Source: Streptomyces sp. NBC_00224
GTDB lineage: Bacteria; Actinomycetota; Actinomycetes; Streptomycetales; Streptomycetaceae
Length of the DNA stretch: 64,000 nt
Reading direction: 5' to 3'
Assembly (NCBI RefSeq): GCF_041435195.1
Contig: NZ_CP108106.1
Location: forward strand, 8,631,001 to 8,695,000
In this document: positions 1 through 64,000 of the stretch, one piece after another
Numbering within the stretch: the stretch's first letter is position 1
Layout of the letters: every line of letters begins with the position of its first letter
The notes under the pieces: generated by a model
Told to the model about the DNA's origin: nothing
The model's database searches: none
The model's input: the letters and a program-made list of their open reading frames with translations, nothing else
Translations under genes and position numbers: made by a program

Positions 1-644
1 CCGTAGGCGGCATCCGCCGTCACCCACCCGAACGGGATCCTGTCGGTGACCGCCCGGCGGACCATTGCCCGGGCCATGGCCACCTTCGTCTCGAAGGCAA
101 CGCTGTCGTCGATGCCGGCCTGCCGGCACCTTTCCCGGTCGTCGGTCCATGACGCGGGCAGATACAAGCGGCGGTCGATCAGGGTGCGTCCGCGGCTGGT
201 GGCGTAGGCGAGGAACACACCGATCTGGCTGTTCTCCGTGCGTCCGGCGGTGCCGGAGTACTGGCGTTGGACACCGGCCGAGCGGACGCCCTTCTTGAGG
301 AAACCTGTGTCGTCGATGATCAGGACGGCATCCTGGTCTCCGAGGCGTTCCACGACGTAGCCGCGCACGTCGTCCAGGACCTCGTCGGCGTTCCATTCGA
401 TCCGGTTCAGCAGCCGGTGGATACGGTCAGGGCCCGTGTGTCCGGCTTCTTCCGCGAGCGTCCAGCCGTTCTTCCGCTCCAGCGGAGCAATCAGTCCCCG
501 CATGTAGGCCAGCGCCGACTGCCGCGGCTCCTCCCGGCTGAACCGGTGCACGAACCGCTCGTGCACCGTGCTCAGTTCCCCGGCCCACAACCTGACATCA
601 CCAAGGTCCCCACCCATAACCAGACCAACGACAAACCTGCCCAC
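1..644 (-). CDS. IS701-family transposase, N-terminal part, runs off the window start
   Basis: Open from a GTG at 644 (internal ATG at 617) to the window edge. The translation includes GRFVVGLVMGGDL, the Asp-rich DAVLIIDDTGFLKKG and RLYLPASWTDDRERC, which match the DDE transposase of the interrupted IS701 element at 20945-26470 almost residue for residue. Its terminal inverted repeat lies just outside, ending at 670. The first catalytic Asp region is present; the C-terminal part is outside the window. The neighbouring IS5 element is inserted directly beside its end. Confidence 0.85.
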   Translation of the reverse strand, partial: MGRFVVGLVMGGDLGDVRLWAGELSTVHERFVHRFSREEPRQSALAYMRGLIAPLERKNGWTLAEEAGHTGPDRIHRLLNRIEWNADEVLDDVRGYVVERLGDQDAVLIIDDTGFLKKGVRSAGVQRQYSGTAGRTENSQIGVFLAYATSRGRTLIDRRLYLPASWTDDRERCRQAGIDDSVAFETKVAMARAMVRRAVTDRIPFGWVTADAAY

Positions 645-673
645 CAGTCACGGCAAGCACCGTTGCAGTATTA

Positions 674-1523
674 GAGATCATCTCATTTGGTGAGTCTGCG
701 GTAGCAGATGAGGGTGCTGGCGATGCTGGCGAAGGCGAGGAAGTGGATGGCTTTGCGTTCGTAGCGGCGGTGGAGGCGACGGCAGCCGGCAAGCCAGGCC
801 ATGGTGCGTTCAATGGTCCAGCGGTGGCGTCCAAGCCGCTCGGAGGACTCAATGTCCTGGCGGGCGATGCGGGGTGTGATGTGCCGGGATCGGAGCCATT
901 GCCTCAGGTGGCGGTTGTCGTGGGCCTTGTCAGCATGGAGCTTGGCAGGCCGTCGGCGGCGGGGGCCGCGGCGTGAGCGGATGGGCGGTATGCCCCGCAC
1001 CATCGGCTCGAGTGCCTGGCTGTCGTGCAGGTTCGCGCCTGAGATACCGACGGAAATCGGTAACCCGGTCCGCTCGGTGATCAAGTGGATCTTCGACCCG
1101 GACTTGCCCCGATCCACAGGATTCGGACCTGTCAGGTCCCCTTTTCCAGCGCCCGCATGTTCACCGAGTCGATCGCACAGCGCGACCAGTCCAGCTCGCC
1201 CCGGGACCCGAGCTCGTCCAGCACCAGGCGGTGCAGCTTCGCCCACACCCGCAGCCGGCTCCACTCCATGAAACGGCGATGCGCCGTCGCCCCGGAAGGC
1301 CCGAACACCGGCGGGACCTGCGACCACGTGCAGCCCGTCGTCGCCACGAAGACGATCGCCGCCAGCACCTCGCGATCGCCATACCGACGCCGCCCGCCAC
1401 CTTGCGGACGCGTCGGCGCCTCCGGAACCACCCGCTGGAACAACTCCCACAACCCGTCCGGCACCAGACGCTCCACCATCAGCACACCGACAGACTACCC
1501 AATCCGCCAATTGAGATGATCTC
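674..1523 (-). mobile_element. Complete IS5-family (IS427-group) insertion sequence with TTA target duplication
   Basis: The ends carry a 12-bp perfect inverted repeat GAGATCATCTCA (674-685 and 1512-1523). The element is flanked by TTA at 671-673 and 1524-1526, the TNA-type duplication expected for IS427-group elements. It is 850 bp and carries one frameshifted transposase. It sits between the end of an IS701 copy and an older IS5 relic, so it is a late insertion. Confidence 0.85.
683..1485 (-). CDS. IS5/IS427 transposase in two frames (probable programmed frameshift)
   Basis: The first frame (1485-1132) starts MLMVERLVPDGLWELFQRVV and has the N-terminal domain with the first DDE Asp in CAIDSVNM. 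It stops just after an AAAAGGGG run near 1140. The second frame (about 1150-683) continues with GPNPVDRGKSGSKIHLI, KLHADKAHDN and WTIERTMAW, and ends SIASTLICYRRLTK. A slippery A4G4 run at the join is typical of this group, where transframe translation makes the full transposase. About 267 residues in total, the usual length. Likely functional. Confidence 0.8.
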
Positions 1524-1535
1524 TTAGACGGGAGC

Positions 1536-2100
1536 CGCGGCCGTGGGTCGTGTCGGATGAACTGTGGTCGCTGGTAGGGCTGTTGGTGCCGGAATCGGGG
1601 CCGAAGGTGGAGGCGGGCACCCACGGGTGCCGGACCGGCAGGCGTTGTGCGGGATCTTGTTCGTCCTGCATACCGGTATCCAGTGGGAGTACCTGCCGCA
1701 GGAGTTGGGCCTCGGGTCGGGCACGACGTGCTGACGGCGGCTGGCCTGGTGAAATGAGGCCGGGGTGTGGGACCGGCTGCATGGGCTGCTGCTGACGCCG
1801 TTGCGGGCTGCCAGCAAGCTGGACTGAACGCGGCCGGTGATCGACTCCAGCCATGTGCTGGCGGCTCGGCGAGGCTCACGCACCCGGCCAGGCAGCCAGC
1901 GTCATGTCCTGACCGACGGCATCGAACGTGGACGGCGTGTCAGCCCTCACAGCGGCCGGGCTCGATGCCAGCGCGCGCACCCGTCGGCCGGCATCAGCGC
2001 CGGGGTATCGCCAAGGGCCTGCGCGTCCATGATGCCGATGTGCCCCCGGGAAGTTCACCACGCCAGTCGGCGGCCAACCGGGCAACGACCCGGGTGGCAC
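1536..2100 (+). pseudogene. IS5-family transposase relic
   Basis: Reading across frames gives SDELWSLVGLLVPESG, then a stretch equivalent to LCGILFVLHTGIQWEYLPQE, then KLDW and VIDSSHVLAARRG. This is the order found in IS5-family transposases that start SDELW. Several frameshifts and stops break it, and the C-terminal half fades out after about 1990. It starts directly at the TTA repeat of the IS5 element, so the end of this relic was probably the target of that insertion. Confidence 0.65.
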
Positions 2101-3446
2101 TGCCTCGACCTGCGCATACCCCCAGATCGAACGGCTATCCCGTACGGTAACCCACGGGTCCTCCACAGCCCCACACGCAACCGGCACCCCCACAGACCGC
2201 GTACGACCCACCATTCGCCGGGCGGGCCAGCCAGGCCTGAAAGGGAGACCAATGAGGGCCAGTACTTCCTGTACGTCTGAGACCAGTAACCTCGATCGTC
2301 GGATTGGTCATCCATTTCGTTTCCATGGCCAGGCTGCGTTCCCTTGCAATGCTCACGCCTGTACTTGGCTTGGGCCTAAGTCCATCGTCTATATCCCGCA
2401 TCAACGAAAAGGCGGAGCCGGGCCAGGGTGCACAGATCTTTCGCCGTGCGGTCCGGTAGGGGAAAGCATGACGTGCTGATCCACTCATCAGATGGCATCT
2501 TCCGTCGGGCAGCGTGCCTACTTAAGTCTGGGATCGGTGAGCGCTAAAGGTCAGGGAGAGGGGGGCTGGAGCCATCCAGAGCCATCCGGTGGCGCAAGGA
2601 AGAGTGCCGGGCGCGGTGACGGGTGCGCGTGGGAGGGAGATACGTTGTGTGAGTGGAGAGGGTCAGGGCCCTGTTCGGTCCCTCTCGCCGGAAGGCCATG
2701 AATGCGCAGTTCAGAGCTTCGCTGAGATGCGTGGCGGTGACTGAGGGGACCGGATTTTCCTGTCCTGTGCCGCCGCAGGTGTGTGCGTATGGGCGCGTGC
2801 GATACTGAGGATTCCCCTGATTAAGGTATAAGTGGGAAGTTGAGTCTCTCCAGTCCCTGTACTGAGCCGCATGCTCCTGCGGCCTGTGTATTCACGAGGG
2901 ACTGGGCATCGGAGGTCAAGCCCAGGAGCGTTCGACTCCGACCGTGCTTCCGTTTTCGCTTACGGTCTGGTTAGGCTCGGGAAAATCATTAGGAAGAGCC
3001 AGTCCCTTACGTCCCTCCGGGGGAGGAGAGTCGCGCTGTGAACAGCGTTTCCCCGGGCGTGCCAGCAAACCGCCCAACCCTTCCAGCGAGGACTGTTGTG
3101 TGCTGCACAGGGATGAGAACTCCGTGTTCCCGCTGCGGCCCACCGCACCAGGAGGAAGGATCGTTGGGACAGCCAGCTAGATGTCACTCGATGCCCGCTT
3201 CCTCCGTGCCCAGGTCGACCTCGTGCACCAACCGGCGACACAGCGCACCGTGCGGAAGGAGTGCCATCTCTGCGGACTCCTGCCCAACGTGCCTGGCGCC
3301 AGCACGCCCTCGCGCGGTTCTGGGGTGAGTGCAGGAGCCGCCTGGTCATCGAGGCCACAGCCCGCTTAACGGTCCCGCCGCAGGATGGCTCGTAGTGCGC
3401 TCCGTCCGCCAGGACCGGCCAACCGTTCCATCTGATAAGGACACGC
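2101..3446. other. About 1.3 kb without a confident gene
   Basis: No reading frame here has family-like composition. Near the primase there are overlapping short frames: one at 3038-3328 with a Cys pair (PCSRCG), and one at 3181-3369 with CHLCG just downstream of an AGGAGGAAGG motif (3152-3161). Small Cys-rich proteins sometimes precede phage or plasmid primases, but I cannot tell which frame, if any, is translated. The spacer could hold a replication origin; no iterons were recognised. Confidence 0.4.
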
Positions 3447-5057
3447 ATGAGCAGCGCCGACGGCTTTCGTTTCGACGCAAGTGCCGCCGCCCAGCAGATC
3501 CTCGACCTCCAGGGCTCACGCCTGCACCGCCAGCCGGCGCAGCATGGCGCAGCGCAGCAGGGCATGGACCCGCGCCCGTCCGTGAATAGAGCCCCGGAGA
3601 CGGGGCTGCTTCCGGCCCTGCTCACCGACCGGGGTAACGCGAAGCTCTTCGCGTTGCTGTACGCGGACTGCTTTCGGCATGTCGAGGGACTGGGCTGGTA
3701 CCAGTGGGACGAGTACCACTGGCGCCGTTCCGGTGGAGAGAAGGCCGCGATCTGGGCAGCCGGGGACATGGCCGAGCAGATGCCCACCTCCGACGCTCAT
3801 GGTCGCTTCAATGACCGTGACTTGGCTGCGCATCGCAAGCGGAGCATGTCCACACCGGGCATCAACGCCATGCTTGCCCAGGCCAAGGCATCCCCGGAAC
3901 TCGCCCTGGAGACCGACGTCCTGGACGGCGAACCGTACGAACTGTGCACGCCGGCTGGAGTGGTCGACCTGTGTACCGGGGAGATGCGCAAGCCTGATCC
4001 GGCGAGCGACATGCACTCACGGGCCACTAGCGTCGCGCCCGAGATGATGCCGACGCCGCGCTGGCACCGCTTCCTGGCCGACACCTTTGGTGATTCCCCT
4101 CAGGGCCAGGAGACCGTCCACTTCCTTCACTTGCTGCTCGGCTACTCCATCACCGGGGACGTCGGAGCTCAGGTCCTTCCGTTCCTCTACGGCACGGGTG
4201 CCAATGGAAAATCCGTTCTGCTGGATGTCATGACGCAGATCCTCGGCGACTATGCGCAGGCTGCTCCACCAGGGTTTCTCATGGAGAAGGGGAAGTTCGC
4301 CGAGCACTCCACGGAGCTGACAGAGCTGCACGGCAGACGCATGGTGGTCTGCAGCGAGCTGAAACCCAATGACAAGTTCAATGAGGCTCGTGTCAAGCTC
4401 CTGACCGGCGGGGACCGCATCATGGCCCGCCGCATGCGGCAGAACTTCTTCAGCTTCGCCCCCACGCACAAACTGTGGCTCCTGGGCAACCACCGCCCCG
4501 AGGTCGGCACCGGAGGTCATGCCTTCTGGCGCCGGATCAGGCTCATCCCCTTCGAACGGGTAGTGCCGTCTGAACGAAAAATAGACAACCTGGCAAAGGA
4601 ACTGGTCACCAGCGAAGGCCCTGGGATCCTGCACTGGCTCATCGACGGCGCGAGGCGCTACCTCACCACGCGCGACCCGCTCACCGGACCCACCTCCGTC
4701 AGGCTTGCCACCGAGGCCTACGCCACCACCGAAGACCACATCGGCCGCTTCCTCGCCGAACGCTGCACCCGGGACACGAGAAACAGCGAGAGGGGAGACC
4801 TGCGTGTCGAACAGGGGCTGCTCTACGGCGCCTACAGCGCCTGGTGCAGCGCGAGCGAGGGCATCCGACCCGCTACCGCCCGAGCCTTCGCCACGCGTGT
4901 ACGGACCGAACTCGGTCTGGCGTCTCCGGCCGACATGATGAAGTCCAGCGGCAGGAAGTACTACCCGGGCCTCGGGCTACTGGCGGACAATCGCGGATAT
5001 CAGGACTCTTCCGCCGGCATCTCGCCGTCTGATGACCGTCACAATCCCGGGCCGTAG
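3447..5057 (+). CDS. Phage/plasmid primase-helicase, P4 family
   Basis: 536 residues. The C-terminal two thirds form a D5/P4-type SF3 helicase: Walker A GTGANGKS at about residue 249, followed by an acidic strand (VVCSEL), the TGGDRIMARRMRQ sensor-type segment, LWLLGNHRP and a terminal winged-helix-like region. The N-terminal part (RGNAKLFALLYADCFRHVEG, WYQWDEYHW) is the usual linker domain upstream of the ATPase. Such proteins open and prime DNA at plasmid or phage origins, so this gene marks a replicon or prophage backbone among the IS debris. No obvious active-site loss. The start at 3447 is ATG; the upstream Shine-Dalgarno match is weak. Confidence 0.85.
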   Translation: MSSADGFRFDASAAAQQILDLQGSRLHRQPAQHGAAQQGMDPRPSVNRAPETGLLPALLTDRGNAKLFALLYADCFRHVEGLGWYQWDEYHWRRSGGEKAAIWAAGDMAEQMPTSDAHGRFNDRDLAAHRKRSMSTPGINAMLAQAKASPELALETDVLDGEPYELCTPAGVVDLCTGEMRKPDPASDMHSRATSVAPEMMPTPRWHRFLADTFGDSPQGQETVHFLHLLLGYSITGDVGAQVLPFLYGTGANGKSVLLDVMTQILGDYAQAAPPGFLMEKGKFAEHSTELTELHGRRMVVCSELKPNDKFNEARVKLLTGGDRIMARRMRQNFFSFAPTHKLWLLGNHRPEVGTGGHAFWRRIRLIPFERVVPSERKIDNLAKELVTSEGPGILHWLIDGARRYLTTRDPLTGPTSVRLATEAYATTEDHIGRFLAERCTRDTRNSERGDLRVEQGLLYGAYSAWCSASEGIRPATARAFATRVRTELGLASPADMMKSSGRKYYPGLGLLADNRGYQDSSAGISPSDDRHNPGP

Positions 5058-5170
5058 GGTCAGGGCGTCAGTGCCCGACACCCGTAGTATGAAGGTGCCG
5101 TGCCGTGAGGCCCTGGCCTGTGGAGCCTGCCTGTTACCGACCGTGAAACGACTAGAGGAGGGGCCGCACC

Positions 5171-5599
5171 ATGAGCTCGCTACTGAACGAGAGCGAACTC
5201 GTCCACGAAGACGCCGTGGTGTGGCTGGAAGATCCGGAAAACCTCGACTACGTGCGGCAGGCTCTCGACAAGACACCGCGCCGCCGTGGAAGACCCCGCT
5301 ACGCCCGAGACGGCCGCATGGTCGGCTATAGCGAGCTCAGCCAGCATGCCGAATCCGACCCCGACAGTGGCCTCCAACTCCGGCGTGTCTTCTTTCTGCT
5401 CCCGCACGACCGCGATACTCAACCCGAGGGTCTCTACCGTGAAGGTGCCCCCGGCGAGGCAGTCGACCCCCGCACGGTGGGGCCCAAGCGCGTAGGGCAG
5501 AAAACACTCCGATCCCAACGAGGCCCTGCGGGCAAGGCGCCCGCGTGGGCCAACGCGCGTTCGCAGCGAGAGGTGCACCATCACGAGCTTGCTGAGTGA
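5171..5599 (+). CDS. Small hypothetical protein following the primase gene
   Basis: 142 residues, starting at an ATG 5 bp after a strong GAGGAGGGG ribosome binding site (5156-5164). It lies 113 bp downstream of the primase on the same strand, so it may be co-transcribed. The first half is acidic (NESELVHEDAVVWLEDPENL) with a central RRRGRPRYARDGRMVGY; the C-terminal half is Pro/Arg-rich and probably disordered. No family recognised. Confidence 0.5.
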   Translation: MSSLLNESELVHEDAVVWLEDPENLDYVRQALDKTPRRRGRPRYARDGRMVGYSELSQHAESDPDSGLQLRRVFFLLPHDRDTQPEGLYREGAPGEAVDPRTVGPKRVGQKTLRSQRGPAGKAPAWANARSQREVHHHELAE

Positions 5600-5610
5600 C
5601 CCGCGATTCG

Positions 5611-6240
5611 CTATAGGAGTATCAAGCGGCCAGTGTGGGGCGGTATGGGGTTGTAGCGTCGTCCGTCCCGCAGGAGTGCCCACAGAGCGTTGACCCGGCG
5701 CCGGGGGAGCGCCATGACTCCCTGGCTATGGCGTTTGTCTTCGGCTCGCTTGCGGTCGTAGAAGCGGCGGGGCTTGTCGCAGCTGCGGATGCTGATCAAC
5801 GCGGAGGTGTTGAAGAGGCGTTGGAGACGTCGGCTGTAGCGCGCGGGGCGGTGCAGGTTGCCGCTGATCTTCCCGGAGCCTCGTGGAGTGGGGGAGACGC
5901 CGACGAAGCGGCCAGCCGGTCCGCGCGCTGGCGAAGGCGTTCATGCCACCGCCTGTGGCAGCCAGGAACTCGGCACCCAGCAGGGCACGACGCCGCGCAT
6001 GCACCCGACTACCTTGACGTTGCGGTGTCGGTGAAGCTGGTCCGTGATGAGTTTGTCGCTCTCGGCGGATCTTCTCGTTGAGAGCTGTCACCTCCCTCGC
6101 CAGGGAGCGCACCACGTGAGCGGTCATGTGCTCGTCGAGGATGCTGATGAGCTGGCCTTCGGCCGCCTGGCCGGTCCTGGCGGCGAGTTCCTCGGCGCTA
6201 CGGACCGCGCGCCGTGACGGCCAGACCCAGAGCCTCTGGG
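5611..6240 (-). pseudogene. IS110-family transposase relic
   Basis: The minus strand holds scattered IS110 signatures in different frames: LAREVTALNEKI (DEDD-domain end), GAEFLAATGG, and the C-terminal FYDRKRAEDKRHSQGVMALPRRRVNALWALLRDG. The N-terminal DEDD catalytic region is missing or unreadable. It lies between the small primase-linked gene and the chorismate mutase gene. Confidence 0.7.
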
Positions 6241-6296
6241 CCCTGCGATCTTACGAATGACCAGAGCAACCACTCTTGAGAGGTAGGACACGCCCT

Positions 6297-6905
6297 GTGC
6301 GAATCCGACGTACGCGGTCCGTGTTGGTCGCCGTTTCCGCCGCGCTGCTGCTCTGCGGTGCCGCTGCCATGCCCGCCGTCGCCCAGCCGCAGCCCCCGGC
6401 GGCCACGCCTTCCGCCGTTTATGGACTCACCCCGCTGACCGGCCTGTTCGCCGAGCGACTGCTAATCGCCGACAAGGTGGCCGCCGCCAAGTACGGCAAC
6501 GACCGGCCGATCGACGCCCCCGCGCGAGAGCGGAAGATCCTTGGTGACGTCGCCGCTCGCGCCGTCGGGCTCGGGCTGGATCCTGACACGGTGGTCGCCA
6601 TTTTCCGGGACCAGATCGAGGCGAACAAGCTGGTGCAGCGTGGGCTGTACACGCGCTGGGACGCGCATCCTGAGGAACGGCCCACCCAGCGGCCGGACCT
6701 CGACAAGGAAGTCCGACCGGCACTCGACCTCATCACCACACAGTTGCTCAGCACGCTGGTGGCGACGGAGGGCGTGCGCACCTCGCCGTCGTGCGAGCCG
6801 CGGCTATACGGCGCGGCCGCTTGGTCGGCGTACGGCCATGAGCTGGACATCCTGCATCTGAAGGGGCTGGAGCGGGCGTTGCCCTCGGCGTGCGCATGGT
6901 CATAA
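6297..6905 (+). CDS. Secreted chorismate mutase, AroQ gamma subclass
   Basis: 202 residues from GTG 6297, chosen over the upstream in-frame TTG at 6276 because GAGAGGTAGG lies about 10 bp before it. A basic start (MRIRRTRS), a hydrophobic segment and an AVAQ cleavage-like site give a clear signal peptide. The mature part is all-helical: LFAERLLIADKVAAAKYGN, then ARERKILGDVA, then VVAIFRDQIEANKLVQ and LYTRWD. These carry the Arg/Lys/Glu/Gln pattern of secreted AroQ-gamma enzymes, which convert chorismate to prephenate outside the cytoplasm. Two Cys near the C-terminus (SPSCEP and PSAC) could form a disulfide. It stands alone between IS relics with no shikimate genes nearby. Confidence 0.85.
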   Translation: MRIRRTRSVLVAVSAALLLCGAAAMPAVAQPQPPAATPSAVYGLTPLTGLFAERLLIADKVAAAKYGNDRPIDAPARERKILGDVAARAVGLGLDPDTVVAIFRDQIEANKLVQRGLYTRWDAHPEERPTQRPDLDKEVRPALDLITTQLLSTLVATEGVRTSPSCEPRLYGAAAWSAYGHELDILHLKGLERALPSACAWS

Positions 6906-7302
6906 TTCCGTCCTGGCCGCTCGTGTGGTTCGACTGACGGATAGCCTTGGCGAGTTGGCGTACCGACTTGCCCTCGGTGTCGGACGAGTCGGCGTCCAGG
7001 GTCACGTGGTGGCCCTCACCACCCTGCCGGGCCCAGCTCGTCCGGGAGCCCACAACTCGCTTACCGTCTCCCATCGCAAGCCTCCGGGCGGCAAGATCCG
7101 CACCAAGGCGATGATCCGGGAGGGCCTCATCATGTTGCTCGTGTGGCCGGTGAGGTGGGGCCGGAGGTCAGCATTACGCGCCGCGGGCGGAGCAGTTACT
7201 AGCAGCGGACGGCATCGGGCCGTTGCGCCCGGGTGCCGCGATCCTCCAGGGGCGGAAGCCCCTGTGGGCTCGGTTAGGTCGAGCGGTGGGACGTGAGGTG
7301 AT
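6906..7302. other. Intergenic stretch, no gene recognised
   Basis: Reading frames here are short and show no family similarity I can recognise. The stretch separates the chorismate mutase gene from an IS6-type relic and is probably degraded mobile DNA. Confidence 0.4.
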
Positions 7303-8032
7303 CTTCTTGGGGAGGGTCTGCTCGTGGAGACCGCCGCTGCGCCGTCGTGCAAGGGGTAGGGGGTTCCCGGCGGAGAGCGTCGGCCGCGCTGTGCGGCTCT
7401 ATCACCGGTTTCCCCTGTTCTCCCATGAGGTCGAGGAGCTCCTCTTCGAGCGCGGCATCACCGTCTCCTACGAGAGCGCCCGGGCCTGGTGCGCGAGGTT
7501 CGGTCCCGCTTACGCCACGGATCTGCGCTGCCGGCAGCCCCGTCCCGGGGACAAGCGGCACACAGACGAGGTGTTCATCAAAGTCAAAGGGAGGATGCGG
7601 TACCTGTGGCGGGTGGTGGTCCAAGACGGCACTGTTCTGGACATCCTGGTGCAGGACCGGCGCGATGCTGCTGTGGCGAAGCAGTTCTTGCGCAGGCTCC
7701 TCAAGGACTGTGAGTACGCGCCCCGTGTTGTCGCCACAGACAGGCTCCGCTCCTGCGGGGCCGCCCACCGCGCGGTGATGCCCTCGGTCGAGCACCGCAC
7801 CGCAGGGTACCTCAACAATCGCGCAGAGAGTAGCCACCAGCCCGCTAGGCAGCGCGAACGGGCCCATGGAGTCCTTCCGCCTCGCATGGCAAGGCCCAGA
7901 GATTCCTCGCCGCGTATCCGAGGAATTCCTCCCACTTCCGGCCTCGCCGTTTCACAGTCCGTGACTGCCGGACCGAGATGACCCGACGATTCCGCGTCTG
8001 GAAGACCGTCATGGGCGTGGCCGCACACGCCT
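7303..8032 (+). pseudogene. IS6-family transposase relic
   Basis: Conserved IS6/IS26-type order: YHRFPLFSHEVEELLFERGI, SYESARAWCARFG, DEVFIKVKGRMRYLWR (first catalytic Asp), DILVQDRRDAAVAKQFLRRL, then LNNRAESSHQP. The frame shifts near 7870; the true C-terminus (FLAAYPRNSSHFRPRR, ending VAAHA) is readable to 8032 in another frame. The second Asp region is damaged (the expected TDKL block reads VVATDRLRSCGAA). Inactive. Confidence 0.8.
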
Positions 8033-8126
8033 GACGCAGCGGCTCGGCACGACACCCGAGCGCCATCAACATGCCCCAACTCATCCGCCACACCAGCACC
8101 GTGACAAGGCCCTTCCCCGCAGTGTT

Positions 8127-8430
8127 CCTGCTCCCTGATCCGTCGATTGCGGTCTTGCCCGCCCAGAGCCTCCAGCCCAGCCAGTCCGCACCGGCTGAAG
8201 CGGTGCAACCATCGTCGCACCGTCTTCTGGCCGCACCCGAGCTCCGCCGCGATCGTCGGTACCCGCAACCCGGTCCATCTCAACTGGACTGTACGAGCCC
8301 GCACGGTCAGATCACGTGGCACCTTGCGGGCCCGCACCAACCGACCCACGACTCTGCGCTCTTCCTCATCGCGGCTGGGCCGCGCCCACAACACCATCGC
8401 CAAACACCCACCCCGAGCATCCGGACCCAC
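8127..8430 (-). pseudogene. IS630-family transposase N-terminal fragment
   Basis: Minus-strand translation gives VRARKVPRDLTVRARTVQL, then VPTIAAELGCGQKTVRRWLH and FSRCGLAGLEALG. This is the helix-turn-helix domain typical of IS630-type transposases. The DDE catalytic domain is absent: the sequence joins the IS6 relic instead. Confidence 0.65.
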
Positions 8431-8723
8431 TTCACTACCAGCACATTTACCCCCTCAACATGAATGTAGCAGTAGACGAAAGACCGCCTGGAAATAGCCG
8501 AAAGGGATGAGGTGGCGCGCCACATACGAGGGCAAGATGGAGAGGTGTCCTAAGGGGCAGGCGCCTGGATCTCCGGCATGGCCGTACAAGAGGTGCGGAT
8601 CTATGGACCCCCGCTGTGCAGCAGTATTCCTCGCCGGGCACCCGTAAGAGCTGCACCGGAGTATGCGTGTCTATGGTTCCGGTGAATGTGCCTTTTCATT
8701 CTCGGTACTGCAAGGAGTCGGAA

Positions 8724-9344
8724 GTGTCCGGTAGGAGTTCGGGAGATACCTGGGATGCTGATCGGGGCGGGCGCGAAGCCGTGGTAAGTAGGTACAGGAA
8801 CGTACGACCGCACTTCGGGCCCATGCCCGGCAGCTTTTGGAGCGCCGTGGGGCCTCCTGGCTTTCATCGAGGCAAGGCTGCGCGGTCAGGGACCCTTGAA
8901 TCCGAACCGCGGCCGCACTATCAGGAGGTGGCCGACGACCTCTACTACCGCCTCACCAGGAAACGCCTGTACGGGCGGCTTCCCACTACAGGGGATATCG
9001 CCCGCGCTTACCGCATCCCGGTGTTCACCGCACAGTTCGTTCTTCGGGCAGTGAGGACGCGCCTGCGGGCGCCAGGGCGCCTGGCGACGGCCGGTACGTT
9101 GGCGTTGTCAGGAACTGCTTGGCAGCGAATGGCCGATGATCTGAGAACCCGCATCCGGTGCGGTCACATGACGGGCCGCTTGCCTGCACGTGCGGAACTG
9201 GCAGCCGAATACGGCGTGAGCATCGACACAGCCAGCAAGGCCACCCGGCACCTGGCCGAAGAAGGCCTGCTACGGGTGCTCGGCAGACAGGGCACCCATG
9301 TCTGCTCCCCGCTTGCCGGCCCGAAGGGGGGTTCTCACGGCTGA
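8724..9344 (+). CDS. GntR-like regulator with two winged-helix units
   Basis: 206 residues from GTG 8724, with AAGGAG at 8712-8717, 6 bp upstream. After a roughly 60-residue unstructured leader it has two related units. The first (PHYQEVADDLYYRLTRKRLY...DIARAYRIPVFTAQFVLRAV) has lost part of the canonical motif. The second (WQRMADDLRTRIRCGHMTGRLPAR...AAEYGVSIDTASKATRHL) is a good GntR winged helix, ending in LLRVLGRQGTHV. No ligand-binding domain follows. A paralogue lies at 32278-32733. Both probably control plasmid or transfer-type functions, as KorSA-like GntR proteins do; that is inference. Confidence 0.7.
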   Translation: MSGRSSGDTWDADRGGREAVVSRYRNVRPHFGPMPGSFWSAVGPPGFHRGKAARSGTLESEPRPHYQEVADDLYYRLTRKRLYGRLPTTGDIARAYRIPVFTAQFVLRAVRTRLRAPGRLATAGTLALSGTAWQRMADDLRTRIRCGHMTGRLPARAELAAEYGVSIDTASKATRHLAEEGLLRVLGRQGTHVCSPLAGPKGGSHG

Positions 9345-10113
9345 TGCCGGCCCGCAGAAGTGTATTCGGACGACCGGACGTGCCCGTACCGCCTTGGCCG
9401 AGAGGTTCAAGACCGTATATGGGAACGGTACTTCGGTCCCGCAGTCGTCCACCAGGTCGGCTGTTTCTCTGGATTCGCCTACGGCGCGCGTTTCGAAGCG
9501 GGTGCCTTTGGAGCCTGCGGCTGACAGGGGGTTTGCCGCACGCGATGGAAACAGGCCGCCCCTCTCTGGTAGGGAAGGAAAGGGTGGCGGAAGGGGATGC
9601 GGTGACCACGCGCAGCTGACCGGGATGGCGCGGTGGTGCTGAAGGACCAGGGAGAGCTGAACGCCCGCCCATTGGAGGATACCGGCGCGACGCGGCCCGC
9701 CGTCAGGCAACGGCACGCGCGCGGGGAGATCCCGCACGTTGGTATCGGCGACGGTGCGTCCTGGTGCATCACAACGAGGTGATCGGCTACAGCCTCCTTC
9801 TAGCCCATCAAATTGCTTCACTGCAGCATCGTGAGCCGTTCGGCCGCCGGATCGCGCAGACAAGGTTGTCGTCCCCGTTCCGATCGAGACGAGCAGATGG
9901 GACTTGCCTGTGCCGGAATTACTTAGAGGGAATAACTGGCTTCTGAGTTCTTCAGGTCAGGACTAAAGTCCTGTTTCTAGCATAGGGTCCATAAGCCTCT
10001 TCCAGGCGACTTGCTGCATATGCCAGGGTCTTCCGCAAGGCTGCCCCTGCACAGGTGCTCTCCCTGTCGCCGGTGCCGGGGCGGCTTCTGGACTCACATC
10101 ATGGGAGGGCCTT
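9345..10113. other. Intergenic region of about 770 bp; one 7-bp inverted repeat
   Basis: No convincing gene on either strand. At 9958-9973 there is CAGGACT-AA-AGTCCTG, a perfect two-fold symmetric site about 140 bp upstream of the secreted-protein gene at 10114. It could be an operator, possibly for the GntR-like protein encoded just upstream. Confidence 0.35.
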
Positions 10114-10923
10114 GTGAACCACCGTCAGTGCATAGCCAGCTCCGTTGCCACCGCTGTCATAGCGGGCGCGCTCGCGCTCGGTATATCCCCAGCCGCCTTC
10201 GCCAGCGACACACCGTCCCGGGCCGACCGCACCGCGACCGTGGTGGAGAAGGCCACCGGCACCGCCGACGTGGCCGTCACCCCGATGCCCGGCATCGTGG
10301 TTCCCCAGCATTCTGCCGGGAACGCGAAGGTCACCACCACGACGGGTAGTTCGGTGTTCATCGGGCTGCCCGACACCCGGAACGTGGCCGGGACAGCGGT
10401 GGGCCAGGGCACCACCGTCTACCCGGACGCCGCCCCCGCCACCGATCTTGCCGTCCAGCTCACCAAGGGCGGCGGAGTACGTGCCCTGACCGTGCTGAAG
10501 AGCGTGGACGCCCCGCGCGAACAGCGTTACGACATCGGCCTGCCCGAAGGCGCACGCCTCGTCAAGTTCGACAGTGAGGCAGTCGCCGCCATCGCCGAGG
10601 ACGGCTCCGTCCTGGGTGGATTCGACGTGCCCTGGGCCAAGGATGCCAGCGGTGCCTCCGTCCCCACCAGCTACCGCGTCGAAGGCAGCACCCTTATCCA
10701 GACCATCCGCACCGCGCCCGACACCACGTTCCCTGTTACCGCAGATCCTTGGTGGAACCCCACCAGCTGGAGTTCCTGGGGAAAGACCAAGTGCATTGCT
10801 AAGACCAGCCAGGGCGGCGCGGTGATGGGTGGCATCAGCGGCGCGTTCACCGGGCCTGGAGCGGCAGCCGGTGCCGGTATCGGAGCAGTCGCCGGAGCTG
10901 CCGGCGGCATCTGGTCCTGCTGA
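10114..10923 (+). CDS. Secreted protein with C-terminal glycine-zipper segment
   Basis: 269 residues, GTG start behind GGGAGGG. The N-terminus is a signal peptide with a probable cut after SPAAFA. The middle (residues 40-215) is beta-rich without a recognised fold. The last 45 residues have two Cys (TKCIAK and the penultimate-plus-one IWSC end) flanking a Gly/Ala-rich helix pair, GGAVMGGISGAF and GAGIGAVAGAAGG. Glycine zippers of this kind are seen in membrane-inserting proteins and bacteriocin-like peptides. A small two-helix membrane protein follows 43 bp later with its own strong ribosome binding site. Function unknown; a toxin/immunity or surface-anchoring role is only a guess. Confidence 0.7.
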   Translation: MNHRQCIASSVATAVIAGALALGISPAAFASDTPSRADRTATVVEKATGTADVAVTPMPGIVVPQHSAGNAKVTTTTGSSVFIGLPDTRNVAGTAVGQGTTVYPDAAPATDLAVQLTKGGGVRALTVLKSVDAPREQRYDIGLPEGARLVKFDSEAVAAIAEDGSVLGGFDVPWAKDASGASVPTSYRVEGSTLIQTIRTAPDTTFPVTADPWWNPTSWSSWGKTKCIAKTSQGGAVMGGISGAFTGPGAAAGAGIGAVAGAAGGIWSC

Positions 10924-10966
10924 ATCCCACACACACATGGAGCAGTTAGCAATCCCAGGAGGACCG

Positions 10967-11218
10967 ATGAACGACGCTCATCCGCCAGAGGCCGGCGAAC
11001 TGTGGTGGCTCTTTCCCACCGGCCTCGCTGCGTGCTCAGGGCTGTTCGCGAAGCTGGCGACAGTCGACACGTGGGTCACGATCGTCGTCGCTGCCAGCAT
11101 GGGCCTCGTCATCGTGGTCGTTCAGCGCATCGTGCTCGACTGGCGGCGTACTCGGTGGTACCTGAGTCACCCAGAAGCCGGGCACCAGCCCAACGAGCCT
11201 CAACCTCCCCCGACGTAG
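10967..11218 (+). CDS. Small membrane protein, two predicted transmembrane helices
   Basis: 83 residues from ATG 10967, chosen because CCAGGAGGACCG directly precedes it; the longer frame upstream overlaps the previous gene. Two hydrophobic segments are visible: LWWLFPTGLAACSGLFAKL and WVTIVVAASMGLVIVVVQRI. A basic cytoplasmic-type tail follows (DWRRTRWYLSHPE). Same strand and 43 bp after the glycine-zipper secreted protein, so probably co-expressed. No family recognised. Confidence 0.6.
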   Translation: MNDAHPPEAGELWWLFPTGLAACSGLFAKLATVDTWVTIVVAASMGLVIVVVQRIVLDWRRTRWYLSHPEAGHQPNEPQPPPT

Positions 11219-11265
11219 ACCTCGTTCCGTATCGATGACCTTGTAACAGCACCACTGAGCCTCTT

Positions 11266-11345
11266 TCATCTTGAATAGCTGCAGGTGAGGAGGGTGCGGA
11301 CGGAGGCGACGATCCGTCCGATGCCGGTCGACAGCCCGAGCGCGG
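11266..11345 (-). pseudogene. IS5-type transposase C-terminal scrap
   Basis: The minus strand encodes IGRIVASVRTLLTCSYSR followed by a stop. It matches the C-terminus seen at 30096-30311 (VAAVHTLLTCSYSG). Only the tail remains. Confidence 0.5.
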
Positions 11346-11371
11346 CGCACAGGTGGTGCGCCCGCATCGGG

Positions 11372-11519
11372 TGTGCACCGAGTCCGTGAGGACCTCCACG
11401 ATGTCCCGGTACGAGGACGGCAACACCTCCGCGTCCAACTCCGCCGACCAGGCCGACACCAGCCGCACCCCCACCGGCGACCCCGCCTCGGCCACCGGCT
11501 CCACCGCACCGCCCTCACC
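11372..11519 (-). pseudogene. Fragment of an unrecognised conserved protein
   Basis: Reads VGVRLVSAWSAELDAEVLPS and SYRDIVEVLTDSVHT, without start or stop, between two IS scraps. The style resembles the N-terminal part of Streptomyces proteins that continue with a winged-helix segment like the one left at 19030-19225, but I cannot prove the link. Confidence 0.3.
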
Positions 11520-11523
11520 GATT

Positions 11524-11775
11524 TTGGGACCGGTCACCGGCTCATCAAACTGGTCAGCAATATCACGTATATCCATAGCTGGGCCGGATTCCTCTACCTC
11601 GCGACAGCCATCGACTGCCATGCCAAGGCCGTGATCAGCTGGGTGGTGGCCGAACACATGAAGGCCTCACTCATCTCGGATGCGCTCGACATAGCAGCAC
11701 GGAACGCCAACCTGGCCCACGGTGCATATTCCACTCGGATCGCGGCATCCAGGGCGGATTCAACTGGTCGTCACA
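11524..11775 (+). pseudogene. IS3-family OrfB fragment, upstream half, interrupted by IS30
   Basis: VSNITYIHSWAGFLYLATAI and DCHAKAVISWVVAEHMK are the integrase-core start of an IS3-family OrfB. It continues as ALDIAARNANLAHG and then breaks into the IS30 relic near 11775. The C-terminal part reappears at 13195-13513. Confidence 0.7.
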
Positions 11776-13200
11776 ACACTTCGATCACTGAGGTGTTGAT
11801 GGGCAGGCCAGCGGGCTGGATGAAGGAGCTGACCGGCAGGTCACCGATGAAGTCGCTGGGCAAGCCGTCGCTGCGACGCGACGTGGAGCGGTTGTTCTGG
11901 CGTGAGATCGACAAAGGGCTCACCAGTGAGGAGGCCGCGATCGCGGTCGGAGCGTCGCAGGCGGCCGGCAGTCGTTGGTTCCGGGAGCGTGGCGGCATGC
12001 CGACGTTCCTGCGTGTCCCGGTCACGGGCCGATACTTGTGGTTGAAGAGCGGGAAGAGATCGCCCTGCTGAAGGCTCAGGGTGCTGGGGTGAGAGAGATC
12101 GCCCGCCGGCTCGGCCGCCATCCCTCGACTATCTCCCGGGAGCTGCGCAGCAACGCGGTCACCCGCGGAGGCAAGCTCGACTATCGAGCGTCAGTCGCGC
12201 AGTGGAAGGCTGAGCTGATGGCGCGACACCCCAAGCCGGCCAAGCTCGTCGAGAACGACCGGCTGCGCGACTAGGTGCAGGGTCGGCTGGCCGGAGAGGT
12301 CCGGGCCCCGGACGGAACGACGGTGACGGGGCCGCAGGCACGGGCATGGAAGGGGCGGAACAAGCCGCGACGCCAGGACTGCCGGTGGGCGACATCCTGG
12401 AGCCCGGAGCAGATCACCCACCGGCTCAAGTTCGACTTCCCCGAGGATGAGTCGATGCGGATCTCGCACGAGGCGATCTACCAGGCTCTCTATGTCCAGG
12501 GCCGCGGCGCGCTCAAACGCGAGTTGGTCGCCTGTCTGCGCACCGGGCGGGCGTTGCGGGTCCCACGCGCACGTTCCCGGCGACGGCCTGGCGCGCACGT
12601 CACCCCGGACGTCGTGATCAGCGAACGCCCCCCGGCGGAGGACCGTGCGGTGCCCGGCCGCTGGGAGGGCGACCTCATCATCGGCACCGACCGGTCCGCG
12701 ACCGGCACGCTCTGGAGCGCACGACCAGGTTCACGATGCTGCTGCACTTGGCTGCACCTGCCCCGGTTGAAGGGCCACGGGATCGAACCGCGGACGAAGA
12801 ACGGGCCGGCGCTGGGCGGATACGGCGCCGAGGCGATGAAAGACGGACTCGCGGCCAGGATCACCACCCTGCCCGAGCAACTGCGCCGTTCACTCACCTG
12901 AGATCGGGGCAAAGAGCTGGCTCAGCACGCCCAGTTGACGATCGCACCGGGCTGCCGGTCTACGTCGCCGACCCGCGCAGCCCGTGGCAGCGCGGCACCA
13001 ACGAGAACACCAATGGTCTGCTGCGACAGTACTTCCCGAAGGGCACCGACCTGTCCCGCCGGGACGTAATCGCGATCGATGCCGTTGCCGCCGCCCTGGA
13101 CTCCAGGCCCCGAAAGACACTCGGGTGGAAGACACCCGCCGAGGCCCTCAACGAGCAGCTACGGCTGATCCAACAAGCTGGTGTTGCGACGACCGGTTGA
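11776..13200 (+). pseudogene. IS30-family transposase relic inserted in an IS3 relic
   Basis: Read across frames: DVERLFWREIDKGLTSEEAA, the HTH segment EEREEIALLKAQGAGVREIA and RRLGRHPSTISRELR, then WSPEQITHRLKFDFP, ISHEAIYQALYVQG, RWEGDLIIG (first Asp), GTNENTNGLLRQYFPKGTDL and LNEQLRLIQQAGVATTG before the stop at 13200. Breaks: a frame change near 12060, an in-frame TAG at 12272-12274, a frame change near 12720 and a stop near 12900. All domains are in order, so this is a decayed full-length copy. Confidence 0.85.
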
Positions 13201-13513
13201 ACCTCGGCAGTGCACATCGTTCGCGCTGGCCGAGCACCTGGGCAGGGCAGGGATCGTGGCATCGATCGGCCCGGTCGGCTACGCCTACGACAACGCGCTG
13301 ATGGAGTCCACGATCGGCCTGTTCAAAACCGAGCTGATCAAACCCGGCCCGTCCTGGCAGACGCTCTCGCAGGTCGAGCTCGCTACCGCCGAGTGGATCG
13401 ACTGGTACTGCCACCGCCGACTCCACGGTGGAATAGGGCACATCCCACCCTTCGAATACGAAGCCCACTACTACCGAGCAACCACGAAACCCCAGGTCAC
13501 AGTCACAACCTAG
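13195..13513 (+). pseudogene. IS3-family OrfB fragment, downstream half
   Basis: CTSFALAEHLGRAGIVASIG, DNALMESTIGLFKTELI (final catalytic Glu) and CHRRLHGGIGHIPPFEYEAH form the C-terminal third of an IS3 OrfB. It begins exactly where the IS30 relic ends and pairs with 11524-11775. Confidence 0.75.
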
Positions 13514-13702
13514 AGTCTCGACCGGACCCGGAACGGTTCACTTAGACGAAGCCCTGGACGCGGGGCGAGGCCCCGCACTGAGTGTGCTCCGCACCAACGG
13601 ACACGACGCAATTCCCAGGCCGATAGATTCGTGTTGTCAAATAGATTGTGGTTCCATGAGGAAGGCCCCGCTCGCCACCGACTTACGAGGAAAGGAATTC
13701 AT

Positions 13703-14743
13703 ATGACTATCGATTCGGAGGGTGCTGTCGTGTCCGGCATGGGACGGAGGGCGTTCACGAAGGCACTGAGCCTTGGCGTGATGACGTCCAGTGTGGGGCT
13801 TGCAACTGCGACAGATGGCGAGGCGGTTACGGCTCCGGCCGGGCGGACAGCTTCAAGAAGGGCTCAGCGGAACGTCAACCTCTTCTGCAGGGTGGCTTCT
13901 TCCGCGACTACCGACGAGAGCGGAAACTGCACGGCTGTCATTACCTGTGGAAACTTCGGTCCTGACGATGCTGTGGGGCCCGTATCGCTGAAATTCATCA
14001 CCCCGTTCTTCTTGAACGTCAGTCAATTGCCGGAGGGGGCAACGTGGCTGTATCAGAACGAAGACCCGGCCATCCCTTCAATCATTCAAGTGAAATTCTC
14101 CGGAATTCAGTCTGGGGTCGCTAATGCCAAGACGGTCAGTGTGCCGATGAAGCTTGCCCCAGGTGCGCCAAACAGACTCGGAGTCGGCCGGGTAATCTTC
14201 ACCACGGATGCCACTAACACCACCGACACAGACACTGATCTGACGCGCAACGCTAGAACCGTCCCGGTTATTCGGTCCGTTCTCGCCCCAGCACCGCCAA
14301 TTGGCACCGCCAACCTGTACTTCACTATCAACCAGCGCGCACTCATTGCTGGCGGTAACGCTGAGAAAATGCCGTTCAGTTTCTACAACGGAGCCGGTAA
14401 ACTGCTGCAGGGAACAAAGGACCCGGCCCTATTCACCTTCTACACCCCGTTCCACGCGTCCGTGCCCGCGCAAGGCCGCCCGGCCGGGTTGACCGAGTTG
14501 TACCGCAACGACGATCCAGCCATCCCCTCCGTCTACCAACTCCGCATCCCAGCTGGCCTAGGCGTCGGCGGTGCGGCTGTCCCCAAGACTGTTGGCGTCC
14601 CTTTCGCCGCCGATGCCGACGCCCCTTTGGGTCCCCTCTATTCGAGCGGAATCGTCCTGCCTACCGGACGGGACACTCAAGGTGACCAGAGTACGACTTT
14701 CCGTCAGTTCGAGCTCTTTTCTGTACGCCCCGGAGCCGTGTAG
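13703..14743 (+). CDS. Exported protein with an internally duplicated domain
   Basis: 346 residues from ATG 13703, preceded by GAGGAAAGGA. The N-terminus has a twin-arginine-like GRRAFTKALSLGV followed by a hydrophobic stretch, so export is likely. Two copies of one motif are visible: LYQNEDPAIPSIIQVKF near residue 115 and LYRNDDPAIPSVYQLRI near residue 280. Each is preceded by a TPF segment and followed by a K-TV-VP strand. This indicates two beta-sandwich-like repeats of about 150 residues. No catalytic motif seen. It is flanked by IS3/IS30 relics upstream and a SEC-C gene downstream. Function unknown. Confidence 0.65.
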   Translation: MTIDSEGAVVSGMGRRAFTKALSLGVMTSSVGLATATDGEAVTAPAGRTASRRAQRNVNLFCRVASSATTDESGNCTAVITCGNFGPDDAVGPVSLKFITPFFLNVSQLPEGATWLYQNEDPAIPSIIQVKFSGIQSGVANAKTVSVPMKLAPGAPNRLGVGRVIFTTDATNTTDTDTDLTRNARTVPVIRSVLAPAPPIGTANLYFTINQRALIAGGNAEKMPFSFYNGAGKLLQGTKDPALFTFYTPFHASVPAQGRPAGLTELYRNDDPAIPSVYQLRIPAGLGVGGAAVPKTVGVPFAADADAPLGPLYSSGIVLPTGRDTQGDQSTTFRQFELFSVRPGAV

Positions 14744-14881
14744 TAGACCTGAGGTGACTCCCGGCGTGACTCTGCTGGCCTATTCACGGTGGCTCTGGAG
14801 TGATCGTTGTCCCGGTGTGTCAACGGCCTTTTGATCGTGGCTCTGTCGCGAGTTCGGTGATAGACCTGGCATGGATCTTGG

Positions 14882-15130
14882 TCAGGTGAGGGCGGGATTG
14901 CCGCAGCATTTCTTGTACGTGCGCCTGGAGCCGCACCAGCAGGGGTTGTTGCGGGGCGGGGGCCACGGGGTGGTCTGGCCCCGGGCTACGAGGTCGGCGG
15001 CGTAGTGGGCTCGGGTATCCCCGTCTTGCGGGGATAGGTTCTCCTCGCGAGTGAAGGGCTCGAGGTCGCTCATGGTGCCGTGCGCGATGCCGAGGTGGGG
15101 CTCGCCCTCGTTGGACAGGCGTTGCAGCAT
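14882..15130 (-). CDS. SEC-C motif protein, probably N-terminally truncated
   Basis: 82 residues from ATG 15130. The C-terminus has the zinc-binding SEC-C motif NNPCWCGSRRTYKKCC. Homologous-looking sequence continues upstream in frame (LADHYGTEHREHIHHVER) to about 15184, where an in-frame TAG (15185-15187) sits inside a perfect palindrome. The original gene was therefore probably longer and was cut by that rearrangement. SEC-C domains usually assist chaperone-like or nucleic-acid functions; no specific role can be assigned. Confidence 0.55.
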   Translation of the reverse strand: MLQRLSNEGEPHLGIAHGTMSDLEPFTREENLSPQDGDTRAHYAADLVARGQTTPWPPPRNNPCWCGSRRTYKKCCGNPALT

Positions 15131-15179
15131 CCGCTCGACGTGGTGGATGTGTTCACGATGCTCGGTGCCGTAGTGGTCG

Positions 15180-15211
15180 GCCAGCTACTGGCCACGTGGC
15201 CAGTAGCTGGC
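15180..15211. repeat. Perfect 32-bp palindrome at a gene break
   Basis: Two-fold symmetric without a loop, centred between 15195 and 15196; the core is CTGGCCAC/GTGGCCAG. It joins a truncated SEC-C gene to an IS3 OrfA scrap and contains the stop codon that truncates the former. Confidence 0.8.
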
Positions 15212-15385
15212 TGAACTCGTCGAGGCTCCCAAAGAGTACGCTGCTTGTGCCTCTTCACCCAGCCGCGAAGGGTTTCCGTGGTGATCCCGAGTTCCCGGGC
15301 TGTATCCGAGATGGTCTTACTGGACCGGAGCGTGATATAGACGGCTTCCTCACAGAACTCCGGGTGTACTCGCTGGGTGGCGTCA
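15212..15385 (-). pseudogene. IS3-family OrfA fragment
   Basis: Minus-strand translation HPEFCEEAVYITLRSSKTIS, then DTARELGITTETLRGWVKRH, is the OrfA helix-turn-helix of IS3-type elements. Start and leucine-zipper end are both missing. Confidence 0.7.
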
Positions 15386-15432
15386 CTTGCTGTTTCCTCA
15401 TTTCCTTAACACGACGCGAAGGGGGAGCTTTA

Positions 15433-16839
15433 GTGGCGCGGGTTGTAGTAGTCGGTGGGGGTATTAGCGGTCTGGGGACGGCGCTCATGCTTGGCCGACG
15501 GGGCCACACAGTCACGTTGTTCGAGCAGAACGCGCGGCAGGCCGGAGATGACCTGAACCGGGACTTCTTCCACTGGGACAGGCCCCGAATCCCGCAGGCC
15601 GTCCAGCCCCACTTGCTCCTCGCGCCCGTGCGCACCGTGTTGCGCACCGAGACCCCGGATGTCTATGCGGATCTGCTGGCACGCGGGGTCCGGGAGTACC
15701 ACGAGTTCGACTGGTTCGGTGAGCATCCGCCGTATCGCGTCGGCGATGAGGACTTGGTGACTTTGCGTACCCGCCGCATCGTGCTGGAGGCCGCCTTGAC
15801 CGCGGCCGTGCGGCGGGAACGCACCGTTGATGTGCGGCAAGGCTGCCGGGTGCGCGCTCTCATCATCGGGGACGGCCGCCCTGCCCGGGTCACCGGAGTG
15901 CGGGTGGGCTCGGAAATGCATCAGGCGGACCTCGTGGTCGATGCGTCTGGTCGTCGCTCGCCGGTTCCCGCTTGGCTGATCGCGGCTGGCTGCCGCCCGC
16001 CTGTGGTCGACAGCCACCGCACCGGGATCGCTTATCTGTGCCGCTGGTACCGCCTGCGTGCCGACGGCCCGCGTGACCCCGGACGGGTGAAGACCCGCTC
16101 GGCAGCACCGTTCGCGCTCGCCAGCGTCTTCCCTTCCGACAACGACAACTTCGCGGTGAGTCTGGTGCTATCCACGGGTGAACCGACCCGCGGCGCGCTC
16201 ACCGATCCTGCCGTGTTCGAGACCGCCGCCCGCTGCTTCCCCGCCACCGCCGCTTGGCTCGACCTGGCCCCCGAACCACAGTCAGCCGTCCTGGCGATGG
16301 CAGGCCTGGACAACTGCTGGACCGCCCTCGCCGACGATGGCGGACCTATCGTCACCGGCCTGGTCAACGTCGGGGACAGTCTCATCCATACCAACCCCAC
16401 CTTGAGCCATGGCGCGGCCCTCGGCCTGCGCGCTGCCCAGCGCCTTGCCACCCATGTCGACCACATCGCCGCGGACCCGATCGGCTACCACACCTGGACA
16501 GCACAGACCCTCCGCCCGTGGTTCGACGCGCAGGTCACGGCGGATCGCGCCAACGAGCAACGCCTCGCCGAGAACTCACCACTCTCGGATCGGCGTGCTG
16601 CTGCCCTGGCTGCCTGCGCCTTTGACGATCCCGTCGTCATGAGAGCCCGAGCCCAGGTACGCCATCTCCTGCGACCAGCCCATGACGCCTACGGCACCGA
16701 CGAAGTGGACCGACACGTCACTGCCTGGCTGGCTGCCCACCCAGACTTCTCGCCAAAGCACGATGGCCCGACCCGAGATCAGTGGGATGCACTCATCCCA
16801 GGCTGTGAGGCAGGGCTTCGTGGATCTATCACGAATTAG
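15433..16839 (+). CDS. FAD-dependent oxidoreductase
   Basis: 468 residues from GTG 15433, with AAGGGGGAG just upstream; longer in-frame readings run into the IS3 scrap. The N-terminus is a Rossmann FAD-binding motif (ARVVVVGGGISGLGTALMLG) followed by an acidic strand end (VTLFEQ). ADLVVDASGR is the middle FAD motif, and GLVNVGDSLIHTNPTLSHGA is the GD motif contacting the ribityl chain. It resembles group A FAD monooxygenases and geranylgeranyl-reductase-like enzymes; the substrate is not readable. With the P450 at 17744 and the adenylating enzyme at 26520, it looks like a leftover of a secondary-metabolite pathway. Confidence 0.75.
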   Translation: MARVVVVGGGISGLGTALMLGRRGHTVTLFEQNARQAGDDLNRDFFHWDRPRIPQAVQPHLLLAPVRTVLRTETPDVYADLLARGVREYHEFDWFGEHPPYRVGDEDLVTLRTRRIVLEAALTAAVRRERTVDVRQGCRVRALIIGDGRPARVTGVRVGSEMHQADLVVDASGRRSPVPAWLIAAGCRPPVVDSHRTGIAYLCRWYRLRADGPRDPGRVKTRSAAPFALASVFPSDNDNFAVSLVLSTGEPTRGALTDPAVFETAARCFPATAAWLDLAPEPQSAVLAMAGLDNCWTALADDGGPIVTGLVNVGDSLIHTNPTLSHGAALGLRAAQRLATHVDHIAADPIGYHTWTAQTLRPWFDAQVTADRANEQRLAENSPLSDRRAAALAACAFDDPVVMRARAQVRHLLRPAHDAYGTDEVDRHVTAWLAAHPDFSPKHDGPTRDQWDALIPGCEAGLRGSITN

Positions 16840-17240
16840 GGTCTTCAAAGATTTCCGTAGCCGGTGATCGCCGGGCTCGCTGGAGTGTCAGCGGAGCAAG
16901 ATGCGGTGGCGGAGGAGGGGGTAGCCGACGCGGCCGTAGGTCTGCCGTTTGAGGAGTTTGATCTTGTTGTTGACGCTCGGTGCGTCCGTTGTGGTGAGGC
17001 AGGGTCAGTGCCGCGTCGACGGCGGCCCGGCCGCGTTCGAGGCCGGTGGCGAAAAAGTGCAGGAAGGGCAGGTCGGCGTCCCGGACCCGGGCAATCCAGC
17101 CGGTCAGAGCCTTGGCGTTGCCCGGCGAAGGGGACAGCAGGCAGGCGAACTCACTCACTAGGGCGGAAAGGGAGGTCATCTGTGGGCAGGCCGCGGTGAG
17201 TTGGTCACATAGGACGCGTTGCTCGTCGACGATTGCCACG
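16829..17240 (-). pseudogene. ISL3-family element end and transposase C-terminal fragment
   Basis: Minus strand: DQLTAACPQMTSLSALVSEF, then GWIARVRDADLPFLHFFATG, RAAVDAALTLPHHNGRTER, then a frameshifted tail ending at the stop 16888-16890. The outer end (GGGTCTTCAAAGATTTCCG at 16842-16860) is nearly the same as at 59836-59854, the end of the ISL3 copy that closes this window. Confidence 0.8.
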
Positions 17241-17743
17241 TGCACGGTCGCCAGCGCTGATGCGACCATCACACAGCCCGTGGACCCCGGGTTGGAAATG
17301 GAGCCCCAGGCAATCGCTGACCAAGGGGCGGCGGTAGTGAGGGGCGTGGATGTCGGCGGTGCACCGCCGATCACGGGGACGTCCTTCTTCGCCGAGGAGT
17401 TCCCTTCCGCCCAGTGCAGCGGCAGCGAGGTGAACGGCAGAGATGTAATGGCTGCGACTGGCACGGTTACGCCTGACAGCACCAAGTTCGCCAACGACCG
17501 GGTAGCAGTTACCCGTTCAGTTTCGGGTAGCGGGTATGGAACAGTGAGCGGTGAGAGCAGCCTTCAGGAACTGTGACGATCATATTCGAAGCACTCTGAC
17601 GTGGAGAGCTATGCGTCCCGTGAGAGTTCGTAACGAGATCATGGATGGTTTTTTGAGGCGTCGCGCCACTTTTCGGCTTCGATCCGGGCATCACCCAGGA
17701 GATGGCACTGAGCCGCTGGCACCGTGTAGCAGAAAGGCACGCA
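17241..17743. other. Intergenic, no gene recognised
   Basis: About 500 bp upstream of the P450 gene. The few open frames show no family features. It presumably holds the P450 promoter; no clear -10/-35 pair stands out. Confidence 0.35.
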
Positions 17744-18958
17744 ATGACAATGAGCGACGAGGAGACGACCGTGCCGCCGGTACGCGACTGGCCCGCCCTG
17801 GACCTGACCGGGGTCGACTTCGACCCCGTCCTGTCCGCGTTGATGCGCGAGGGGCCGGTCACCCGTATCAAGCTTCCCAACGGCGAGGGCTGGGCCTGGC
17901 TGGTGACGCGATATCACGACGTACGGCTGGTGACTAACGATGCCAGGTTCAGCCGCGCGGCAGTGGTCGGCCGTCAAGTAACCCGCTTGGCACCGCATTT
18001 CATCCCGGCACCGGGCGCAATCAGCTTCGTCGACAGGCCCGACTACGCGCGGCTGCGCAGGGCGGTCAACGCAGCACTGACGCCACAGGGAGTCGAGCGA
18101 ATGCGTACAAGCGCTCAAAACAAGCTCGACGAGCTGGTCGACAAGATGCTGCGCATTGGGCCCCCTGCCGACCTCATCGAACAGGTCCTGATCCCGTTCC
18201 CGACCAACGTGATCTGCGAGGTCATGGGCGTACCGACCGCCGACCAGGCCACCTTGCATGCCTGGACACAGTTGATTCTCTCTTCCACGCACGGACACAA
18301 GGCCAGCGAACAGGCCAAACGTGACATGGAGACGTACTTCACCCAGCTGATCTCCGAGCGCCGCGGGTCCACGGACCAAGACATCACCTCGCTGCTCGGC
18401 GCGGCAGTGAGCCGAGGCGAGATCACCGAGGAAGAAGCGGTAGCACTCGCGGGGCCCATCCAGATCGGCGGCGAGGCCGTCACCAACAACACCGGGCAGA
18501 TGCTCTATATCCTGCTCACCCGACCTGAACTGCTCGACCGGCTGCACGCTCAGCCAGAACTGCGTCCGAAGGCTCTTGACGAGCTGCTGCGCTTCATCCC
18601 ACATCGCAATGCCGTCGGTCTTTCCCGAATCGCACTGGAAGACGTCGTCATCGGCGGTGTACGGATCCAGGCGGGCGACCCAATCTACGTTTCTTATCTG
18701 GCCGCCAATCGTGACCCTGACATCTTTGTGGACCCTGACCGGATCGACGTCGAGCGTGACCCCAACCCGCACCTGTCATTTGGGCACGGACCGCACCGCT
18801 GCCTGGGCAGTGCACTGGCGCGAATGGAGTCGGAGCTACTTGTAGACACCCTCCTTGACCAGGTGCCAGGACTTCGGCTGACGGTTCCAGCCGATGACGT
18901 GCCCTGGCGGCGCGGCGCGCTGATCCGAGGCCCCGAAGCTTTGCCCGTCACCTGGTGA
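17744..18958 (+). CDS. Cytochrome P450, CYP158 family
   Basis: 404 residues from ATG 17744 (AGAAAGG 8 bp upstream), the length of CYP158A2. The start PPVRDWPALDLTG, the I-helix IQIGGEAVTNN, the ExxR helix (ALDELLRFIPHRNAVGLS), the heme loop FGHGPHRCLG and the ending RRGALIRGPEALPVTW all match the CYP158 (biflaviolin synthase) pattern. Known CYP158 enzymes couple flaviolin or related phenols. The I-helix lacks the standard acid-Thr pair, as in CYP158A2. The usual partner, a type III polyketide synthase making tetrahydroxynaphthalene, is not in this window. A possible stem (CGGGCC-CATTC-GGCCCG, 18960-18976) follows the stop. Confidence 0.85.
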   Translation: MTMSDEETTVPPVRDWPALDLTGVDFDPVLSALMREGPVTRIKLPNGEGWAWLVTRYHDVRLVTNDARFSRAAVVGRQVTRLAPHFIPAPGAISFVDRPDYARLRRAVNAALTPQGVERMRTSAQNKLDELVDKMLRIGPPADLIEQVLIPFPTNVICEVMGVPTADQATLHAWTQLILSSTHGHKASEQAKRDMETYFTQLISERRGSTDQDITSLLGAAVSRGEITEEEAVALAGPIQIGGEAVTNNTGQMLYILLTRPELLDRLHAQPELRPKALDELLRFIPHRNAVGLSRIALEDVVIGGVRIQAGDPIYVSYLAANRDPDIFVDPDRIDVERDPNPHLSFGHGPHRCLGSALARMESELLVDTLLDQVPGLRLTVPADDVPWRRGALIRGPEALPVTW

Positions 18959-19029
18959 CCGGGCCCATTCGGCCCGAAGGACTGGTAGTGAGCGACCCTG
19001 TCGGGGATCTTGAGATACCCGGGCGCGGA

Positions 19030-19225
19030 CCGCATGATGCGTCGGCTTGGTCAAGGCCGTTGACCTGCCAGGAGCTGACGGTGTTGTTCGGGATGGATGT
19101 GGTGCCGTCGAAGATGGAGGCGCTGTGGTCGAAAGCGAAGCGCCTGGTCGCCGGGGGCTGGCTCGCCGAGCGGCAGCCGGGCTGGTTCACGCTGGTGGAC
19201 GCGTCGCGTCGCCGTCAGAAGGCTG
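19030..19225 (+). pseudogene. Winged-helix-like fragment of a conserved Streptomyces protein
   Basis: Reads LTCQELTVLFGMDVVPSKME, ALWSKAKRLVAGGWLAERQP and GWFTLVDASR. It looks like a small DNA-binding domain without its N-terminus, cut on the right by the IS1182 end. Confidence 0.35.
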
Positions 19226-20944
19226 CTAGAAGTTTGCTGAAGATGTTGCCTGGTCAGCGGGTGTTTTCGGGGCGGCGGCCCCTGCCGCTAGGGGGTGGCA
19301 GGGGCGATGGTCCAGGTGGTTTCGGTGTGGGTGAGTCCGAGGTTGATCAGTCGGCGGAGGTTGAGGGCAGCGGCCCGGGTGTGGAGCCAGGTGTCGTTCT
19401 TGAGGGTGCCGTAGTAGCGCAGTCTCCGGTTGCCGTGGGCGACGAGCCAGGCGACGCCACGTTCGACGGGTGGCCTCCAACGCCGGTAGGCAGCCTGCCA
19501 GTCGGGGTCGGTGGCGGCCTGGCGACGGGCGGCGGCCTGCTGGTCGTGGTGCAGGCGGATGGTCAGGATCCGGCCCAGCTTGTTCCTCGTGCACCGGTCT
19601 CGCAGCGGGCAGTGGGTGCACAACTCTCCGAAGAAGGCTTTGCGCTGGAGATACTGTCCGCTCTGGTCGCCGAGCGGGACGGTGTGGCCGACCGGGCATG
19701 TCACCGTTGCGGCAGCGGTGTCGATGTGGAAGTCGTCCAGGGTGAAACCGCCGGGGACGGCGGGCTTGAGCGGGGCGGGTTTGCAGAAGATCTGGTGTCC
19801 GGCTGTGGTCAGGGCGGCCCGGTGGTGGTGGCCGGAGTAGGCGGTGTCCCCGAAGACATCAAGCGGCCCGGTCTCATCGGCCAGCAGGTCCAGCGCGACA
19901 GTTCCCTCGGCGTGGTCGGTGCCGCTGCCCGGACGTAAGGCGACCGCAGTGAACAGCCCGGTTTCCGGCTCGAAGGCGAGATGGCCTTTGAAGCCGTCGG
20001 TCCGCTGGTGGGTGGTCTTGTGGATGTGCCTCGCCTCAGGGTCAACGGTGGAGATGACGCGGCCGGGGGCGGTGCGCCGGGCAATGCGCCAGCGGCCGTC
20101 GCTGCCGTCGGAATCCTCAGGGGGCTCGACGTCCTGGCCAGCGACCAGGGCCAGGATGCCGACCGCGTTCGCGGCTTTCTCGCCCAGGTTCTGTTCGGGC
20201 AGGTGGGCCAGGACCTGGAGGGCGTCGGTGACCAGGGCGTCGGCGAGTTCGGCCCGCGCCTTCTCGTCGTCCCAGGCGATCTTCGGTTTGCCGGGCCCGG
20301 CGAGGTAGTCGTGCCCGGTGCACCGGTCCTTCACGGTCTCGGTGCCGCCGGGGACCTCGCGGGCGACCCGGCGGATGGCGGAGATGAGCTGGGTGACGGT
20401 GTCCTGGGTGGCCACCGCGTCCTGGAAGACGGTGGAATCCAGGGCCCGCCGGTGGCGTCCGCGCAGGATTCCGGTGGCCTCGATGACCTGACAGACTGCG
20501 GTGAACACGCGGTGCGGGTCGCGTGAGTGCTGCAGCCGGCGCCGGAAGTAGGTCAGCAGCGAGGAGTCGAAGCCGCCGTCCAGCAGGCCGAGTCCGCACG
20601 CGGCCTTCCACCGCAGGTCGCAGCGTAGTTCCTGGACGGCCTCCGCGTCCGACAGGCCGTTCAGGACCTGCAGCACCACCACGGTGGACAGCACCTGCGG
20701 CGGATAGCTCGGGCGCCCGTTGGGCGAGGGGTACATGTCCGCGAACATCCCCGCCGGGAACAACACCTCCCGGTGCTCGGCCAGGAACGCGAACACACTC
20801 CGCTCGGGGATCAACTCCCGGCAGGTTTCCCACACATCAGGCCCGACCGGCACCCCGGCCCACTCACCCTGCATAACTACCAGACTGGCCCCGGACCGCA
20901 TGATCCAGGACCAGAACAGCCGAACATTTTCAGTGATCTTCTAG
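19226..20944 (-). mobile_element. IS1182-family insertion sequence
   Basis: 1,719 bp bounded by imperfect inverted repeats starting CTAGAAG (CTAGAAGTTTGCTGAAG at 19226 and, inverted, CTAGAAGATCACTGAAA ending at 20944). It carries one intact transposase gene. Its right end directly abuts the IS701 end at 20945. No matching target duplication was found. Confidence 0.8.
19288..20874 (-). CDS. IS1182-family transposase
   Basis: 528 residues from ATG 20874 (in-frame start codons also exist up to 20901). N-terminal module: RSVFAFLAEHREVLFPAGMF and GRPSYPPQVLSTVVVLQVLN. Catalytic region: ALDSTVFQDAVATQDTVTQL (first Asp), FGDTAYSG (second Asp), the Cys cluster CTHCPLRDRCTRNKLG, and RPPVERGVAWLVAHGNRRLR with the late Glu. 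No stops or shifts, so probably active. Confidence 0.9.
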   Translation of the reverse strand: MQGEWAGVPVGPDVWETCRELIPERSVFAFLAEHREVLFPAGMFADMYPSPNGRPSYPPQVLSTVVVLQVLNGLSDAEAVQELRCDLRWKAACGLGLLDGGFDSSLLTYFRRRLQHSRDPHRVFTAVCQVIEATGILRGRHRRALDSTVFQDAVATQDTVTQLISAIRRVAREVPGGTETVKDRCTGHDYLAGPGKPKIAWDDEKARAELADALVTDALQVLAHLPEQNLGEKAANAVGILALVAGQDVEPPEDSDGSDGRWRIARRTAPGRVISTVDPEARHIHKTTHQRTDGFKGHLAFEPETGLFTAVALRPGSGTDHAEGTVALDLLADETGPLDVFGDTAYSGHHHRAALTTAGHQIFCKPAPLKPAVPGGFTLDDFHIDTAAATVTCPVGHTVPLGDQSGQYLQRKAFFGELCTHCPLRDRCTRNKLGRILTIRLHHDQQAAARRQAATDPDWQAAYRRWRPPVERGVAWLVAHGNRRLRYYGTLKNDTWLHTRAAALNLRRLINLGLTHTETTWTIAPATP

Positions 20945-21106
20945 TACTGCAACGGTGCTTGCCGTGACTGGTGGGCAGGTGTCATGGGCTGTGTCCGCGT
21001 CGTTTGTAGTGACTGGTGCGGGCCTGGTGTTGGCGCCGGCGTCGCCAGGTCGACCAGTGCAGGACGTGGTCGAGAGGCGGTGGCTGGCGGTGGTTGAGGC
21101 GGGTGA

Positions 21107-21918
21107 TCAGGCGTCTGATCTCGGGAAGGCTGAGATGGATGTGCTGGGAGGATCCGTTTCTGCTTTGTCCGTGTCGAGTTCGCGGGCCCGCAGGGCGGTG
21201 AGGCAGGCGTGGGCGGCCATGGCCAGGGTCATGTGGCGGTGCCAGCCGTCGTAACGTCGGACCTGGTAGTCGTCCAGACCGCACTCCTGCTTCGCGCTCT
21301 GGAAGCATTCCTCAACCGCCCACCGGCTGCCCGCGACACGGATCAGTTCGTCCAAAGTGGTGTCGGCAGGGCAGTAGGCGATGCAGTAGGAGATCTCCTC
21401 GGGCCTGCGGACGCTGCGGCGGGCGATGACCCAGTGTCGGCGGTCTTCGCGATGCCAGGGCCGGACCTCGACGCGGGCCCAGTCATAGATCCTCTGTCCG
21501 TGGGCGCCCTGGCCGCACGAGCGGCGTTTCCATTTCTGCGGTGGCAGGCCCGGGAACAGGTCGTGGACGGGATGGTCGATGGACCAGCGGGTGACGACGG
21601 TGTCGTGGCGGGTGGTGGCCATGACATGGAAGACGTCGGCCTGATCCAGCTCGAAGCGCCAGCCCTTGCTGTAGCCGTAGGCGGCGTCCGCCGTCACCCA
21701 CCCGAACGGGATCCTGTCGGTGACCGCCCGGCGGGCCATGGCCCGGGCCATGGCCACCTTCGTCTCGAAGGCAACGCTGTCGTTGATGCCGGCCTGCCGG
21801 CACCTTTCCCGGTCGTCGGTCCATGACGCGGGCAGATACAAGCGGCGGTCGATCAGGGTGCGTCCGCGGCTGGTGGCGTAGGCGAGGAACACACCGATCT
21901 GGCTGTTCTCGGTGCGTC
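21107..21918 (-). pseudogene. IS701 transposase, C-terminal part (separated by insertion)
   Basis: GRTENSQIGVFLAYATSRGR, RLYLPASWTDDRERC, FGWVTADAAYGYSKG, HWVIARRSVRRPEEISY and RWAVEECFQSAKQECGLDDY carry the central and late acidic residues of the DDE domain. The frame is intact apart from loss of the N-terminal part, now at 26048-26444. Confidence 0.85.
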
Positions 21919-22489
21919 CGGGGGCTTGTACGTGAATAACTGTCAGAGTTGACCTGTCGGACGAGCTGTGGTGGGAGGCTGGAGCATGGCTCTGCCTTCG
22001 CAACATCGCATCTCCGCCGCTCCGTTGAAGGCTAAGTTTGATCGGATCCTGCCTCACCTCGACGAGCGGCGCCGACGGCTTTACCTGGCCAGTGAGGCTG
22101 CTGCGCTCGGCCACGGTGGAATCACCGCGGTGGCTGCCATCTCCGGCGTCAGCACCGCCACCATCGTGCGTGGCATCGCTGAGTTGGAAGCGCATACGGC
22201 GCCGATGTGCCGCAACCGGGCTCCAGGGGCCGGACGCAAGCCGTTGACGACGACGGATACCGGACTGCGGCCGGCGCTGGAAGCTCTGATCGAGCCGCGT
22301 ACCCGTGGCGACCCGGTCTCCCCGCTGCGCTGGACGACGCTGTCGCTGCGCACGCTCGCCTCGTGTCGGCGTACACGTGATCGTGCTCAGTCTCGTACGC
22401 GTGAAAGTGCTCGCTTCCTGATGCGTTGGAGGCTGTAGCCCGCCAGTCTGCTGATTGTTCTGTTCGGGGTGGCGGAGGGGCGGTAGACG

Positions 22490-23908
22490 GTGGTCTTGGA
22501 CCCGCAACGCTGGCTGGAGTTGAGGCGGTTCCGCGGTCTGCACGAGTCCGGGGCGATGAGCTTGTCGGAGATCGCGAAGGAGTTGGGGATCAACCGCCGG
22601 ACGGCCCGGAAGTATCTGTCCGCTCAGGCCCCGATCGCGCCGCCCCGCCGCACGTCGAACGGCCGGCCCCGCAAGCGGGTGGTGGACGAGGTCGCGCCGC
22701 TGATCGACGCGATGCTAAGGGCCGAGATCCTGATCAAGGGGGCGGTGATCCATGAACGTCTGGGCCAGGAGTACGGATTCACTGGCAACTACCAGCGTGT
22801 GAAGCTCTATCTGCAGGAAGCCCGGCCCCGGATCGCGGAAGAGTTGGGAATCAGCCCAGGCGAACTGGCCGGGCTGCACCGCCGGTTCGAGGTGGTCCCG
22901 GGGGCCCAGGCCCAGGTCGACTGGGGTGACGAGGGGAAGATCCTCGCTCACATGGGCGTCCCGAAGGTCTACTCCTTCCACATGACCCTGTCCTACTCGC
23001 GTGATCCGTTCTGCTGCTTCACCACCAGTCAGGACCTGGAAACGTTCTTCGACTGCCACCGCCGCGCGTTCGCGCACTTCGGTGGGGTGCCGATGACGAT
23101 CGTCTATGACCGCACCAAGACCGTCGTCCGCCGGCACGTTGCCCCCGGCGAAGCGGTCCCGCTGCATCCCGAGGCCGTCGCCTTCGCCGGGCACTATGAC
23201 TTCGATGTCGATGTGCTGGCCGCCTATCGGCCCACCGGCAAGGGCCGGGTCGAGCGGCAGGTTCTGATCGTCCGCGACCACGTCCTGGCCGGGCGAGCGT
23301 TCTCCTCCGTCGAGGAGATGGACGCTGCCTTCGCCGCCTGGGTGCCGCTGCGGCGGGCGAAGGTGCACCACACCCACGGCGAGGTCATCGGCCATCGTGC
23401 TGCCCGTGACCACATGGCCCTGCGGCCACTGCCTCAGACACCGTATGTGGTCACTCAGCGATACCTTCGGCACGTCGGCAAGGACTGCCTGGGCGCCTTC
23501 GACGCGAACCTCTACTCAGTGCCGGCCCGCAAGGTCCGCCCCCGCCAACTGGTCGAGATCCGGGCCACGAAGTCCCAGGTCACGCTCCACTCCACAGACC
23601 CCGACACCGCAGGGCAAACGCTGCTGGCCACCCACTCCCGAGCGGTCGGCCGCGGCGCCCGCATCGTGGATGAGAAGCACTGGGAGGGACTGCCCAGAGG
23701 CGACAACCGGCGCGTCACCACAGGCGATGTCCCGACACGGCCTCGCCATCAGGACACCTTGAGTGCCGAGTCCGGGCCGCTGATGGCCCTGCTGACCCGG
23801 GCCGCAGCCACCAGCATCAAGGTGGGCCGCCGGCCCTTGTCGGTCTATGACGAGCTGACCGGCACCCGCCCCTTCACCACCAAGTCGACCCCGGAGGACC
23901 CCCGTTGA
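22490..23908 (+). CDS. istA: IS21 transposase IstA
   Basis: 472 residues. N-terminal helix-turn-helix (SLSEIAKELGINRRTARKYL), then the integrase core: QAQVDWGDEGKILAHMG (first Asp), GGVPMTIVYDRTKTVVRRHV (second Asp) and a late acidic region in YRPTGKGRVERQVLIVRDHV. C-terminal SH3-like segment FDANLYSVPARKVRPRQLVE. It overlaps istB by 4 bp (ATGA-type coupling with a TTG or internal start). Intact. Confidence 0.92.
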   Translation: MVLDPQRWLELRRFRGLHESGAMSLSEIAKELGINRRTARKYLSAQAPIAPPRRTSNGRPRKRVVDEVAPLIDAMLRAEILIKGAVIHERLGQEYGFTGNYQRVKLYLQEARPRIAEELGISPGELAGLHRRFEVVPGAQAQVDWGDEGKILAHMGVPKVYSFHMTLSYSRDPFCCFTTSQDLETFFDCHRRAFAHFGGVPMTIVYDRTKTVVRRHVAPGEAVPLHPEAVAFAGHYDFDVDVLAAYRPTGKGRVERQVLIVRDHVLAGRAFSSVEEMDAAFAAWVPLRRAKVHHTHGEVIGHRAARDHMALRPLPQTPYVVTQRYLRHVGKDCLGAFDANLYSVPARKVRPRQLVEIRATKSQVTLHSTDPDTAGQTLLATHSRAVGRGARIVDEKHWEGLPRGDNRRVTTGDVPTRPRHQDTLSAESGPLMALLTRAAATSIKVGRRPLSVYDELTGTRPFTTKSTPEDPR

Positions 23909-24675
23909 GCGAGCTGGTCAGCACCCGCATCCGCACCACGGCCGCCAAGCTCGGCCTGCCCCACCTGGCCGAAGCCCTCAACGAGTACGCCCAGCGGGCA
24001 GACGAAGGCAAGATGGGCTACCTCGACTTCATCGACCTGGTCCTGGCCGAAGAACTCGCCGTCCGCGACGACCGCCGCTTCCGCCAGGGTCTGCGGACCT
24101 CGAAATTGCCACACCACAAGACACTGGACGACTACGACTTCTCCTTCCAGCCCGAACTCGACCCGCGCAAGGTCAAGGACCTGGCCACGCTGTCCTTCGT
24201 CGAGGCCAAGGCCAACGCCGCTCTGCTGGGACCACCCGGAGTCGGCAAGACCCACATCGCCGTCGGGCTCGCGGTCGCCGCCTGCCGGGCCGGCTACTCG
24301 ATCTACTTCACCAGCCTCGACGACATGGTCCGCAACCTCAAGGCTGCCGAGGCTGTCGGGCGTCTGACCAGCAAACTCCGCACCTACCTGCGACCAGGCG
24401 TCCTCGTGGTCGATGAGGTGGGCTACGAGCCCCTGGAACGAGCCGAGGCCAACCTGGTCTTCCAGGTGATCTCGAAACGATACGAGAAGGGGTCCATCAT
24501 CCTGACCTCGAACAAAACCTTCAGCGAGTGGGGTCAGGTCTTCGGCGACGAAGTCCTCGCCACCGCAATCCTCGACCGCCTCCTGCACCACTGCGACGTG
24601 ATCGCGATCAACGGCCCCAGCTACCGACTCAAGAACCGACTCCAAGCCATCGAGCGCGACACCGACGCAGCCTGA
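23905..24675 (+). CDS. istB: IS21 ATP-binding helper protein IstB
   Basis: 256 residues. Walker A LLGPPGVGKTHIAVGLAVAA at about residue 110, Walker B VLVVDEVGYEPLERAEANLV, sensor SIILTSNKTFSEWGQVFGDE, and the arginine finger region ATAILDRLLHHCDVIAINGP. IstB is an AAA+ regulator that selects targets and activates IstA. The start overlaps the istA stop. Confidence 0.92.
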   Translation: MSELVSTRIRTTAAKLGLPHLAEALNEYAQRADEGKMGYLDFIDLVLAEELAVRDDRRFRQGLRTSKLPHHKTLDDYDFSFQPELDPRKVKDLATLSFVEAKANAALLGPPGVGKTHIAVGLAVAACRAGYSIYFTSLDDMVRNLKAAEAVGRLTSKLRTYLRPGVLVVDEVGYEPLERAEANLVFQVISKRYEKGSIILTSNKTFSEWGQVFGDEVLATAILDRLLHHCDVIAINGPSYRLKNRLQAIERDTDAA

Positions 24676-26047
24676 CTACTGGGCACTTTCAAACGTACAC
24701 AGCTGAGCAGTTCGGAGAGAACGCGGACACCTCGGCCCTGACCGCACAGGGCCACCCCGTCAGCGCCACGACCGTCGGGCACCTGCTGCACGCCATGGGC
24801 TACAGCCTGCAGGGCACCGCCAAGACCACGGAGGGCGCCCGTCACCCGGACCGCGACGCACAGTTCACCCGTATCAACGACACTGCTGCTGCCTTCCTCG
24901 ACAGTCACCAGCCGGTGATCAGCATCGACACCAAGGCCAAGGAGTGGCTCGGTAACCGCGACCGGCCCGGACACACCTGGCGCCCCGGCAAGAACCCGAT
25001 CAAGGTGGACTGCCACACCTTCGTCACCGATGGGATGCCAGTCGTCATCCCCTACGGAATCTACGACCTGGCCACCAACACCGGCTGGGTCAACGTCGGC
25101 ACCGACCACGACACCGCCGAGTTCGCGGTGGAGTCCATCCGCCGCTGGTGGCGGCACCGCGGACGAGCCGACCACCCCGATGCCACGCGGCTGCTGATCA
25201 CCGCTGATTCCGGCGGCTCCAACGACCCTCGTCGCTGGACGTGGAAGAAGCACCTGCACGCCTTCGCACGCGAGAGCGGGCTGGAGATCACGGTCAGCCA
25301 CCTACCACCTGGCACATCAAAGTGGAACAAAATAGAACACCGGATGTTCTGCCATATCACCGCGAACTGGCGAGGACGGCCGCTGACCAGCTACGAGGTC
25401 GTCCTGGAGACCATCTCCACAACAACCACCACGACCGGGCTCTCGATCGGCGCGGGACTCGACACCGGCAGCTATCCACTTGGCGTGACCATCCCGCCCG
25501 CAGAGTTCCGCGCCCTGCCAATCACACCGAGCACGTTCCACGGCGACTGGAACTACACGCTCGCACCCGCCCCACCCATGCCTCCCGAGGCACCACGAAG
25601 TCGTCTCCGGATCGAACCCGCTCTCACCGAACTGCTCACCGACCCAGCCCTGACGGGCATGGACCGCTCCGACTTCGACCACCTCGTGGCGGTCTCGGAA
25701 CCGTACTGGGACGCCCTGGCCGAGGCTGCCTTCCAACGACGCTTTGCTTTCACCGTCCGCGCGGCTATCTCCACCCGCAGATCAGCAGCGTCGACCACCT
25801 CCACCGGCTCCTGGCAGCCATCTTGCGCCGCCGAAGGGCCGTAACCATTACGTTCCTGGCCCAGTTGCTGGGAGTCAATCGCACCAACCTGTCCATCCAG
25901 TACCAGGACGCAAAGCGGCTCCTGGACCTGCACCGGGTCCTCATCACACCTATACCCGGATCGGCCGCCCGCACATGGGAACAGCTACACGCCCGAGCGG
26001 CTCCCACCCAAACCCGTCGCTGACAGTTATTCACGTACAAGCCCCGG

Positions 26048-26444
26048 CGGTGCCGGAGTACTGCCGCTGCACACCGGCCGAGCGGATGCCCTTCTTGAGG
26101 AAACCGGTGTCATCGACGATTAGGACGGCATCCCGGTCTCCGAGGTGTTCAACGACGTAGTCGCGCACATCGTCCAGGACCTCGTCGGCATCCCACTCGA
26201 TCCGGTTCAGCAACCGGTGGATACGGTCAGGGCCCGTGTGTCCGGCCTCTTCCGCGAGCGTCCAGCCGTTCTTCCGCTCCGGCGGAGCAATCAGCCCCCG
26301 CATATAGGCAAGCGCCGACTGTCGCGGCTCCTCCCGGCTGAACCGGTGCACGAACCGCCCATGCACCGCGCCCAGTTCCCCGGCCCACAATATGACATCA
26401 GCGAGGTCCCCACCCATAACCAAACCAACGACAAAACTGGCCAC
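26048..26444 (-). pseudogene. IS701 transposase, N-terminal part (separated by insertion)
   Basis: MASFVVGLVMGGDLADVILW through FSREEPRQSALAYMRGLIAP and DAVLIVDDTGFLKKGIRSAG, breaking off at the ISAzo13 end. Continues at 21918 on the same strand. Confidence 0.85.
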
Positions 26445-26519
26445 CAGTCACGGCAAGCACCGTTGCAGTACTATAGCTTCCGGGCGTACCCTGACGGCTC
26501 AGGATTCGTTAACCCACGT

Positions 26520-27797
26520 ATGACATGTGCGCAGCCGATGACCGAGTGGGCAGAGGCGGTATCTCTCGCTCGCAGGCAATCGCCGTTCTACCATCGCCTC
26601 TATCAGCAGGTTCCCGACCGGCCCAGGTATCTGCACGAGCTGCCTGTGATCGACCAAGGGGACTTCTGGACGGCCTGCCTGCGTAACGGCAACGAGGTTC
26701 TGACCGGTCCGTTCCACGAGGGCATCGCGGTGAGTTCGGGCGGCACCTCCGGCAAGCCCAAGACCAGTCTGTACTCCGCCGGCGAGCATCGCGCGGTCGT
26801 CGCCGCGATCGCCGCCGGTATGACCAGCGCGGGACTGCGGCCAGGTGACCGGGTGGCGAACCTCCTGACTGTCGGGGCACTCTCCCTCAGCTTCGTGCAC
26901 ATCACACACGCGATCCACGACGGCAGTGTGCCTGTGGTGGAGTTGCCCATCGCCAGCCACGCCGACTGTGAGCGCGTCGTCGAAATCCTAGCGGCCCATT
27001 CCGCCACCGTGCTGGTCGCCACCCCGAGCACTCTGATGCATGTCGCCACTCACCTGCGCCAGCACGGGCACGCGCTGAACTCCCCGCGCCTTGCGCTCTA
27101 CGCGGGCGAGCCCCTCTACCGCGATCAGCGATCCCTGTTCGGCGAGGCGTTCCCGCAGGCACAGCCGTACCCGTTCAGCTATGTCAGCTCCGACATCGGC
27201 GTCGTTGCGATGCCCGTGATGAGCCAGGACGACCAGCGGCTGTACCGGGCCCACACCGCTCAGGTGATCGTGGAGATCATCGACTCCGATACCGGAGAGC
27301 CAGTCACCCGACCGGGCCGTCCCGGCAGGGTTGTGGTCACCAGCTTGCTGCGGCGCCTTATGCCCGTTATCCGCTACCCGGTCGGCGATATGGCGGAGTG
27401 GAGCGACACGGGCCCAGGCCACCTGCGGCTGCTCGGCCGCAGCAGCGGACACGCCCGCATCGGAACCGCCAGGCTTGACCTGGATGTCTTGCTCAGCCAC
27501 ATCTACGACATCATCGAGGAGCCGGAACCGCCTTCGGTGCAGATCGTCTTTCGCCACCACCAGGGAAAGGACCAGCTTGTCGCTCGCATCGCCGCCAACG
27601 TCCCCGATCCCGAACGGTCCTCCCGCCTTCTCCAGGACCGCTTCCGCTCCACCCAGCCCGAGTACCGCTACCCATTGGAAAGAGGAGGCGTCCACCCACT
27701 CGCTGTGGAATGGGTCTCCGTCGGCCAGTTGGCGGTCAACCCCAGGACCGGCAGAATCCTCCCCACCGTCGACGAACGTGACCCCACCCATTCCTGA
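26520..27797 (+). CDS. PaaK-like adenylate-forming enzyme (acyl-CoA ligase-like)
   Basis: 425 residues from ATG 26520. The ATP-binding loop SSGGTSGKPKT is near residue 77, followed by AGMTSAGLRPGDRVANLL, LYAGEPLYRDQRSLFGEAFP and PFSYVSSDIGVVAM. The conserved VIRYPVGDMAEW precedes a small C-terminal domain. This is the layout of phenylacetate-CoA ligase-type ANL enzymes, which adenylate a carboxylate and often pass it to a thiol. There is no adjacent carrier protein or phenylacetate gene, and the Shine-Dalgarno match is poor. The IS701 end lies only 50 bp upstream, so its native promoter was probably displaced. Confidence 0.75.
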   Translation: MTCAQPMTEWAEAVSLARRQSPFYHRLYQQVPDRPRYLHELPVIDQGDFWTACLRNGNEVLTGPFHEGIAVSSGGTSGKPKTSLYSAGEHRAVVAAIAAGMTSAGLRPGDRVANLLTVGALSLSFVHITHAIHDGSVPVVELPIASHADCERVVEILAAHSATVLVATPSTLMHVATHLRQHGHALNSPRLALYAGEPLYRDQRSLFGEAFPQAQPYPFSYVSSDIGVVAMPVMSQDDQRLYRAHTAQVIVEIIDSDTGEPVTRPGRPGRVVVTSLLRRLMPVIRYPVGDMAEWSDTGPGHLRLLGRSSGHARIGTARLDLDVLLSHIYDIIEEPEPPSVQIVFRHHQGKDQLVARIAANVPDPERSSRLLQDRFRSTQPEYRYPLERGGVHPLAVEWVSVGQLAVNPRTGRILPTVDERDPTHS

Positions 27798-27832
27798 AAG
27801 CTGGGCCTTGACCCCGGAGTTTGGACTCGGGC

Positions 27833-28732
27833 TTATGCGGCTTGGGGAAGTGTAGTTGACGGTTCGTTGAAGAGGTTTTCGTAGGCGAGTGGGGAGCGTT
27901 GTCCGAGGCGGGAGTGACGGCGGATGGTGTTGTAGCGGCTCGCCCAGCGGAAGGCCGCGAGTCTCGCGTGGCGGGCAGTCGGCCATGCCTTCGCGCCCTG
28001 GAGGGTTTCCCGCTTCATGGCCGCGTTCCAGCTCTCCGCGGCGGCGTTGTCCGTGCTGCTGCCCACCCCACTCATGCTCTGGGTCACACCCGCCTTCGCG
28101 CAGGAATCGGCGAACGCGGTACTCGTATATTGGGATCCGTGATCGCTATGAAAAATGGTGTCGTTGAGGCTGCCACGGGTCCGCTCGGCCGCCGCCAGGG
28201 CGTCGACGACGAGTTCGGCCCGCATGTGATCAGCGATCGCCCAGCCCGCCAGGCGGCGTGAGCACAGGTCGATGACCGTCGCCAGATACAGCGGCTTCGC
28301 GCCGGCCACGGGCAAGTACGTGATGTCGCCGACGTACTTCGTGTTCGGCACCTGCGCGGTGAAGTCACGGCCGATGAGGCCGGCGGCCTTCACGGCGGCC
28401 TGATCCGGGATGGTGGTGCGGTGTTTCCTGCGCAGGCGCAGGCCGGCGAGCCCGATGCCACGCATGATCCGGGCGATCTTCTTGTGGTTCACGTGCTCGC
28501 CCCGGTCACGGAGCTCGGCGGTGATGCGCGGGACGCCGTAGGTGCCGTCCGAGGCAGCGTGGACGGTGCGTATCCGGGCCGCGAGCTGGGCGTCGGCGGC
28601 CTGGCGGGCGGCCCGCGCGGGCGCGGTCCTGCGCCAGTAGTAGAAGCTGGACCGGGCGATGCCGAGGATGGTGCACAGCCGCTTGATGCCGTAGCGGCGC
28701 TGGTGGTCGGCAACGAACTGGCAGCGGTTCAC
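27833..28732 (-). CDS. IS3-family transposase OrfB
   Basis: 299 residues from GTG 28732, overlapping the orfA stop by 3 bp. The HTH_21 region (RRYGIKRLCTILGIARSSFY, HAASDGTYGVPRITAELR) is followed by the integrase core: NTKYVGDITYLPVAG (first Asp), DTIFHSDHGSQYTSTAFADS (second Asp), then SSTDNAAAESWNAAMKRE (Glu). Normally made as an OrfAB fusion by frameshifting. Intact. Confidence 0.9.
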   Translation of the reverse strand: MNRCQFVADHQRRYGIKRLCTILGIARSSFYYWRRTAPARAARQAADAQLAARIRTVHAASDGTYGVPRITAELRDRGEHVNHKKIARIMRGIGLAGLRLRRKHRTTIPDQAAVKAAGLIGRDFTAQVPNTKYVGDITYLPVAGAKPLYLATVIDLCSRRLAGWAIADHMRAELVVDALAAAERTRGSLNDTIFHSDHGSQYTSTAFADSCAKAGVTQSMSGVGSSTDNAAAESWNAAMKRETLQGAKAWPTARHARLAAFRWASRYNTIRRHSRLGQRSPLAYENLFNEPSTTLPQAA

Positions 28733-29043
28733 CAGCGCGTCTCCCCGGCGAAATACCGGGCGGCCTTGCGCAGGATGTCGCGTTCCTCCTCCAGCTCGCG
28801 GATCCTCTTGCGCGCGGCGGCGAGTTCGGCCTCCACCGGGTTTTGGGGCTCGGCCGCCGCGGCGGCCCGTGTCGGCGAGTGGGCGCCGGGGCGCCGGCCG
28901 TCCGCCGCACGGATCCAGTTGCGCAGCGTCTCCGTGTTGACTCCGAGGTCCTCGGCGACCGACTTGATCGTCGCCCCCGGCCTCGATCGGTACAGCGCGA
29001 CCGCGTCCGCCTTGAACTCGGCGGGGTAGTGCTCCATTGCCAT
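28729..29043 (-). CDS. IS3-family OrfA (DNA-binding)
   Basis: 104 residues from ATG 29043. Helix-turn-helix MEHYPAEFKADAVALYRSRP and KSVAEDLGVNTETLRNWIRA, then a coiled-coil tail (AARKRIRELEEERDILRKAA). Overlaps orfB. Confidence 0.9.
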   Translation of the reverse strand: MAMEHYPAEFKADAVALYRSRPGATIKSVAEDLGVNTETLRNWIRAADGRRPGAHSPTRAAAAAEPQNPVEAELAAARKRIRELEEERDILRKAARYFAGETRW

Positions 29044-29112
29044 CTGTACGGGACTCCTGACCACCCAGACCGTCAAGATCCAAGTGTCTCTGGTGTCCAA
29101 ACTCCGGGGTCA

Positions 29113-30093
29113 GGGCCCCGGGACATCCTGCGCAAGGCGGCCCGGTATTTCGCGACGGAGACGCGCTGGTGAACCGCTTCCAGTTCGTTGAAGATCACCA
29201 GCGCCGCCACGGCGTGAAGCGGTTGTGCCAGGTGCTGGGCATCGCCCGCTCGAGCTTCTACTACTGGCGCAAGACCGCCGTCGACCGTGCCGCCCGTCAG
29301 GCGGCCGACGCGAAGCTCGCCGCGAAGATACGCGCCGTTCACCGGGAGTCGGACGGCACCTACGGCGTCCCGAAGGTCACCGCCGAACTCCGTGAGGACG
29401 GCGAGCATGTCAACCACAAGCGCATCGCGCGCGTCATGCGCACGATCGGCCTGGCCGGCGTCCGTCTGCGCCGCTGGCCCCGCACCACCGTCCCGGACCC
29501 GGCCGCCGCGAAGGCCCCGGACCGGATCGGCCGCAACTTCACCGCCGAGGAGGTGAACACCAAGTACGTCGGCGACATCACGTACTTGAGCGTCGGCAGC
29601 GGGAAGTTCTGCTATCTCGCGACCGTGATCGATCTCGCGTCACGGCGTCTGGCGGGCTGGGCACTCGCCGACCACATGCGCACCGAGCTGGTCATCGATG
29701 CCCTGGCCGCTGCCGAGCGGACCCGGGGCAGCCTCAAGGGCGCCTTCATGCACACCGATCACGGGGCTCAATGCACGAGCAGGGCCTTCGCCGACGCCTG
29801 CCACCGCGCGGGCGTGCTCCAGAGCATGAGCGCCGTGGGCAGCTCGGCGGACAACGCCGCCGCGGAGAGCTTCAACGCGACCTTCAAAAGGGAGACATTG
29901 AAGGGCCGAAAGGGCTGGTCAAGCGAGCGCGAGGCCCGTCTCGACGCGTTCCGCTGGCTCCACCGATACAACACCCGACGGCGACACTCCCACCTCGGAC
30001 ACCGCAGTCCCATCGCCTACGAGACAGCCTCCGCAACAACATCAACTACGCTGGCCGAAGCCGCATAAGCCCGTGTCCAGGACGCGGGGTCAA
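29113..30093 (+). mobile_element. IS3-family element, copy B, 5'-truncated, inverted to copy A
   Basis: Begins inside orfA (only DILRKAARYFATETRW plus stop remains at 29123-29171) and runs to the right terminal repeat near 30076-30093. It keeps a complete orfB but has lost the left end and the OrfA DNA-binding domain. Confidence 0.8.
29169..30068 (+). CDS. IS3-family transposase OrfB (copy B)
   Basis: 299 residues, clearly homologous to copy A but divergent in sequence (for example RWPRTTVPDPAAAKAPDRIG in place of the copy A equivalent). Catalytic positions kept: NTKYVGDITYLSVGS, AFMHTDHGAQCTSRAF, SSADNAAAESFNATFKRE. Probably not mobile alone, as orfA and one terminus are missing. Confidence 0.85.
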   Translation: MNRFQFVEDHQRRHGVKRLCQVLGIARSSFYYWRKTAVDRAARQAADAKLAAKIRAVHRESDGTYGVPKVTAELREDGEHVNHKRIARVMRTIGLAGVRLRRWPRTTVPDPAAAKAPDRIGRNFTAEEVNTKYVGDITYLSVGSGKFCYLATVIDLASRRLAGWALADHMRTELVIDALAAAERTRGSLKGAFMHTDHGAQCTSRAFADACHRAGVLQSMSAVGSSADNAAAESFNATFKRETLKGRKGWSSEREARLDAFRWLHRYNTRRRHSHLGHRSPIAYETASATTSTTLAEAA

Positions 30094-30095
30094 GG

Positions 30096-30311
30096 CCCAC
30101 CGTCCGCACCCCCTACAAGCACCACCGCATCCAGCCGCCGGCCTACCAGCGGTTCAACCGCGTACATGCCCGCCTCCGCGCCCCGGGCGAACGAGCCTTC
30201 GCCCGCCTGAAGTCCTGGCGCGCTCTCCGCAGGGCCAGATGTGCAACCAACCGCATCGGACGGATCGTCGCCGCCGTGCACACCCTCCTCACCTGCAGCT
30301 ATTCAGGATGA
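30096..30311 (+). pseudogene. IS5-type transposase C-terminal fragment
   Basis: VRTPYKHHRIQPPAYQRFNR, RAPGERAFARLKSWRALRRA and CATNRIGRIVAAVHTLLTCS, then stop at 30309-30311. This is the C-terminal catalytic Glu region of a DDE_4-type transposase. The start is replaced by the IS3 end. Confidence 0.7.
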
Positions 30312-30962
30312 AAGAGGTTCAGTAGACGAAGGTCGCGTTCGGGATAGCCATTCGAAGGGTTACATCGGAGCGGCGCATATTAAATGCTCTGATCAGGAAG
30401 AGGTCAGTCCTGGCAATGGAGCCGGGGAGATTTCGAAAGAGGAGCAGCCTTGAATGGTCTCTCGCGTTCTGTGGAACGTGGCCGGAGGTGGTAGTCGTCG
30501 GTATTACTCCAGCGAGCGCCGTCGGCCGGTCACAGCTGTAATGCCCGGCGCCTGACGTGGTTCTGCGGACCGTCAAGTGGAATGTGCCGCCAGGTGTTGG
30601 CCCGTCTGCTACGACCACTTTCACCTGTATCGCCCCGGGTGGCACCACCGCTACCGAGGCGCTCTTCGGTGACTGCACTGCCGTTGCCGGCCGACGGGGT
30701 ATCACGAAATCCGTGCGGCGTTTATGAGGGCGGGCGGGTAGGGGTTCGACGATCGCCCCAGGGCTGAAGCCCGGGTGATCGAAGGAGTCCCATGCCCGAT
30801 TGAGGTGTCCCCGCTGCCCCAAAGAAACCTTCCCTATGGGACCTCGAGCGTCCTGTGAGAACCTGTGCCTGCCGAACGATTCATCGCGATTGAACAGCAC
30901 AGGTGATGACGAGACAAATTACCAGTGGCCTCCCGGCCGTAGATCCACCAAGGAGTAAACAA
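30312..30962. other. Intergenic, about 650 bp, no gene recognised
   Basis: Open frames lack start signals and family features. It ends with the promoter region and AAGGAG (30950-30955) of the secreted protein gene at 30963. Confidence 0.35.
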
Positions 30963-31409
30963 ATGGCCCGCACCAAGCGAACACTCACTGTCGCGCTAGC
31001 GGCCGCAGCTGTGGCCGCGACCGGCTTCACCGGAACGGCGGCCGCCGCGCCGGCCGCAAAGCTGGCGGGGGTCCGCTGCGTTGGCACCTCGTTCTCCGGG
31101 ACCCTGAACACCAACATGGCGATCTGCAACAGCGGCTACACGGTGACGATGCAGGACAATGGCGATCTCGTGCTGCGCCGCTCAAACGGCAGCCCCTGCT
31201 ACGCGAGCGGTACACGTGCCCCGGGCGATGCCTCGGCGACCTTCAACAAGACCCTGGTCGGGCCGCCCTACCTGGACATCAACAGCGTGTCTCAGGGACA
31301 GATCGGCAGGGTGTGGGGCGCGCATAACTTCACACAAATGGGCACTAACGCGAGTGTGAATAACAAGGGTGAGTTCTATGTCGGCTACAAGAAAGTCGGC
31401 TACTGCTGA
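30963..31409 (+). CDS. Secreted lectin-like protein
   Basis: 148 residues from ATG 30963 with AAGGAG 8 bp upstream. Signal peptide with basic start (MARTKRTLTVALAAAAVAAT) and a likely cut after the AAAA tract. The mature protein has TVTMQDNGDLVLRRSNG and CYASGTRAPGD, which resemble one beta-prism strand set of bulb-type (mannose-binding) lectins, plus three other Cys. The match is partial, so sugar binding is only suggested. Free-standing gene between IS fragments. Confidence 0.6.
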   Translation: MARTKRTLTVALAAAAVAATGFTGTAAAAPAAKLAGVRCVGTSFSGTLNTNMAICNSGYTVTMQDNGDLVLRRSNGSPCYASGTRAPGDASATFNKTLVGPPYLDINSVSQGQIGRVWGAHNFTQMGTNASVNNKGEFYVGYKKVGYC

Positions 31410-32277
31410 ACGTCTGACCCGCCACGTGCCCGGACCGTAGGAAGCAGCGGAGGCAATCAGTGGGCCCCATAGCTGTCGCAGTGCCCGCCAGCTGTTCCGG
31501 ACACCGCCGTAACGAGGCGTGATACACCTCGGGGAGCGGGTGCGCCATCGCCAGAGGAATGGTGGCGGCCAGGTGGTCATGACGCGGCGAGGATCCTGGC
31601 CGTTGTGCTGGTGTTCTCAACGCACCCGCGCCACGCCCGAGGAGCCTCGCCCGGTCCCGTAGCCATTGCCGTGCTCGAGTCCCGAATGGGGTGGTCGAGC
31701 ACGGCTGGTGGCTCCTCTATGCTCGAAGGTATGGGCTGAACTCGCGCTGGTTCAGGCGTGGTTGCTCCGAGGGCTTTCCTCGTGCTCGTACCTTGCAAGG
31801 GGGTCCGGCCGGGGGCCGCCGCCGCTGGAGCGCACATCGGCGAAACGGTGGACGTACCGGGCGGCCACGCGCCCAGCCAGTACGACGCCATCAAAGCCCA
31901 CGACCTCAACGAGTTCCTGGTCCTGGACAGCACCAGGTTCAGGACCGACTGTATTGCCGCACCCGAGCCGTACTGCTGGCAAAAGGCCGCGGGGCACGGG
32001 CGGCTCAGTGCCCAGAGGTGAACAAAACAAGTCGTCTGGGACGAGTCTGACCCGGCCCCGCCCTGCGGGCAATCCGCCCCGTCTGTGAACGCCCAATGAC
32101 AGGACATCTGAAGAAGAGGTGAGGGTGTTTAACGGGTCTCAGAATCCTTGGACGGAACACATCGGCACGCGGCCGACCTCTGTGGGTCTCCAATGTCCAC
32201 CAATTTGAAATCACGCTACGTATGATCCCGTTGCTAGCGGGTTCCTATTACTACAGGAGGGCGCATGACCGCCGTGG
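31410..32277. other. Intergenic, about 870 bp; one strong inverted repeat
   Basis: No confident gene. A short plus-strand frame at 31758-32021 (HAPSQYDAIKAHDLNEFLVL) may be a remnant. At 31669-31678 and 31695-31704 a perfect 10-bp inverted repeat (CCGTGCTCGA/TCGAGCACGG) flanks a 16-nt loop; without a T-run it is a better operator candidate than terminator. Just before the next gene AGGAGG occurs at 32255-32260. Confidence 0.35.
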
Positions 32278-32733
32278 ATGCCCCCCACACTGGCGCGCTC
32301 GCGTCCACCGCGGCGGCCGCTCTATCAGGTCGTCGCTGATGATGTTCTGCGCCGCCTGACTGAGCATCAGCCACCGAGGTCAGCTCCTCGCGCCGCTGAC
32401 ATAGCCCGCACCTATCGCATCCCCATCGGTACGGCGGAGTTCGTGCGCCGCGCTGTGAACACGCGGCTCCGCCCGCTGACCCACCATCCCACCGAGCCGG
32501 GCGGTGGTGCAACAGCCGGATTTCGCCCCGCATGGCTTCGTGTCGCCGACGACCTACGTGACCGTGTCCGTACCGGACACCTCCGAGGCAGGCTTCCCGC
32601 CCGCGCCTTTCTTGCTGCTCAATACGGCGTCTGTGTCGAGACCGTGAGCAAGGCCGTCCAGGCATTGATAGAGGAGGCGCTCCTGGCCACAGCTGGTCGT
32701 CACCATCGCACCTATGTCCCTGAGAGCTCGTAA
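32278..32733 (+). CDS. GntR-like regulator, paralogue of the 8724 gene
   Basis: 151 residues. Two winged-helix units as in the 8724-9344 protein: YQVVADDVLRRL with DIARTYRIPIGTAEFVRRAV, then WLRVADDLRDRVRTGHLRGR with FLAAQYGVCVETVSKAVQAL. The AGGAGG box is ideally placed for an ATG at 32265 in another frame, whose frame ends after 24 codons. The ATG at 32278 is therefore badly spaced; a +1 slip or a recent indel may separate start and body. Probably binds related operator sites to its paralogue. Confidence 0.6.
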   Translation: MPPTLARSRPPRRPLYQVVADDVLRRLTEHQPPRSAPRAADIARTYRIPIGTAEFVRRAVNTRLRPLTHHPTEPGGGATAGFRPAWLRVADDLRDRVRTGHLRGRLPARAFLAAQYGVCVETVSKAVQALIEEALLATAGRHHRTYVPESS

Positions 32734-32747
32734 CACGATCACGATCG

Positions 32748-32840
32748 GTTCTTCTTGAGGCGTCGCCAGCAGATGAGCGCACACGCCAGGGAGACGAACG
32801 CGTCGTGGAGCTCGGTGCGGCGTTTGAGGCGCCCTGCGTT
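32748..32840 (-). pseudogene. IS5-family transposase C-terminal scrap
   Basis: Minus strand KRRTELHDAFVSLACALICW followed by RRLKK: the typical IS5 C-terminus. Nothing else of the element remains. Confidence 0.55.
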
Positions 32841-32866
32841 TCTCGGACAGGGATTTTACGGGATTT

Positions 32867-33079
32867 CTATGCTGTCGCCTGCAACTCTTCGTACTCGGCG
32901 TGAACTTCTGCGGGGGTTCGGTAGCCGAGCGCGGAGCGGAGACGTCTGTGATTGTAGAACATCTCAATGTATCGGACGATCGCCCGGTGAGCATGTGCAC
33001 GCGTGGGGAACGAAGTTCGGTGCACGAGCTCGTTTTTCAGGGCACCGAAGAATGATTCTGCCAGGGCGCAATGCCGTGA
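32867..33079 (-). pseudogene. IS3-family OrfB C-terminal fragment
   Basis: [40 protein letters not shown] and [19 protein letters not shown], ending at the stop. It is the last 70 residues of an IS3 OrfB, fused in frame to the IS1182 fragment upstream. Confidence 0.8.
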
Positions 33080-33976
33080 CTCTGTTGGTGATCTCCAGTG
33101 TGCGTCGGCCGTAGCCCCGAGGAGGGTGTGGAGGCGGCTTGATCGGGTTCGGCCGCGGGGAGTCTGCGTAATCCAGTCGGCGGTGCGGGTGAGGTTGCAG
33201 GCCATCGCGGTGAAGACGTGCTGGTTGTGGGTCTTGGCAAGGCCGCGGTAGCGGGTGCGCCGCAGGCCGTGCCGCCGCACGTTCTGGGACAGCGTGGCCT
33301 CGATGCCGGAGCGGATGGCGTAGCGGCGCTGCCTGTCCGCGGTCTTCTGGTCGAGCCGGTTCTGGGCCTGGATCTCGTGCAGGGGACGGGGGAGCACGGC
33401 GATCGAGCGGGGGCGGTCGGCGGACTTGGTGCACGAGGCGCGGTCGGGGCAGGGCAGGCAGTCGGCTCGGGCGAAGCGGAACTGCAGGTACTGGTGTTCC
33501 TTGATACGCAGGGTGTGGTGCCCGCCGCTGGCCTTGCCGCGCGGGCAGACAGCGTGGTCCTGGTCCCAGTCGATGGTGAACGCGGACTTGCCGAAGCCCT
33601 CGCCGCTCTTGGCCTGCCGGCTGTGGTCGGCGACGATCGGGCCGAGCAGAGTGATGCCGTGCGTCTGCTCGGCGCGCTGGACGCGGGCGGGGGTGATGTA
33701 GGCGGCGTCGACTATGTGCTCGTCGGGAGTACGGTCCGAGTGGGCCATGTCGTCGTGGATCTGCTCGGTGAGCTGGCCGTCCTGCACCGGGGCGATGGTC
33801 GTGGAGGCGTGGACTACGAGTTCGGGCCGTTCTTGATCACAGGTTTCGGTGAAGTGGACGCGGTACCCGCTCCACTCCGTGCCGTTCTTGGTGCAGTAAT
33901 GCGCGTCGGGCGGATGCGGTGCAGGGAGTCGATCTTCCAGTGGTCGCGGACGAGTCGGGCCGGCATGCCCGGCGCT
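33080..33976 (-). pseudogene. IS1182-family transposase C-terminal fragment
   Basis: [40 protein letters not shown] (acidic catalytic area), the Cys-rich [20 protein letters not shown], and [20 protein letters not shown] with the late Glu. Not closely related to the intact copy at 19288. Both ends are fused to other IS fragments. Confidence 0.8.
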
Positions 33977-34930
33977 GAGATCGGTGACCGCGTAGAGGGT
34001 GGTGATGGTGGTCTTGCCGGTCTTCACGTCGGTGCGGCGGCGCTTGATCTGGACAGCTTGGCAGGCGCCGGGGAAGAGGAGGTTGTTCACAGTGGCGACC
34101 TTGATCCAGCGGACCTCCGAGCGGCCGTGACCGACGCCCTTGGTGCGGCCTTGCAACGGAATGTCCTTCCAGGCCAGGGCTTTGAGCTGCTTGCGCAGCG
34201 TCATCTGGATGCCCTTGACGACCGCGATGTAGTGGGCGCCGCGGCCCAGAAGGTAGTCGGCGTGCTCGCCCTGGATGTGCAGCGCGTCGCCGGTGACAAC
34301 GGTGCCGACCAGGTCGGCGACGGTGTCCAGCAGGGGCTGGAACCGGCTCGTCTCGCCCGTCCGCTCGCCGACGTCCAGCTAGACCAGGGCCAGGACGGTG
34401 GTGTGCTCCAGCGCGGCAAGCAGGTCCATCTTGCGGCCGGTGGCCCTGCCCGCACCACGCAGGCTCTTGCCGTCCACGGCAAGTCCCCGCAGCCCGGCCG
34501 CCGCGGGGCGACGGTCCGCGAGCCAGCGGCCGACTGCCCAGTCCAGTGCGTGACCGTCCCCTCGGGACAGTATCCGGCGCACCGCCGTCTCCGAGGGCAA
34601 CAGCCGTGCGCGCAGCAGCGGATCGGGGCGCGCCCCGAGCTGGGCGAGTACCGGCGGCGGCGCGTCGGCGATCCACTCGCCGACGGCCAGCAGCGATCAC
34701 GCCCCGGCCAGCACCGCGCACGCGGTGAGCGCGAGAACCACGGCCAGCGCATGGCGCACTCCGCGTGCAGCACGCGGGTCGGGCACCTCGGCGAGCCGCT
34801 CCAACAGACCCGGAACCTCGTCGGGGACGACCTCAGGACGCCTGTGGAGCTGGTCAAGGGCGGGCGGGATCAGGGATGATGCATCGGCAGGGCACGAACT
34901 TCCACTCAGCAAACGGTGGCCATCCCCCTT
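33977..34930 (-). pseudogene. ISAs1-family transposase relic
   Basis: Reads LLERLAEVPDPRAARGVRHA, LTACAVLAGA, a stop and frame change near 34690, GLRGLAVDGKSLRGAGRATG (first Asp), a stop near 34380, [20 protein letters not shown] (second Asp region in another frame), then [20 protein letters not shown]. Nearly complete but with several stops. Confidence 0.8.
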
Positions 34931-34996
34931 CATAGCGTGGAGGTGTAACTGAACTGAGCCGCCCCGAAGTTCTCGGACACTCAGCCTTTTCCAACC

Positions 34997-35716
34997 TCAC
35001 GCTGATGCGTGGTGAAGGACGAGGACGGCCTTCACCACGTCGGTGATTCGGTTGGTGCTGCAGCGGAGCTTCCGCAGGAGGCGCCAGCCCTTGATGGTGG
35101 CCATGGCCCGCTCGCCGAGGCAGCGGATCTTGGCGTGGGTGGTGTTGTGGCGACGCTTCCATCGCTTGGACGGCGGCCCCGAAACGGAACCCGGACGGAT
35201 CCGCCAGCGCCTTGATATGCCTTGTCCGCCCAGCATTTGAGCCCCGCATCGGCGAGGGCTTCGATGATCCCGTGCCGCCGCGCGGCGGTCAGGTCGTGAG
35301 TTGTCGGCGTACACGTGAGCGTGGCCCTGACAAGATTTCCGGTCACCGTCGGCGATCTTCTGCTCGTCGAGAAGCCGGCGGGTGGCCTTGATGGCGTGGT
35401 CGGCAGTGACCGGGTTGACGCCGAGTAGGCCGCCCAGCACCTTCTGCGGGCAGACCTGCCGCAGGTAAATGATGGTGACCAGGACCGCCTCGTCCCGGTC
35501 CGACGGCAGTGCCCGGTTACGGTCGGCGGTGGCGACGCACCGACCGTCCCGAAGGACGTAGCAACGTTCCTCAGTGACAGCCTGCTGGGCAGGGGGCAGA
35601 CGGGTGCACAGCGTCTGGAGCTCCTCGTGCGTCATGCCGGTCAGGCGCGGGTCGGCCAGTATGACCAGGGCCTGTTTCGAGTTCGCCCAGCGCAGGGGGA
35701 AGCGGTACGCGACCAT
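34997..35716 (-). pseudogene. IS5-type (DDE_4) transposase relic
   Basis: N-terminal LADPRLTGMTHEELQTLCTR and VLVTIIYLRQVCPQKVLGGL (HTH). The middle part (DLTAARRHGIIEALADAGLK, CWADKAYQGAGG) is in a second frame, and the C-terminus RWKRRHNTTHAKIRCLGERA, ATIKGWRLLRKLRCSTNRIT in the first. At least two shifts. Confidence 0.75.
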
Positions 35717-35862
35717 CCTGCCCTGGTGGAAGGGGCGGGGTGCCGTAGAGCTCAGGCGCTGGCTCTGCGCTCATCCCGTCATCGCGGTCAACTACGGCGA
35801 CGGCTTGCCGGCCTGCTGCCGCGGCATCAATGACGGTGCGCGCTGACTCTCACCGACATCAC

Positions 35863-35881
35863 CAACGCGGCGACGGCGTTG
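35863..35881 (-). terminator. Possible stem-loop after the MEP-encapsulin operon
   Basis: CAACGC and GCGTTG pair around a 7-nt GC-rich loop, at the stop of the last gene of the minus-strand operon. No T-run follows, so only a weak call. Confidence 0.3.
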
Positions 35882-36643
35882 CTACTGGGGGTGGTTGAGC
35901 AGGGTGGTGAATGCGTCGGTGCCTTCGGCCACGCTGTGGCCGAGGGGGGCGTCGAAGTCCCAGATCAGGAAGAGGAGGAAGGCGATGAGGGCGCTGTAGA
36001 GGCCGGCGAGGAGGAGTTCGCGGGGGGTGCGGCGGATCTGGAGGGTGAAGACGAGTCCGATGGCGACGATGGCTCCGGTGATCAGGCCGAACCAGACGAC
36101 GGCGGGCATCGTTGCTCCGGCGCTGGCGCCGCGGGTGGTTCGGGCGGTGTCGACGGCGGCGGCCTGGTCGATGAGGGGCTGGTAGGACTGCATGTCGTGG
36201 TCGTTGCGGGGCTGGTAGGCGGTGAGGTCGGTGCGGAGTGTGGCCAGGAGCTGGTCGCCGTGGTCGGTGAGCTGGCCGGTGCGGAGCATGGTGCGCCATT
36301 CGGTGTCGACGACGTAGTCGGCGTAGGCGGTGACGTCGGTGCGGATCCGGTCGAGGGCGGCGGGTTCGTATACCTGGGCGCGGGTGGTGATTTCGTGCAG
36401 GGCCTGGGCTTCGGCGAGGGTGTTGGCCTGTGCGGAGTTGCGTGCTTCCCATACGCCGGCGATGGCCAGACCGAGGACGATGGCGTAGATCACGCCGATC
36501 ATCATGGTCATGTACTCGATGACGTCGGGGGTTTCGTTCGGGTCGTCGTCCTCGCCGATTCTGCGCTGGCGCCAGATGGTGATGGCGAGGACGACGGCGC
36601 AGACGGCGGCCATGGCCAGACTGAGGGCGATCCATTGGTTCAC
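35882..36643 (-). CDS. DUF4239 (bestrophin-like) membrane protein, left copy
   Basis: 253 residues from GTG 36643, which overlaps the upstream stop as GTGA. Four hydrophobic segments: residues 5-22, 43-63 (MMIGVIYAIVLGLAIAGVWE), about 183-203 (VVWFGLITGAIVAIGLVFTL) and 211-232. A long soluble helical part lies between helices 2 and 3. This is the DUF4239 layout, distantly bestrophin-like; no biochemical function is established to my knowledge. Last gene of the encapsulin-dxs-ispG-prenyl synthase-ispH unit. A second DUF4239 gene ends the opposite arm (50589-51350). Confidence 0.8.
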   Translation of the reverse strand: MNQWIALSLAMAAVCAVVLAITIWRQRRIGEDDDPNETPDVIEYMTMMIGVIYAIVLGLAIAGVWEARNSAQANTLAEAQALHEITTRAQVYEPAALDRIRTDVTAYADYVVDTEWRTMLRTGQLTDHGDQLLATLRTDLTAYQPRNDHDMQSYQPLIDQAAAVDTARTTRGASAGATMPAVVWFGLITGAIVAIGLVFTLQIRRTPRELLLAGLYSALIAFLLFLIWDFDAPLGHSVAEGTDAFTTLLNHPQ

Positions 36644-37363
36644 GTTGTGTTCTCCGGTCGGGTATGGGCTTGGTCAGCGGCTGGATCCCCCCCCGCCGAG
36701 GAACGCGAGCGCAGCGCGGCTGCGGCCAGGACGGCGGGGGCGGTGAGGAGCAGCATGGAGGTGACCGGGGAGGTGCTGCTGTCGGCCTTCTTCTTCGCGA
36801 CGGGCCGGTAGGCGGGAATGCGGCGGGGCGCGGGCGGGGCGGGCTGCGGGCGGGGTGGCGGGGAGGTGGGCGGCCGGTGGCGCAGGGGTGGGAGCCGGTG
36901 CTGCGATGTGGCGGGCGGGCGGTGGCGTGGGGCGGGGCTGGTGGGGCGTTGGAGGGGGTGGAGGCGCGGGGTGCCGGGGGCGGGGCGAGGGTGGGGGTGG
37001 GCAGTTGAGGGTGATCTCGGCTCGGGCGTGGGGGGTGCGGGCCTCGATGTGCCAGCAGCCGTGGGAGGAGGTGATGACCGCGCTGGCGCCGTGGGCTGTG
37101 GCGCTGATGTGCGGATGCGGCGGGTGTGGCCAGGGCGGGGCCCCGTTGGTGGTGTGTGCGGGGGGCGGCATCGGCAGCGGCGGAGGGGGCTGGGTGGGTT
37201 GCGCGGTGGGCTGGGTGCTTGAGCCGGGTGGGGGCAGGGCGTGGGCTGGGATGGACAGGATGAGTGGGGAGATCATGCCGAGCAGGGCGGCGGCAAGGCA
37301 CTGCCTGGTGGAGAGGCTGTGCCGGGCCCGGGAGCGGCGGGAGGGGGGTGGTGGCTGCGGCAT
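36640..37363 (-). CDS. Proline-rich exported, C-terminally membrane-anchored protein with an apparent frameshift
   Basis: From ATG 37363: basic start, hydrophobic signal (AAALLGMISPLILSIPAHA), then a Pro-rich region around a short Cys-containing domain (SATAHGASAVITSSHGCWHI, ITLNC). In the start frame translation ends at 36674 with an Arg/Pro tail. In the frame one base over, the same DNA reads RRIPAYRPVAKKKADSSTSP, a membrane helix (TSMLLLTAPAVLAAAALRSR) and a TGA that overlaps the GTG of the next gene. The second frame is clearly the real C-terminus, so a one-base slip lies in the G/C-rich run between about 36800 and 37000. It may be a sequencing homopolymer error. Function unknown; surface-anchored. 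Confidence 0.5.
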
Positions 37364-37524
37364 GGGATGTTCTCCCTTGTGGTGCGTGTGGCCAAGGCTG
37401 ATCGTGCGGGGTGGGAGGCTGTGAGGCGGGCCGTATCCGTGCCATGCCGCGGGGCATGTGGGAGCGGCGCCGGTGCGCGGTGCTGCGCGGCGGGTGGCGG
37501 TCGGGCGGTGTGCTGCGGGATACG

Positions 37525-38466
37525 TCAGCGGCTCGGGGGCTGGGGCTGGTGGAGTTCGCGTGGTGGTGCGAACCGCTGACCTTCGGTGGCGGCCACGATG
37601 TGTTCGATGTGCCGGTAGCCGTGGCTGTAGAGGTAGCGGCGGATGGCGTCGACGACGTATTCGGGTACGGAGGCTCTGGAGGTCAAACCCACGGTTTCGG
37701 TATCGGTCAGCCATGTTTCGTCGATGTCGTAGTGGCTGTCGACGAGGTGGGCGCGTCGGGCGCCGTGGGCGAGGGCGACTTCGACCAGGCGGGTCGAGTT
37801 GGAAGAGGTCGCCGACCCGGCGACCAGGACCAGGTCGCAGTCGGGGGCCATTTTGCGTACGGCGTGCTGCCGGTTTTGGGTGGCGTAGCAGATGTCGTCG
37901 TTGGGGGGTGCGGAGAGGTGGGGGAAGCGCTGGGTCAGGACAGCGACGGTGCGCAGGGCCTCGTCGACGGAGAGGGTGGTCTGGGAGAGCCAGACCAGCT
38001 TGTTCGTGTCGGGAACAGTAACCGTGCGGGCGTGGTCGGGGCTGGTGACCAGGGTGGTCTGGCTGGGGGCGTGGCCCAGGGTGCCGGTTACTTTTCGTGG
38101 CCTTCGTGGCCGATGAGGAGGATGTGGTAGCCCTCGCTGGCGAAGCGGACGGCTTCCTTATGCACTTTGGCGACCAGCGGGCACGTCGCATCGATGACGT
38201 GGAGGCGGCGGCGGGCGGCTGTGTCGTGGACGGCGGGAGCCACGCCGTGGGCGGACAGGACGACGGTGGCGTTTTTGGGGACGTGGTCGACGTCGTCGAC
38301 GAAGACGGCTCCCCTGCCGCGCAGTTGGTCGACTACGTGGGTGTTGTGGACGATCTCGTGTCGCACGTAGAGCGGTGCCCCGTGGTGTTGCAGGGCGTGT
38401 TCGACGGTTTCGATGGCGCGGTCCACCCCGGCGCAGCAGCCGCGGCGGCGAGAAGCAGGCGTTTCA
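37525..38466 (-). pseudogene. ispH: 4-hydroxy-3-methylbut-2-enyl diphosphate reductase IspH with two apparent frameshifts
   Basis: The last MEP-pathway enzyme: a 4Fe-4S protein reducing HMBPP to IPP and DMAPP. Family blocks present: [106 protein letters not shown]. The ATG at 38466 overlaps the upstream stop (ATGA), but its frame (MKRLLLAA) departs from GCCAG after 8 codons, as if 4 nt were lost. A second break at HEGHEK (near 38088), in an A-run, throws the frame out; the rest continues one frame over to 37525. As written, the Cys ligand in GCCAG and the C-terminal half cannot be in one product. Confidence 0.8.
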
Positions 38467-39549
38467 TGAGATCCTTTGGGTGGCGAGGTGGGCGAGGGTG
38501 CGCAGGGTGTCCAGGGCGGCGGATGCGGCTGGCAGGCGGCTGAGGGCGTGCTCGGCCTGGCGGCTGCGTTGCGTGATCATCTCTTCGACGGTGGTGCGGG
38601 CACCGGTGGCCTCCAGGATGCTGCGGATGCGGGCGGCTGCGCTCTCGTCCAGGTCGCAGCGGCCCACCAGCGCGGTCAGGTGCCGCTGCTGTACGGGGGT
38701 TGCGCGCTGGTGGGCGAGGGCCAGGAGTGCGGTGTGCTTGCCCTCGCGCAGATCATCCAGGGTGGATTTCCCGGTGACCTCCGCATCGCCGAAGACGCCC
38801 AGCAGGTCGTCGCGCAGTTGGAAGGCTTCGCCGATCGGCAGGGCGAAGCGGGCGAGCGCCTGGCAGAACGCGGCATCGGCGCCGGCGAGGACGGCGCCGA
38901 TGTGCAGGGGCCGTTCGACGGTGTATTTGGCTGTCTTGTAGCGGATGACGGCGAGGGCGGCGGTGAGGTCGGCGGGCGGGCCGAGCGGGTTGAGCAGGTC
39001 GAGGTACTGGCCGTAGAGGACCTCTTCGCGCATGGCGGCGACCACGTCCTGCAGGCGGGCCCGGCACGTCTGGGAGAGGGCGGCGGTGCGAAGGAGTTCG
39101 TCGGACCAGGCGTGGGCCGTGTCGCTGATGAGGATGGCCTGGCTGATGCCGAGCCAGCGGCCATCACGGGCGCCGCTTCGGGCGTGCAGCGCGGCCAGGC
39201 GGCAGTGCACGGTGGGCTGGCCGCGGCGCAGGCTGCTCTGGTCGATCACGTCGTCGTGGATGAGGGCGAAGGCGTGGAAGAGTTCGAGGGACGCGGCGAC
39301 CTGGAGCGTCCCGCCCAGCTGTGCCGGGTCTCCTTGGGCTGCGTGGTAGCCGGCCAGGCACAGCTGGGGGCGCAGGCGTTTGCCGCCTGCGGCGAGATAG
39401 CGGGTGAGGGAGTCGGCCACCTCGACGGGCAGCCCGGCCGCGCGGGCCTGGCGGGCCTTGCCTGCGAGAAAGCGGGCCAGGACGTCCTCCACGCGCGCCG
39501 GAACCTCGGCACTGCTCAAAACAGGGGCGGGTACGGGGCGGGGGTTCAT
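38464..39549 (-). CDS. Polyprenyl diphosphate synthase (GGPP/GPP synthase type)
   Basis: 361 residues from ATG 39549, overlapping the ispG stop (ATGA). Trans-type prenyl synthase: [20 protein letters not shown], first Asp-rich motif [35 protein letters not shown], second motif [20 protein letters not shown], and [15 protein letters not shown]. It condenses IPP with allylic diphosphates. An aromatic residue lies five positions before the first motif (HAFALIHDD), so product length cannot be fixed by eye; GPP or GGPP are both possible. In this operon it could feed the 2-MIB methyltransferase. Intact. Polyprenyl synthases are also reported as cargo-type partners of family 2B encapsulins. Confidence 0.88.
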
Positions 39550-40674
39550 GGGGTGCTTTCTGGCGCGGGAGGAGATGCGGTCAGGCGCTGGGCTTCGTCG
39601 AGGAGAGCCTCGACGACCTGGCTCTCGGGGACCGTGTGTACGACGCGGCCGCGGACGAAGATCTGTCCCTTGCCGTTGCCGCAGGAGACGCCCAGATCCG
39701 CCTCGCGGGACTCCCGGACCGTTCACCACGCAGCCCATCACCGCGATCCGCAAGGGGTGTGGGAAGCCGTCGAAGGCGGCTTCGACGCGGGCGGCCATGG
39801 TGTGCAGGTCGACTTGGAGGCGGCCGCAGCCGGGGCAGGAGACGATCTCCAGTTTCCTGGGGCGCAGGCCCAGTGACTGCAGGAGGTGGCTGCCCGCTTT
39901 GACCTGTTCGACCGGGGGTGCGGACAGGGAGACGCGGATGGTGTCGCCGATGCCCTCGGCCAGCAGGATCCCCATGGCGACGGAGGATTTGATGGCTCCC
40001 TGGAAGGCGGGTCCGGCTTCGGTCACCCCCAGGTGCAGGGGGTAGTCGCAGTGGGCGGCCAGCAGGCGGTTGGCGGCGACCATGGTGAGCGGGTCGTGGT
40101 GTTTGACGGCAATCTTGAGATCCGTGAAGCCGTGTTCTTCGAAGAGGCGGCACTCCCACAGGGCGGATTCCACCAGTGCCTGGGGGCTGGCCTGGCCGTA
40201 TTTGGCGAGCAGACGCTCGTCCAGGGAGCCGGCGTTCACGCCGATCCGGATGGGGGTGCCGGTGGCGCTGGCGTGATGGGCGATCGCCTTGACCTGGTCG
40301 TCGAATTTCTTGATGTTGCCGGGGTTGACCCGTACCGCCGCGCAGCCCGCGTCCAGGGCGGCGAACACGTAGCGGGGCTGGAAGTGGATGTCGGCGATCA
40401 CCGGCAGGGGGGACTTTGCCACCAGGGCGGGCAGGGCCGCCGCATCGTCGGCGGAAGGGACGGCGACGCGGATGATGTCGCAGCCCGCGGCGGTCACTTC
40501 GGCGATCTGCCGCAAGGTGGCGTCCACGTTGGCGGTCACGGTGGTGGTCATGGTCTGCACGCTGATGGGAGCGCCGTCGCCTACCGGCACCGGCCCCACG
40601 TTCAGGCGGCGCGAGGCACGGCGGGCGGCGGGCAGCGTCACGGCGGGCAGGGGCGGGGGAAGGTTGGACCTCAC
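39546..40674 (-). pseudogene. ispG: 4-hydroxy-3-methylbut-2-en-1-yl diphosphate synthase IspG with an apparent 3' frameshift
   Basis: GTG 40674 overlaps the dxs stop as GTGA. The TIM-barrel half is intact: [87 protein letters not shown]. The Fe-S domain has [10 protein letters not shown] and [10 protein letters not shown], the three cluster Cys. Directly after NGPG, near 39723, the frame shifts by a net 2-nt loss (three G where five are expected): the expected [20 protein letters not shown] continues in another frame to a TGA at 39546. The shift removes the Glu that normally follows NGPG and reads through into the downstream synthase in frame. Either a decaying gene or an assembly indel. Confidence 0.85.
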
Positions 40675-42530
40675 GTGCTCTCCTGGGAAGGGGAAGCCGG
40701 GGCTGCGGCAGGCCGGCCCGGCAGCGACTGGATCAGGCGCCGCACGCTGCGCGCGATGCCGGCCGCGTCGAGGCCCGCGTGGGCGAGCAGCTCCGGGCGG
40801 GACCCGGCGGGCAAAAACGCAGGGGGCAGGCCCAGGACACGGACGGGCACCTGCACCCCGCGCTCGTGCAGGATCTGCAGGATGCGGCTGCCGATCCCGC
40901 CTGGGCCCAGGCCGTCTTCCACCGTCACCACGCACCGGTGCCGCTCGGCCAGCGCAACGACCGCCTCCGGAACGGGATGAACCCACCGCAGGTCAACGAC
41001 GGTGGCACCCAGCTGGTCTGCTTCCACCAGCTGGGCGGCGGACACTGCGTCCGGGGCCAGCGCGCCGAGCGCGATCAGCAGCACATCGTGCGCGCCATGG
41101 GCGCTGCGGTGCAGGATGTCGACCCCTCCCACGTGGTCGACTGCCTCCAGCGGCGCGCTCGCGGTGGCCTTGGGCAGGCGCAGCAGCGTCGGCGCATTGG
41201 TGGTGACCGCCTCGCGCAGCAGCTCGCGCAGCCGGACCGCATCCCGGGGGGCGGCGATCCGCAGTCCGGGAACGGCTGCGAACAGGGCCAGGTCCCACAT
41301 CCCATGGTGGGAGGGCCCATCCGGCCCGGTCACACCGGCGCGGTCGGCGACGAAGGTGACCGGCAGCCGGTGCAGGGCCACATCCATCAGTACCTGGTCA
41401 ACGGCCCGGCTCAAGAACGTCGAGTACACGGCGACCACCGGGTGCAGCCCGCCCATCGCCAGGCCCGCCGCACAGGTCACCGCATGCTGCTCGGCGATAC
41501 CGACATCGAAGACCCGCTCCGGGAACGCTGCCGCCATCGCGTCCAGGCCGGTCGGCTCCAGCATCCCGGCCGTCACCCCCACCACCTCCGGCCGCTCGGC
41601 GGCCAGCTCCAGCAGATACTGGGCGAAGTGCCGCGTCCACGACGGCGCCACCTGTGCGCCCACCGATGCCGGCGGCCGGCCTGTGTGCGGGTCGGTGACT
41701 CCCACCGCGTGCAGGCAGTCCCGCTCATCTGCTTGCGCCGGGCCGAAACCACGGCCCTTGACGGTCTTGGCGTGGACGATGACCGGCCGGCCCATGTCCC
41801 GCGCCTGGCGCAGCACCTGCTCCACCGCCGGCAGGTCGTGGCCGTCAACGGGGCCCAGATAGGCAAGACCCAGCTCCGCAAACACATTGGGATACCGGCT
41901 CTGACCTGCCTCCAGCCCGGCCAGATGACCGGCCAGGGCTCCGCACGTCGGCGCATAGGAACGCCCGTTGTCGTTGACGACGATCACGACGGGCAACGAC
42001 CGGGCCGTCCACGCCCCCAGGCTGTTGAGCGCCTCGAAAGCCATGCCCCCGCCCAGCGCCCCGTCGCCGATCACCGCCACCACCCGGCGATCCGCCTGAC
42101 CTGAGAGCTGGTAGGCCCGGGCAAGTCCTTGTGCATACGAGAGGGAGGTGGAGGCATGGGAGTTCTCCACCACATCATGTTCGGATTCCCCCCGTGCCGG
42201 ATACCCCGACAGTCCCCCTGCCTGGCGCAACCGGTCGAAGGCGGCTGCGCGGCCGGTCAGCATCTTGTGGATGTAGGCCTGGTGGCCGATGTCGAAGACC
42301 AGGGCGTCGCGGGGAGATTTGAAGACCCGGTGCAGGGCCAGCGTCAGTTCGACCACACCCAGGTTGGACCCCATATGTCCCCCGCGCGCGCAGACCTTCT
42401 CCACGAGCAGCGAGCGCAGCGCCTGGGCCAGGTCGGCCGTCTCAGCGACGGTCAGCCGGCGTAAGGCGTCCAGTGAGGGCACCAGGCCGTCGGGGTCTGG
42501 AGCGTGGGTGGGAGAGGGGGGTGCACTCAC
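40671..42530 (-). CDS. dxs: 1-deoxy-D-xylulose-5-phosphate synthase
   Basis: 619 residues from GTG 42530 (AAGGA upstream). First step of the MEP pathway: pyruvate plus glyceraldehyde 3-phosphate to DXP, thiamine diphosphate dependent. Motifs: [36 protein letters not shown], the ThDP-binding [17 protein letters not shown] with VVNDNG, the catalytic Glu region [20 protein letters not shown], and [20 protein letters not shown] in the transketolase middle domain. No breaks. A second, pathway-dedicated dxs is common in terpenoid clusters. 153 bp downstream of the encapsulin stop and followed by ispG with a 4-bp overlap. Confidence 0.95.
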
Positions 42531-42683
42531 GAGAGTCCTTGTCGGCGAGAATCCAGGGCCAACCGGCACGGAAGTGTGCCGCCGGCACAAAGGTGACGCG
42601 GGCGGGCCCGGCCTCCCGGCGAGGGGGGCGCTGCCTGGATGGTCGAGGCAGTCACCGCGGAGGCCGGGACCGCGTCTGCGGGG

Positions 42684-44099
42684 TCAGCGCCAGCGGCTGA
42701 CCTCGACGTTCTCCAGCACACCCAGCGCGTCGGGCACGAGGATGGCGGCGGAGTAGTAGGCGGTAACGAGGTAGGAGATGATCGCCTGCTCGTCGATGCC
42801 CATGAACCGCACCGACAGGCTCGGCTCGATCTCGTCCGGGATACCGCCCTGGCGCAGCCCGATGACGCCCTGCTCATCCTCACCCGTACGCATACAGATG
42901 ATGGACGTGGTACGCGCGGGACTGAGGGGGATCTTCCCGCAGGGGAAGATGGGCACACCGCGCCAGGCAGGGATGCGGTGCCCGTCGAAGTCAAGCGACT
43001 CCGGCACCAGTCCCCGCTTGTTGCACTCGCGGCCGAACGCGGCGATCGCCTTGGGATGGGCGAGGAAGAGCTTGCTGCCCCGGCGCCGGGAGAGCAGCTC
43101 GTCCATGTCGTCCGGGCTGGGCACCCCGTCATGGGGCTGGAGCCGCTGCTCGTAGTCGCAGTTGGCCAGCAGACCGAACTCACGGTTGTTGACGAGCTCG
43201 TCCTCCTGGCGCTCGCGCAGCGCCTCCACGGTGAGCCGCAACTGCTGCTCGGTCTGGTTCATCGGCTGGTTGTAGAGGTCCGCGACCCTGCTGTGGACCT
43301 TCAGGACCGTCTGCGCGACGGAGAGTTCGTACTGGCGCGGGGCGCCCTCGTAGTCCACATACGTGTGCGGGATGACCGCCTCGCCGACGTGGCCGGCGGC
43401 CAGGTCGATCGCCGCCTCGCCATACTTGTTGGTGCGCTGGTCGGGCACGAGGGAGTACGCCGTCAGGTGCTCCCCCAGCCCGGGCGCCCGCTCGGCCAGG
43501 TTGAGCACGTCCGCCCGGCTGAGCACCAGGACCGTACACGCCGTCGCCGCCCGGGCCGTGGCGTCCCAGGTCGCCTCGTCCGACACCAGCGCGTGCTCAC
43601 CCAGCTGCGCCCCGTCCGCCAGCACACCGAGCACCGCCTCGTCCCCGTAGGGGCCGGTGCCGATCAGCTGGATACGCCCGTGGGCCAGCAGATACACCGC
43701 ATCCACCGGATCACCGGACGCCGCCAGAACCTCCCCGGCGGCAAACTCCCGCTGCACGCACCGCGCGGCCAGCTCCTCCAGCACCGTCTCGTCCGCGAAC
43801 CCGCGCAGCGCGGGCAGCTCCCCTAGCTCGGCTGGGATGACGGCGACCCGCTCGCCGGTCTGCACAAAGGTGATCTTCCCGTCACCCACCGAATAGCTCA
43901 GTCGCCGGTTGACCCGGTACGTACCGCCCTGCACCTGCACCCATGGCAGCATCCGCAGCAGCCACCGGGAGGTGATCTCCTGCATCTGCGGGACGGACTT
44001 GGTGGTGGTCGCCAGATTCCGCGCCGCAGCCGTACCAAGACTCTGCTGAGCCTGGCCGGCGCGGCCTTCCTGAGTTTCTGAATCTGTATGAATGGACAC
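42684..44099 (-). CDS. Family 2B encapsulin shell protein with cyclic-nucleotide-binding insertion
   Basis: 471 residues, GTG start at 44099. Residues about 92-212 form a CRP-type cNMP-binding domain ([60 protein letters not shown]). It is embedded near the N-terminus of an HK97-fold shell protein: N-arm with [20 protein letters not shown], then [58 protein letters not shown] and the C-terminal [20 protein letters not shown]. Such proteins, often annotated as Crp/Fnr regulators, lack a DNA-binding helix and assemble icosahedral compartments. In streptomycetes they are encoded beside 2-MIB synthase, their cargo. Here the gene heads the MEP operon, divergent from the 2-MIB genes. No breaks. Confidence 0.88.
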
Positions 44100-44415
44100 C
44101 TGACACCTTTCGCGTCATCGGGATAAGCGCCTTCTCCAGGCTTACAGCAGAATCGATAAACCTGCGATGACACGATCGGGTGACGAGAGGCCCTGATGGA
44201 ATCGAAAACAACTGAATGGCTCTTGAAGTGAATCGTCTCGTTCGCATGTGTATTCTCGGGCGGGAGAGTTCACGTCGGAATTCGCTCCCCGTCGCCTCCT
44301 TTTTTGCGACGGCGTACGCTGGCGCTAAAAGAGAGAGGGGTGGGTACGGCTTCGCCACGCGAATTCCGTGGGCAGTCGAGCACCCGGGGAAGTCCATGAC
44401 CAGGACACGGCAGCA
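44100..44415 (-). promoter_or_regulatory. Encapsulin leader region, left copy
   Basis: About 315 bp upstream of the encapsulin start, repeated in inverted orientation at 46731-47051 with few differences and no gaps over the last 240 bp. It contains a CCGTCGC/GCGACGG stem (44289-44312) whose 10-nt loop displays AAGGAG on the coding strand. A small open frame (44273-44142, 43 codons) ends ...SSPDRVIAGLSILL. The 50 bp around 44130-44180 are identical in both copies. Likely a shared promoter and leader; the mechanism is unknown. Confidence 0.6.
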
Positions 44416-45085
44416 ACACACACCCGTCGGGAGCGGCGGCACTGCTGGCGGTGAGAGGGGCATCGCAATCGCAGGGCAGCGGGCCACCGAGCCTGACCGA
44501 CCGTGACGCCGCCGTGGCGGCGAACCGTTGAGGCCCCGCACGCCACTGGCCCAGCGAACAAAGCCGGAGCATCTTCTCCACTGCCTCCATCACTGATGCC
44601 CCTCCTGACGTCGTCTGGCCCGCAGCCATCACCGCGGAGACAGGCCCGTCGCGGCTGCGAGGAAACGCCACCGCTGTTGCGCGACACCCGCCTGCTCCCG
44701 GCGAACTGGTGCACGACGCGGGCGTGCGGACAGCTGACTCGAGCGCACAAGACCGGGGCGTTCCCCACGCCGGAACGACGCGATGGGTTGGGAGATCCAG
44801 GCGAGGAGGCAGCTGCACCCGCCCACGCCAGGTTCCGCCGCCGGGTGCCACATCAGCCCCGGAGAACGGGAAGCTTTTCAGCACCCGCCGCCGAGGGCCG
44901 CTCACCCCTGCCCCGACTGACCCCACTGGAGCGCGTCGCCGCATCATGGGCTCCCTCTGACCTGCGAAACCACCAGAGACCCGCATCTGGACACCAACCT
45001 AGTTGTCGTATTTACGCGGGAATGTCTTCAGGGGAGAGCATCCGGAGTGCGGGCAGCGGAAGGCTGAGCGGTGCGCGTCGGCCGC
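44416..45085. other. Spacer of about 670 bp, no gene recognised
   Basis: Frames are open because of GC bias but show no motifs. It lies between the left leader copy and the left end of an IS relic, so it is either the original intergenic DNA between the two arms or IS debris. Confidence 0.35.
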
Positions 45086-46726
45086 CTCAGCTTGTCCTTT
45101 ATGGTCCGGACTCGAGCGTGTTTCACACGTGAGTGGGGTTTGTCCAGATCAGGGCACGTGGGAACGGCCTTCCGCTGATGCTGTGCTCCGTCACAGATAC
45201 ACCGCTCAGCAGGAAGGCCGTAGGGATGAGTGTGCCGTGTGTGGGTGTTCCGCAGGATGCGCTTGGGCAACTGTCATGCTTCCGGGCGGACTTCTACGGC
45301 TGCTTGACCGGACGTGCGGACGCCTTGTTCGAGCTGACCGACGCGCTGCTGTGCGCGGACGGGCCGGTGAAGACACTGGTCGGACTCGCCCTTGCACCCG
45401 AGCACCGGCGTGGGCACGGCGCGTTGTACGGCACGTTGTACGGCGCTCTCAGCCAGGGCCGTATCGAGGTCGCCCGGCTGCGGCGAGTGCTGGCCTCGGT
45501 GCCACTGCCGCGGGCGGCCGACGGCCGTCTGGTCCTGGCCGTGGACGTCTCGCCGTGGCTGCGGCCCGACGCCGCCACCAGCGATGCCCGCTCGTTCTGC
45601 CATACCTACGGCCGGGGCGAGAACAAGCACCTGATGATCCCGGGGTGGCCCTGCTCGTGGATCGTTGCCCTGGAGACGGGCCGTTCCTCGTGGACCGCGC
45701 CCCTGGACGCCGTGCGGCTGCGGCCGGGCGACGACCTCGCCGCCGTGACCGCCCACCAAGTGCGAGATCTGATCGGACGCCTGATCACAGCAGGCCAGTG
45801 GCATGAGGGCGACCCACTGGTGTGGATTGTGGTCGACGCCGGCTACGACGTGATGCGCCTGTCCTACCTTCTGCGGGACCTCCCCGTCGAACTCCTCGGA
45901 CGTCTCCGCTCAGACCGGGTCATGCGCCGCCCGGCGCCCTCCCGCAAGGAGTACTACCTCGCCCATCCCCAGGGTGGCCACCCGCCTCGGCACGGCAGCG
46001 AATTCATCTTCAAGGACGCCCGAACCTGGGGCGCCCCTGACGCGGAGACGAAGACCGCCACCACCCGCTACGGCACCGCCCACGCCCAGGGCTAGGGCCG
46101 GCTCCACCCCGAACTGCAACAGCGTGCCGCCTGGCGGGACCACCCCGGCAAGCTCCCCGTCATCGAGGGCACCGTGATCCGCCTCCAGGTCGACCACCTG
46201 CCCAGCGGCGGCGACCCCAAGGCCCTGTGGCTGTGGTGGTCACGGCCCGCGGCCGCTCCGGCGGATGCCGACCTGGCCTGGCAGGCGTTCCTGAGAAGGT
46301 TCGACATCGAGCACTTCTTCAGGATGATCGAGCAGACCCTCGGCTGGACCGCTCCGAAACTGTGCGCTCCAGAAGCCGCGGACAACTGGACCTGGTTGAT
46401 CATCGCTGCCTACACGCAGCTCCGCCTCGCCCGCCCCCTGGCCGTCGACCTGCGACGCCCCTGGGAACGACCCGTCCCCTCGAACAAACTCACGCCCGCC
46501 CGGGTCCGGCGCGGGTTCCGACACCTGCGCGCCAAGACCTCAACGCCGGCCGGAGCGCCCAAACCCTCCCGGCCCGGCCCCGGATGCCCACCCGGCTCGA
46601 AGAACCACCACCCCGCCGAACGCTACGACGTGGGCCTGCTCCTGGTCACCGGCACACTTCACCGCCGACCGACCCACCACAAGATCGGTACCAAACCACG
46701 CCGCACCGGATAAACGACAAGCTCAG
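45086..46726 (+). mobile_element. IS4-like element between the two encapsulin leaders
   Basis: Imperfect terminal inverted repeats: CTCAGCTTGTCCTTTATGG from 45086 and, inverted, CTGAGCTTGTCGTTTATCC ending 46726. It carries one transposase gene with an in-frame stop. The right end directly abuts the right leader copy. No clear target duplication. Confidence 0.65.
45226..46713 (+). pseudogene. IS4-like (DDE) transposase with in-frame TAG
   Basis: From ATG 45226: LSCFRADFYGCLTGRADALF, LAPEHRRGHGALYGTLYGAL, VLAVDVSPWLRPDAATSDAR (first Asp), VWIVVDAGYDVMRLSYLLRD (second Asp), then TAG at 46093-46095. The frame continues unbroken with DIEHFFRMIEQTLGWTAPKL (Glu) and ends at 46713. The family is a large Streptomyces transposase group with this RADALFEL start. 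One nonsense mutation only, so a recent loss. Confidence 0.8.
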
Positions 46727-46730
46727 GGCG

Positions 46731-47051
46731 TGTGTTGCTACCGTGTCCCGGTCACGGACTTCCCCGGGGTGCTCGACTGCCCGCGGAATTCGTGTGGCGA
46801 GGCCGTACCCACCCCTCTCTCTTTTAGCGCCAGCGTACGCCGTCGCAAAAAGGAGGCGACGCAGAGTGAATGCCGACGCGAGCCTTCCCGCCCACGAATT
46901 CACACGGAAACGATGCGATACATTTCAGGTGTCATTCGACTGTTTTCGATTCCATCAGGACCGCTCGTCACCCGATCGTGTCATCGCAGGTTTATCGATT
47001 CTGCTGTAAGCCTGGAAAAGGCGCTTATACCAGTGACGCGAAAGGCGTCAG
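46731..47051 (+). promoter_or_regulatory. Encapsulin leader region, right copy
   Basis: Inverted copy of 44100-44415. Stem CGTCGC/GCGACG at 46841-46861 with AAGGAG in the loop. A small open frame from GTG 46866 to TAA 47009 ends with the same SSPDRVIAGLSILL. It leads directly into the start codon of the ruined second encapsulin gene. Confidence 0.6.
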
Positions 47052-47280
47052 GTGTCCATTCACGCACAGACTCACAGCGGGTGATCCGATGGATACGGAG
47101 CATCTCCTCAACCACAGCCGCCTCGTCCGGGCCGGTGCCGGCCCTCCGAGAGGCGAGGCGGAGCTGCGCATTCTGGCAAACGGGGCACACCCCGGCGAGC
47201 AGTCGCTGGTCACCGGGAATGCCGGGCAGGAGCCGACAGTGCGGGCGGCGACCACCAGCACGGTAGGGGTACAGAGCTGA
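47052..47280 (+). pseudogene. Remnant of a second family 2B encapsulin gene
   Basis: Begins GTG TCC ATT CA exactly like the intact gene (VSIHAQTHSG, then TGA). After a short unrelated stretch, residues equivalent to 139-194 of the intact protein follow: HSRLVRAGAGPPRGEAELRI aligns with [20 protein letters not shown], then LANGAHPGEQSLVTG, RAATTSTVGVQS and a stop. Roughly residues 10-138 and everything after 194 are missing. It lies in the position where encapsulin genes usually precede 2-MIB synthase. Confidence 0.75.
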
Positions 47281-48036
47281 CCGGGTGTCACCACCACCGG
47301 GCAGCGCAGGCGGCCGTATGCGTCGGCCCGCGCTTCGACTGCCGCGTCGGGGGGACGGCCATCCCCGAGACCCAGGTCGTGTCCGCCATCACACGGCGGG
47401 ATCCCCGCCCACCGACGTCAGCCCCGATGGGGGAAATCGGCTCCGGCCAGCGGCTCTCGGCCTGGCGCTTCAGACCAGGCGACCTGTGGCTCGCATGCCC
47501 CCTGCATGTGGGACGCACGACAAACCCGAAGGAGCCAGGATCACCGTACCGACGCACACGTGACGCAGGATGTCGCCGCTTGAGCACGCCACCGCCCCTC
47601 GCCCTGCTCCTGGATCGGGAGTGCTCCCTCATGTCGTGTACTGCCTCTGTCATGCGGTCATGGGCCCGTACGCGCACCACCGCCCTGGAGGAAAGAGACG
47701 ACTGAAGGACCCAGAACACCAGCCCGCAGATCCATCAGGATCGACACGCGCATACCATCCCCACCACGACTGCTGCCTCAAACCCGGCAACCACCAACCC
47801 AATACCCCTCGCCGATGGAGAAGTCCGGTCTTCGCTCGCTGTCTCGGCGATTGACGGTGCGTCTGCTTCCGCCCCCAGCCGAGGCCACCGCGGATCCACG
47901 CATACGCAGTGCGCCTGCCCCACCTGCTGGGCGGCCCGTTCCCGGCGTGCGAGACAGCACGCCACACACAAAGGCCCGGGCCCTCCCGGGCGTAGTGAGC
48001 CTGCGCACACAGCGCGCCCCACCCAAGGAGTCATGG
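47281..48036. other. Spacer upstream of 2-MIB synthase, no gene recognised
   Basis: About 750 bp, the place where the rest of the second encapsulin gene would be expected. No shell-protein sequence can be read in any frame. The AAGGAG at 48025-48030 belongs to the next gene. Confidence 0.4.
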
Positions 48037-49350
48037 ATGTCCTTCCCCGCCCCCTTTCCCGTGCCGTCGACACCGGCCCCGCATAGCGCGGCAGAAGCTG
48101 AGGCTGCCGCGCCGGTTGAAGCCGACAGTCGAAGCGAGCCCGTTTCACCACCCACCCAGGGCCCTCTCCAAGGGGGTGACACCTTGCGCTCCTCGATGCC
48201 GGGCCAGACTGACATCACGGTCCTGCAGGAGGGGCGAGATCGGAGTGATCCGGGCATGAATCCCGACGCCCTGGAACGCCTCCTGCGGAGCCCCAGCGGA
48301 CTCGGCACGACAAGCCTGCACCTGGCGCGACGCACGCAGCCGCCAACGCCGTGCCGGGAGATCCCCGGCCTCTACTACCACCCCGTGCCCGAGCTCGACG
48401 AAGTGCGGGTGACAGAGGTCAGCCGAAGGATCAAGGACTGGGCGGTGAACGAGGTCGAACTGTATCCACCGGAGTGGGAGGACCAGTTCGACGGACTCTC
48501 GCTGGGCCGCTACATGGTCGCCTGCCACCCCGACGCCCCCACCATCGACCACCTGATGATCGCCACGCGCCTGATGGCCGCGGAGAACGCGGTCGACGAC
48601 TGCTACTGCGAGGACCACGGGGGTACGCCGGTGGGCCTCGGTGGACGCCTTCTGTTGGCACACACCGCTCTCGATCCGCTGCACACCACGCAGGAATACC
48701 AGGCGCCTTGGGCCCAGTTGCTCCACAGTGACGCTCCGCGGCGGGCCTACCGCTCGGCCATGGACTACTTCCTCCAAGCCGCCCGTGCCTCCCAGGCGGA
48801 CCGGTTGCGGCACGACATGGCCCGTCTGCACCTGGGATACCTCGCCGAGGCCGCGTGGGCCGAGACGGACACCGTTCCCGAGGTGTGGGAGTACCTGGCA
48901 ATGCGCCAGTTCAACAACTTCCGGCCCTGTCCCACCATCACCGACACCATCGGCGGCTACGAACTGCCCGCCGACCTCCACGCCCAGCCGGCCATGCAAC
49001 GGGTCATCGCGCTCGCCTCCAACGCCACCACCATCGTCAACGACCTCTACTCCTACACCAAGGAACTCACCAGCCCCGACCGGCACCTGAACCTGCCCGT
49101 GGTACTCGCCGAGCGCGAAAACCTCGACGAGCGCGAGGCCTACCTCAAAGGCGTCGAGATCCACAACGACCTCATGCGCACCTTCGAAGCCGAGGCCGCC
49201 GCCCTGGCCTTCGCCTGCCCCGTCCCGCAGGTGACCCGCTTCCTGCGCGGCGTGGCCGCGTGGGTCGACGGCAACCACCACTGGCACCAGACCAACACCT
49301 ACCGCTACAGCCTGCCCGATTTCTGGCACGAACAAGGAGCCCCACAGTGA
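48037..49350 (+). CDS. 2-methylisoborneol synthase (class I terpene cyclase)
   Basis: 437 residues from ATG 48037 (AAGGAG 6 bp upstream; the ATG at 48033 is out of frame). It cyclises 2-methyl-GPP to 2-MIB, the earthy odorant. The metal-binding motif DDCYCED lies at 187-193 and the NSE motif NDLYSYTKE at 336-344; also YMVACHPDAPTIDHLMIATR and FNNFRPCPTITDTIGGYELP. This is the pattern of the S. coelicolor enzyme. The first 105 residues are Pro/Ala/Ser-rich and disordered except for ALERLLRSPSGLGTTSLHL (79-97), a block also kept in that enzyme and a good candidate for shell targeting. The methyltransferase follows with a GTGA overlap. Confidence 0.95.
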   Translation: MSFPAPFPVPSTPAPHSAAEAEAAAPVEADSRSEPVSPPTQGPLQGGDTLRSSMPGQTDITVLQEGRDRSDPGMNPDALERLLRSPSGLGTTSLHLARRTQPPTPCREIPGLYYHPVPELDEVRVTEVSRRIKDWAVNEVELYPPEWEDQFDGLSLGRYMVACHPDAPTIDHLMIATRLMAAENAVDDCYCEDHGGTPVGLGGRLLLAHTALDPLHTTQEYQAPWAQLLHSDAPRRAYRSAMDYFLQAARASQADRLRHDMARLHLGYLAEAAWAETDTVPEVWEYLAMRQFNNFRPCPTITDTIGGYELPADLHAQPAMQRVIALASNATTIVNDLYSYTKELTSPDRHLNLPVVLAERENLDEREAYLKGVEIHNDLMRTFEAEAAALAFACPVPQVTRFLRGVAAWVDGNHHWHQTNTYRYSLPDFWHEQGAPQ

Positions 49351-50225
49351 ACGCAACAGCCGAATCCACCACCGGTAGCGCAGCCATCCCCGGCCCGGCA
49401 ACGCCCTACCAGGAAGACATCGCCAACTACTGGAACCACGAAGCCAGGCCGGTCAACCTGCGCCTCGGCGACGTCGACGGCCTCTACCACCACCACTACG
49501 GCATCGGAGCCGTCAACCACACAGCGCTCGGCGACCCCCACGACAGCGACCGCGAACAACGGCTCGTCGCCGAGCTGCACCACCTGGAGTCCGCCCAGGC
49601 CACCCTGCTCCTGGACCACCTCGGCCCGATCCAGCCCGACGCTACACTGGTGGACGCTGGCTGCGGCCGCGGCGGCACGATGGTCATGGCCCACCAGCGC
49701 TTCGCCTGCACCGTCGAAGGCGTCACCCTCTCCACCAAGCAGGCCGACTTCGCCAACCAGCGCGCCAGCGAGCTCCACATCGACGCCTTCGTCCGCGCTC
49801 ATGTCTGCAACATGCTCGCCATGCCCTTCACCAGCGGGAAGGTGACGGCCTCGTGGAACAACGAGTCAAGCATGTACGTCGACCTGCACGACCTCTTCGC
49901 CGAACACGCCCGCATCCTCACCGTCGGTGGCCGGTACGTGACCATCACCGGCTGCTGGAACCCTGTCTACGGCCAGCCCTCCAAGTGGGTGTCCCAGATC
50001 AACGCCCACTTCGAATGCAACATCCACTCACGCCGCGACTACCTGCGGGCCATGGCCGACAACCGCCTCGTCCCCCAGACCGTCACCGACCTCACACCCC
50101 AGACCCTGCCCTACTGGGAACTGCGCGCCACCACATCCCTGACCACCGGCATCGAAGAGGCCTTCCTCAACTCCTACCAGGACGGCAGCTTCCAGTACCT
50201 CCTCATCGCCGCCGACCGCGTCTGA
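49347..50225 (+). CDS. Geranyl diphosphate 2-C-methyltransferase
   Basis: 292 residues from GTG 49347, overlapping the synthase stop by 4 bp. SAM-dependent: motif I LVDAGCGRGG at 101-110, then FACTVEGVTLSTKQADFANQ, MLAMPFTSGKVTASWNNESS and YVDLHDLFAEHARILTVGGR. The N-terminal YWNHEARPVNLRLGDVDGLY and HHHYGIG are typical of GPP methyltransferases. It makes 2-methyl-GPP, the substrate of the preceding cyclase. Intact. Confidence 0.95.
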   Translation: MNATAESTTGSAAIPGPATPYQEDIANYWNHEARPVNLRLGDVDGLYHHHYGIGAVNHTALGDPHDSDREQRLVAELHHLESAQATLLLDHLGPIQPDATLVDAGCGRGGTMVMAHQRFACTVEGVTLSTKQADFANQRASELHIDAFVRAHVCNMLAMPFTSGKVTASWNNESSMYVDLHDLFAEHARILTVGGRYVTITGCWNPVYGQPSKWVSQINAHFECNIHSRRDYLRAMADNRLVPQTVTDLTPQTLPYWELRATTSLTTGIEEAFLNSYQDGSFQYLLIAADRV

Positions 50226-50588
50226 CCACCGCGAACATCAGCCGGCGCGCGGCCAGCGTGGGAACTGCCAATCGTGCGGGGAACCCCCGGCCGACAACAG
50301 TGCACAGACAACCATCGTCCGAGCGGGGCGACGTGCGCATGACCGCAGCAGGAGCAGGCCTGCCGCCGCATTGGAGCCAAAGAAGGCCGGGGTATCCCGG
50401 CATCGGCGCGACGCGAGGGCTGTGTCAGTACCGGTGCGCAGGTGGCTGAGTGGACCTGCATGATGCGGCTCTCTCCCAGCCTGGACCTGGTGTCGCGCTA
50501 GGCCCTGCCCTGCCCCCCGCCGCCCAGGCAAGAGACCGCTCCGCTGCGTTCGGCCGTTCGAACCCGCCACCGCAATTGGGGAGGGGCT
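50226..50588. other. Intergenic spacer, no gene recognised
   Basis: About 360 bp between the methyltransferase and the DUF4239 gene on the same strand. No strong terminator was recognised, so read-through is possible. Confidence 0.35.
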
Positions 50589-51350
50589 ATGCCCGTGCTC
50601 GGAGTCGTGCTACTCATCGCCGTAGCCGCAGCGGCCACCGCTGCCGTCTACGGCCTTGCCCGGGTCATTCCGGCCTCATCCCGCAAAAGGCACAATGAGG
50701 TTCTCGGGTTCGTGTACGCGGAGATCGGCGTGATCTACGCCGTAGTCCTTGCCATGGTCGTCGTGGGCGTCTGGGACACCCGCTCCCACGAGCACGCCAA
50801 CACCTATACCGAGACCAACGCCTTGCTCCAGATCTCCTGGTACGCCCGATCCCTTCCGCAGCCCGACCGCACCACCCTCATCCAGCGCACCGAGGCTTAC
50901 ACCACCACCGTCATCCACCACGAATGGCCACTGCTTGCAGAGGGCAAAGACAGCCCCACGGCATGGACCCTCTTCACTGATCTGCGTGACTTCATCAACA
51001 CCCGACAGCCCACCAGCGGCGCCGACCAGGCACGCTATCAAGTCGTCCTCGAAGCCGTCGGACAACTCGGTGACGCACGCAGGGAGCGCGTCAACGAAGC
51101 CGCCACCGCCGGAGTGCCCGTACTGCTCTGGGCAGCACTGCTACTCGGAGCCCTGATGACCGTCGGCTTCATCTACCTCTTCGAAGTCGGCAGTCTCCGC
51201 GTCCAAGCCTGCGCGGCCTGCGCACTCACCCTCACCGTCGGCGTCATGCTCCTGATCGTCTACCAGTTCAACTACCCCTTCAGCGGCGCACTGAAAATCC
51301 AACCCACCGCCTTCCAGCTCGCCCTACAAAGGATCGAAGCCATAGGCTGA
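50589..51350 (+). CDS. DUF4239 membrane protein, right copy
   Basis: 253 residues from ATG 50589 behind GGGGAGGGG. Same length and topology as the left copy: hydrophobic segments at residues 4-26, 44-62 (IGVIYAVVLAMVVVGVWDTR), about 177-197 (VPVLLWAALLLGALMTVGFI) and 207-228, with a helical soluble part between helices 2 and 3. Shared core: GVIYA-VL--VV-GVW--R---A-T--E. Moderately divergent from the left copy, so an old paralogue. Confidence 0.8.
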   Translation: MPVLGVVLLIAVAAAATAAVYGLARVIPASSRKRHNEVLGFVYAEIGVIYAVVLAMVVVGVWDTRSHEHANTYTETNALLQISWYARSLPQPDRTTLIQRTEAYTTTVIHHEWPLLAEGKDSPTAWTLFTDLRDFINTRQPTSGADQARYQVVLEAVGQLGDARRERVNEAATAGVPVLLWAALLLGALMTVGFIYLFEVGSLRVQACAACALTLTVGVMLLIVYQFNYPFSGALKIQPTAFQLALQRIEAIG

Positions 51351-51515
51351 CCAAAACCCGGGCCACCCCCGGCTCTCGACAGGGTCATCCGCTAACGGTG
51401 ATCCCGCACAGCGCACGTGCGGCATACCGTGCCAAGCAGCGGACGATGGGCCCTGCCCCCAGATTTTGGACACCGGAGAGACTTGGATCTTGATGTCCAG
51501 GAGAACGGAGTCCTT

Positions 51516-51830
51516 GTGGGGAAGCACTACCCTGCCGAGTTCAAGGCGGACGCGGTCGCGGTGTACCAGTCGCGTCTCGGTGTTCACCCCAAGTCGGTCG
51601 CGACCGACTTGGGGTGAACACCGAGACGCTGCGGAACCGGACCCGGGCCGCTGACGGGCGCCGCCCCGGCGCTCACTCCGCACCCCAGGCCGCACCACAG
51701 ACAGGCGGTGAGGTGGTTCAGGCCGAGCCGGCCGTAGCGCGGAAGAGGATTCGTGAGCTGGAGGGGAACGGGACATTCCCCGGAAGGCGGCCCGGTATTT
51801 CGCAGGGGAGACGCGCTGGTGAGGAGCCGT
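51516..51830 (+). pseudogene. IS3 OrfA (copy C), broken
   Basis: GKHYPAEFKADAVAVYQSRL, then an altered segment (GVHPKSVATDLG) and stop. In another frame GVNTETLRNRTRAADGRRPG continues to RKRIRELEGNG. The altered part forms the left arm of the 58-bp palindrome. Confidence 0.8.
51572..51629. repeat. Perfect 58-bp palindrome inside IS3 orfA
   Basis: Two 29-bp arms, centred between 51600 and 51601, match without a mismatch or loop. The right arm is the normal orfA sequence (compare copy A); the left arm replaces the normal sequence with the exact inverse of the right arm. Confidence 0.92.
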
Positions 51831-53594
51831 AATTTAACTACTGCCGGATTCGGGTAAGTGGCTCGATTTTATGTGGTAGTTGGGCTGTTGTGATGATTCC
51901 AGATGAAGTCCTGGCGATACTGGATGTGAAGTTCGCGGTGGTGCTGCCGCACCTGGACGAGCGGCAGCGTCGTCTGTATCTGGCGTCCGAGGCCGAGGCG
52001 CTGGGCCATGGCGGGAGCACGGCCGTGGCCCGGGTGGCGGAGGTCTCGGAGTCGACCATCGCGCGAGGGCGTGGGGAACTCGCGGATGGCGCGGAGTCGC
52101 TGGGGCGAGTGCGCAGGCCCGGCGGTGGACGCAAGTCCGCCGCCGAACGTGACCCTGGTCTGGTGGCGGCTCTCGAGCTGTTGATCGAGCCGCGTGAGCT
52201 GGGTGATCCGGTATCCCCGCTGCGTTGGACCACTGCCTCGCTGCGGGACCTGTCCCGGGAGCTGAACGACGCCGGGCATCCTGTCAGTGTCCCGGTGGTC
52301 GGTGGTCTACTGCGGTCGATGGGGTTCAGTCTGCGGGGCATGGCCAAGACCCGGGCCGGCAGTCAGGTGCCCGACCGGGACGCCCAGTTCCGTCACATCA
52401 ACGCCGCCGCTGAGCGTTTCCTGGCCGAAGGGATGCCGGTGGTCAGCGTGGACGCGAAACAGAAGGAGCCGATCGGCGACTTTGCCCGCCCCGGCCGCAC
52501 CTACCGGCCCAGAGGCAAGCCGATCACCGCCCCTGACCACGACTTCATCGACTCCGACACTCCGGTCGCAATCCCGTACGGCATCTATGAACTGGGGCGC
52601 GACAGCGGCTGGGTGAACGTGGGTACCGACCGCAACACCGCCGCGTTCGCGGTGGAGTCCCCGCACCGTTGGTGGAAGGCCCAGGGAATCCTCGACTACC
52701 CCGGCGCGGACCGCCTGCTGGTCACCGCCGATGCCGGAGGAGCCAACTCGGCCGACTCCCGCCTGTTCAAAATGGGGCTGGCCGGCCTCGCCGACGAGTG
52801 CGGCCTGAGTATCACCGTCATGCACTTCCCGCCGGGAACTTCAAAATGGAACAAAGTGGAACATCGGCTGTTCTCCCGGATCACCCACAGCCTGCGTGGC
52901 GAGCCCCTGACCAGCTACGAAGTACTGCTGGAGACCATTTCCGCTACCCGCACCACCACCGGACTGACCGTCAAGGCGATGCTGGACGAGAACAGCTACC
53001 CCACCGGCCGCGTGCTCTCCCGGGCCGAACGCAAGAGCGCCGACCGGCGCGTCGAACGCGAGGAATTCCACGGCGAGTGGAACTACACCATCGTCCCGCA
53101 GAGCCCTGACCAGCAGCTTGCGGCGGTGCCCTACGACGAGTCGGGACCGCCGGTTCCGGCCGAGGCCACCTTCCTCCTCACCCACCCCGCCCTGACCGGG
53201 CTGACACGCGAGGTATTCGACGAGCTCGTCCTTCAACTCGAACCGTGCCGTCAGGCCCTGGCCGAGACCCAGCGGCAAAGGGAGGGACGCGACCGGCGTG
53301 GCCGCAACCCCGGCTTCGGCATCCTCGACCACCGTCACCGCGTCCTGGTCGCCCTGCTCAGAAGCCGCAACACCGTCACCCTGACTCTGATGGGCAAGAT
53401 CCTCGGCCGCGACCGCAACACGCTGAGCTACCACGCCATGACCAGCAGGCCGCTACTGGCCTTCGCCGGAAACGACCTCACCCCGACCCTCACCCCACGG
53501 ACCCACCCGCCCCGCACACTCGAAGCCCTGAAAAGCGTGATCGAACACCACGACAACGAGATCAAACCCAGCAGTAGTTAAATTTCGGCTCCTC
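51823..53594 (+). mobile_element. ISAzo13-family element, copy 2 (intact)
   Basis: Inverted repeats GGAGCCGTAATTTAACTACT (51823) and, inverted, GGAGCCGAAATTTAACTACT (53592), with TGA directly repeated at 51820-51822 and 53595-53597. Inserted at the orfA/orfB junction of IS3 copy C. Confidence 0.85.
51890..53581 (+). CDS. ISAzo13-family transposase
   Basis: 563 residues, unbroken. N-terminal VVLPHLDERQRRLYLASEAE and HGGSTAVARVAEVSESTIAR (HTH), GDPVSPLRWTTASLRDLSRE. Core: VVSVDAKQKEPIGDF (first Asp), IPYGIYELGRDSGWVNVGTD, DRLLVTADAGGAN (second Asp), FPPGTSKWNKVEHRLFSRI (Glu). C-terminal HTH-like end VTLTLMGKILGRDRNTLSYH. Probably active. Confidence 0.92.
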   Translation: MMIPDEVLAILDVKFAVVLPHLDERQRRLYLASEAEALGHGGSTAVARVAEVSESTIARGRGELADGAESLGRVRRPGGGRKSAAERDPGLVAALELLIEPRELGDPVSPLRWTTASLRDLSRELNDAGHPVSVPVVGGLLRSMGFSLRGMAKTRAGSQVPDRDAQFRHINAAAERFLAEGMPVVSVDAKQKEPIGDFARPGRTYRPRGKPITAPDHDFIDSDTPVAIPYGIYELGRDSGWVNVGTDRNTAAFAVESPHRWWKAQGILDYPGADRLLVTADAGGANSADSRLFKMGLAGLADECGLSITVMHFPPGTSKWNKVEHRLFSRITHSLRGEPLTSYEVLLETISATRTTTGLTVKAMLDENSYPTGRVLSRAERKSADRRVEREEFHGEWNYTIVPQSPDQQLAAVPYDESGPPVPAEATFLLTHPALTGLTREVFDELVLQLEPCRQALAETQRQREGRDRRGRNPGFGILDHRHRVLVALLRSRNTVTLTLMGKILGRDRNTLSYHAMTSRPLLAFAGNDLTPTLTPRTHPPRTLEALKSVIEHHDNEIKPSSS

Positions 53595-53596
53595 TG

Positions 53597-54474
53597 AACC
53601 GCTGCCAGTTCGTTGCCGACCACCAGCGCCGCTACGGCGTCAAGCGGCTGTGCACCATCCTCGGCATCGCCCGGTCCAGCTTCTACTACTGGCGCCGCAC
53701 CGCTGCGGCCCGCGCTGCCCGTCAGGCGGCCGAGGCCGAGCTCGCTGGCCGGATACGCAAGCTCCACCACGAATCCGACGGCACCTACGGCGCCCCCAGG
53801 ATTACCGCCGAGCTCCGCGACGAGGACGGCCAGGTAGTCAACCTCAAGCGCGTCGGGAGGATCATGCGGGCCATCGGCCTCGAGGGGCCCGTCTGCGTCG
53901 CTGGCACCGGACCACCATCGCGGACCCGGCTGCGGCGAAGGCGCCGGACCCGGTCGGCCGCGGTGAACACGAAGTACGTCGGCGACATCACCTACCTGGC
54001 CGGCGGCGGGAAGTTCCGCTACCTCGCGACCGTGATCGACCTCGCCTCACGCCGTCTGGCCGGGTGGGCGATCGCCGACCACCTGCGCGCCGAGCTCGTC
54101 ATCGACGCCTTGGCAGCCGCCGAGCGGACTCGCGGGAGCCTGGCCCAGGGCGGCGATGCACACCGATCACGGACCGCAACGCACGAGTCGGGCATTCGCC
54201 GAAGCATGCAGGTCAGCAGGGGTTCGGCAGAGCACGGGCGCGGTTGGGTCCAGCGCGGACAACGCCGCCGCGGAAAGTTTCAACGCGACCTTCAAAAGAG
54301 GGACGCTCAAGGGCCGGACGGGATGATCGAACGAGCGAGGCACGACTCGACGCCTTCCACTGGCTGACCCGATACAACACCCGGCGTCGATATTCCCGGC
54401 TCGGTCAGCGGTCTCCGATCGCCATCGAGAACGCCTTCCAACCAACACCAACTACCCTGGCCCGAGCCGCATAG
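53597..54474 (+). pseudogene. IS3 OrfB (copy C), frameshifted
   Basis: NRCQFVADHQRRYGVKRLCT, GTYGAPRITAELRDEDGQVV, then shifts; NTKYVGDITYLAGGGKFRYL, ADHLRAELVIDALAAAERTR, then another shift near 54150. The end TRYNTRRRYSRLGQRSPIAI is in a third frame. The catalytic residues are spread over three frames. Confidence 0.8.
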
Positions 54475-54495
54475 ACGTGTTCGAAATCCGGGGTC

Positions 54496-55172
54496 AAGGC
54501 CCACGAAGAGCTCCAGGCTGCCCTAATCTCGCTTGCCCCTGCCCGGCCGGGCCGCCCAGTACATGAAGCCGCTCTCTCTCCGCCAGCGGCATCCTCCCCA
54601 GGCCGAGTCTGTGGGCCACCGGTGTGGCCGTCGAGGCAGAGGGCGGCCCCTACGCCCGATGCGCCTCCGACGCCGCCATCCGCGGAAGGATCTTGGACCG
54701 GCAGTTGGGGCCGGGCCGCGGCCCGGCCCCAACGGCTTCGGTGACCTTCCTGTCTGGTAGAGCACCTACCTCACCGACTGCCGCATCTGGCAGACAGCAG
54801 CGCTGTGCCTCGTATCCCGTGTTCTCCTCGTGAGGGGCATCGGCAAGCGGCTGCTCGAAGCCCACATGTCCACACGGCCCGGTACGCCGACTGCAGGGCC
54901 CCCGTCAGTGGTCTTGTCGCCTGCTGACACGTTGAGACACCGTCCTGCACGCCGAACACCGGGAGCGCTCGCGAGGGGACCTCCGCTGGTCCCGTGGCAG
55001 CGGCCTCCTGCTCCACGACGGCCGCACAGAGGCGGTCGCCCTGCCTCCGTCGAAGGGTTCGGAATCAAATGAGGGAAATATCGCAAGAATTGGTTCGCAC
55101 TATCTGTGGGTGGTCAAATTCCTCATGAGGGTGCATGGACACCCGGCTGCCGTGCTACGTAAGGAGAAACTC
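54496..55172. other. Intergenic, about 680 bp; contains a 28-bp GC palindrome
   Basis: No gene recognised. A perfect palindrome (arms of 14, TTGGGGCCGGGCCG) lies at 54705-54732. The last 15 bp hold AAGGAG for the nuclease gene. Confidence 0.4.
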
Positions 55173-56036
55173 ATGCGCCGCTGCAGGGGACTGGCCGTCA
55201 CCTCCGCCTTGCTCGTCGCGGTGCTTCCGGCGGCGTTGCTCCCCGTGGCCGCCCAGGCCGCGTCCCCGCCGTCGCGGCCCTCGCTGCCCTCTCGGCCGGA
55301 GGCCGACCAGCCGCGGAGCGCGGCGCTCAACTTCGACGAGCTCGACTGCGAAGGCCCGGAGGAGGACCGGCTGCCGTCGACCGACTCGGGCCAGGGGGCG
55401 GTGCACGAACCCGGCACCGCCGCGTTCGTCCCCGCCCCGCTCCCCACCGGTCTTCCTCCCGCCGTGGTCAAGTGGCCCAGGAACCTCCCCGACCTGGACG
55501 ACGCCAAGCGCATGCTCGCCGAGCTGGACGTCGGGACCTTCGACAGCAAGGGATTCCAGCGGACCGCGTTCGGCGGCAAGAGCTGCTGGGTCCTGCACGG
55601 CGCCGAAAAGTGCTCCACGCGCGAACTCGCCCTGAAGGCCCTTTCCGACATCCCCGCGACCTTGAAGGACGGTTGCAAGGTGGTGGGCGGCCGCTGGCGC
55701 AGCGCGTACGACGACCTGACGGTCACCAACCCCCTGCGCGTCGACATCGACCACATCGTGCCGCTCAGAGCCGCGTGGGGCTCGGGCGCCCGGGACTGGC
55801 CCGAGTACAAGCGCCGCGCCTTCGCCAACGACCTCAGCGGCTCGCCGCAGCTCATCGCGGTCTCCACATGGAGCAACCGCGACAAGGGCGACAAGGGCCC
55901 GGACAAGTGGCTGCCCAAGGGCTACGAGTGCACGTACAGCCGTGCCTGGATCGGTGTGAAGGACTACTACGGGCTGCGCGTCACGGCGGGGGAGCAGAAC
56001 AAGCTCCAGCAGATCCTGGGCCACTGCCACTCATAG
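55173..56036 (+). CDS. Secreted HNH-family nuclease (DUF1524/GmrSD C-terminal type)
   Basis: 287 residues from ATG 55173 with AAGGAG 6 bp upstream; longer frames lack such a site. Signal peptide (MRRCRGLAVTSALLVAVLPA) cut near AQAA. A Pro-rich linker leads to the catalytic part: FGGKSCWVLHGAEKCSTREL, DGCKVVGGRWRSAYDD, VDIDHIVPLRAAWGSGA (HNH-type DH pair), ANDLSGSPQLIAVSTWSNRD (Asn) and KGPDKWLP. Secreted nucleases of this layout are common in Streptomyces and probably degrade extracellular DNA. Four Cys may form disulfides. Confidence 0.85.
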   Translation: MRRCRGLAVTSALLVAVLPAALLPVAAQAASPPSRPSLPSRPEADQPRSAALNFDELDCEGPEEDRLPSTDSGQGAVHEPGTAAFVPAPLPTGLPPAVVKWPRNLPDLDDAKRMLAELDVGTFDSKGFQRTAFGGKSCWVLHGAEKCSTRELALKALSDIPATLKDGCKVVGGRWRSAYDDLTVTNPLRVDIDHIVPLRAAWGSGARDWPEYKRRAFANDLSGSPQLIAVSTWSNRDKGDKGPDKWLPKGYECTYSRAWIGVKDYYGLRVTAGEQNKLQQILGHCHS

Positions 56037-56176
56037 CGGCGACGCGGCGGTGGTTTGTTAGACCGGGTGATAGAGGTCGAGAGGTCTGCCGGTGGCGACG
56101 GCGTTGGAGCTGTTCGCCTTCACCGCGACTCGCACTGAGAGTCTCGCGTTCTCCGGACAGGTGCCTGACCGTCTAC

Positions 56177-56240
56177 TCACGCGGCAACTCGCAACTTCTC
56201 GTACTCGGCGTGGACTTCGCGCGGAGGGCGGTACCCCCCA
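56177..56240 (-). pseudogene. IS3 OrfB C-terminal scrap
   Basis: Minus strand REVHAEYEKLRVAA followed by a stop matches the end [14 protein letters not shown] of the fragment at 32867. It lies just upstream of the small secreted peptide gene. Confidence 0.6.
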
Positions 56241-56266
56241 GCAACCCCTCAGACAGGAGAAACAAT

Positions 56267-56455
56267 ATGAAGATCACGGTAAAGCTCGCAGTTGCCGGAG
56301 CAACTGCGGCCCTTTCCATCCTCCTCACCGCTGCCGGCGCCAGTGCGGATGACTCCCCAATCCCAGTAGACTTGAACGTCAATATTCCGCTTGAGGAGTC
56401 GGCGTCCGGTGTCGGCACTCCCCTTGGTCAAATCGATCTTCCGGAGTTCGAGTGA
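56267..56455 (+). CDS. Small secreted peptide, 62 residues
   Basis: ATG 56267 with CAGGAGA 7 bp upstream. Signal peptide MKITVKLAVAGATAALSILL with a likely cut after ASA, leaving about 35 acidic residues (DDSPIPVDLNVNIPLEESAS ... IDLPEFE) without Cys. No family recognised. The ISAzo13 copy 3 terminus is only 14 bp after the stop. Confidence 0.6.
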   Translation: MKITVKLAVAGATAALSILLTAAGASADDSPIPVDLNVNIPLEESASGVGTPLGQIDLPEFE

Positions 56456-56557
56456 ACCACTTCAAGCTAAGGGCTTGCCGATCATTAAGGTGTTGCTTCC
56501 CGTCCTGGGATTCGTTGAATCTCAATGACCGGTCAAGCCCCAGAGGACTCTGTACGT

Positions 56558-57763
56558 TCAGCTGTCTGCCGGGGCGGGTGGTGGGGTGAGTACGTAGGGG
56601 CGGTGGTCGCGGAGCATCGCCCAGAGCACGTCGACGCGGCGGCGGGCGAGAGCCAGGACTGCCTGGACGTGCCGCAGGCCCTCGGACCGTTTACGCAGGT
56701 AGAAGTCTCTGGAGGGGCCGGGATACATCATGGCGCTCTGGGCGGAGAGGTAGAACACCCAGCGCAGACGGCGGTCGTACCGCTTGGGCCGGTGCAGGTT
56801 GCCCGTGCGGCGTCCGGAGTCGCGCGGGACGGGGGCGAGGCCGGCGTGGGCCGCCAGGCGGCCCGCGTCGCGGTAGGACGAAAGGTCTCCGGCGATGGCG
56901 ACGAACTCGGCGCCGAGGATCGGGCCCATCCCCGGCAGGGACTCGATGATCTCGGCCCGGTCGTCGGCGCGGAAAGTCTCGCGGATCTCCCGGTCGTTGG
57001 CGGCGATCCGTTCGTCCAGCGCGAGCAGATGGCGGGCCAGCTCGCCCAGGAGGGCCGCGGCGCGGGTCTCGCCCGGCAGGGCGGTGTGCTGCCGATCCGC
57101 CGCCGCGACGGCCTTCTCCGCGATGTTCTGGGCACTGCGGACCTTGCGCCGCTGAAGCCATGTGGTCAGCCGTTTCACGCCGGTGCGCCGCAGAGCGGCC
57201 GGGGACTGATAATGCGTCAGCATGATGACCGCACCCGTCGAGCGGGCGTAGTCGAAGGCTGCCTCCAGGGCCGGGCTGATGCCGCACAGCAGGTCGCGCA
57301 TCCGGTTGACGAGGCGGACCCGGTCGGCGATCAGGTCGCGCCGGTTGGCGGTCAGCAGCCGGAGGGTGCAGACCTGTTCGGGCGGGATGGCGATCGTGCT
57401 GAAGTCGCGGCGGACCCGTGCCATGTCCGCGATGATCAGGGCGTCCTTGGCGTCCGTCTTGCCCTCGCCGCGGTAGCCCTCGGCAGCGCGGCTCACGCTC
57501 CGGCCCGGCACGTAGGTGACCTGCTGGCCGTGCGCGGTGAGCAGGACCAACAGCAGGGTAGCGGTCTTGCCCCGCAGGTCAACGGCCCATTGCACGTGCT
57601 CGGCCGCATCGCAGGCGGTGGCGATCAGCTGGAGGATCTCCGTCTCGTCGTTCGGGACCTTCCGCGAGAAGACGGCCTCACCGACGTCGTTGATGGCTAC
57701 CGCCCAGTGGTGGCCCTTCCCGACGTCGATACCGACCCATAAGCGCTCATGCCGGGTGTCCAT
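56558..57763 (-). CDS. IS110-family transposase (DEDD)
   Basis: 401 residues from ATG 57763. DEDD_Tnp_IS110 domain: LWVGIDVGKGHHWAVAINDV (first Asp), VQWAVDLRGKTATLLLVLLT, GEGKTDAKDALIIADMARVR (DAKDA). C-terminal Transposase_20: IIESLPGMGPILGAEFVAIA, RLAAHAGLAPVPRDSGRRTG (Ser nucleophile region) and DFYLRKRSEGLRHVQAVLAL. IS110 elements use a bridge RNA from their non-coding end. A candidate region is the 260 bp between 57764 and 58026, which has two imperfect direct repeats around GCCTGGTCCTCCCG (57943 and 57980) and an inverted copy near 57868. Confidence 0.9.
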   Translation of the reverse strand: MDTRHERLWVGIDVGKGHHWAVAINDVGEAVFSRKVPNDETEILQLIATACDAAEHVQWAVDLRGKTATLLLVLLTAHGQQVTYVPGRSVSRAAEGYRGEGKTDAKDALIIADMARVRRDFSTIAIPPEQVCTLRLLTANRRDLIADRVRLVNRMRDLLCGISPALEAAFDYARSTGAVIMLTHYQSPAALRRTGVKRLTTWLQRRKVRSAQNIAEKAVAAADRQHTALPGETRAAALLGELARHLLALDERIAANDREIRETFRADDRAEIIESLPGMGPILGAEFVAIAGDLSSYRDAGRLAAHAGLAPVPRDSGRRTGNLHRPKRYDRRLRWVFYLSAQSAMMYPGPSRDFYLRKRSEGLRHVQAVLALARRRVDVLWAMLRDHRPYVLTPPPAPADS

Positions 57764-58026
57764 CACTGCCGCTCCGTTCCGTGCTGACCAGCGTCTCGTT
57801 GGTCCTTGGAACACTCCGCAGCAGGCCCTTAACCAGCGATGACCGCAGATCTCAATCAGCAACACAGAGCGTCCCGGAGGACCAGGTGGCCATTCAACGA
57901 AAGCCACAACAACGGCAGCCGGGCATCAGCCATGCCTGGTCCTCCCGGACCGCTGCCATTGTCCAGCAGTGTGGTATCAGCCGTGCCTGGTCCTCCCGAA
58001 CCACTACTGATTCTTAAGGGTGTGGT

Positions 58027-59655
58027 ATGCGTATCCTGGACGAGGTTCGTGTCCAACTCTCGGTGAAGTTCGCGGTGTTGTTCCCGCATCTGGACGAGCG
58101 ACAGCGGCGGCTGTTGATGGCCGCGGAGGCCTGAGGGCTGGGACATGGAGGGGTGCGGGCCGTCGCGCGGGCAGCCGCGGCGAGTGAGACGACGGGGCGT
58201 AAGGGCGTGTTCGAACTCGAGGCCGGTGAAGATCCGTTGGGACGGGTGCGGCGTCCGGGCGGGGGCCGTAGGCGGGCCGCCGATGTCGACCTCGGGCTGC
58301 GGCCTGCCCTGCTGGCTCTGGTTGAACCGGATGTGCGGGGTGATCCGATGTCGCCGCTGCGGTGGACGGTGAAGTCCACCCGCTCCCTCGCGAGGGAGCT
58401 GACCCGCGCCGGGCACCAAGTCGGCGCCGACACCGTCGCTGACCTGCTGCGGGAGGAAGGCTTCAGTCTCCAGGCCAACGCCAAGACCCTCGAGGGTAGC
58501 CAGCACGTGGACCGCGACGCCCAGTTCCATTACCTCAACGAGCAGGCGCGCGAGCATCGGGATGCCGGCCAGCCGGTGATCAGCGTGGACACCAAGAAGA
58601 AAGAACTCGTCGGCGAGTTCAAGAACCACGGCCGCCAGTGGCGGCCGGCTGGTGACCCGGTGCCGGTGCACGTCCATGACTTCATCGACACGCGGCTGGG
58701 CAAGGCCATCCCGTACGGAATCTACGATCTGGCGGCGAACACCGGCTGGGTCAACGTCGGCACCGATCATGACACCGCCGCGTTCGCCGTGGAATCGATC
58801 CGCCGCTGGTGGCACGGCCAGGGCCACGGCTCCTACCCGCAGGCGACACGCCTACTGATCACCGCTGATGCGGGCGGCTCCAACGGCTACCGCACCCGCT
58901 CCTGGAAACTCGAACTCGCCCAGCTCGCCGCCGAAACCGGGCTGACCATCACCGTGTGCCACCTGCCGCCGGGCACATCGAAGTGGAACAAGATCGAGCA
59001 CCGCCTCTTCTCCCACATCACCATGAACTGGCGCGGCCGCCCGCTGACCAGCCACGAAGTCATCCTGCAGACCATCGCCGCGACCACCACCCGCACCGGA
59101 CTGCGCGTGGGTGCCGCACTTGACACCAACACCTACCCGACCGGCGTCCGCATCGGTGACCCGGAGATGGCCGCTCTGCCACTGACCCGACACGCCTTCC
59201 ACGGCGACTGGAACTACGCCCTTCACCCCCAGCCCCGCCCCGCAATTCCGGCGGCCCGGACCCCGCAGACACCCGAGCCGGAGTGGAATCAGACCCTGCT
59301 GTCCGATCCCGCGCTGACCGGCATGTCCCGGCAGCAACTGGACGACCTCACCGAGGCTTTGGCCCCTGACGGCGACACCCGGCGCGGCCGCCCGCCCCGG
59401 CTCTCCTTCCCCGAACAGATCCTGGCCACCGTGCTCCACCTACGGGTCGCCCTGGCCGCCGAACCCCTCGCCGTACTGTTCGCCAGCAGCCGCACCGCCA
59501 TGCACCGCACACTTCTGAAAATCCGGCGGCTCCTCAAGGCACACGGCATCGTCATCCCACCAGCAACGACCCCACCCACCGCCCTCACGGCCCTCCAGGC
59601 CCGGGTCCACGCCCAAATCGGCGAGCCCAACAGCAAGATCAAAACGACGAGTTAA
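58027..59655 (+). pseudogene. ISAzo13-family transposase (copy 3) with in-frame TGA
   Basis: ATG 58027: VKFAVLFPHLDERQRRLLMA, then TGA at 58132-58134 (codon 36), then GLGHGGVRAVARAAAASETT in the same frame through to 59655. Core motifs intact: VISVDTKKKELVGEF, IPYGIYDLAANTGWVNVGTD, LLITADAGGSN, LPPGTSKWNKIEHRLFSHI. A single nonsense change disables it unless translation restarts inside. Confidence 0.85.
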
Positions 59656-59673
59656 TGATCGGCAAGCCCTTAG

Positions 59674-59831
59674 GCATTAGCGATGCGAACGTCCTCTCGA
59701 AGCGGATCAAGCCCACCCTCGAAGGACTCAAGACGAAGGACATCTTCAGATGCCTCAAGCGCTTCGTCGCGCGAGAGGCCTACCGCCATCTCACCAGCGT
59801 ACCCGGGCCGTCTCCTACGGGAGTGTCATGA
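59674..59831 (+). pseudogene. IS110-type transposase C-terminal scrap
   Basis: SDANVLSKRIKPTLEGLKTK, then DIFRCLKRFVAREAYRHLTS and a stop: the typical IS110 C-terminal tail. The upstream part was replaced by ISAzo13 copy 3. Confidence 0.55.
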
Positions 59832-59856
59832 ATTCGGGTCTTCCAAGATTTTCGGT

Positions 59857-60126
59857 GTGTCCTGAACGCAGAGGAGGGCTCGTGTAGGAGAGCGATCTGA
59901 AGCGATGCTGCTCGAACGATGAAGGTCTTGGCCCTTCGGAGTCGCCCTGCGGTGGGGGGCTCCAAACCGCCTCATGCCGCGTTTGCTGATTGTGTCCTGA
60001 ACGCGAAAGGGAGTTGGTCGTAGGACAGCTTCTGGAAGCGATGCTGTGCGAGAGATGAAGGAAGGCCCTTCGAAGCCGCCTTGCGGAAGGAGGCTTCAAA
60101 CCCCCTCATGCCGCGTTAGCCGAAGA
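59857..60126. repeat. Two imperfect 135-bp tandem repeats at the group II intron start
   Basis: Both units start GTGTCCTGAACGC (59857 and 59992), share AAGCGATGCTG, GATGAAGG, GCCCTTCG and CTCATGCCGCGTT in order, and are directly adjacent. The second unit leads into the RNA part of intron 1. They look like a duplicated 5' end of domain I. Confidence 0.7.
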
Positions 60127-61918
60127 CTGTCGTGGTGAGCGATGAGGAAAAGGCGTCCAAGAGGCGTCAGGTGGGGATCGGGAAGACGAGCGCAAGCGAA
60201 TCGTTGCCGAAGCGTCGTTAAGCAGACAGATGACATCGAAACCGGGGTCTTTAGCTAACTCCGGGATGAGCATGGCGGCTATCCGCTTACTGGCCAGGTG
60301 GTGTCCGGCGTGTAGACGACGTGAGCCCGATCTGCCGCTCTCGCATGGAACAGGAGAAGGCGCGCCCCGATACTGACCTGCCCCTCAGGGGAGGCGAGAG
60401 GAAGTGTCCCAAGTGGCGGACACCACAAGGGATCGAGTACCGATGCGGGGAGCGCTGGCGGACCCGTTCGTAGTAGTGATGAAGCTCCTGTAATGGGAGT
60501 GGAGCGAAGGGGCCGGGCCATTCGTGACGTGGTTTATCTAGACAACCGGGAATCCCGGGAGGACCTACATGGACGCGTTGAAGTCATCAGGCAAGCCGTT
60601 TGATATCTCGAAGCGGGAAGTCTGGGAGGCATACGAAGGAGTGAAAGCAAACAGAGGCGCACCCGGCGTGGACAGTCGCTCCATTGAGGACTTCGAGAAG
60701 GATCTGAAGGGCAACCTTTATAGGATCTGGAACAGGATGTCGTCAGGGACGTACTTCCCTCCTCCGGTGCGTGCGGTGGAGATTCCCAAATCGTCTCCCG
60801 GAGGCGGCGTGAGGATCTTGGGCGTGCCCACGGTGGCCGACAGAATCGCCCAGACCGTCGTGGCCAGGCATCTGATGGAACGGGTCGATCCCGTATTCCA
60901 TGAAGATTCCTACGGCTACCGGCCCGGTCGGTCGGCCCTGGACGCGGTGGAACGCTGCCGTCAACGCTGCTGGAAGAGGGACTGGGTTATCGATCTCGAT
61001 GTCCAGAAGTTCTTCGACAGCGTCCGGTGGGACCTCATCGTCAAAGCCGTGGAGGCACACTCCGAAGCCCGTTGGGTGATTCTGTATGTGAAGCGATGGC
61101 TCCAAGCGCCGCTTCAACTACCCAACGGCACCTTGCAGGTGCGAGACCAAGGAACCCCACAGGGCTCAGCGGTCTCACCCGTGCTGGCGAACTTGTTCAT
61201 GCACTACGCGTTCGACATGTGGCTCGCCCGTAAGTGGCCGGGCATCACGTTTGAGCGCTACGCCGACGACGCGGTTGTGCACTGCGTGTCGGAGCGTCAG
61301 GCCCGCGACGTGCTGGCCTCGCTGATGGACAGGATGGAGGAGGTCGGGCTGCAACTGCATCCTGACAAGACCCAGATTGTGTACTGCCGAGACGGCAAGC
61401 GCCGACGGCCCTTCGGGCAGACGGAGTTCACCTTCCTCGGGTACACATTTCGCGCACGCGAAAGCCGAAACAAGCACGGGCGACGGTCCACGTCGTTCGA
61501 GCCGGCGGTCAGCAAGGCAGCTCTGAAGAGGATGAGTGCTGAAGTCCGCAGCTGGCGGCTTCACACCCGGTCCGACCTCTCCTTCGTAGAGCTCGCGCGG
61601 CGGATCAATCCGACCGTGCGGGGCTGGATGCAGTATTTTGGCCGGTTCTACCGGTCGGCGCTGACTCCCCTCCTGATGCGCATCAATGCCTACTTGGTGC
61701 GGTGGATCCGCCAGAAATACAAGAAGCTCTCGGCGCTGCGGAAGGCGCTCCAGAAGATGTGGGAGATCGCCGACAGGTACCCCCGCATGTTCGCCCAATG
61801 GAGGTGGACCACAGTGGCGTCGGTGGCCTGGTGATCAGAGTGGCAAGAGCCGTGTAACGGGAGACTGTTACGCACGGATTCTGTGAGAGCCGGGGGATGA
61901 GATTCCCCCGGCTACTCG
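59992..61918 (+). mobile_element. Group II intron 1 with reverse transcriptase
   Basis: RNA features: GTGTCC start, the conserved domain I-IV block with GTAGTGATGAAGCTCCTGTA and GGAGTGGAGCGAAGG before the ORF (60470-60510), domain V GAGCCGTGTAACGGG (61847-61881) and a domain VI stem with GCCGGGGGATG / CCCCCGGC ending CTACTCGGC near 61918. The exact 5' end (59855, 59992 or about 60132) cannot be settled without folding. Inserted near the end of the ISL3 element, outside its transposase gene. Confidence 0.8.
60569..61834 (+). CDS. ltrA: Group II intron reverse transcriptase/maturase (intron 1)
   Basis: 421 residues from ATG 60569 (GGGAGGA upstream). RT domains in order: NLYRIWNRMSSGTYFPPPVR, ILGVPTVADRIAQTVVARHL, DSYGYRPGRSALDAVERCRQ, VIDLDVQKFFDSV, QGTPQGSAVSPVLANLFMHY and the catalytic FERYADDAVVHC. 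The thumb/X domain follows (LHPDKTQIVYC, FLGYTFRAR, RINPTVRGWMQYFGRFYRSA). No HNH endonuclease domain, so it probably uses other primers for target-primed copying. Intact. Confidence 0.92.
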   Translation: MDALKSSGKPFDISKREVWEAYEGVKANRGAPGVDSRSIEDFEKDLKGNLYRIWNRMSSGTYFPPPVRAVEIPKSSPGGGVRILGVPTVADRIAQTVVARHLMERVDPVFHEDSYGYRPGRSALDAVERCRQRCWKRDWVIDLDVQKFFDSVRWDLIVKAVEAHSEARWVILYVKRWLQAPLQLPNGTLQVRDQGTPQGSAVSPVLANLFMHYAFDMWLARKWPGITFERYADDAVVHCVSERQARDVLASLMDRMEEVGLQLHPDKTQIVYCRDGKRRRPFGQTEFTFLGYTFRARESRNKHGRRSTSFEPAVSKAALKRMSAEVRSWRLHTRSDLSFVELARRINPTVRGWMQYFGRFYRSALTPLLMRINAYLVRWIRQKYKKLSALRKALQKMWEIADRYPRMFAQWRWTTVASVAW

Positions 61919-63714
61919 GCAGACAGTCGTGGTGAGCGATGAGGAAAAGGCGGACATGATCCGTCAGGTGGGGACCGGGAAGGCGAACGCGAGTGAACCA
62001 CTGCTGACGTGTCGAAACTTGTATGGGTGACATCGAAACCGGGGCGTCGAAAAGGTCCCGGGATGAGCCTGGCGGGAGACCGCTTACTGGCCGGGCGGTG
62101 TCCGGCATGAAGGTGGCGCGAGCCCGGTCTGCGGCGTTCGAGTGGAACAGGAGAAGGCGCGTTCGGATGCTGCCCTGAGGGGCGACAGGGGAGAGCCGCG
62201 GTCCGGGAAGCTCCGGTGGGCGGCGTCAGAGTACCCGTTGCCGGATGCGTCGGCGGACCGGCTCGTAGTAGCGGTGAGGGTCCTGTAATGGGGCCGGAGC
62301 GAAGGGGCCGGGTCGTTCGTGGCTGTGTTCGTACGATCAACCGGAAGTGCTCCGGGAGGAGTCGCGTGGACGAGCTGAAAGCGCCGGGCAAGCCGTTCGA
62401 GATCTCGAAGTGGGCTGTCCAGGTGGCGTGGGAGAAGGTCAAGGCGAATCAGGGCTCAGCCGGGGTGGACGGGCAGTCGATCGCGGACTTCGAGAAGGAC
62501 CTGAAGAACAATCTGTACCGGGTCTGGAACCGGATGTCCTCGGGGACGTACTTTCCCCCGCCGGTGAAGGCCGTGGAGATCCCGAAGGCGCACGGGACTG
62601 GCACGAGAATTTTAGGCGTGCCGTCCGTGGCCGATCGGGTCGCGCAGACGGTCGCGGCCATGGAGTTGGAGAAGAGGGTCGAACCGATCTTCCATCCGGA
62701 CTCCTATGGCTACCGGCCGGGCCGCTCGGCGTTGGATGCGGTCGGGACCTGTCGGCAGCGGTGCTGGGAGTACAACTGGGTGGTTGAGTTCGACATCCGG
62801 AAGTTCTTCGACTCCGTGCCGTGGGACTTGATCGTCAAGGCGGTGAGGGCGCACTGCGACCTGCCGTGGGTGGTGCTGTATGTCAAACGGTGGCTTGCTG
62901 CCCCGTTGGCGCTGCCCGGCGGCATGCTGGCCGCACGAGATCGTGGAACCCCGCAGGGCTCCGCGATTTCACCCGTGCTCGCCAATCTGTTCCTGCACTA
63001 TGCGTTCGACGCCTGGATCGCTCGGGAGTTCCCGGGCGTGGTGTTCGAGCGTTACGCCGACGATGCGGTGGTGCACTGTTCCAGTCTGGGGCAGGCCGAG
63101 ACCGTGCTGGCGGCGATCAGGGAGCGGATGGGCGAGGTCGGGCTGGAGCTGCACCCGGACAAGACCCGGATTGTGTACTGCAAGGACGATCGGCGGCGCA
63201 GCTCGCACGAGTACACGTCGTTCACGTTCCTGGGGTTCACTTTTCGGCCGCGACAGGTGCGGACCAAGACCGGGAAGATGCGGTTGGGCTTCAACCCGGC
63301 GGTCAGCAAGGACGCCTTGAAGAAGATGAGTGCGACGGTGCGAGCCTGGCGGCTTCACCATCGCACAGGCTCCTCCGAACACGACCTCGCGCGAAGGATC
63401 AATCCTGTCGTGCGGGGGTGGATGCAGTACTACGGGGCGTTCTACCGCTCCGCGCTGTATCCCCTTCTGGCCCGCATCAACGCCTACCTGGTGCGGTGGT
63501 CGCGCAACAAGTACAAACGGCTGCAAGGACGCAAGAAGGCCCAGGCGCAATGGGCGATGGCCGTGAAGTTGCGGCCGAAGTTCTTCGCCCAATGGGCTTG
63601 GGTGACTTGGGTCCCCGCCGTCTGGTGACCAGGACGACAAGAGCCGTATAAACCGAGAGGTTTACGTGCGGATCTGTGGGAGCCCGGAGCTGAGACGCTC
63701 CGGGCTACCCGACT
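61919..63714 (+). mobile_element. Group II intron 2, directly adjoining intron 1
   Basis: Shares with intron 1 the block GTCGTGGTGAGCGATGAGGA (61927; 60130 in intron 1), the CGAAACCGGGG and CTCCTGTAATGGG-type elements, and domain V GAGCCGTATAAACCG (63641-63674). Domain VI ends CTACCCGACT near 63714. The 135-bp GTGTCCTGAACGC section of intron 1 is absent, so intron 2 appears to lack the first part of domain I. Confidence 0.75.
62366..63628 (+). CDS. ltrA: Group II intron reverse transcriptase/maturase (intron 2)
   Basis: 420 residues from GTG 62366 (GGGAGGAG upstream); the longer frame to 62216 is intron RNA. Same domain order as the first: NLYRVWNRMSSGTYFPPPVK, VEFDIRKFFDSVPWDLIVKA, RGTPQGSAISPVLANLFLHY, FERYADDAVVHCSS, LHPDKTRIVYC, INPVVRGWMQYYGAFYRSAL. 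Clearly a diverged relative of intron 1's protein rather than a recent duplicate. Intact. Confidence 0.92.
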   Translation: MDELKAPGKPFEISKWAVQVAWEKVKANQGSAGVDGQSIADFEKDLKNNLYRVWNRMSSGTYFPPPVKAVEIPKAHGTGTRILGVPSVADRVAQTVAAMELEKRVEPIFHPDSYGYRPGRSALDAVGTCRQRCWEYNWVVEFDIRKFFDSVPWDLIVKAVRAHCDLPWVVLYVKRWLAAPLALPGGMLAARDRGTPQGSAISPVLANLFLHYAFDAWIAREFPGVVFERYADDAVVHCSSLGQAETVLAAIRERMGEVGLELHPDKTRIVYCKDDRRRSSHEYTSFTFLGFTFRPRQVRTKTGKMRLGFNPAVSKDALKKMSATVRAWRLHHRTGSSEHDLARRINPVVRGWMQYYGAFYRSALYPLLARINAYLVRWSRNKYKRLQGRKKAQAQWAMAVKLRPKFFAQWAWVTWVPAVW

Positions 63715-63741
63715 AGGCGTTGATCGCTGGCCCGTTGGGTG

Positions 63742-64000
63742 TCAGTTGAGCAGGATGCGCTGGCGGAGGAGTGGGAATCCGGCCCGGCCGTAGGTTTGGC
63801 GCTTGAGGAGTTTGATCTTGTGGTTGACGCCCTCGGTGCGGCCGTTGTGCCAGGGCAGGGTGAGGGCGGCGTCGACGGCGGATCTGTCGCGCTCCAGGCC
63901 GGTGGCGAAGGAGTGCAGGAAGGGCAGGTCGGCCGCGCGGGACCGGGCGATCCAGGTGTTCAGCCGCTCCGGATTGCCCGGTGCGGGGGCGAGGAGTGCG
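63742..64000 (-). CDS. ISL3-family transposase, C-terminal part, runs off the window end
   Basis: Minus strand: LNTWIARSRAADLPFLHSFA, RSAVDAALTLPWHNGRTEGV, NHKIKLLKRQTYGRAGFPLL, RQRILLN and stop at 63742-63744. The C-terminal catalytic Glu region is intact, in contrast to the relic at 16888-17240. The element's outer end is probably at 59836-59854, displaced by the two introns. Confidence 0.85.
   Translation of the reverse strand, partial: ALLAPAPGNPERLNTWIARSRAADLPFLHSFATGLERDRSAVDAALTLPWHNGRTEGVNHKIKLLKRQTYGRAGFPLLRQRILLN

What the first reader, a model, noticed from the sequence alone, without database searches (positions are those of the whole stretch)
35882..51350. Encapsulin shell gene heading an operon of MEP enzymes, divergent from its 2-MIB cargo genes
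Seen: a family 2B encapsulin with cNMP domain, then dxs, ispG, prenyl synthase, ispH, a proline-rich surface protein and DUF4239 on one strand, with 4-bp overlaps at most junctions from dxs onward. On the other strand lie 2-MIB synthase, GPP methyltransferase and DUF4239. Known: family 2B encapsulins package 2-MIB synthase in streptomycetes. Inference: here the shell is co-expressed with a dedicated precursor supply (first and last MEP steps plus prenyl condensation), making a self-contained odorant organelle locus. I do not know of a described locus joining the shell to dxs/ispG/ispH in one operon.
Basis: partly seen in the sequence, partly recalled or inferred. Interest (0 to 1): 0.9.

Follow-up and report, generated by a model that had tools for sequence, protein, structure and literature searches.

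The report
Decaying encapsulin and isoprenoid gene cluster
A Streptomyces region that looks like a self-supplied protein shell for making an earthy odorant appears to be a decaying patchwork with broken supply genes, but a similar design is found largely intact in a set of Nonomuraea genomes.

Summary
The named genes are present on the stated strands, but the reading changes. ispG (frameshift near 39713) and ispH (broken near its start and near 38092) look like pseudogenes; a separate 6,852-bp contig carries the same ispG break. dxs shows signs of relaxed constraint, the shell gene does not. The shell at 42684-44099 is not of the 2-MIB type: it nests with this genome's own prenyl-synthase-linked shell. 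The 2-MIB genes once had their own shell copy, now a remnant at 47063-47307 behind an inverted duplicate of the same 337-bp leader. No encapsulin match lies in the held flanks of 25 other Streptomyces cassette loci.

So this is an eroded composite rather than a working supply operon. The idea itself holds elsewhere: 16 loci in 15 of 54 Nonomuraea genomes join encapsulin, a geosmin-type cyclase, a prenyl synthase and dxs, with ispH in 15 and ispG in 14; 12 of 16 show all six genes whole. Print (PMC8346489) says PT encapsulin systems often carry terpenoid-precursor genes.

The parts
35882..36643 (-). Bestrophin-like (DUF4239) membrane protein gene
   Evidence: PF14023 170.9 bits
36674..37363 (-). 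proline-rich ORF, no NCBIfam match; function unknown
37525..38467 (-). ispH pseudogene: frame broken between 38467 and 38444 and at about 38092
   Evidence: PF02401 in two frames; 4 of 4 relatives switch frame at 38091-38094; sequence
38464..39549 (-). polyprenyl diphosphate synthase, intact coding region, short N-terminus; now in frame with the shifted ispG
   Evidence: PF00348; under all NCBIfam cut-offs listed
39564..40674 (-). ispG pseudogene: GTG 40674, frame break at about 39713; the last 50 or so residues are in another frame
   Evidence: same fused frame on a 6,852-bp contig
40671..42530 (-). dxs, cassette type; GTG start with AAGGA before it; open, signs of relaxed constraint
   Evidence: TIGR00204 548.5 > 465.95; start; 14 private changes against 0-5 in 17 other rows
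42531..42683 (-). 153-nt gap between encapsulin and dxs with a long GC-rich hairpin
   Evidence: 42525-42690 folds at -81.5 kcal/mol, z -2.12, 4 of 200 shuffles as good
42684..44099 (-). family 2B encapsulin shell gene of the PT-linked clade, intact
   Evidence: NF041163 755.8 > 400; tree 100/100 with own L008 copy and G168 copy
44089..44425 (-). leader upstream of the encapsulin (copy A)
   Evidence: inverted repeats I1-I3, 86-96%
45133..46713 (+). DDE transposase frame interrupted by a stop at 46095, between the two leaders
   Evidence: PF13546 on 45133-46092; frames
46726..47062 (+). leader copy B, inverted duplicate of copy A
   Evidence: 87% match; no third copy among the matches listed for 392 genomes
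47063..47307 (+). second encapsulin, remnant (start plus part of cNMP domain, stop inside)
   Evidence: 47% aa identity to residues 138-215 of the L008 query; alignment
48034..49350 (+). 2-MIB-synthase-type terpene cyclase with SPSGLGT tag-like motif at 48289
   Evidence: NF041167 481.8 > 400; motif
49335..50225 (+). geranyl diphosphate 2-C-methyltransferase
   Evidence: NF041943 463.3 > 400
50589..51350 (+). Bestrophin-like (DUF4239) gene after the methyltransferase
   Evidence: PF14023 201 bits

Best explanation
The region is a decaying composite. An extra copy of the PT-linked family 2B shell gene came to lie, with its leader, in two inverted copies. One heads a secondary-metabolism MEP cassette (dxs-ispG-PT-ispH), the other headed a 2-MIB operon (cyclase, GPP methyltransferase, bestrophin-like protein); an insertion element lies between them. 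The shell copy facing 2-MIB is now a remnant, ispG and ispH are frameshifted, dxs seems to be drifting. What can still work: the cyclase and methyltransferase make 2-MIB from GPP supplied by the chromosomal MEP genes; the cyclase carries a near-consensus loading motif and may be packed by the intact shell here or by the shell of the other 2-MIB operon at 8.35 Mb. Shown: gene content, frames, relationships, duplication. Inferred: order of events, present activity, packing.
For: ispG and ispH of the window each match their Pfam profile in two frames, while the copies elsewhere in the genome (2 ispG, 1 ispH) are unbroken; frame switches confirmed with relatives; the same IspG-PT fused ORF, 100% identical across the break, on a 6,852-bp contig. 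DXS has 14 private changes at otherwise invariant columns against 0-5 in 17 other rows, the shell 1 against at most 4 in 30; DXS end branch 0.81, the longest, median 0.23. The shell nests with own L008 and G168 copies, 100/100; a PT of the L008 kind lies near the shell in 27 of 29 other loci of that clade. Inverted leaders, remnant shell. Other encapsulin-cyclase-methyltransferase operon at L006 with GPTGLGT motif. dN/dS of the shell against L008 0.19 by NG86.
Against: Shell, dxs, PT, cyclase and methyltransferase are still open, and dxs keeps 204 of 218 otherwise invariant columns, so recent function of part of the cassette is possible; private changes also rise simply because the window has no close kin in that alignment. 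The fused ORF could still give active PT. The 6,852-bp contig may be another assembly of the same isolate. Split or partial cassette genes also appear in 4 of 25 other Streptomyces loci (L059 ispG, L064 dxs, L065 dxs, L066 dxs and ispH), so such breaks are not special to this locus, or draft errors add to them. The joined locus may have worked before it decayed.
Confidence: 0.85

Rival explanations
1. One reading: a working self-contained odorant organelle, the shell co-expressed with dedicated precursor supply for encapsulated 2-MIB synthase.
For: Co-location; shell, dxs, PT, cyclase and methyltransferase open; the same idea is found in Nonomuraea; a dxs-ispG-PT-ispH-cyclase-methyltransferase row in Longispora albida without a shell in the flank.
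Against: ispG and ispH broken; shell of the PT-linked clade; hairpin in the encapsulin-dxs gap; no encapsulin match at 25 other Streptomyces cassette loci.
Confidence: 0.05
2. The frame breaks are sequencing errors and the locus is intact.
For: Three breaks within about 1.7 kb; split or partial genes also in 4 of 25 other cassette loci.
Against: ispG break repeated on a second contig; the other own-genome copies found (4 encapsulins, 2 ispG, 1 ispH, 2 dxs) match in one piece without stops; dxs signs of relaxation; remnant shell and interrupted transposase next door. The ispH breaks were not checked on a second contig.
Confidence: 0.04
3. Pure accident: the cassette belonged to another terpenoid pathway and was thrown next to shell and 2-MIB genes by insertion elements; they never worked together.
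For: Transposase genes across the window; cassette DXS groups with 18 Streptomyces rows, SH-aLRT 99, that show no encapsulin match in their held flanks.
Against: The two operons share a duplicated leader and both end in a bestrophin-like gene; shell plus MEP recurs elsewhere.
Confidence: 0.4

Closest known systems
Family 2B encapsulin PT systems (Andreas and Giessen 2021, PMC8346489)
   Same: Shell clade; the paper says PT systems often encode terpenoid-precursor genes, and that 165 systems have both TC and PT (passages)
   Different: Here the clade's own PT is absent and the PT present scores under the cargo-PT cut-off; MEP genes are partly pseudogenes
Encapsulin, 2-MIB-type cyclase, GPP methyltransferase operon (L006 in this genome)
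   Same: Same cyclase and methyltransferase, 80% and 78% aa identity; tag-like motif
   Different: The shell copy beside them is a remnant; motif reads SPSGLGT, not GPTGLGT
Secondary MEP cassette dxs-ispG-PT-ispH of Streptomyces
   Same: Gene order and DXS clade
   Different: No encapsulin match in the held flanks of 25 other loci; 4 of these 25 also show split or partial genes
Nonomuraea encapsulin-cyclase-MEP locus found here (L136, L140, L233-L246)
   Same: Shell, terpene cyclase, PT, ispH, dxs, ispG together
   Different: Largely intact, geosmin-type cyclase, divergent layout, separate DXS clade
Two-component family 2B operons (Dutcher 2025, PMC12407261; abstract, introduction and section 2.1 read)
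   Same: Two shell genes within 10 kb once existed
   Different: One is a remnant here

Membership tests
Family 2B encapsulin shell | SrpI-like HK97-fold domain with cNMP domain inserted; NF041163 cut-off | tested here: met
   PF19307 447.4 bits, PF00027 66.9 bits; NF041163 755.8 > 400
Family 2B encapsulin shell | assembles and packs cargo | not testable with these tools
   needs expression and microscopy
2-MIB encapsulin operon | cyclase and GPP methyltransferase over curated cut-offs | tested here: met
   NF041167 481.8 > 400; NF041943 463.3 > 400
2-MIB encapsulin operon | GPTGLGT-type loading motif in the cyclase N-terminus | tested here: inconclusive
   SPSGLGT at 48289; L006 copy has GPTGLGT
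2-MIB encapsulin operon | intact shell gene upstream on the same strand | tested here: not met
   remnant only, 47063-47307
PT encapsulin system | shell in the PT-linked clade | tested here: met
   tree 100/100; PT near it in 27 of 29 other loci
PT encapsulin system | cargo PT: NF041169 cut-off and N-terminal domain of 50-100 residues | tested here: not met
   244.2 < 450; match to solved synthases starts at residue 15
Dedicated MEP supply | intact dxs, ispG, ispH | tested here: not met
   dxs met; ispG and ispH broken
Two-component family 2B operon | two intact shell genes within 10 kb | tested here: not met
   second is a remnant

The most novel reading that the evidence does not exclude
Actinobacteria have recruited a MEP cassette (dxs, ispG, ispH plus a prenyl synthase) to encapsulin terpene-cyclase loci several times independently, giving compartments with their own precursor supply. 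Nonomuraea keeps a largely intact geosmin-type version (15 of 54 genomes); Kibdelosporangium has a shell-shell-PT-ispH-dxs-ispG row; the window is a decayed Streptomyces case around 2-MIB.
Probability: 0.55. Interest if true: 0.7.

Novelty: new variant of a known kind. Interest (0 to 1): 0.45.

Why it matters
It corrects a tempting reading of this window and points to a better test case. It also suggests that shell genes are copied and re-paired with other cargo operons in Streptomyces.

Tried and rejected
Consensus scan of 42300-44700 gave no promoter-like site and one terminator-like site at 44580, none in the encapsulin-dxs gap; it covers only sigma-70-like promoters and T-tailed terminators. 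Product of the PT: best model is a mycobacterial FPP/GPP synthase at 252.6 bits, far under its cut-off of 600; nearest solved chains are named a GGPP and an FPP synthase; product left open. YN00 dN/dS failed; NG86 values are given. In one search my Nonomuraea PT query was out of frame; one search repeats it in frame, and only one search counts are used. In one search the PT row of L057 (27 private changes) is probably another PT and is left out. Single-piece coverage is a weak test of intactness near gene ends: window ispG itself passes it at 0.93. No structure was predicted.
Full report
What is there. The window lies at 8.631-8.695 Mb of an 8.91-Mb contig in a 9.18-Mb genome of 3 contigs. The genus is Streptomyces by inference: contigs of same-genus genomes have the lengths of named Streptomyces records. 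On the minus strand run encapsulin (42684-44099), dxs (GTG 42530 to 40671), ispG (from GTG 40674), a polyprenyl synthase (39549-38464), ispH (from ATG 38467), a proline-rich ORF and a bestrophin-like gene; on the plus strand a 2-MIB-type cyclase, a GPP C-methyltransferase and a second bestrophin-like gene. Over their curated cut-offs: encapsulin family 2B, DXS, family 2 cargo terpene cyclase, GPP methyltransferase, and the ispG 5' part.

What is broken. In the own genome, ispH of the window matches PF02401 as two pieces in different frames and ispG matches PF04551 as two pieces; the other copies (1 ispH, 2 ispG) match in one piece. Relatives aligned by tblastn switch frame in the window at about 39713 for ispG (2 of 3 queries; the third, L073, ends at the break) and at 38091-38094 for ispH (4 of 4), and the ispH ATG that overlaps PT is out of frame with the ispH body. 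The shifted ispG frame is open into PT, an 840-aa ORF. A protein on a 6,852-bp contig is 100% identical to this ORF over 88% of the query, break included, so the ispG break is not private to this assembly. The ispH breaks were not checked in a second source. The lost part of ispG begins at the GPGE motif, whose Glu I recall as an iron-sulphur ligand (recalled, no call).

How constrained is the rest. At columns invariant in all other rows, window DXS deviates at 14 sites, the 17 other cassette rows at 0-5; IspG 5' part 7 against 0-5 in 16 others; PT 3 against 0-3 in 13 others (L057 left out); the encapsulin 1, with at most 4 in the 30 other rows of its clade. Rows with close kin in the alignment score lower by construction, so this is a hint, not proof. 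Window DXS has the longest end branch, 0.81, median 0.23. Shell against the own L008 copy: dN 0.075, dS 0.390.

Whose shell is it. The genome has five family 2 shell genes: L006 and L007 beside methyltransferase and cyclase matches, L008 beside a PT match, L009 with a downstream ORF I took for a cysteine desulfurase by eye (no family call), and the window. In a tree of 43 rows (one Kibdelosporangium gene is in twice) the window groups with L008 and the G168 copy, 100/100, closest to G168 (99/93). The 29 other same-genus rows are the best of 156 genomes with a match; in 27 of 29 a PT of the L008 kind lies within the 1.5-kb flank. I believe this is the EshA clade; that name is recalled. Identity to the 2-MIB-linked L006 shell is 64%.

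Second shell and leader. A 337-bp leader directly upstream of the shell (44089-44425) has an inverted copy at 46726-47062, 86-96% alike, followed by a remnant with the shell start, part of its cNMP domain and a stop. Between them lies a DDE transposase frame with a stop. In 392 genomes searched with leader plus shell start, the listed matches outside this genome cover only the coding end (the list was cut and two candidates were scored per genome). So each operon seems to have had its own shell head with a shared leader.

Encapsulin-dxs junction. The gap is 153 nt; 42525-42690 folds at -81.5 kcal/mol (shuffles -72.4, sd 4.3; 4 of 200 as good). No consensus promoter or terminator in it. Co-transcription is undecided.

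Is the order found elsewhere. Of 199 genus genomes (own included) 12 others hold a match to window DXS of 530 bits or more, 14 places, most but not all full length. In these 14 neighbourhoods (L053-L066) there is ispG in 13, and no encapsulin match. Adding 11 named Streptomyces loci (L067-L075, L084, L093; L068 is the same locus as L054), no encapsulin match in 25 of 25 held flanks, some short; 4 of 25 show split or partial cassette genes (L059, L064, L065, L066). Of 80 genome-contig loci, 3 have an encapsulin match within the held flank: Kibdelosporangium banguiense (Enc Enc PT ispH dxs ispG), Nonomuraea solani and Nonomuraea sp. PA05. In the DXS tree (quick method) the window falls with 18 Streptomyces cassette rows (SH-aLRT 99); Nonomuraea DXS forms its own clade (100) and Kibdelosporangium lies elsewhere. 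This suggests that the encapsulin link arose more than once.

The Nonomuraea locus. L140-type DXS (E <= 1e-200) occurs in 15 of 54 genomes, 16 places, two of them near-identical in one genome; encapsulins occur in 53 of 54. In 16 of 16 places encapsulin, two-domain cyclase, PT and dxs lie together; ispH in 15, ispG in 14, two shells in 12; a GP[ST]GLG motif in 14 (none in L242, cut by the contig end, and L246). All six genes match in one piece, coverage 0.93 or more and no stop, in 12 of 16 loci; the exceptions are L136 (ispG split), L240 (a stop in the cyclase match, no ispG), L242 (cyclase cut by the edge) and L246 (a stop in the cyclase match, no ispH, no ispG). The second shell has a stop in three loci (G410 and both of G445). 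Six of the 16 cyclases were scored: 1042-1160 bits on NF041168, under its cut-off of 1200, so 'geosmin-type' is by likeness. The L140 PT scores 265.9 on NF041169, under 450, like the window PT. In Longispora albida dxs-ispG-PT-ispH-cyclase-methyltransferase lie in a row, the last two over cut-off, without an encapsulin match in the flank or a tag motif.

What is in print. PMC8346489 (passages): 904 TC and 900 PT family 2B systems, 165 with both; [quoted passage not shown] GPTGLGT motifs in cyclases; N-terminal domains of 50-100 residues in PTs. PMC12407261 (outline with abstract, introduction, section 2.1): two-component shells, 503 operons. Encapsulin with Nonomuraea: 0 papers; with methylerythritol: 2, about engineering by title; listings show no title on an encapsulin-dxs-ispG-ispH locus. 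Only those two papers were opened and supplements were not readable, so such loci may be listed there.

Verdict. Observation partly confirmed; interpretation partly supported as a theme, not for this locus.

Noticed in passing
L136, L140, L233-L246: Recurring Nonomuraea locus joining encapsulin(s), two-domain cyclase with tag motif, PT, ispH and divergent dxs-ispG.
   Followed up: partly
L076:10001-16773: Longispora albida row dxs-ispG-PT-ispH-2-MIB-type cyclase-GPP methyltransferase without encapsulin match in the flank or tag motif.
   Followed up: partly
window 40671-42530: DXS of the window leaves out about 40 profile positions (192-233 of PF13292) that the two main DXS copies match.
   Followed up: no
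window 22487-24675, 29061-30068, 32867-34378, 53582-54367, 56558-57925, 58135-59655: Transposase genes with IS21, IS3, DDE_Tnp_1, IS110 and ISAzo13-type domains: an insertion-rich stretch about 217 kb from the contig end.
   Followed up: partly
L059, L064, L065, L066: Split or partial dxs, ispG or ispH matches in other Streptomyces cassettes: decay or draft errors.
   Followed up: partly
L009:8738-11726: Family 2 shell followed by an ORF that looks like a cysteine desulfurase in the same genome (by eye).
   Followed up: no
window 36674-37363: Proline-rich ORF between ispH and the bestrophin-like gene, no NCBIfam match.
   Followed up: no
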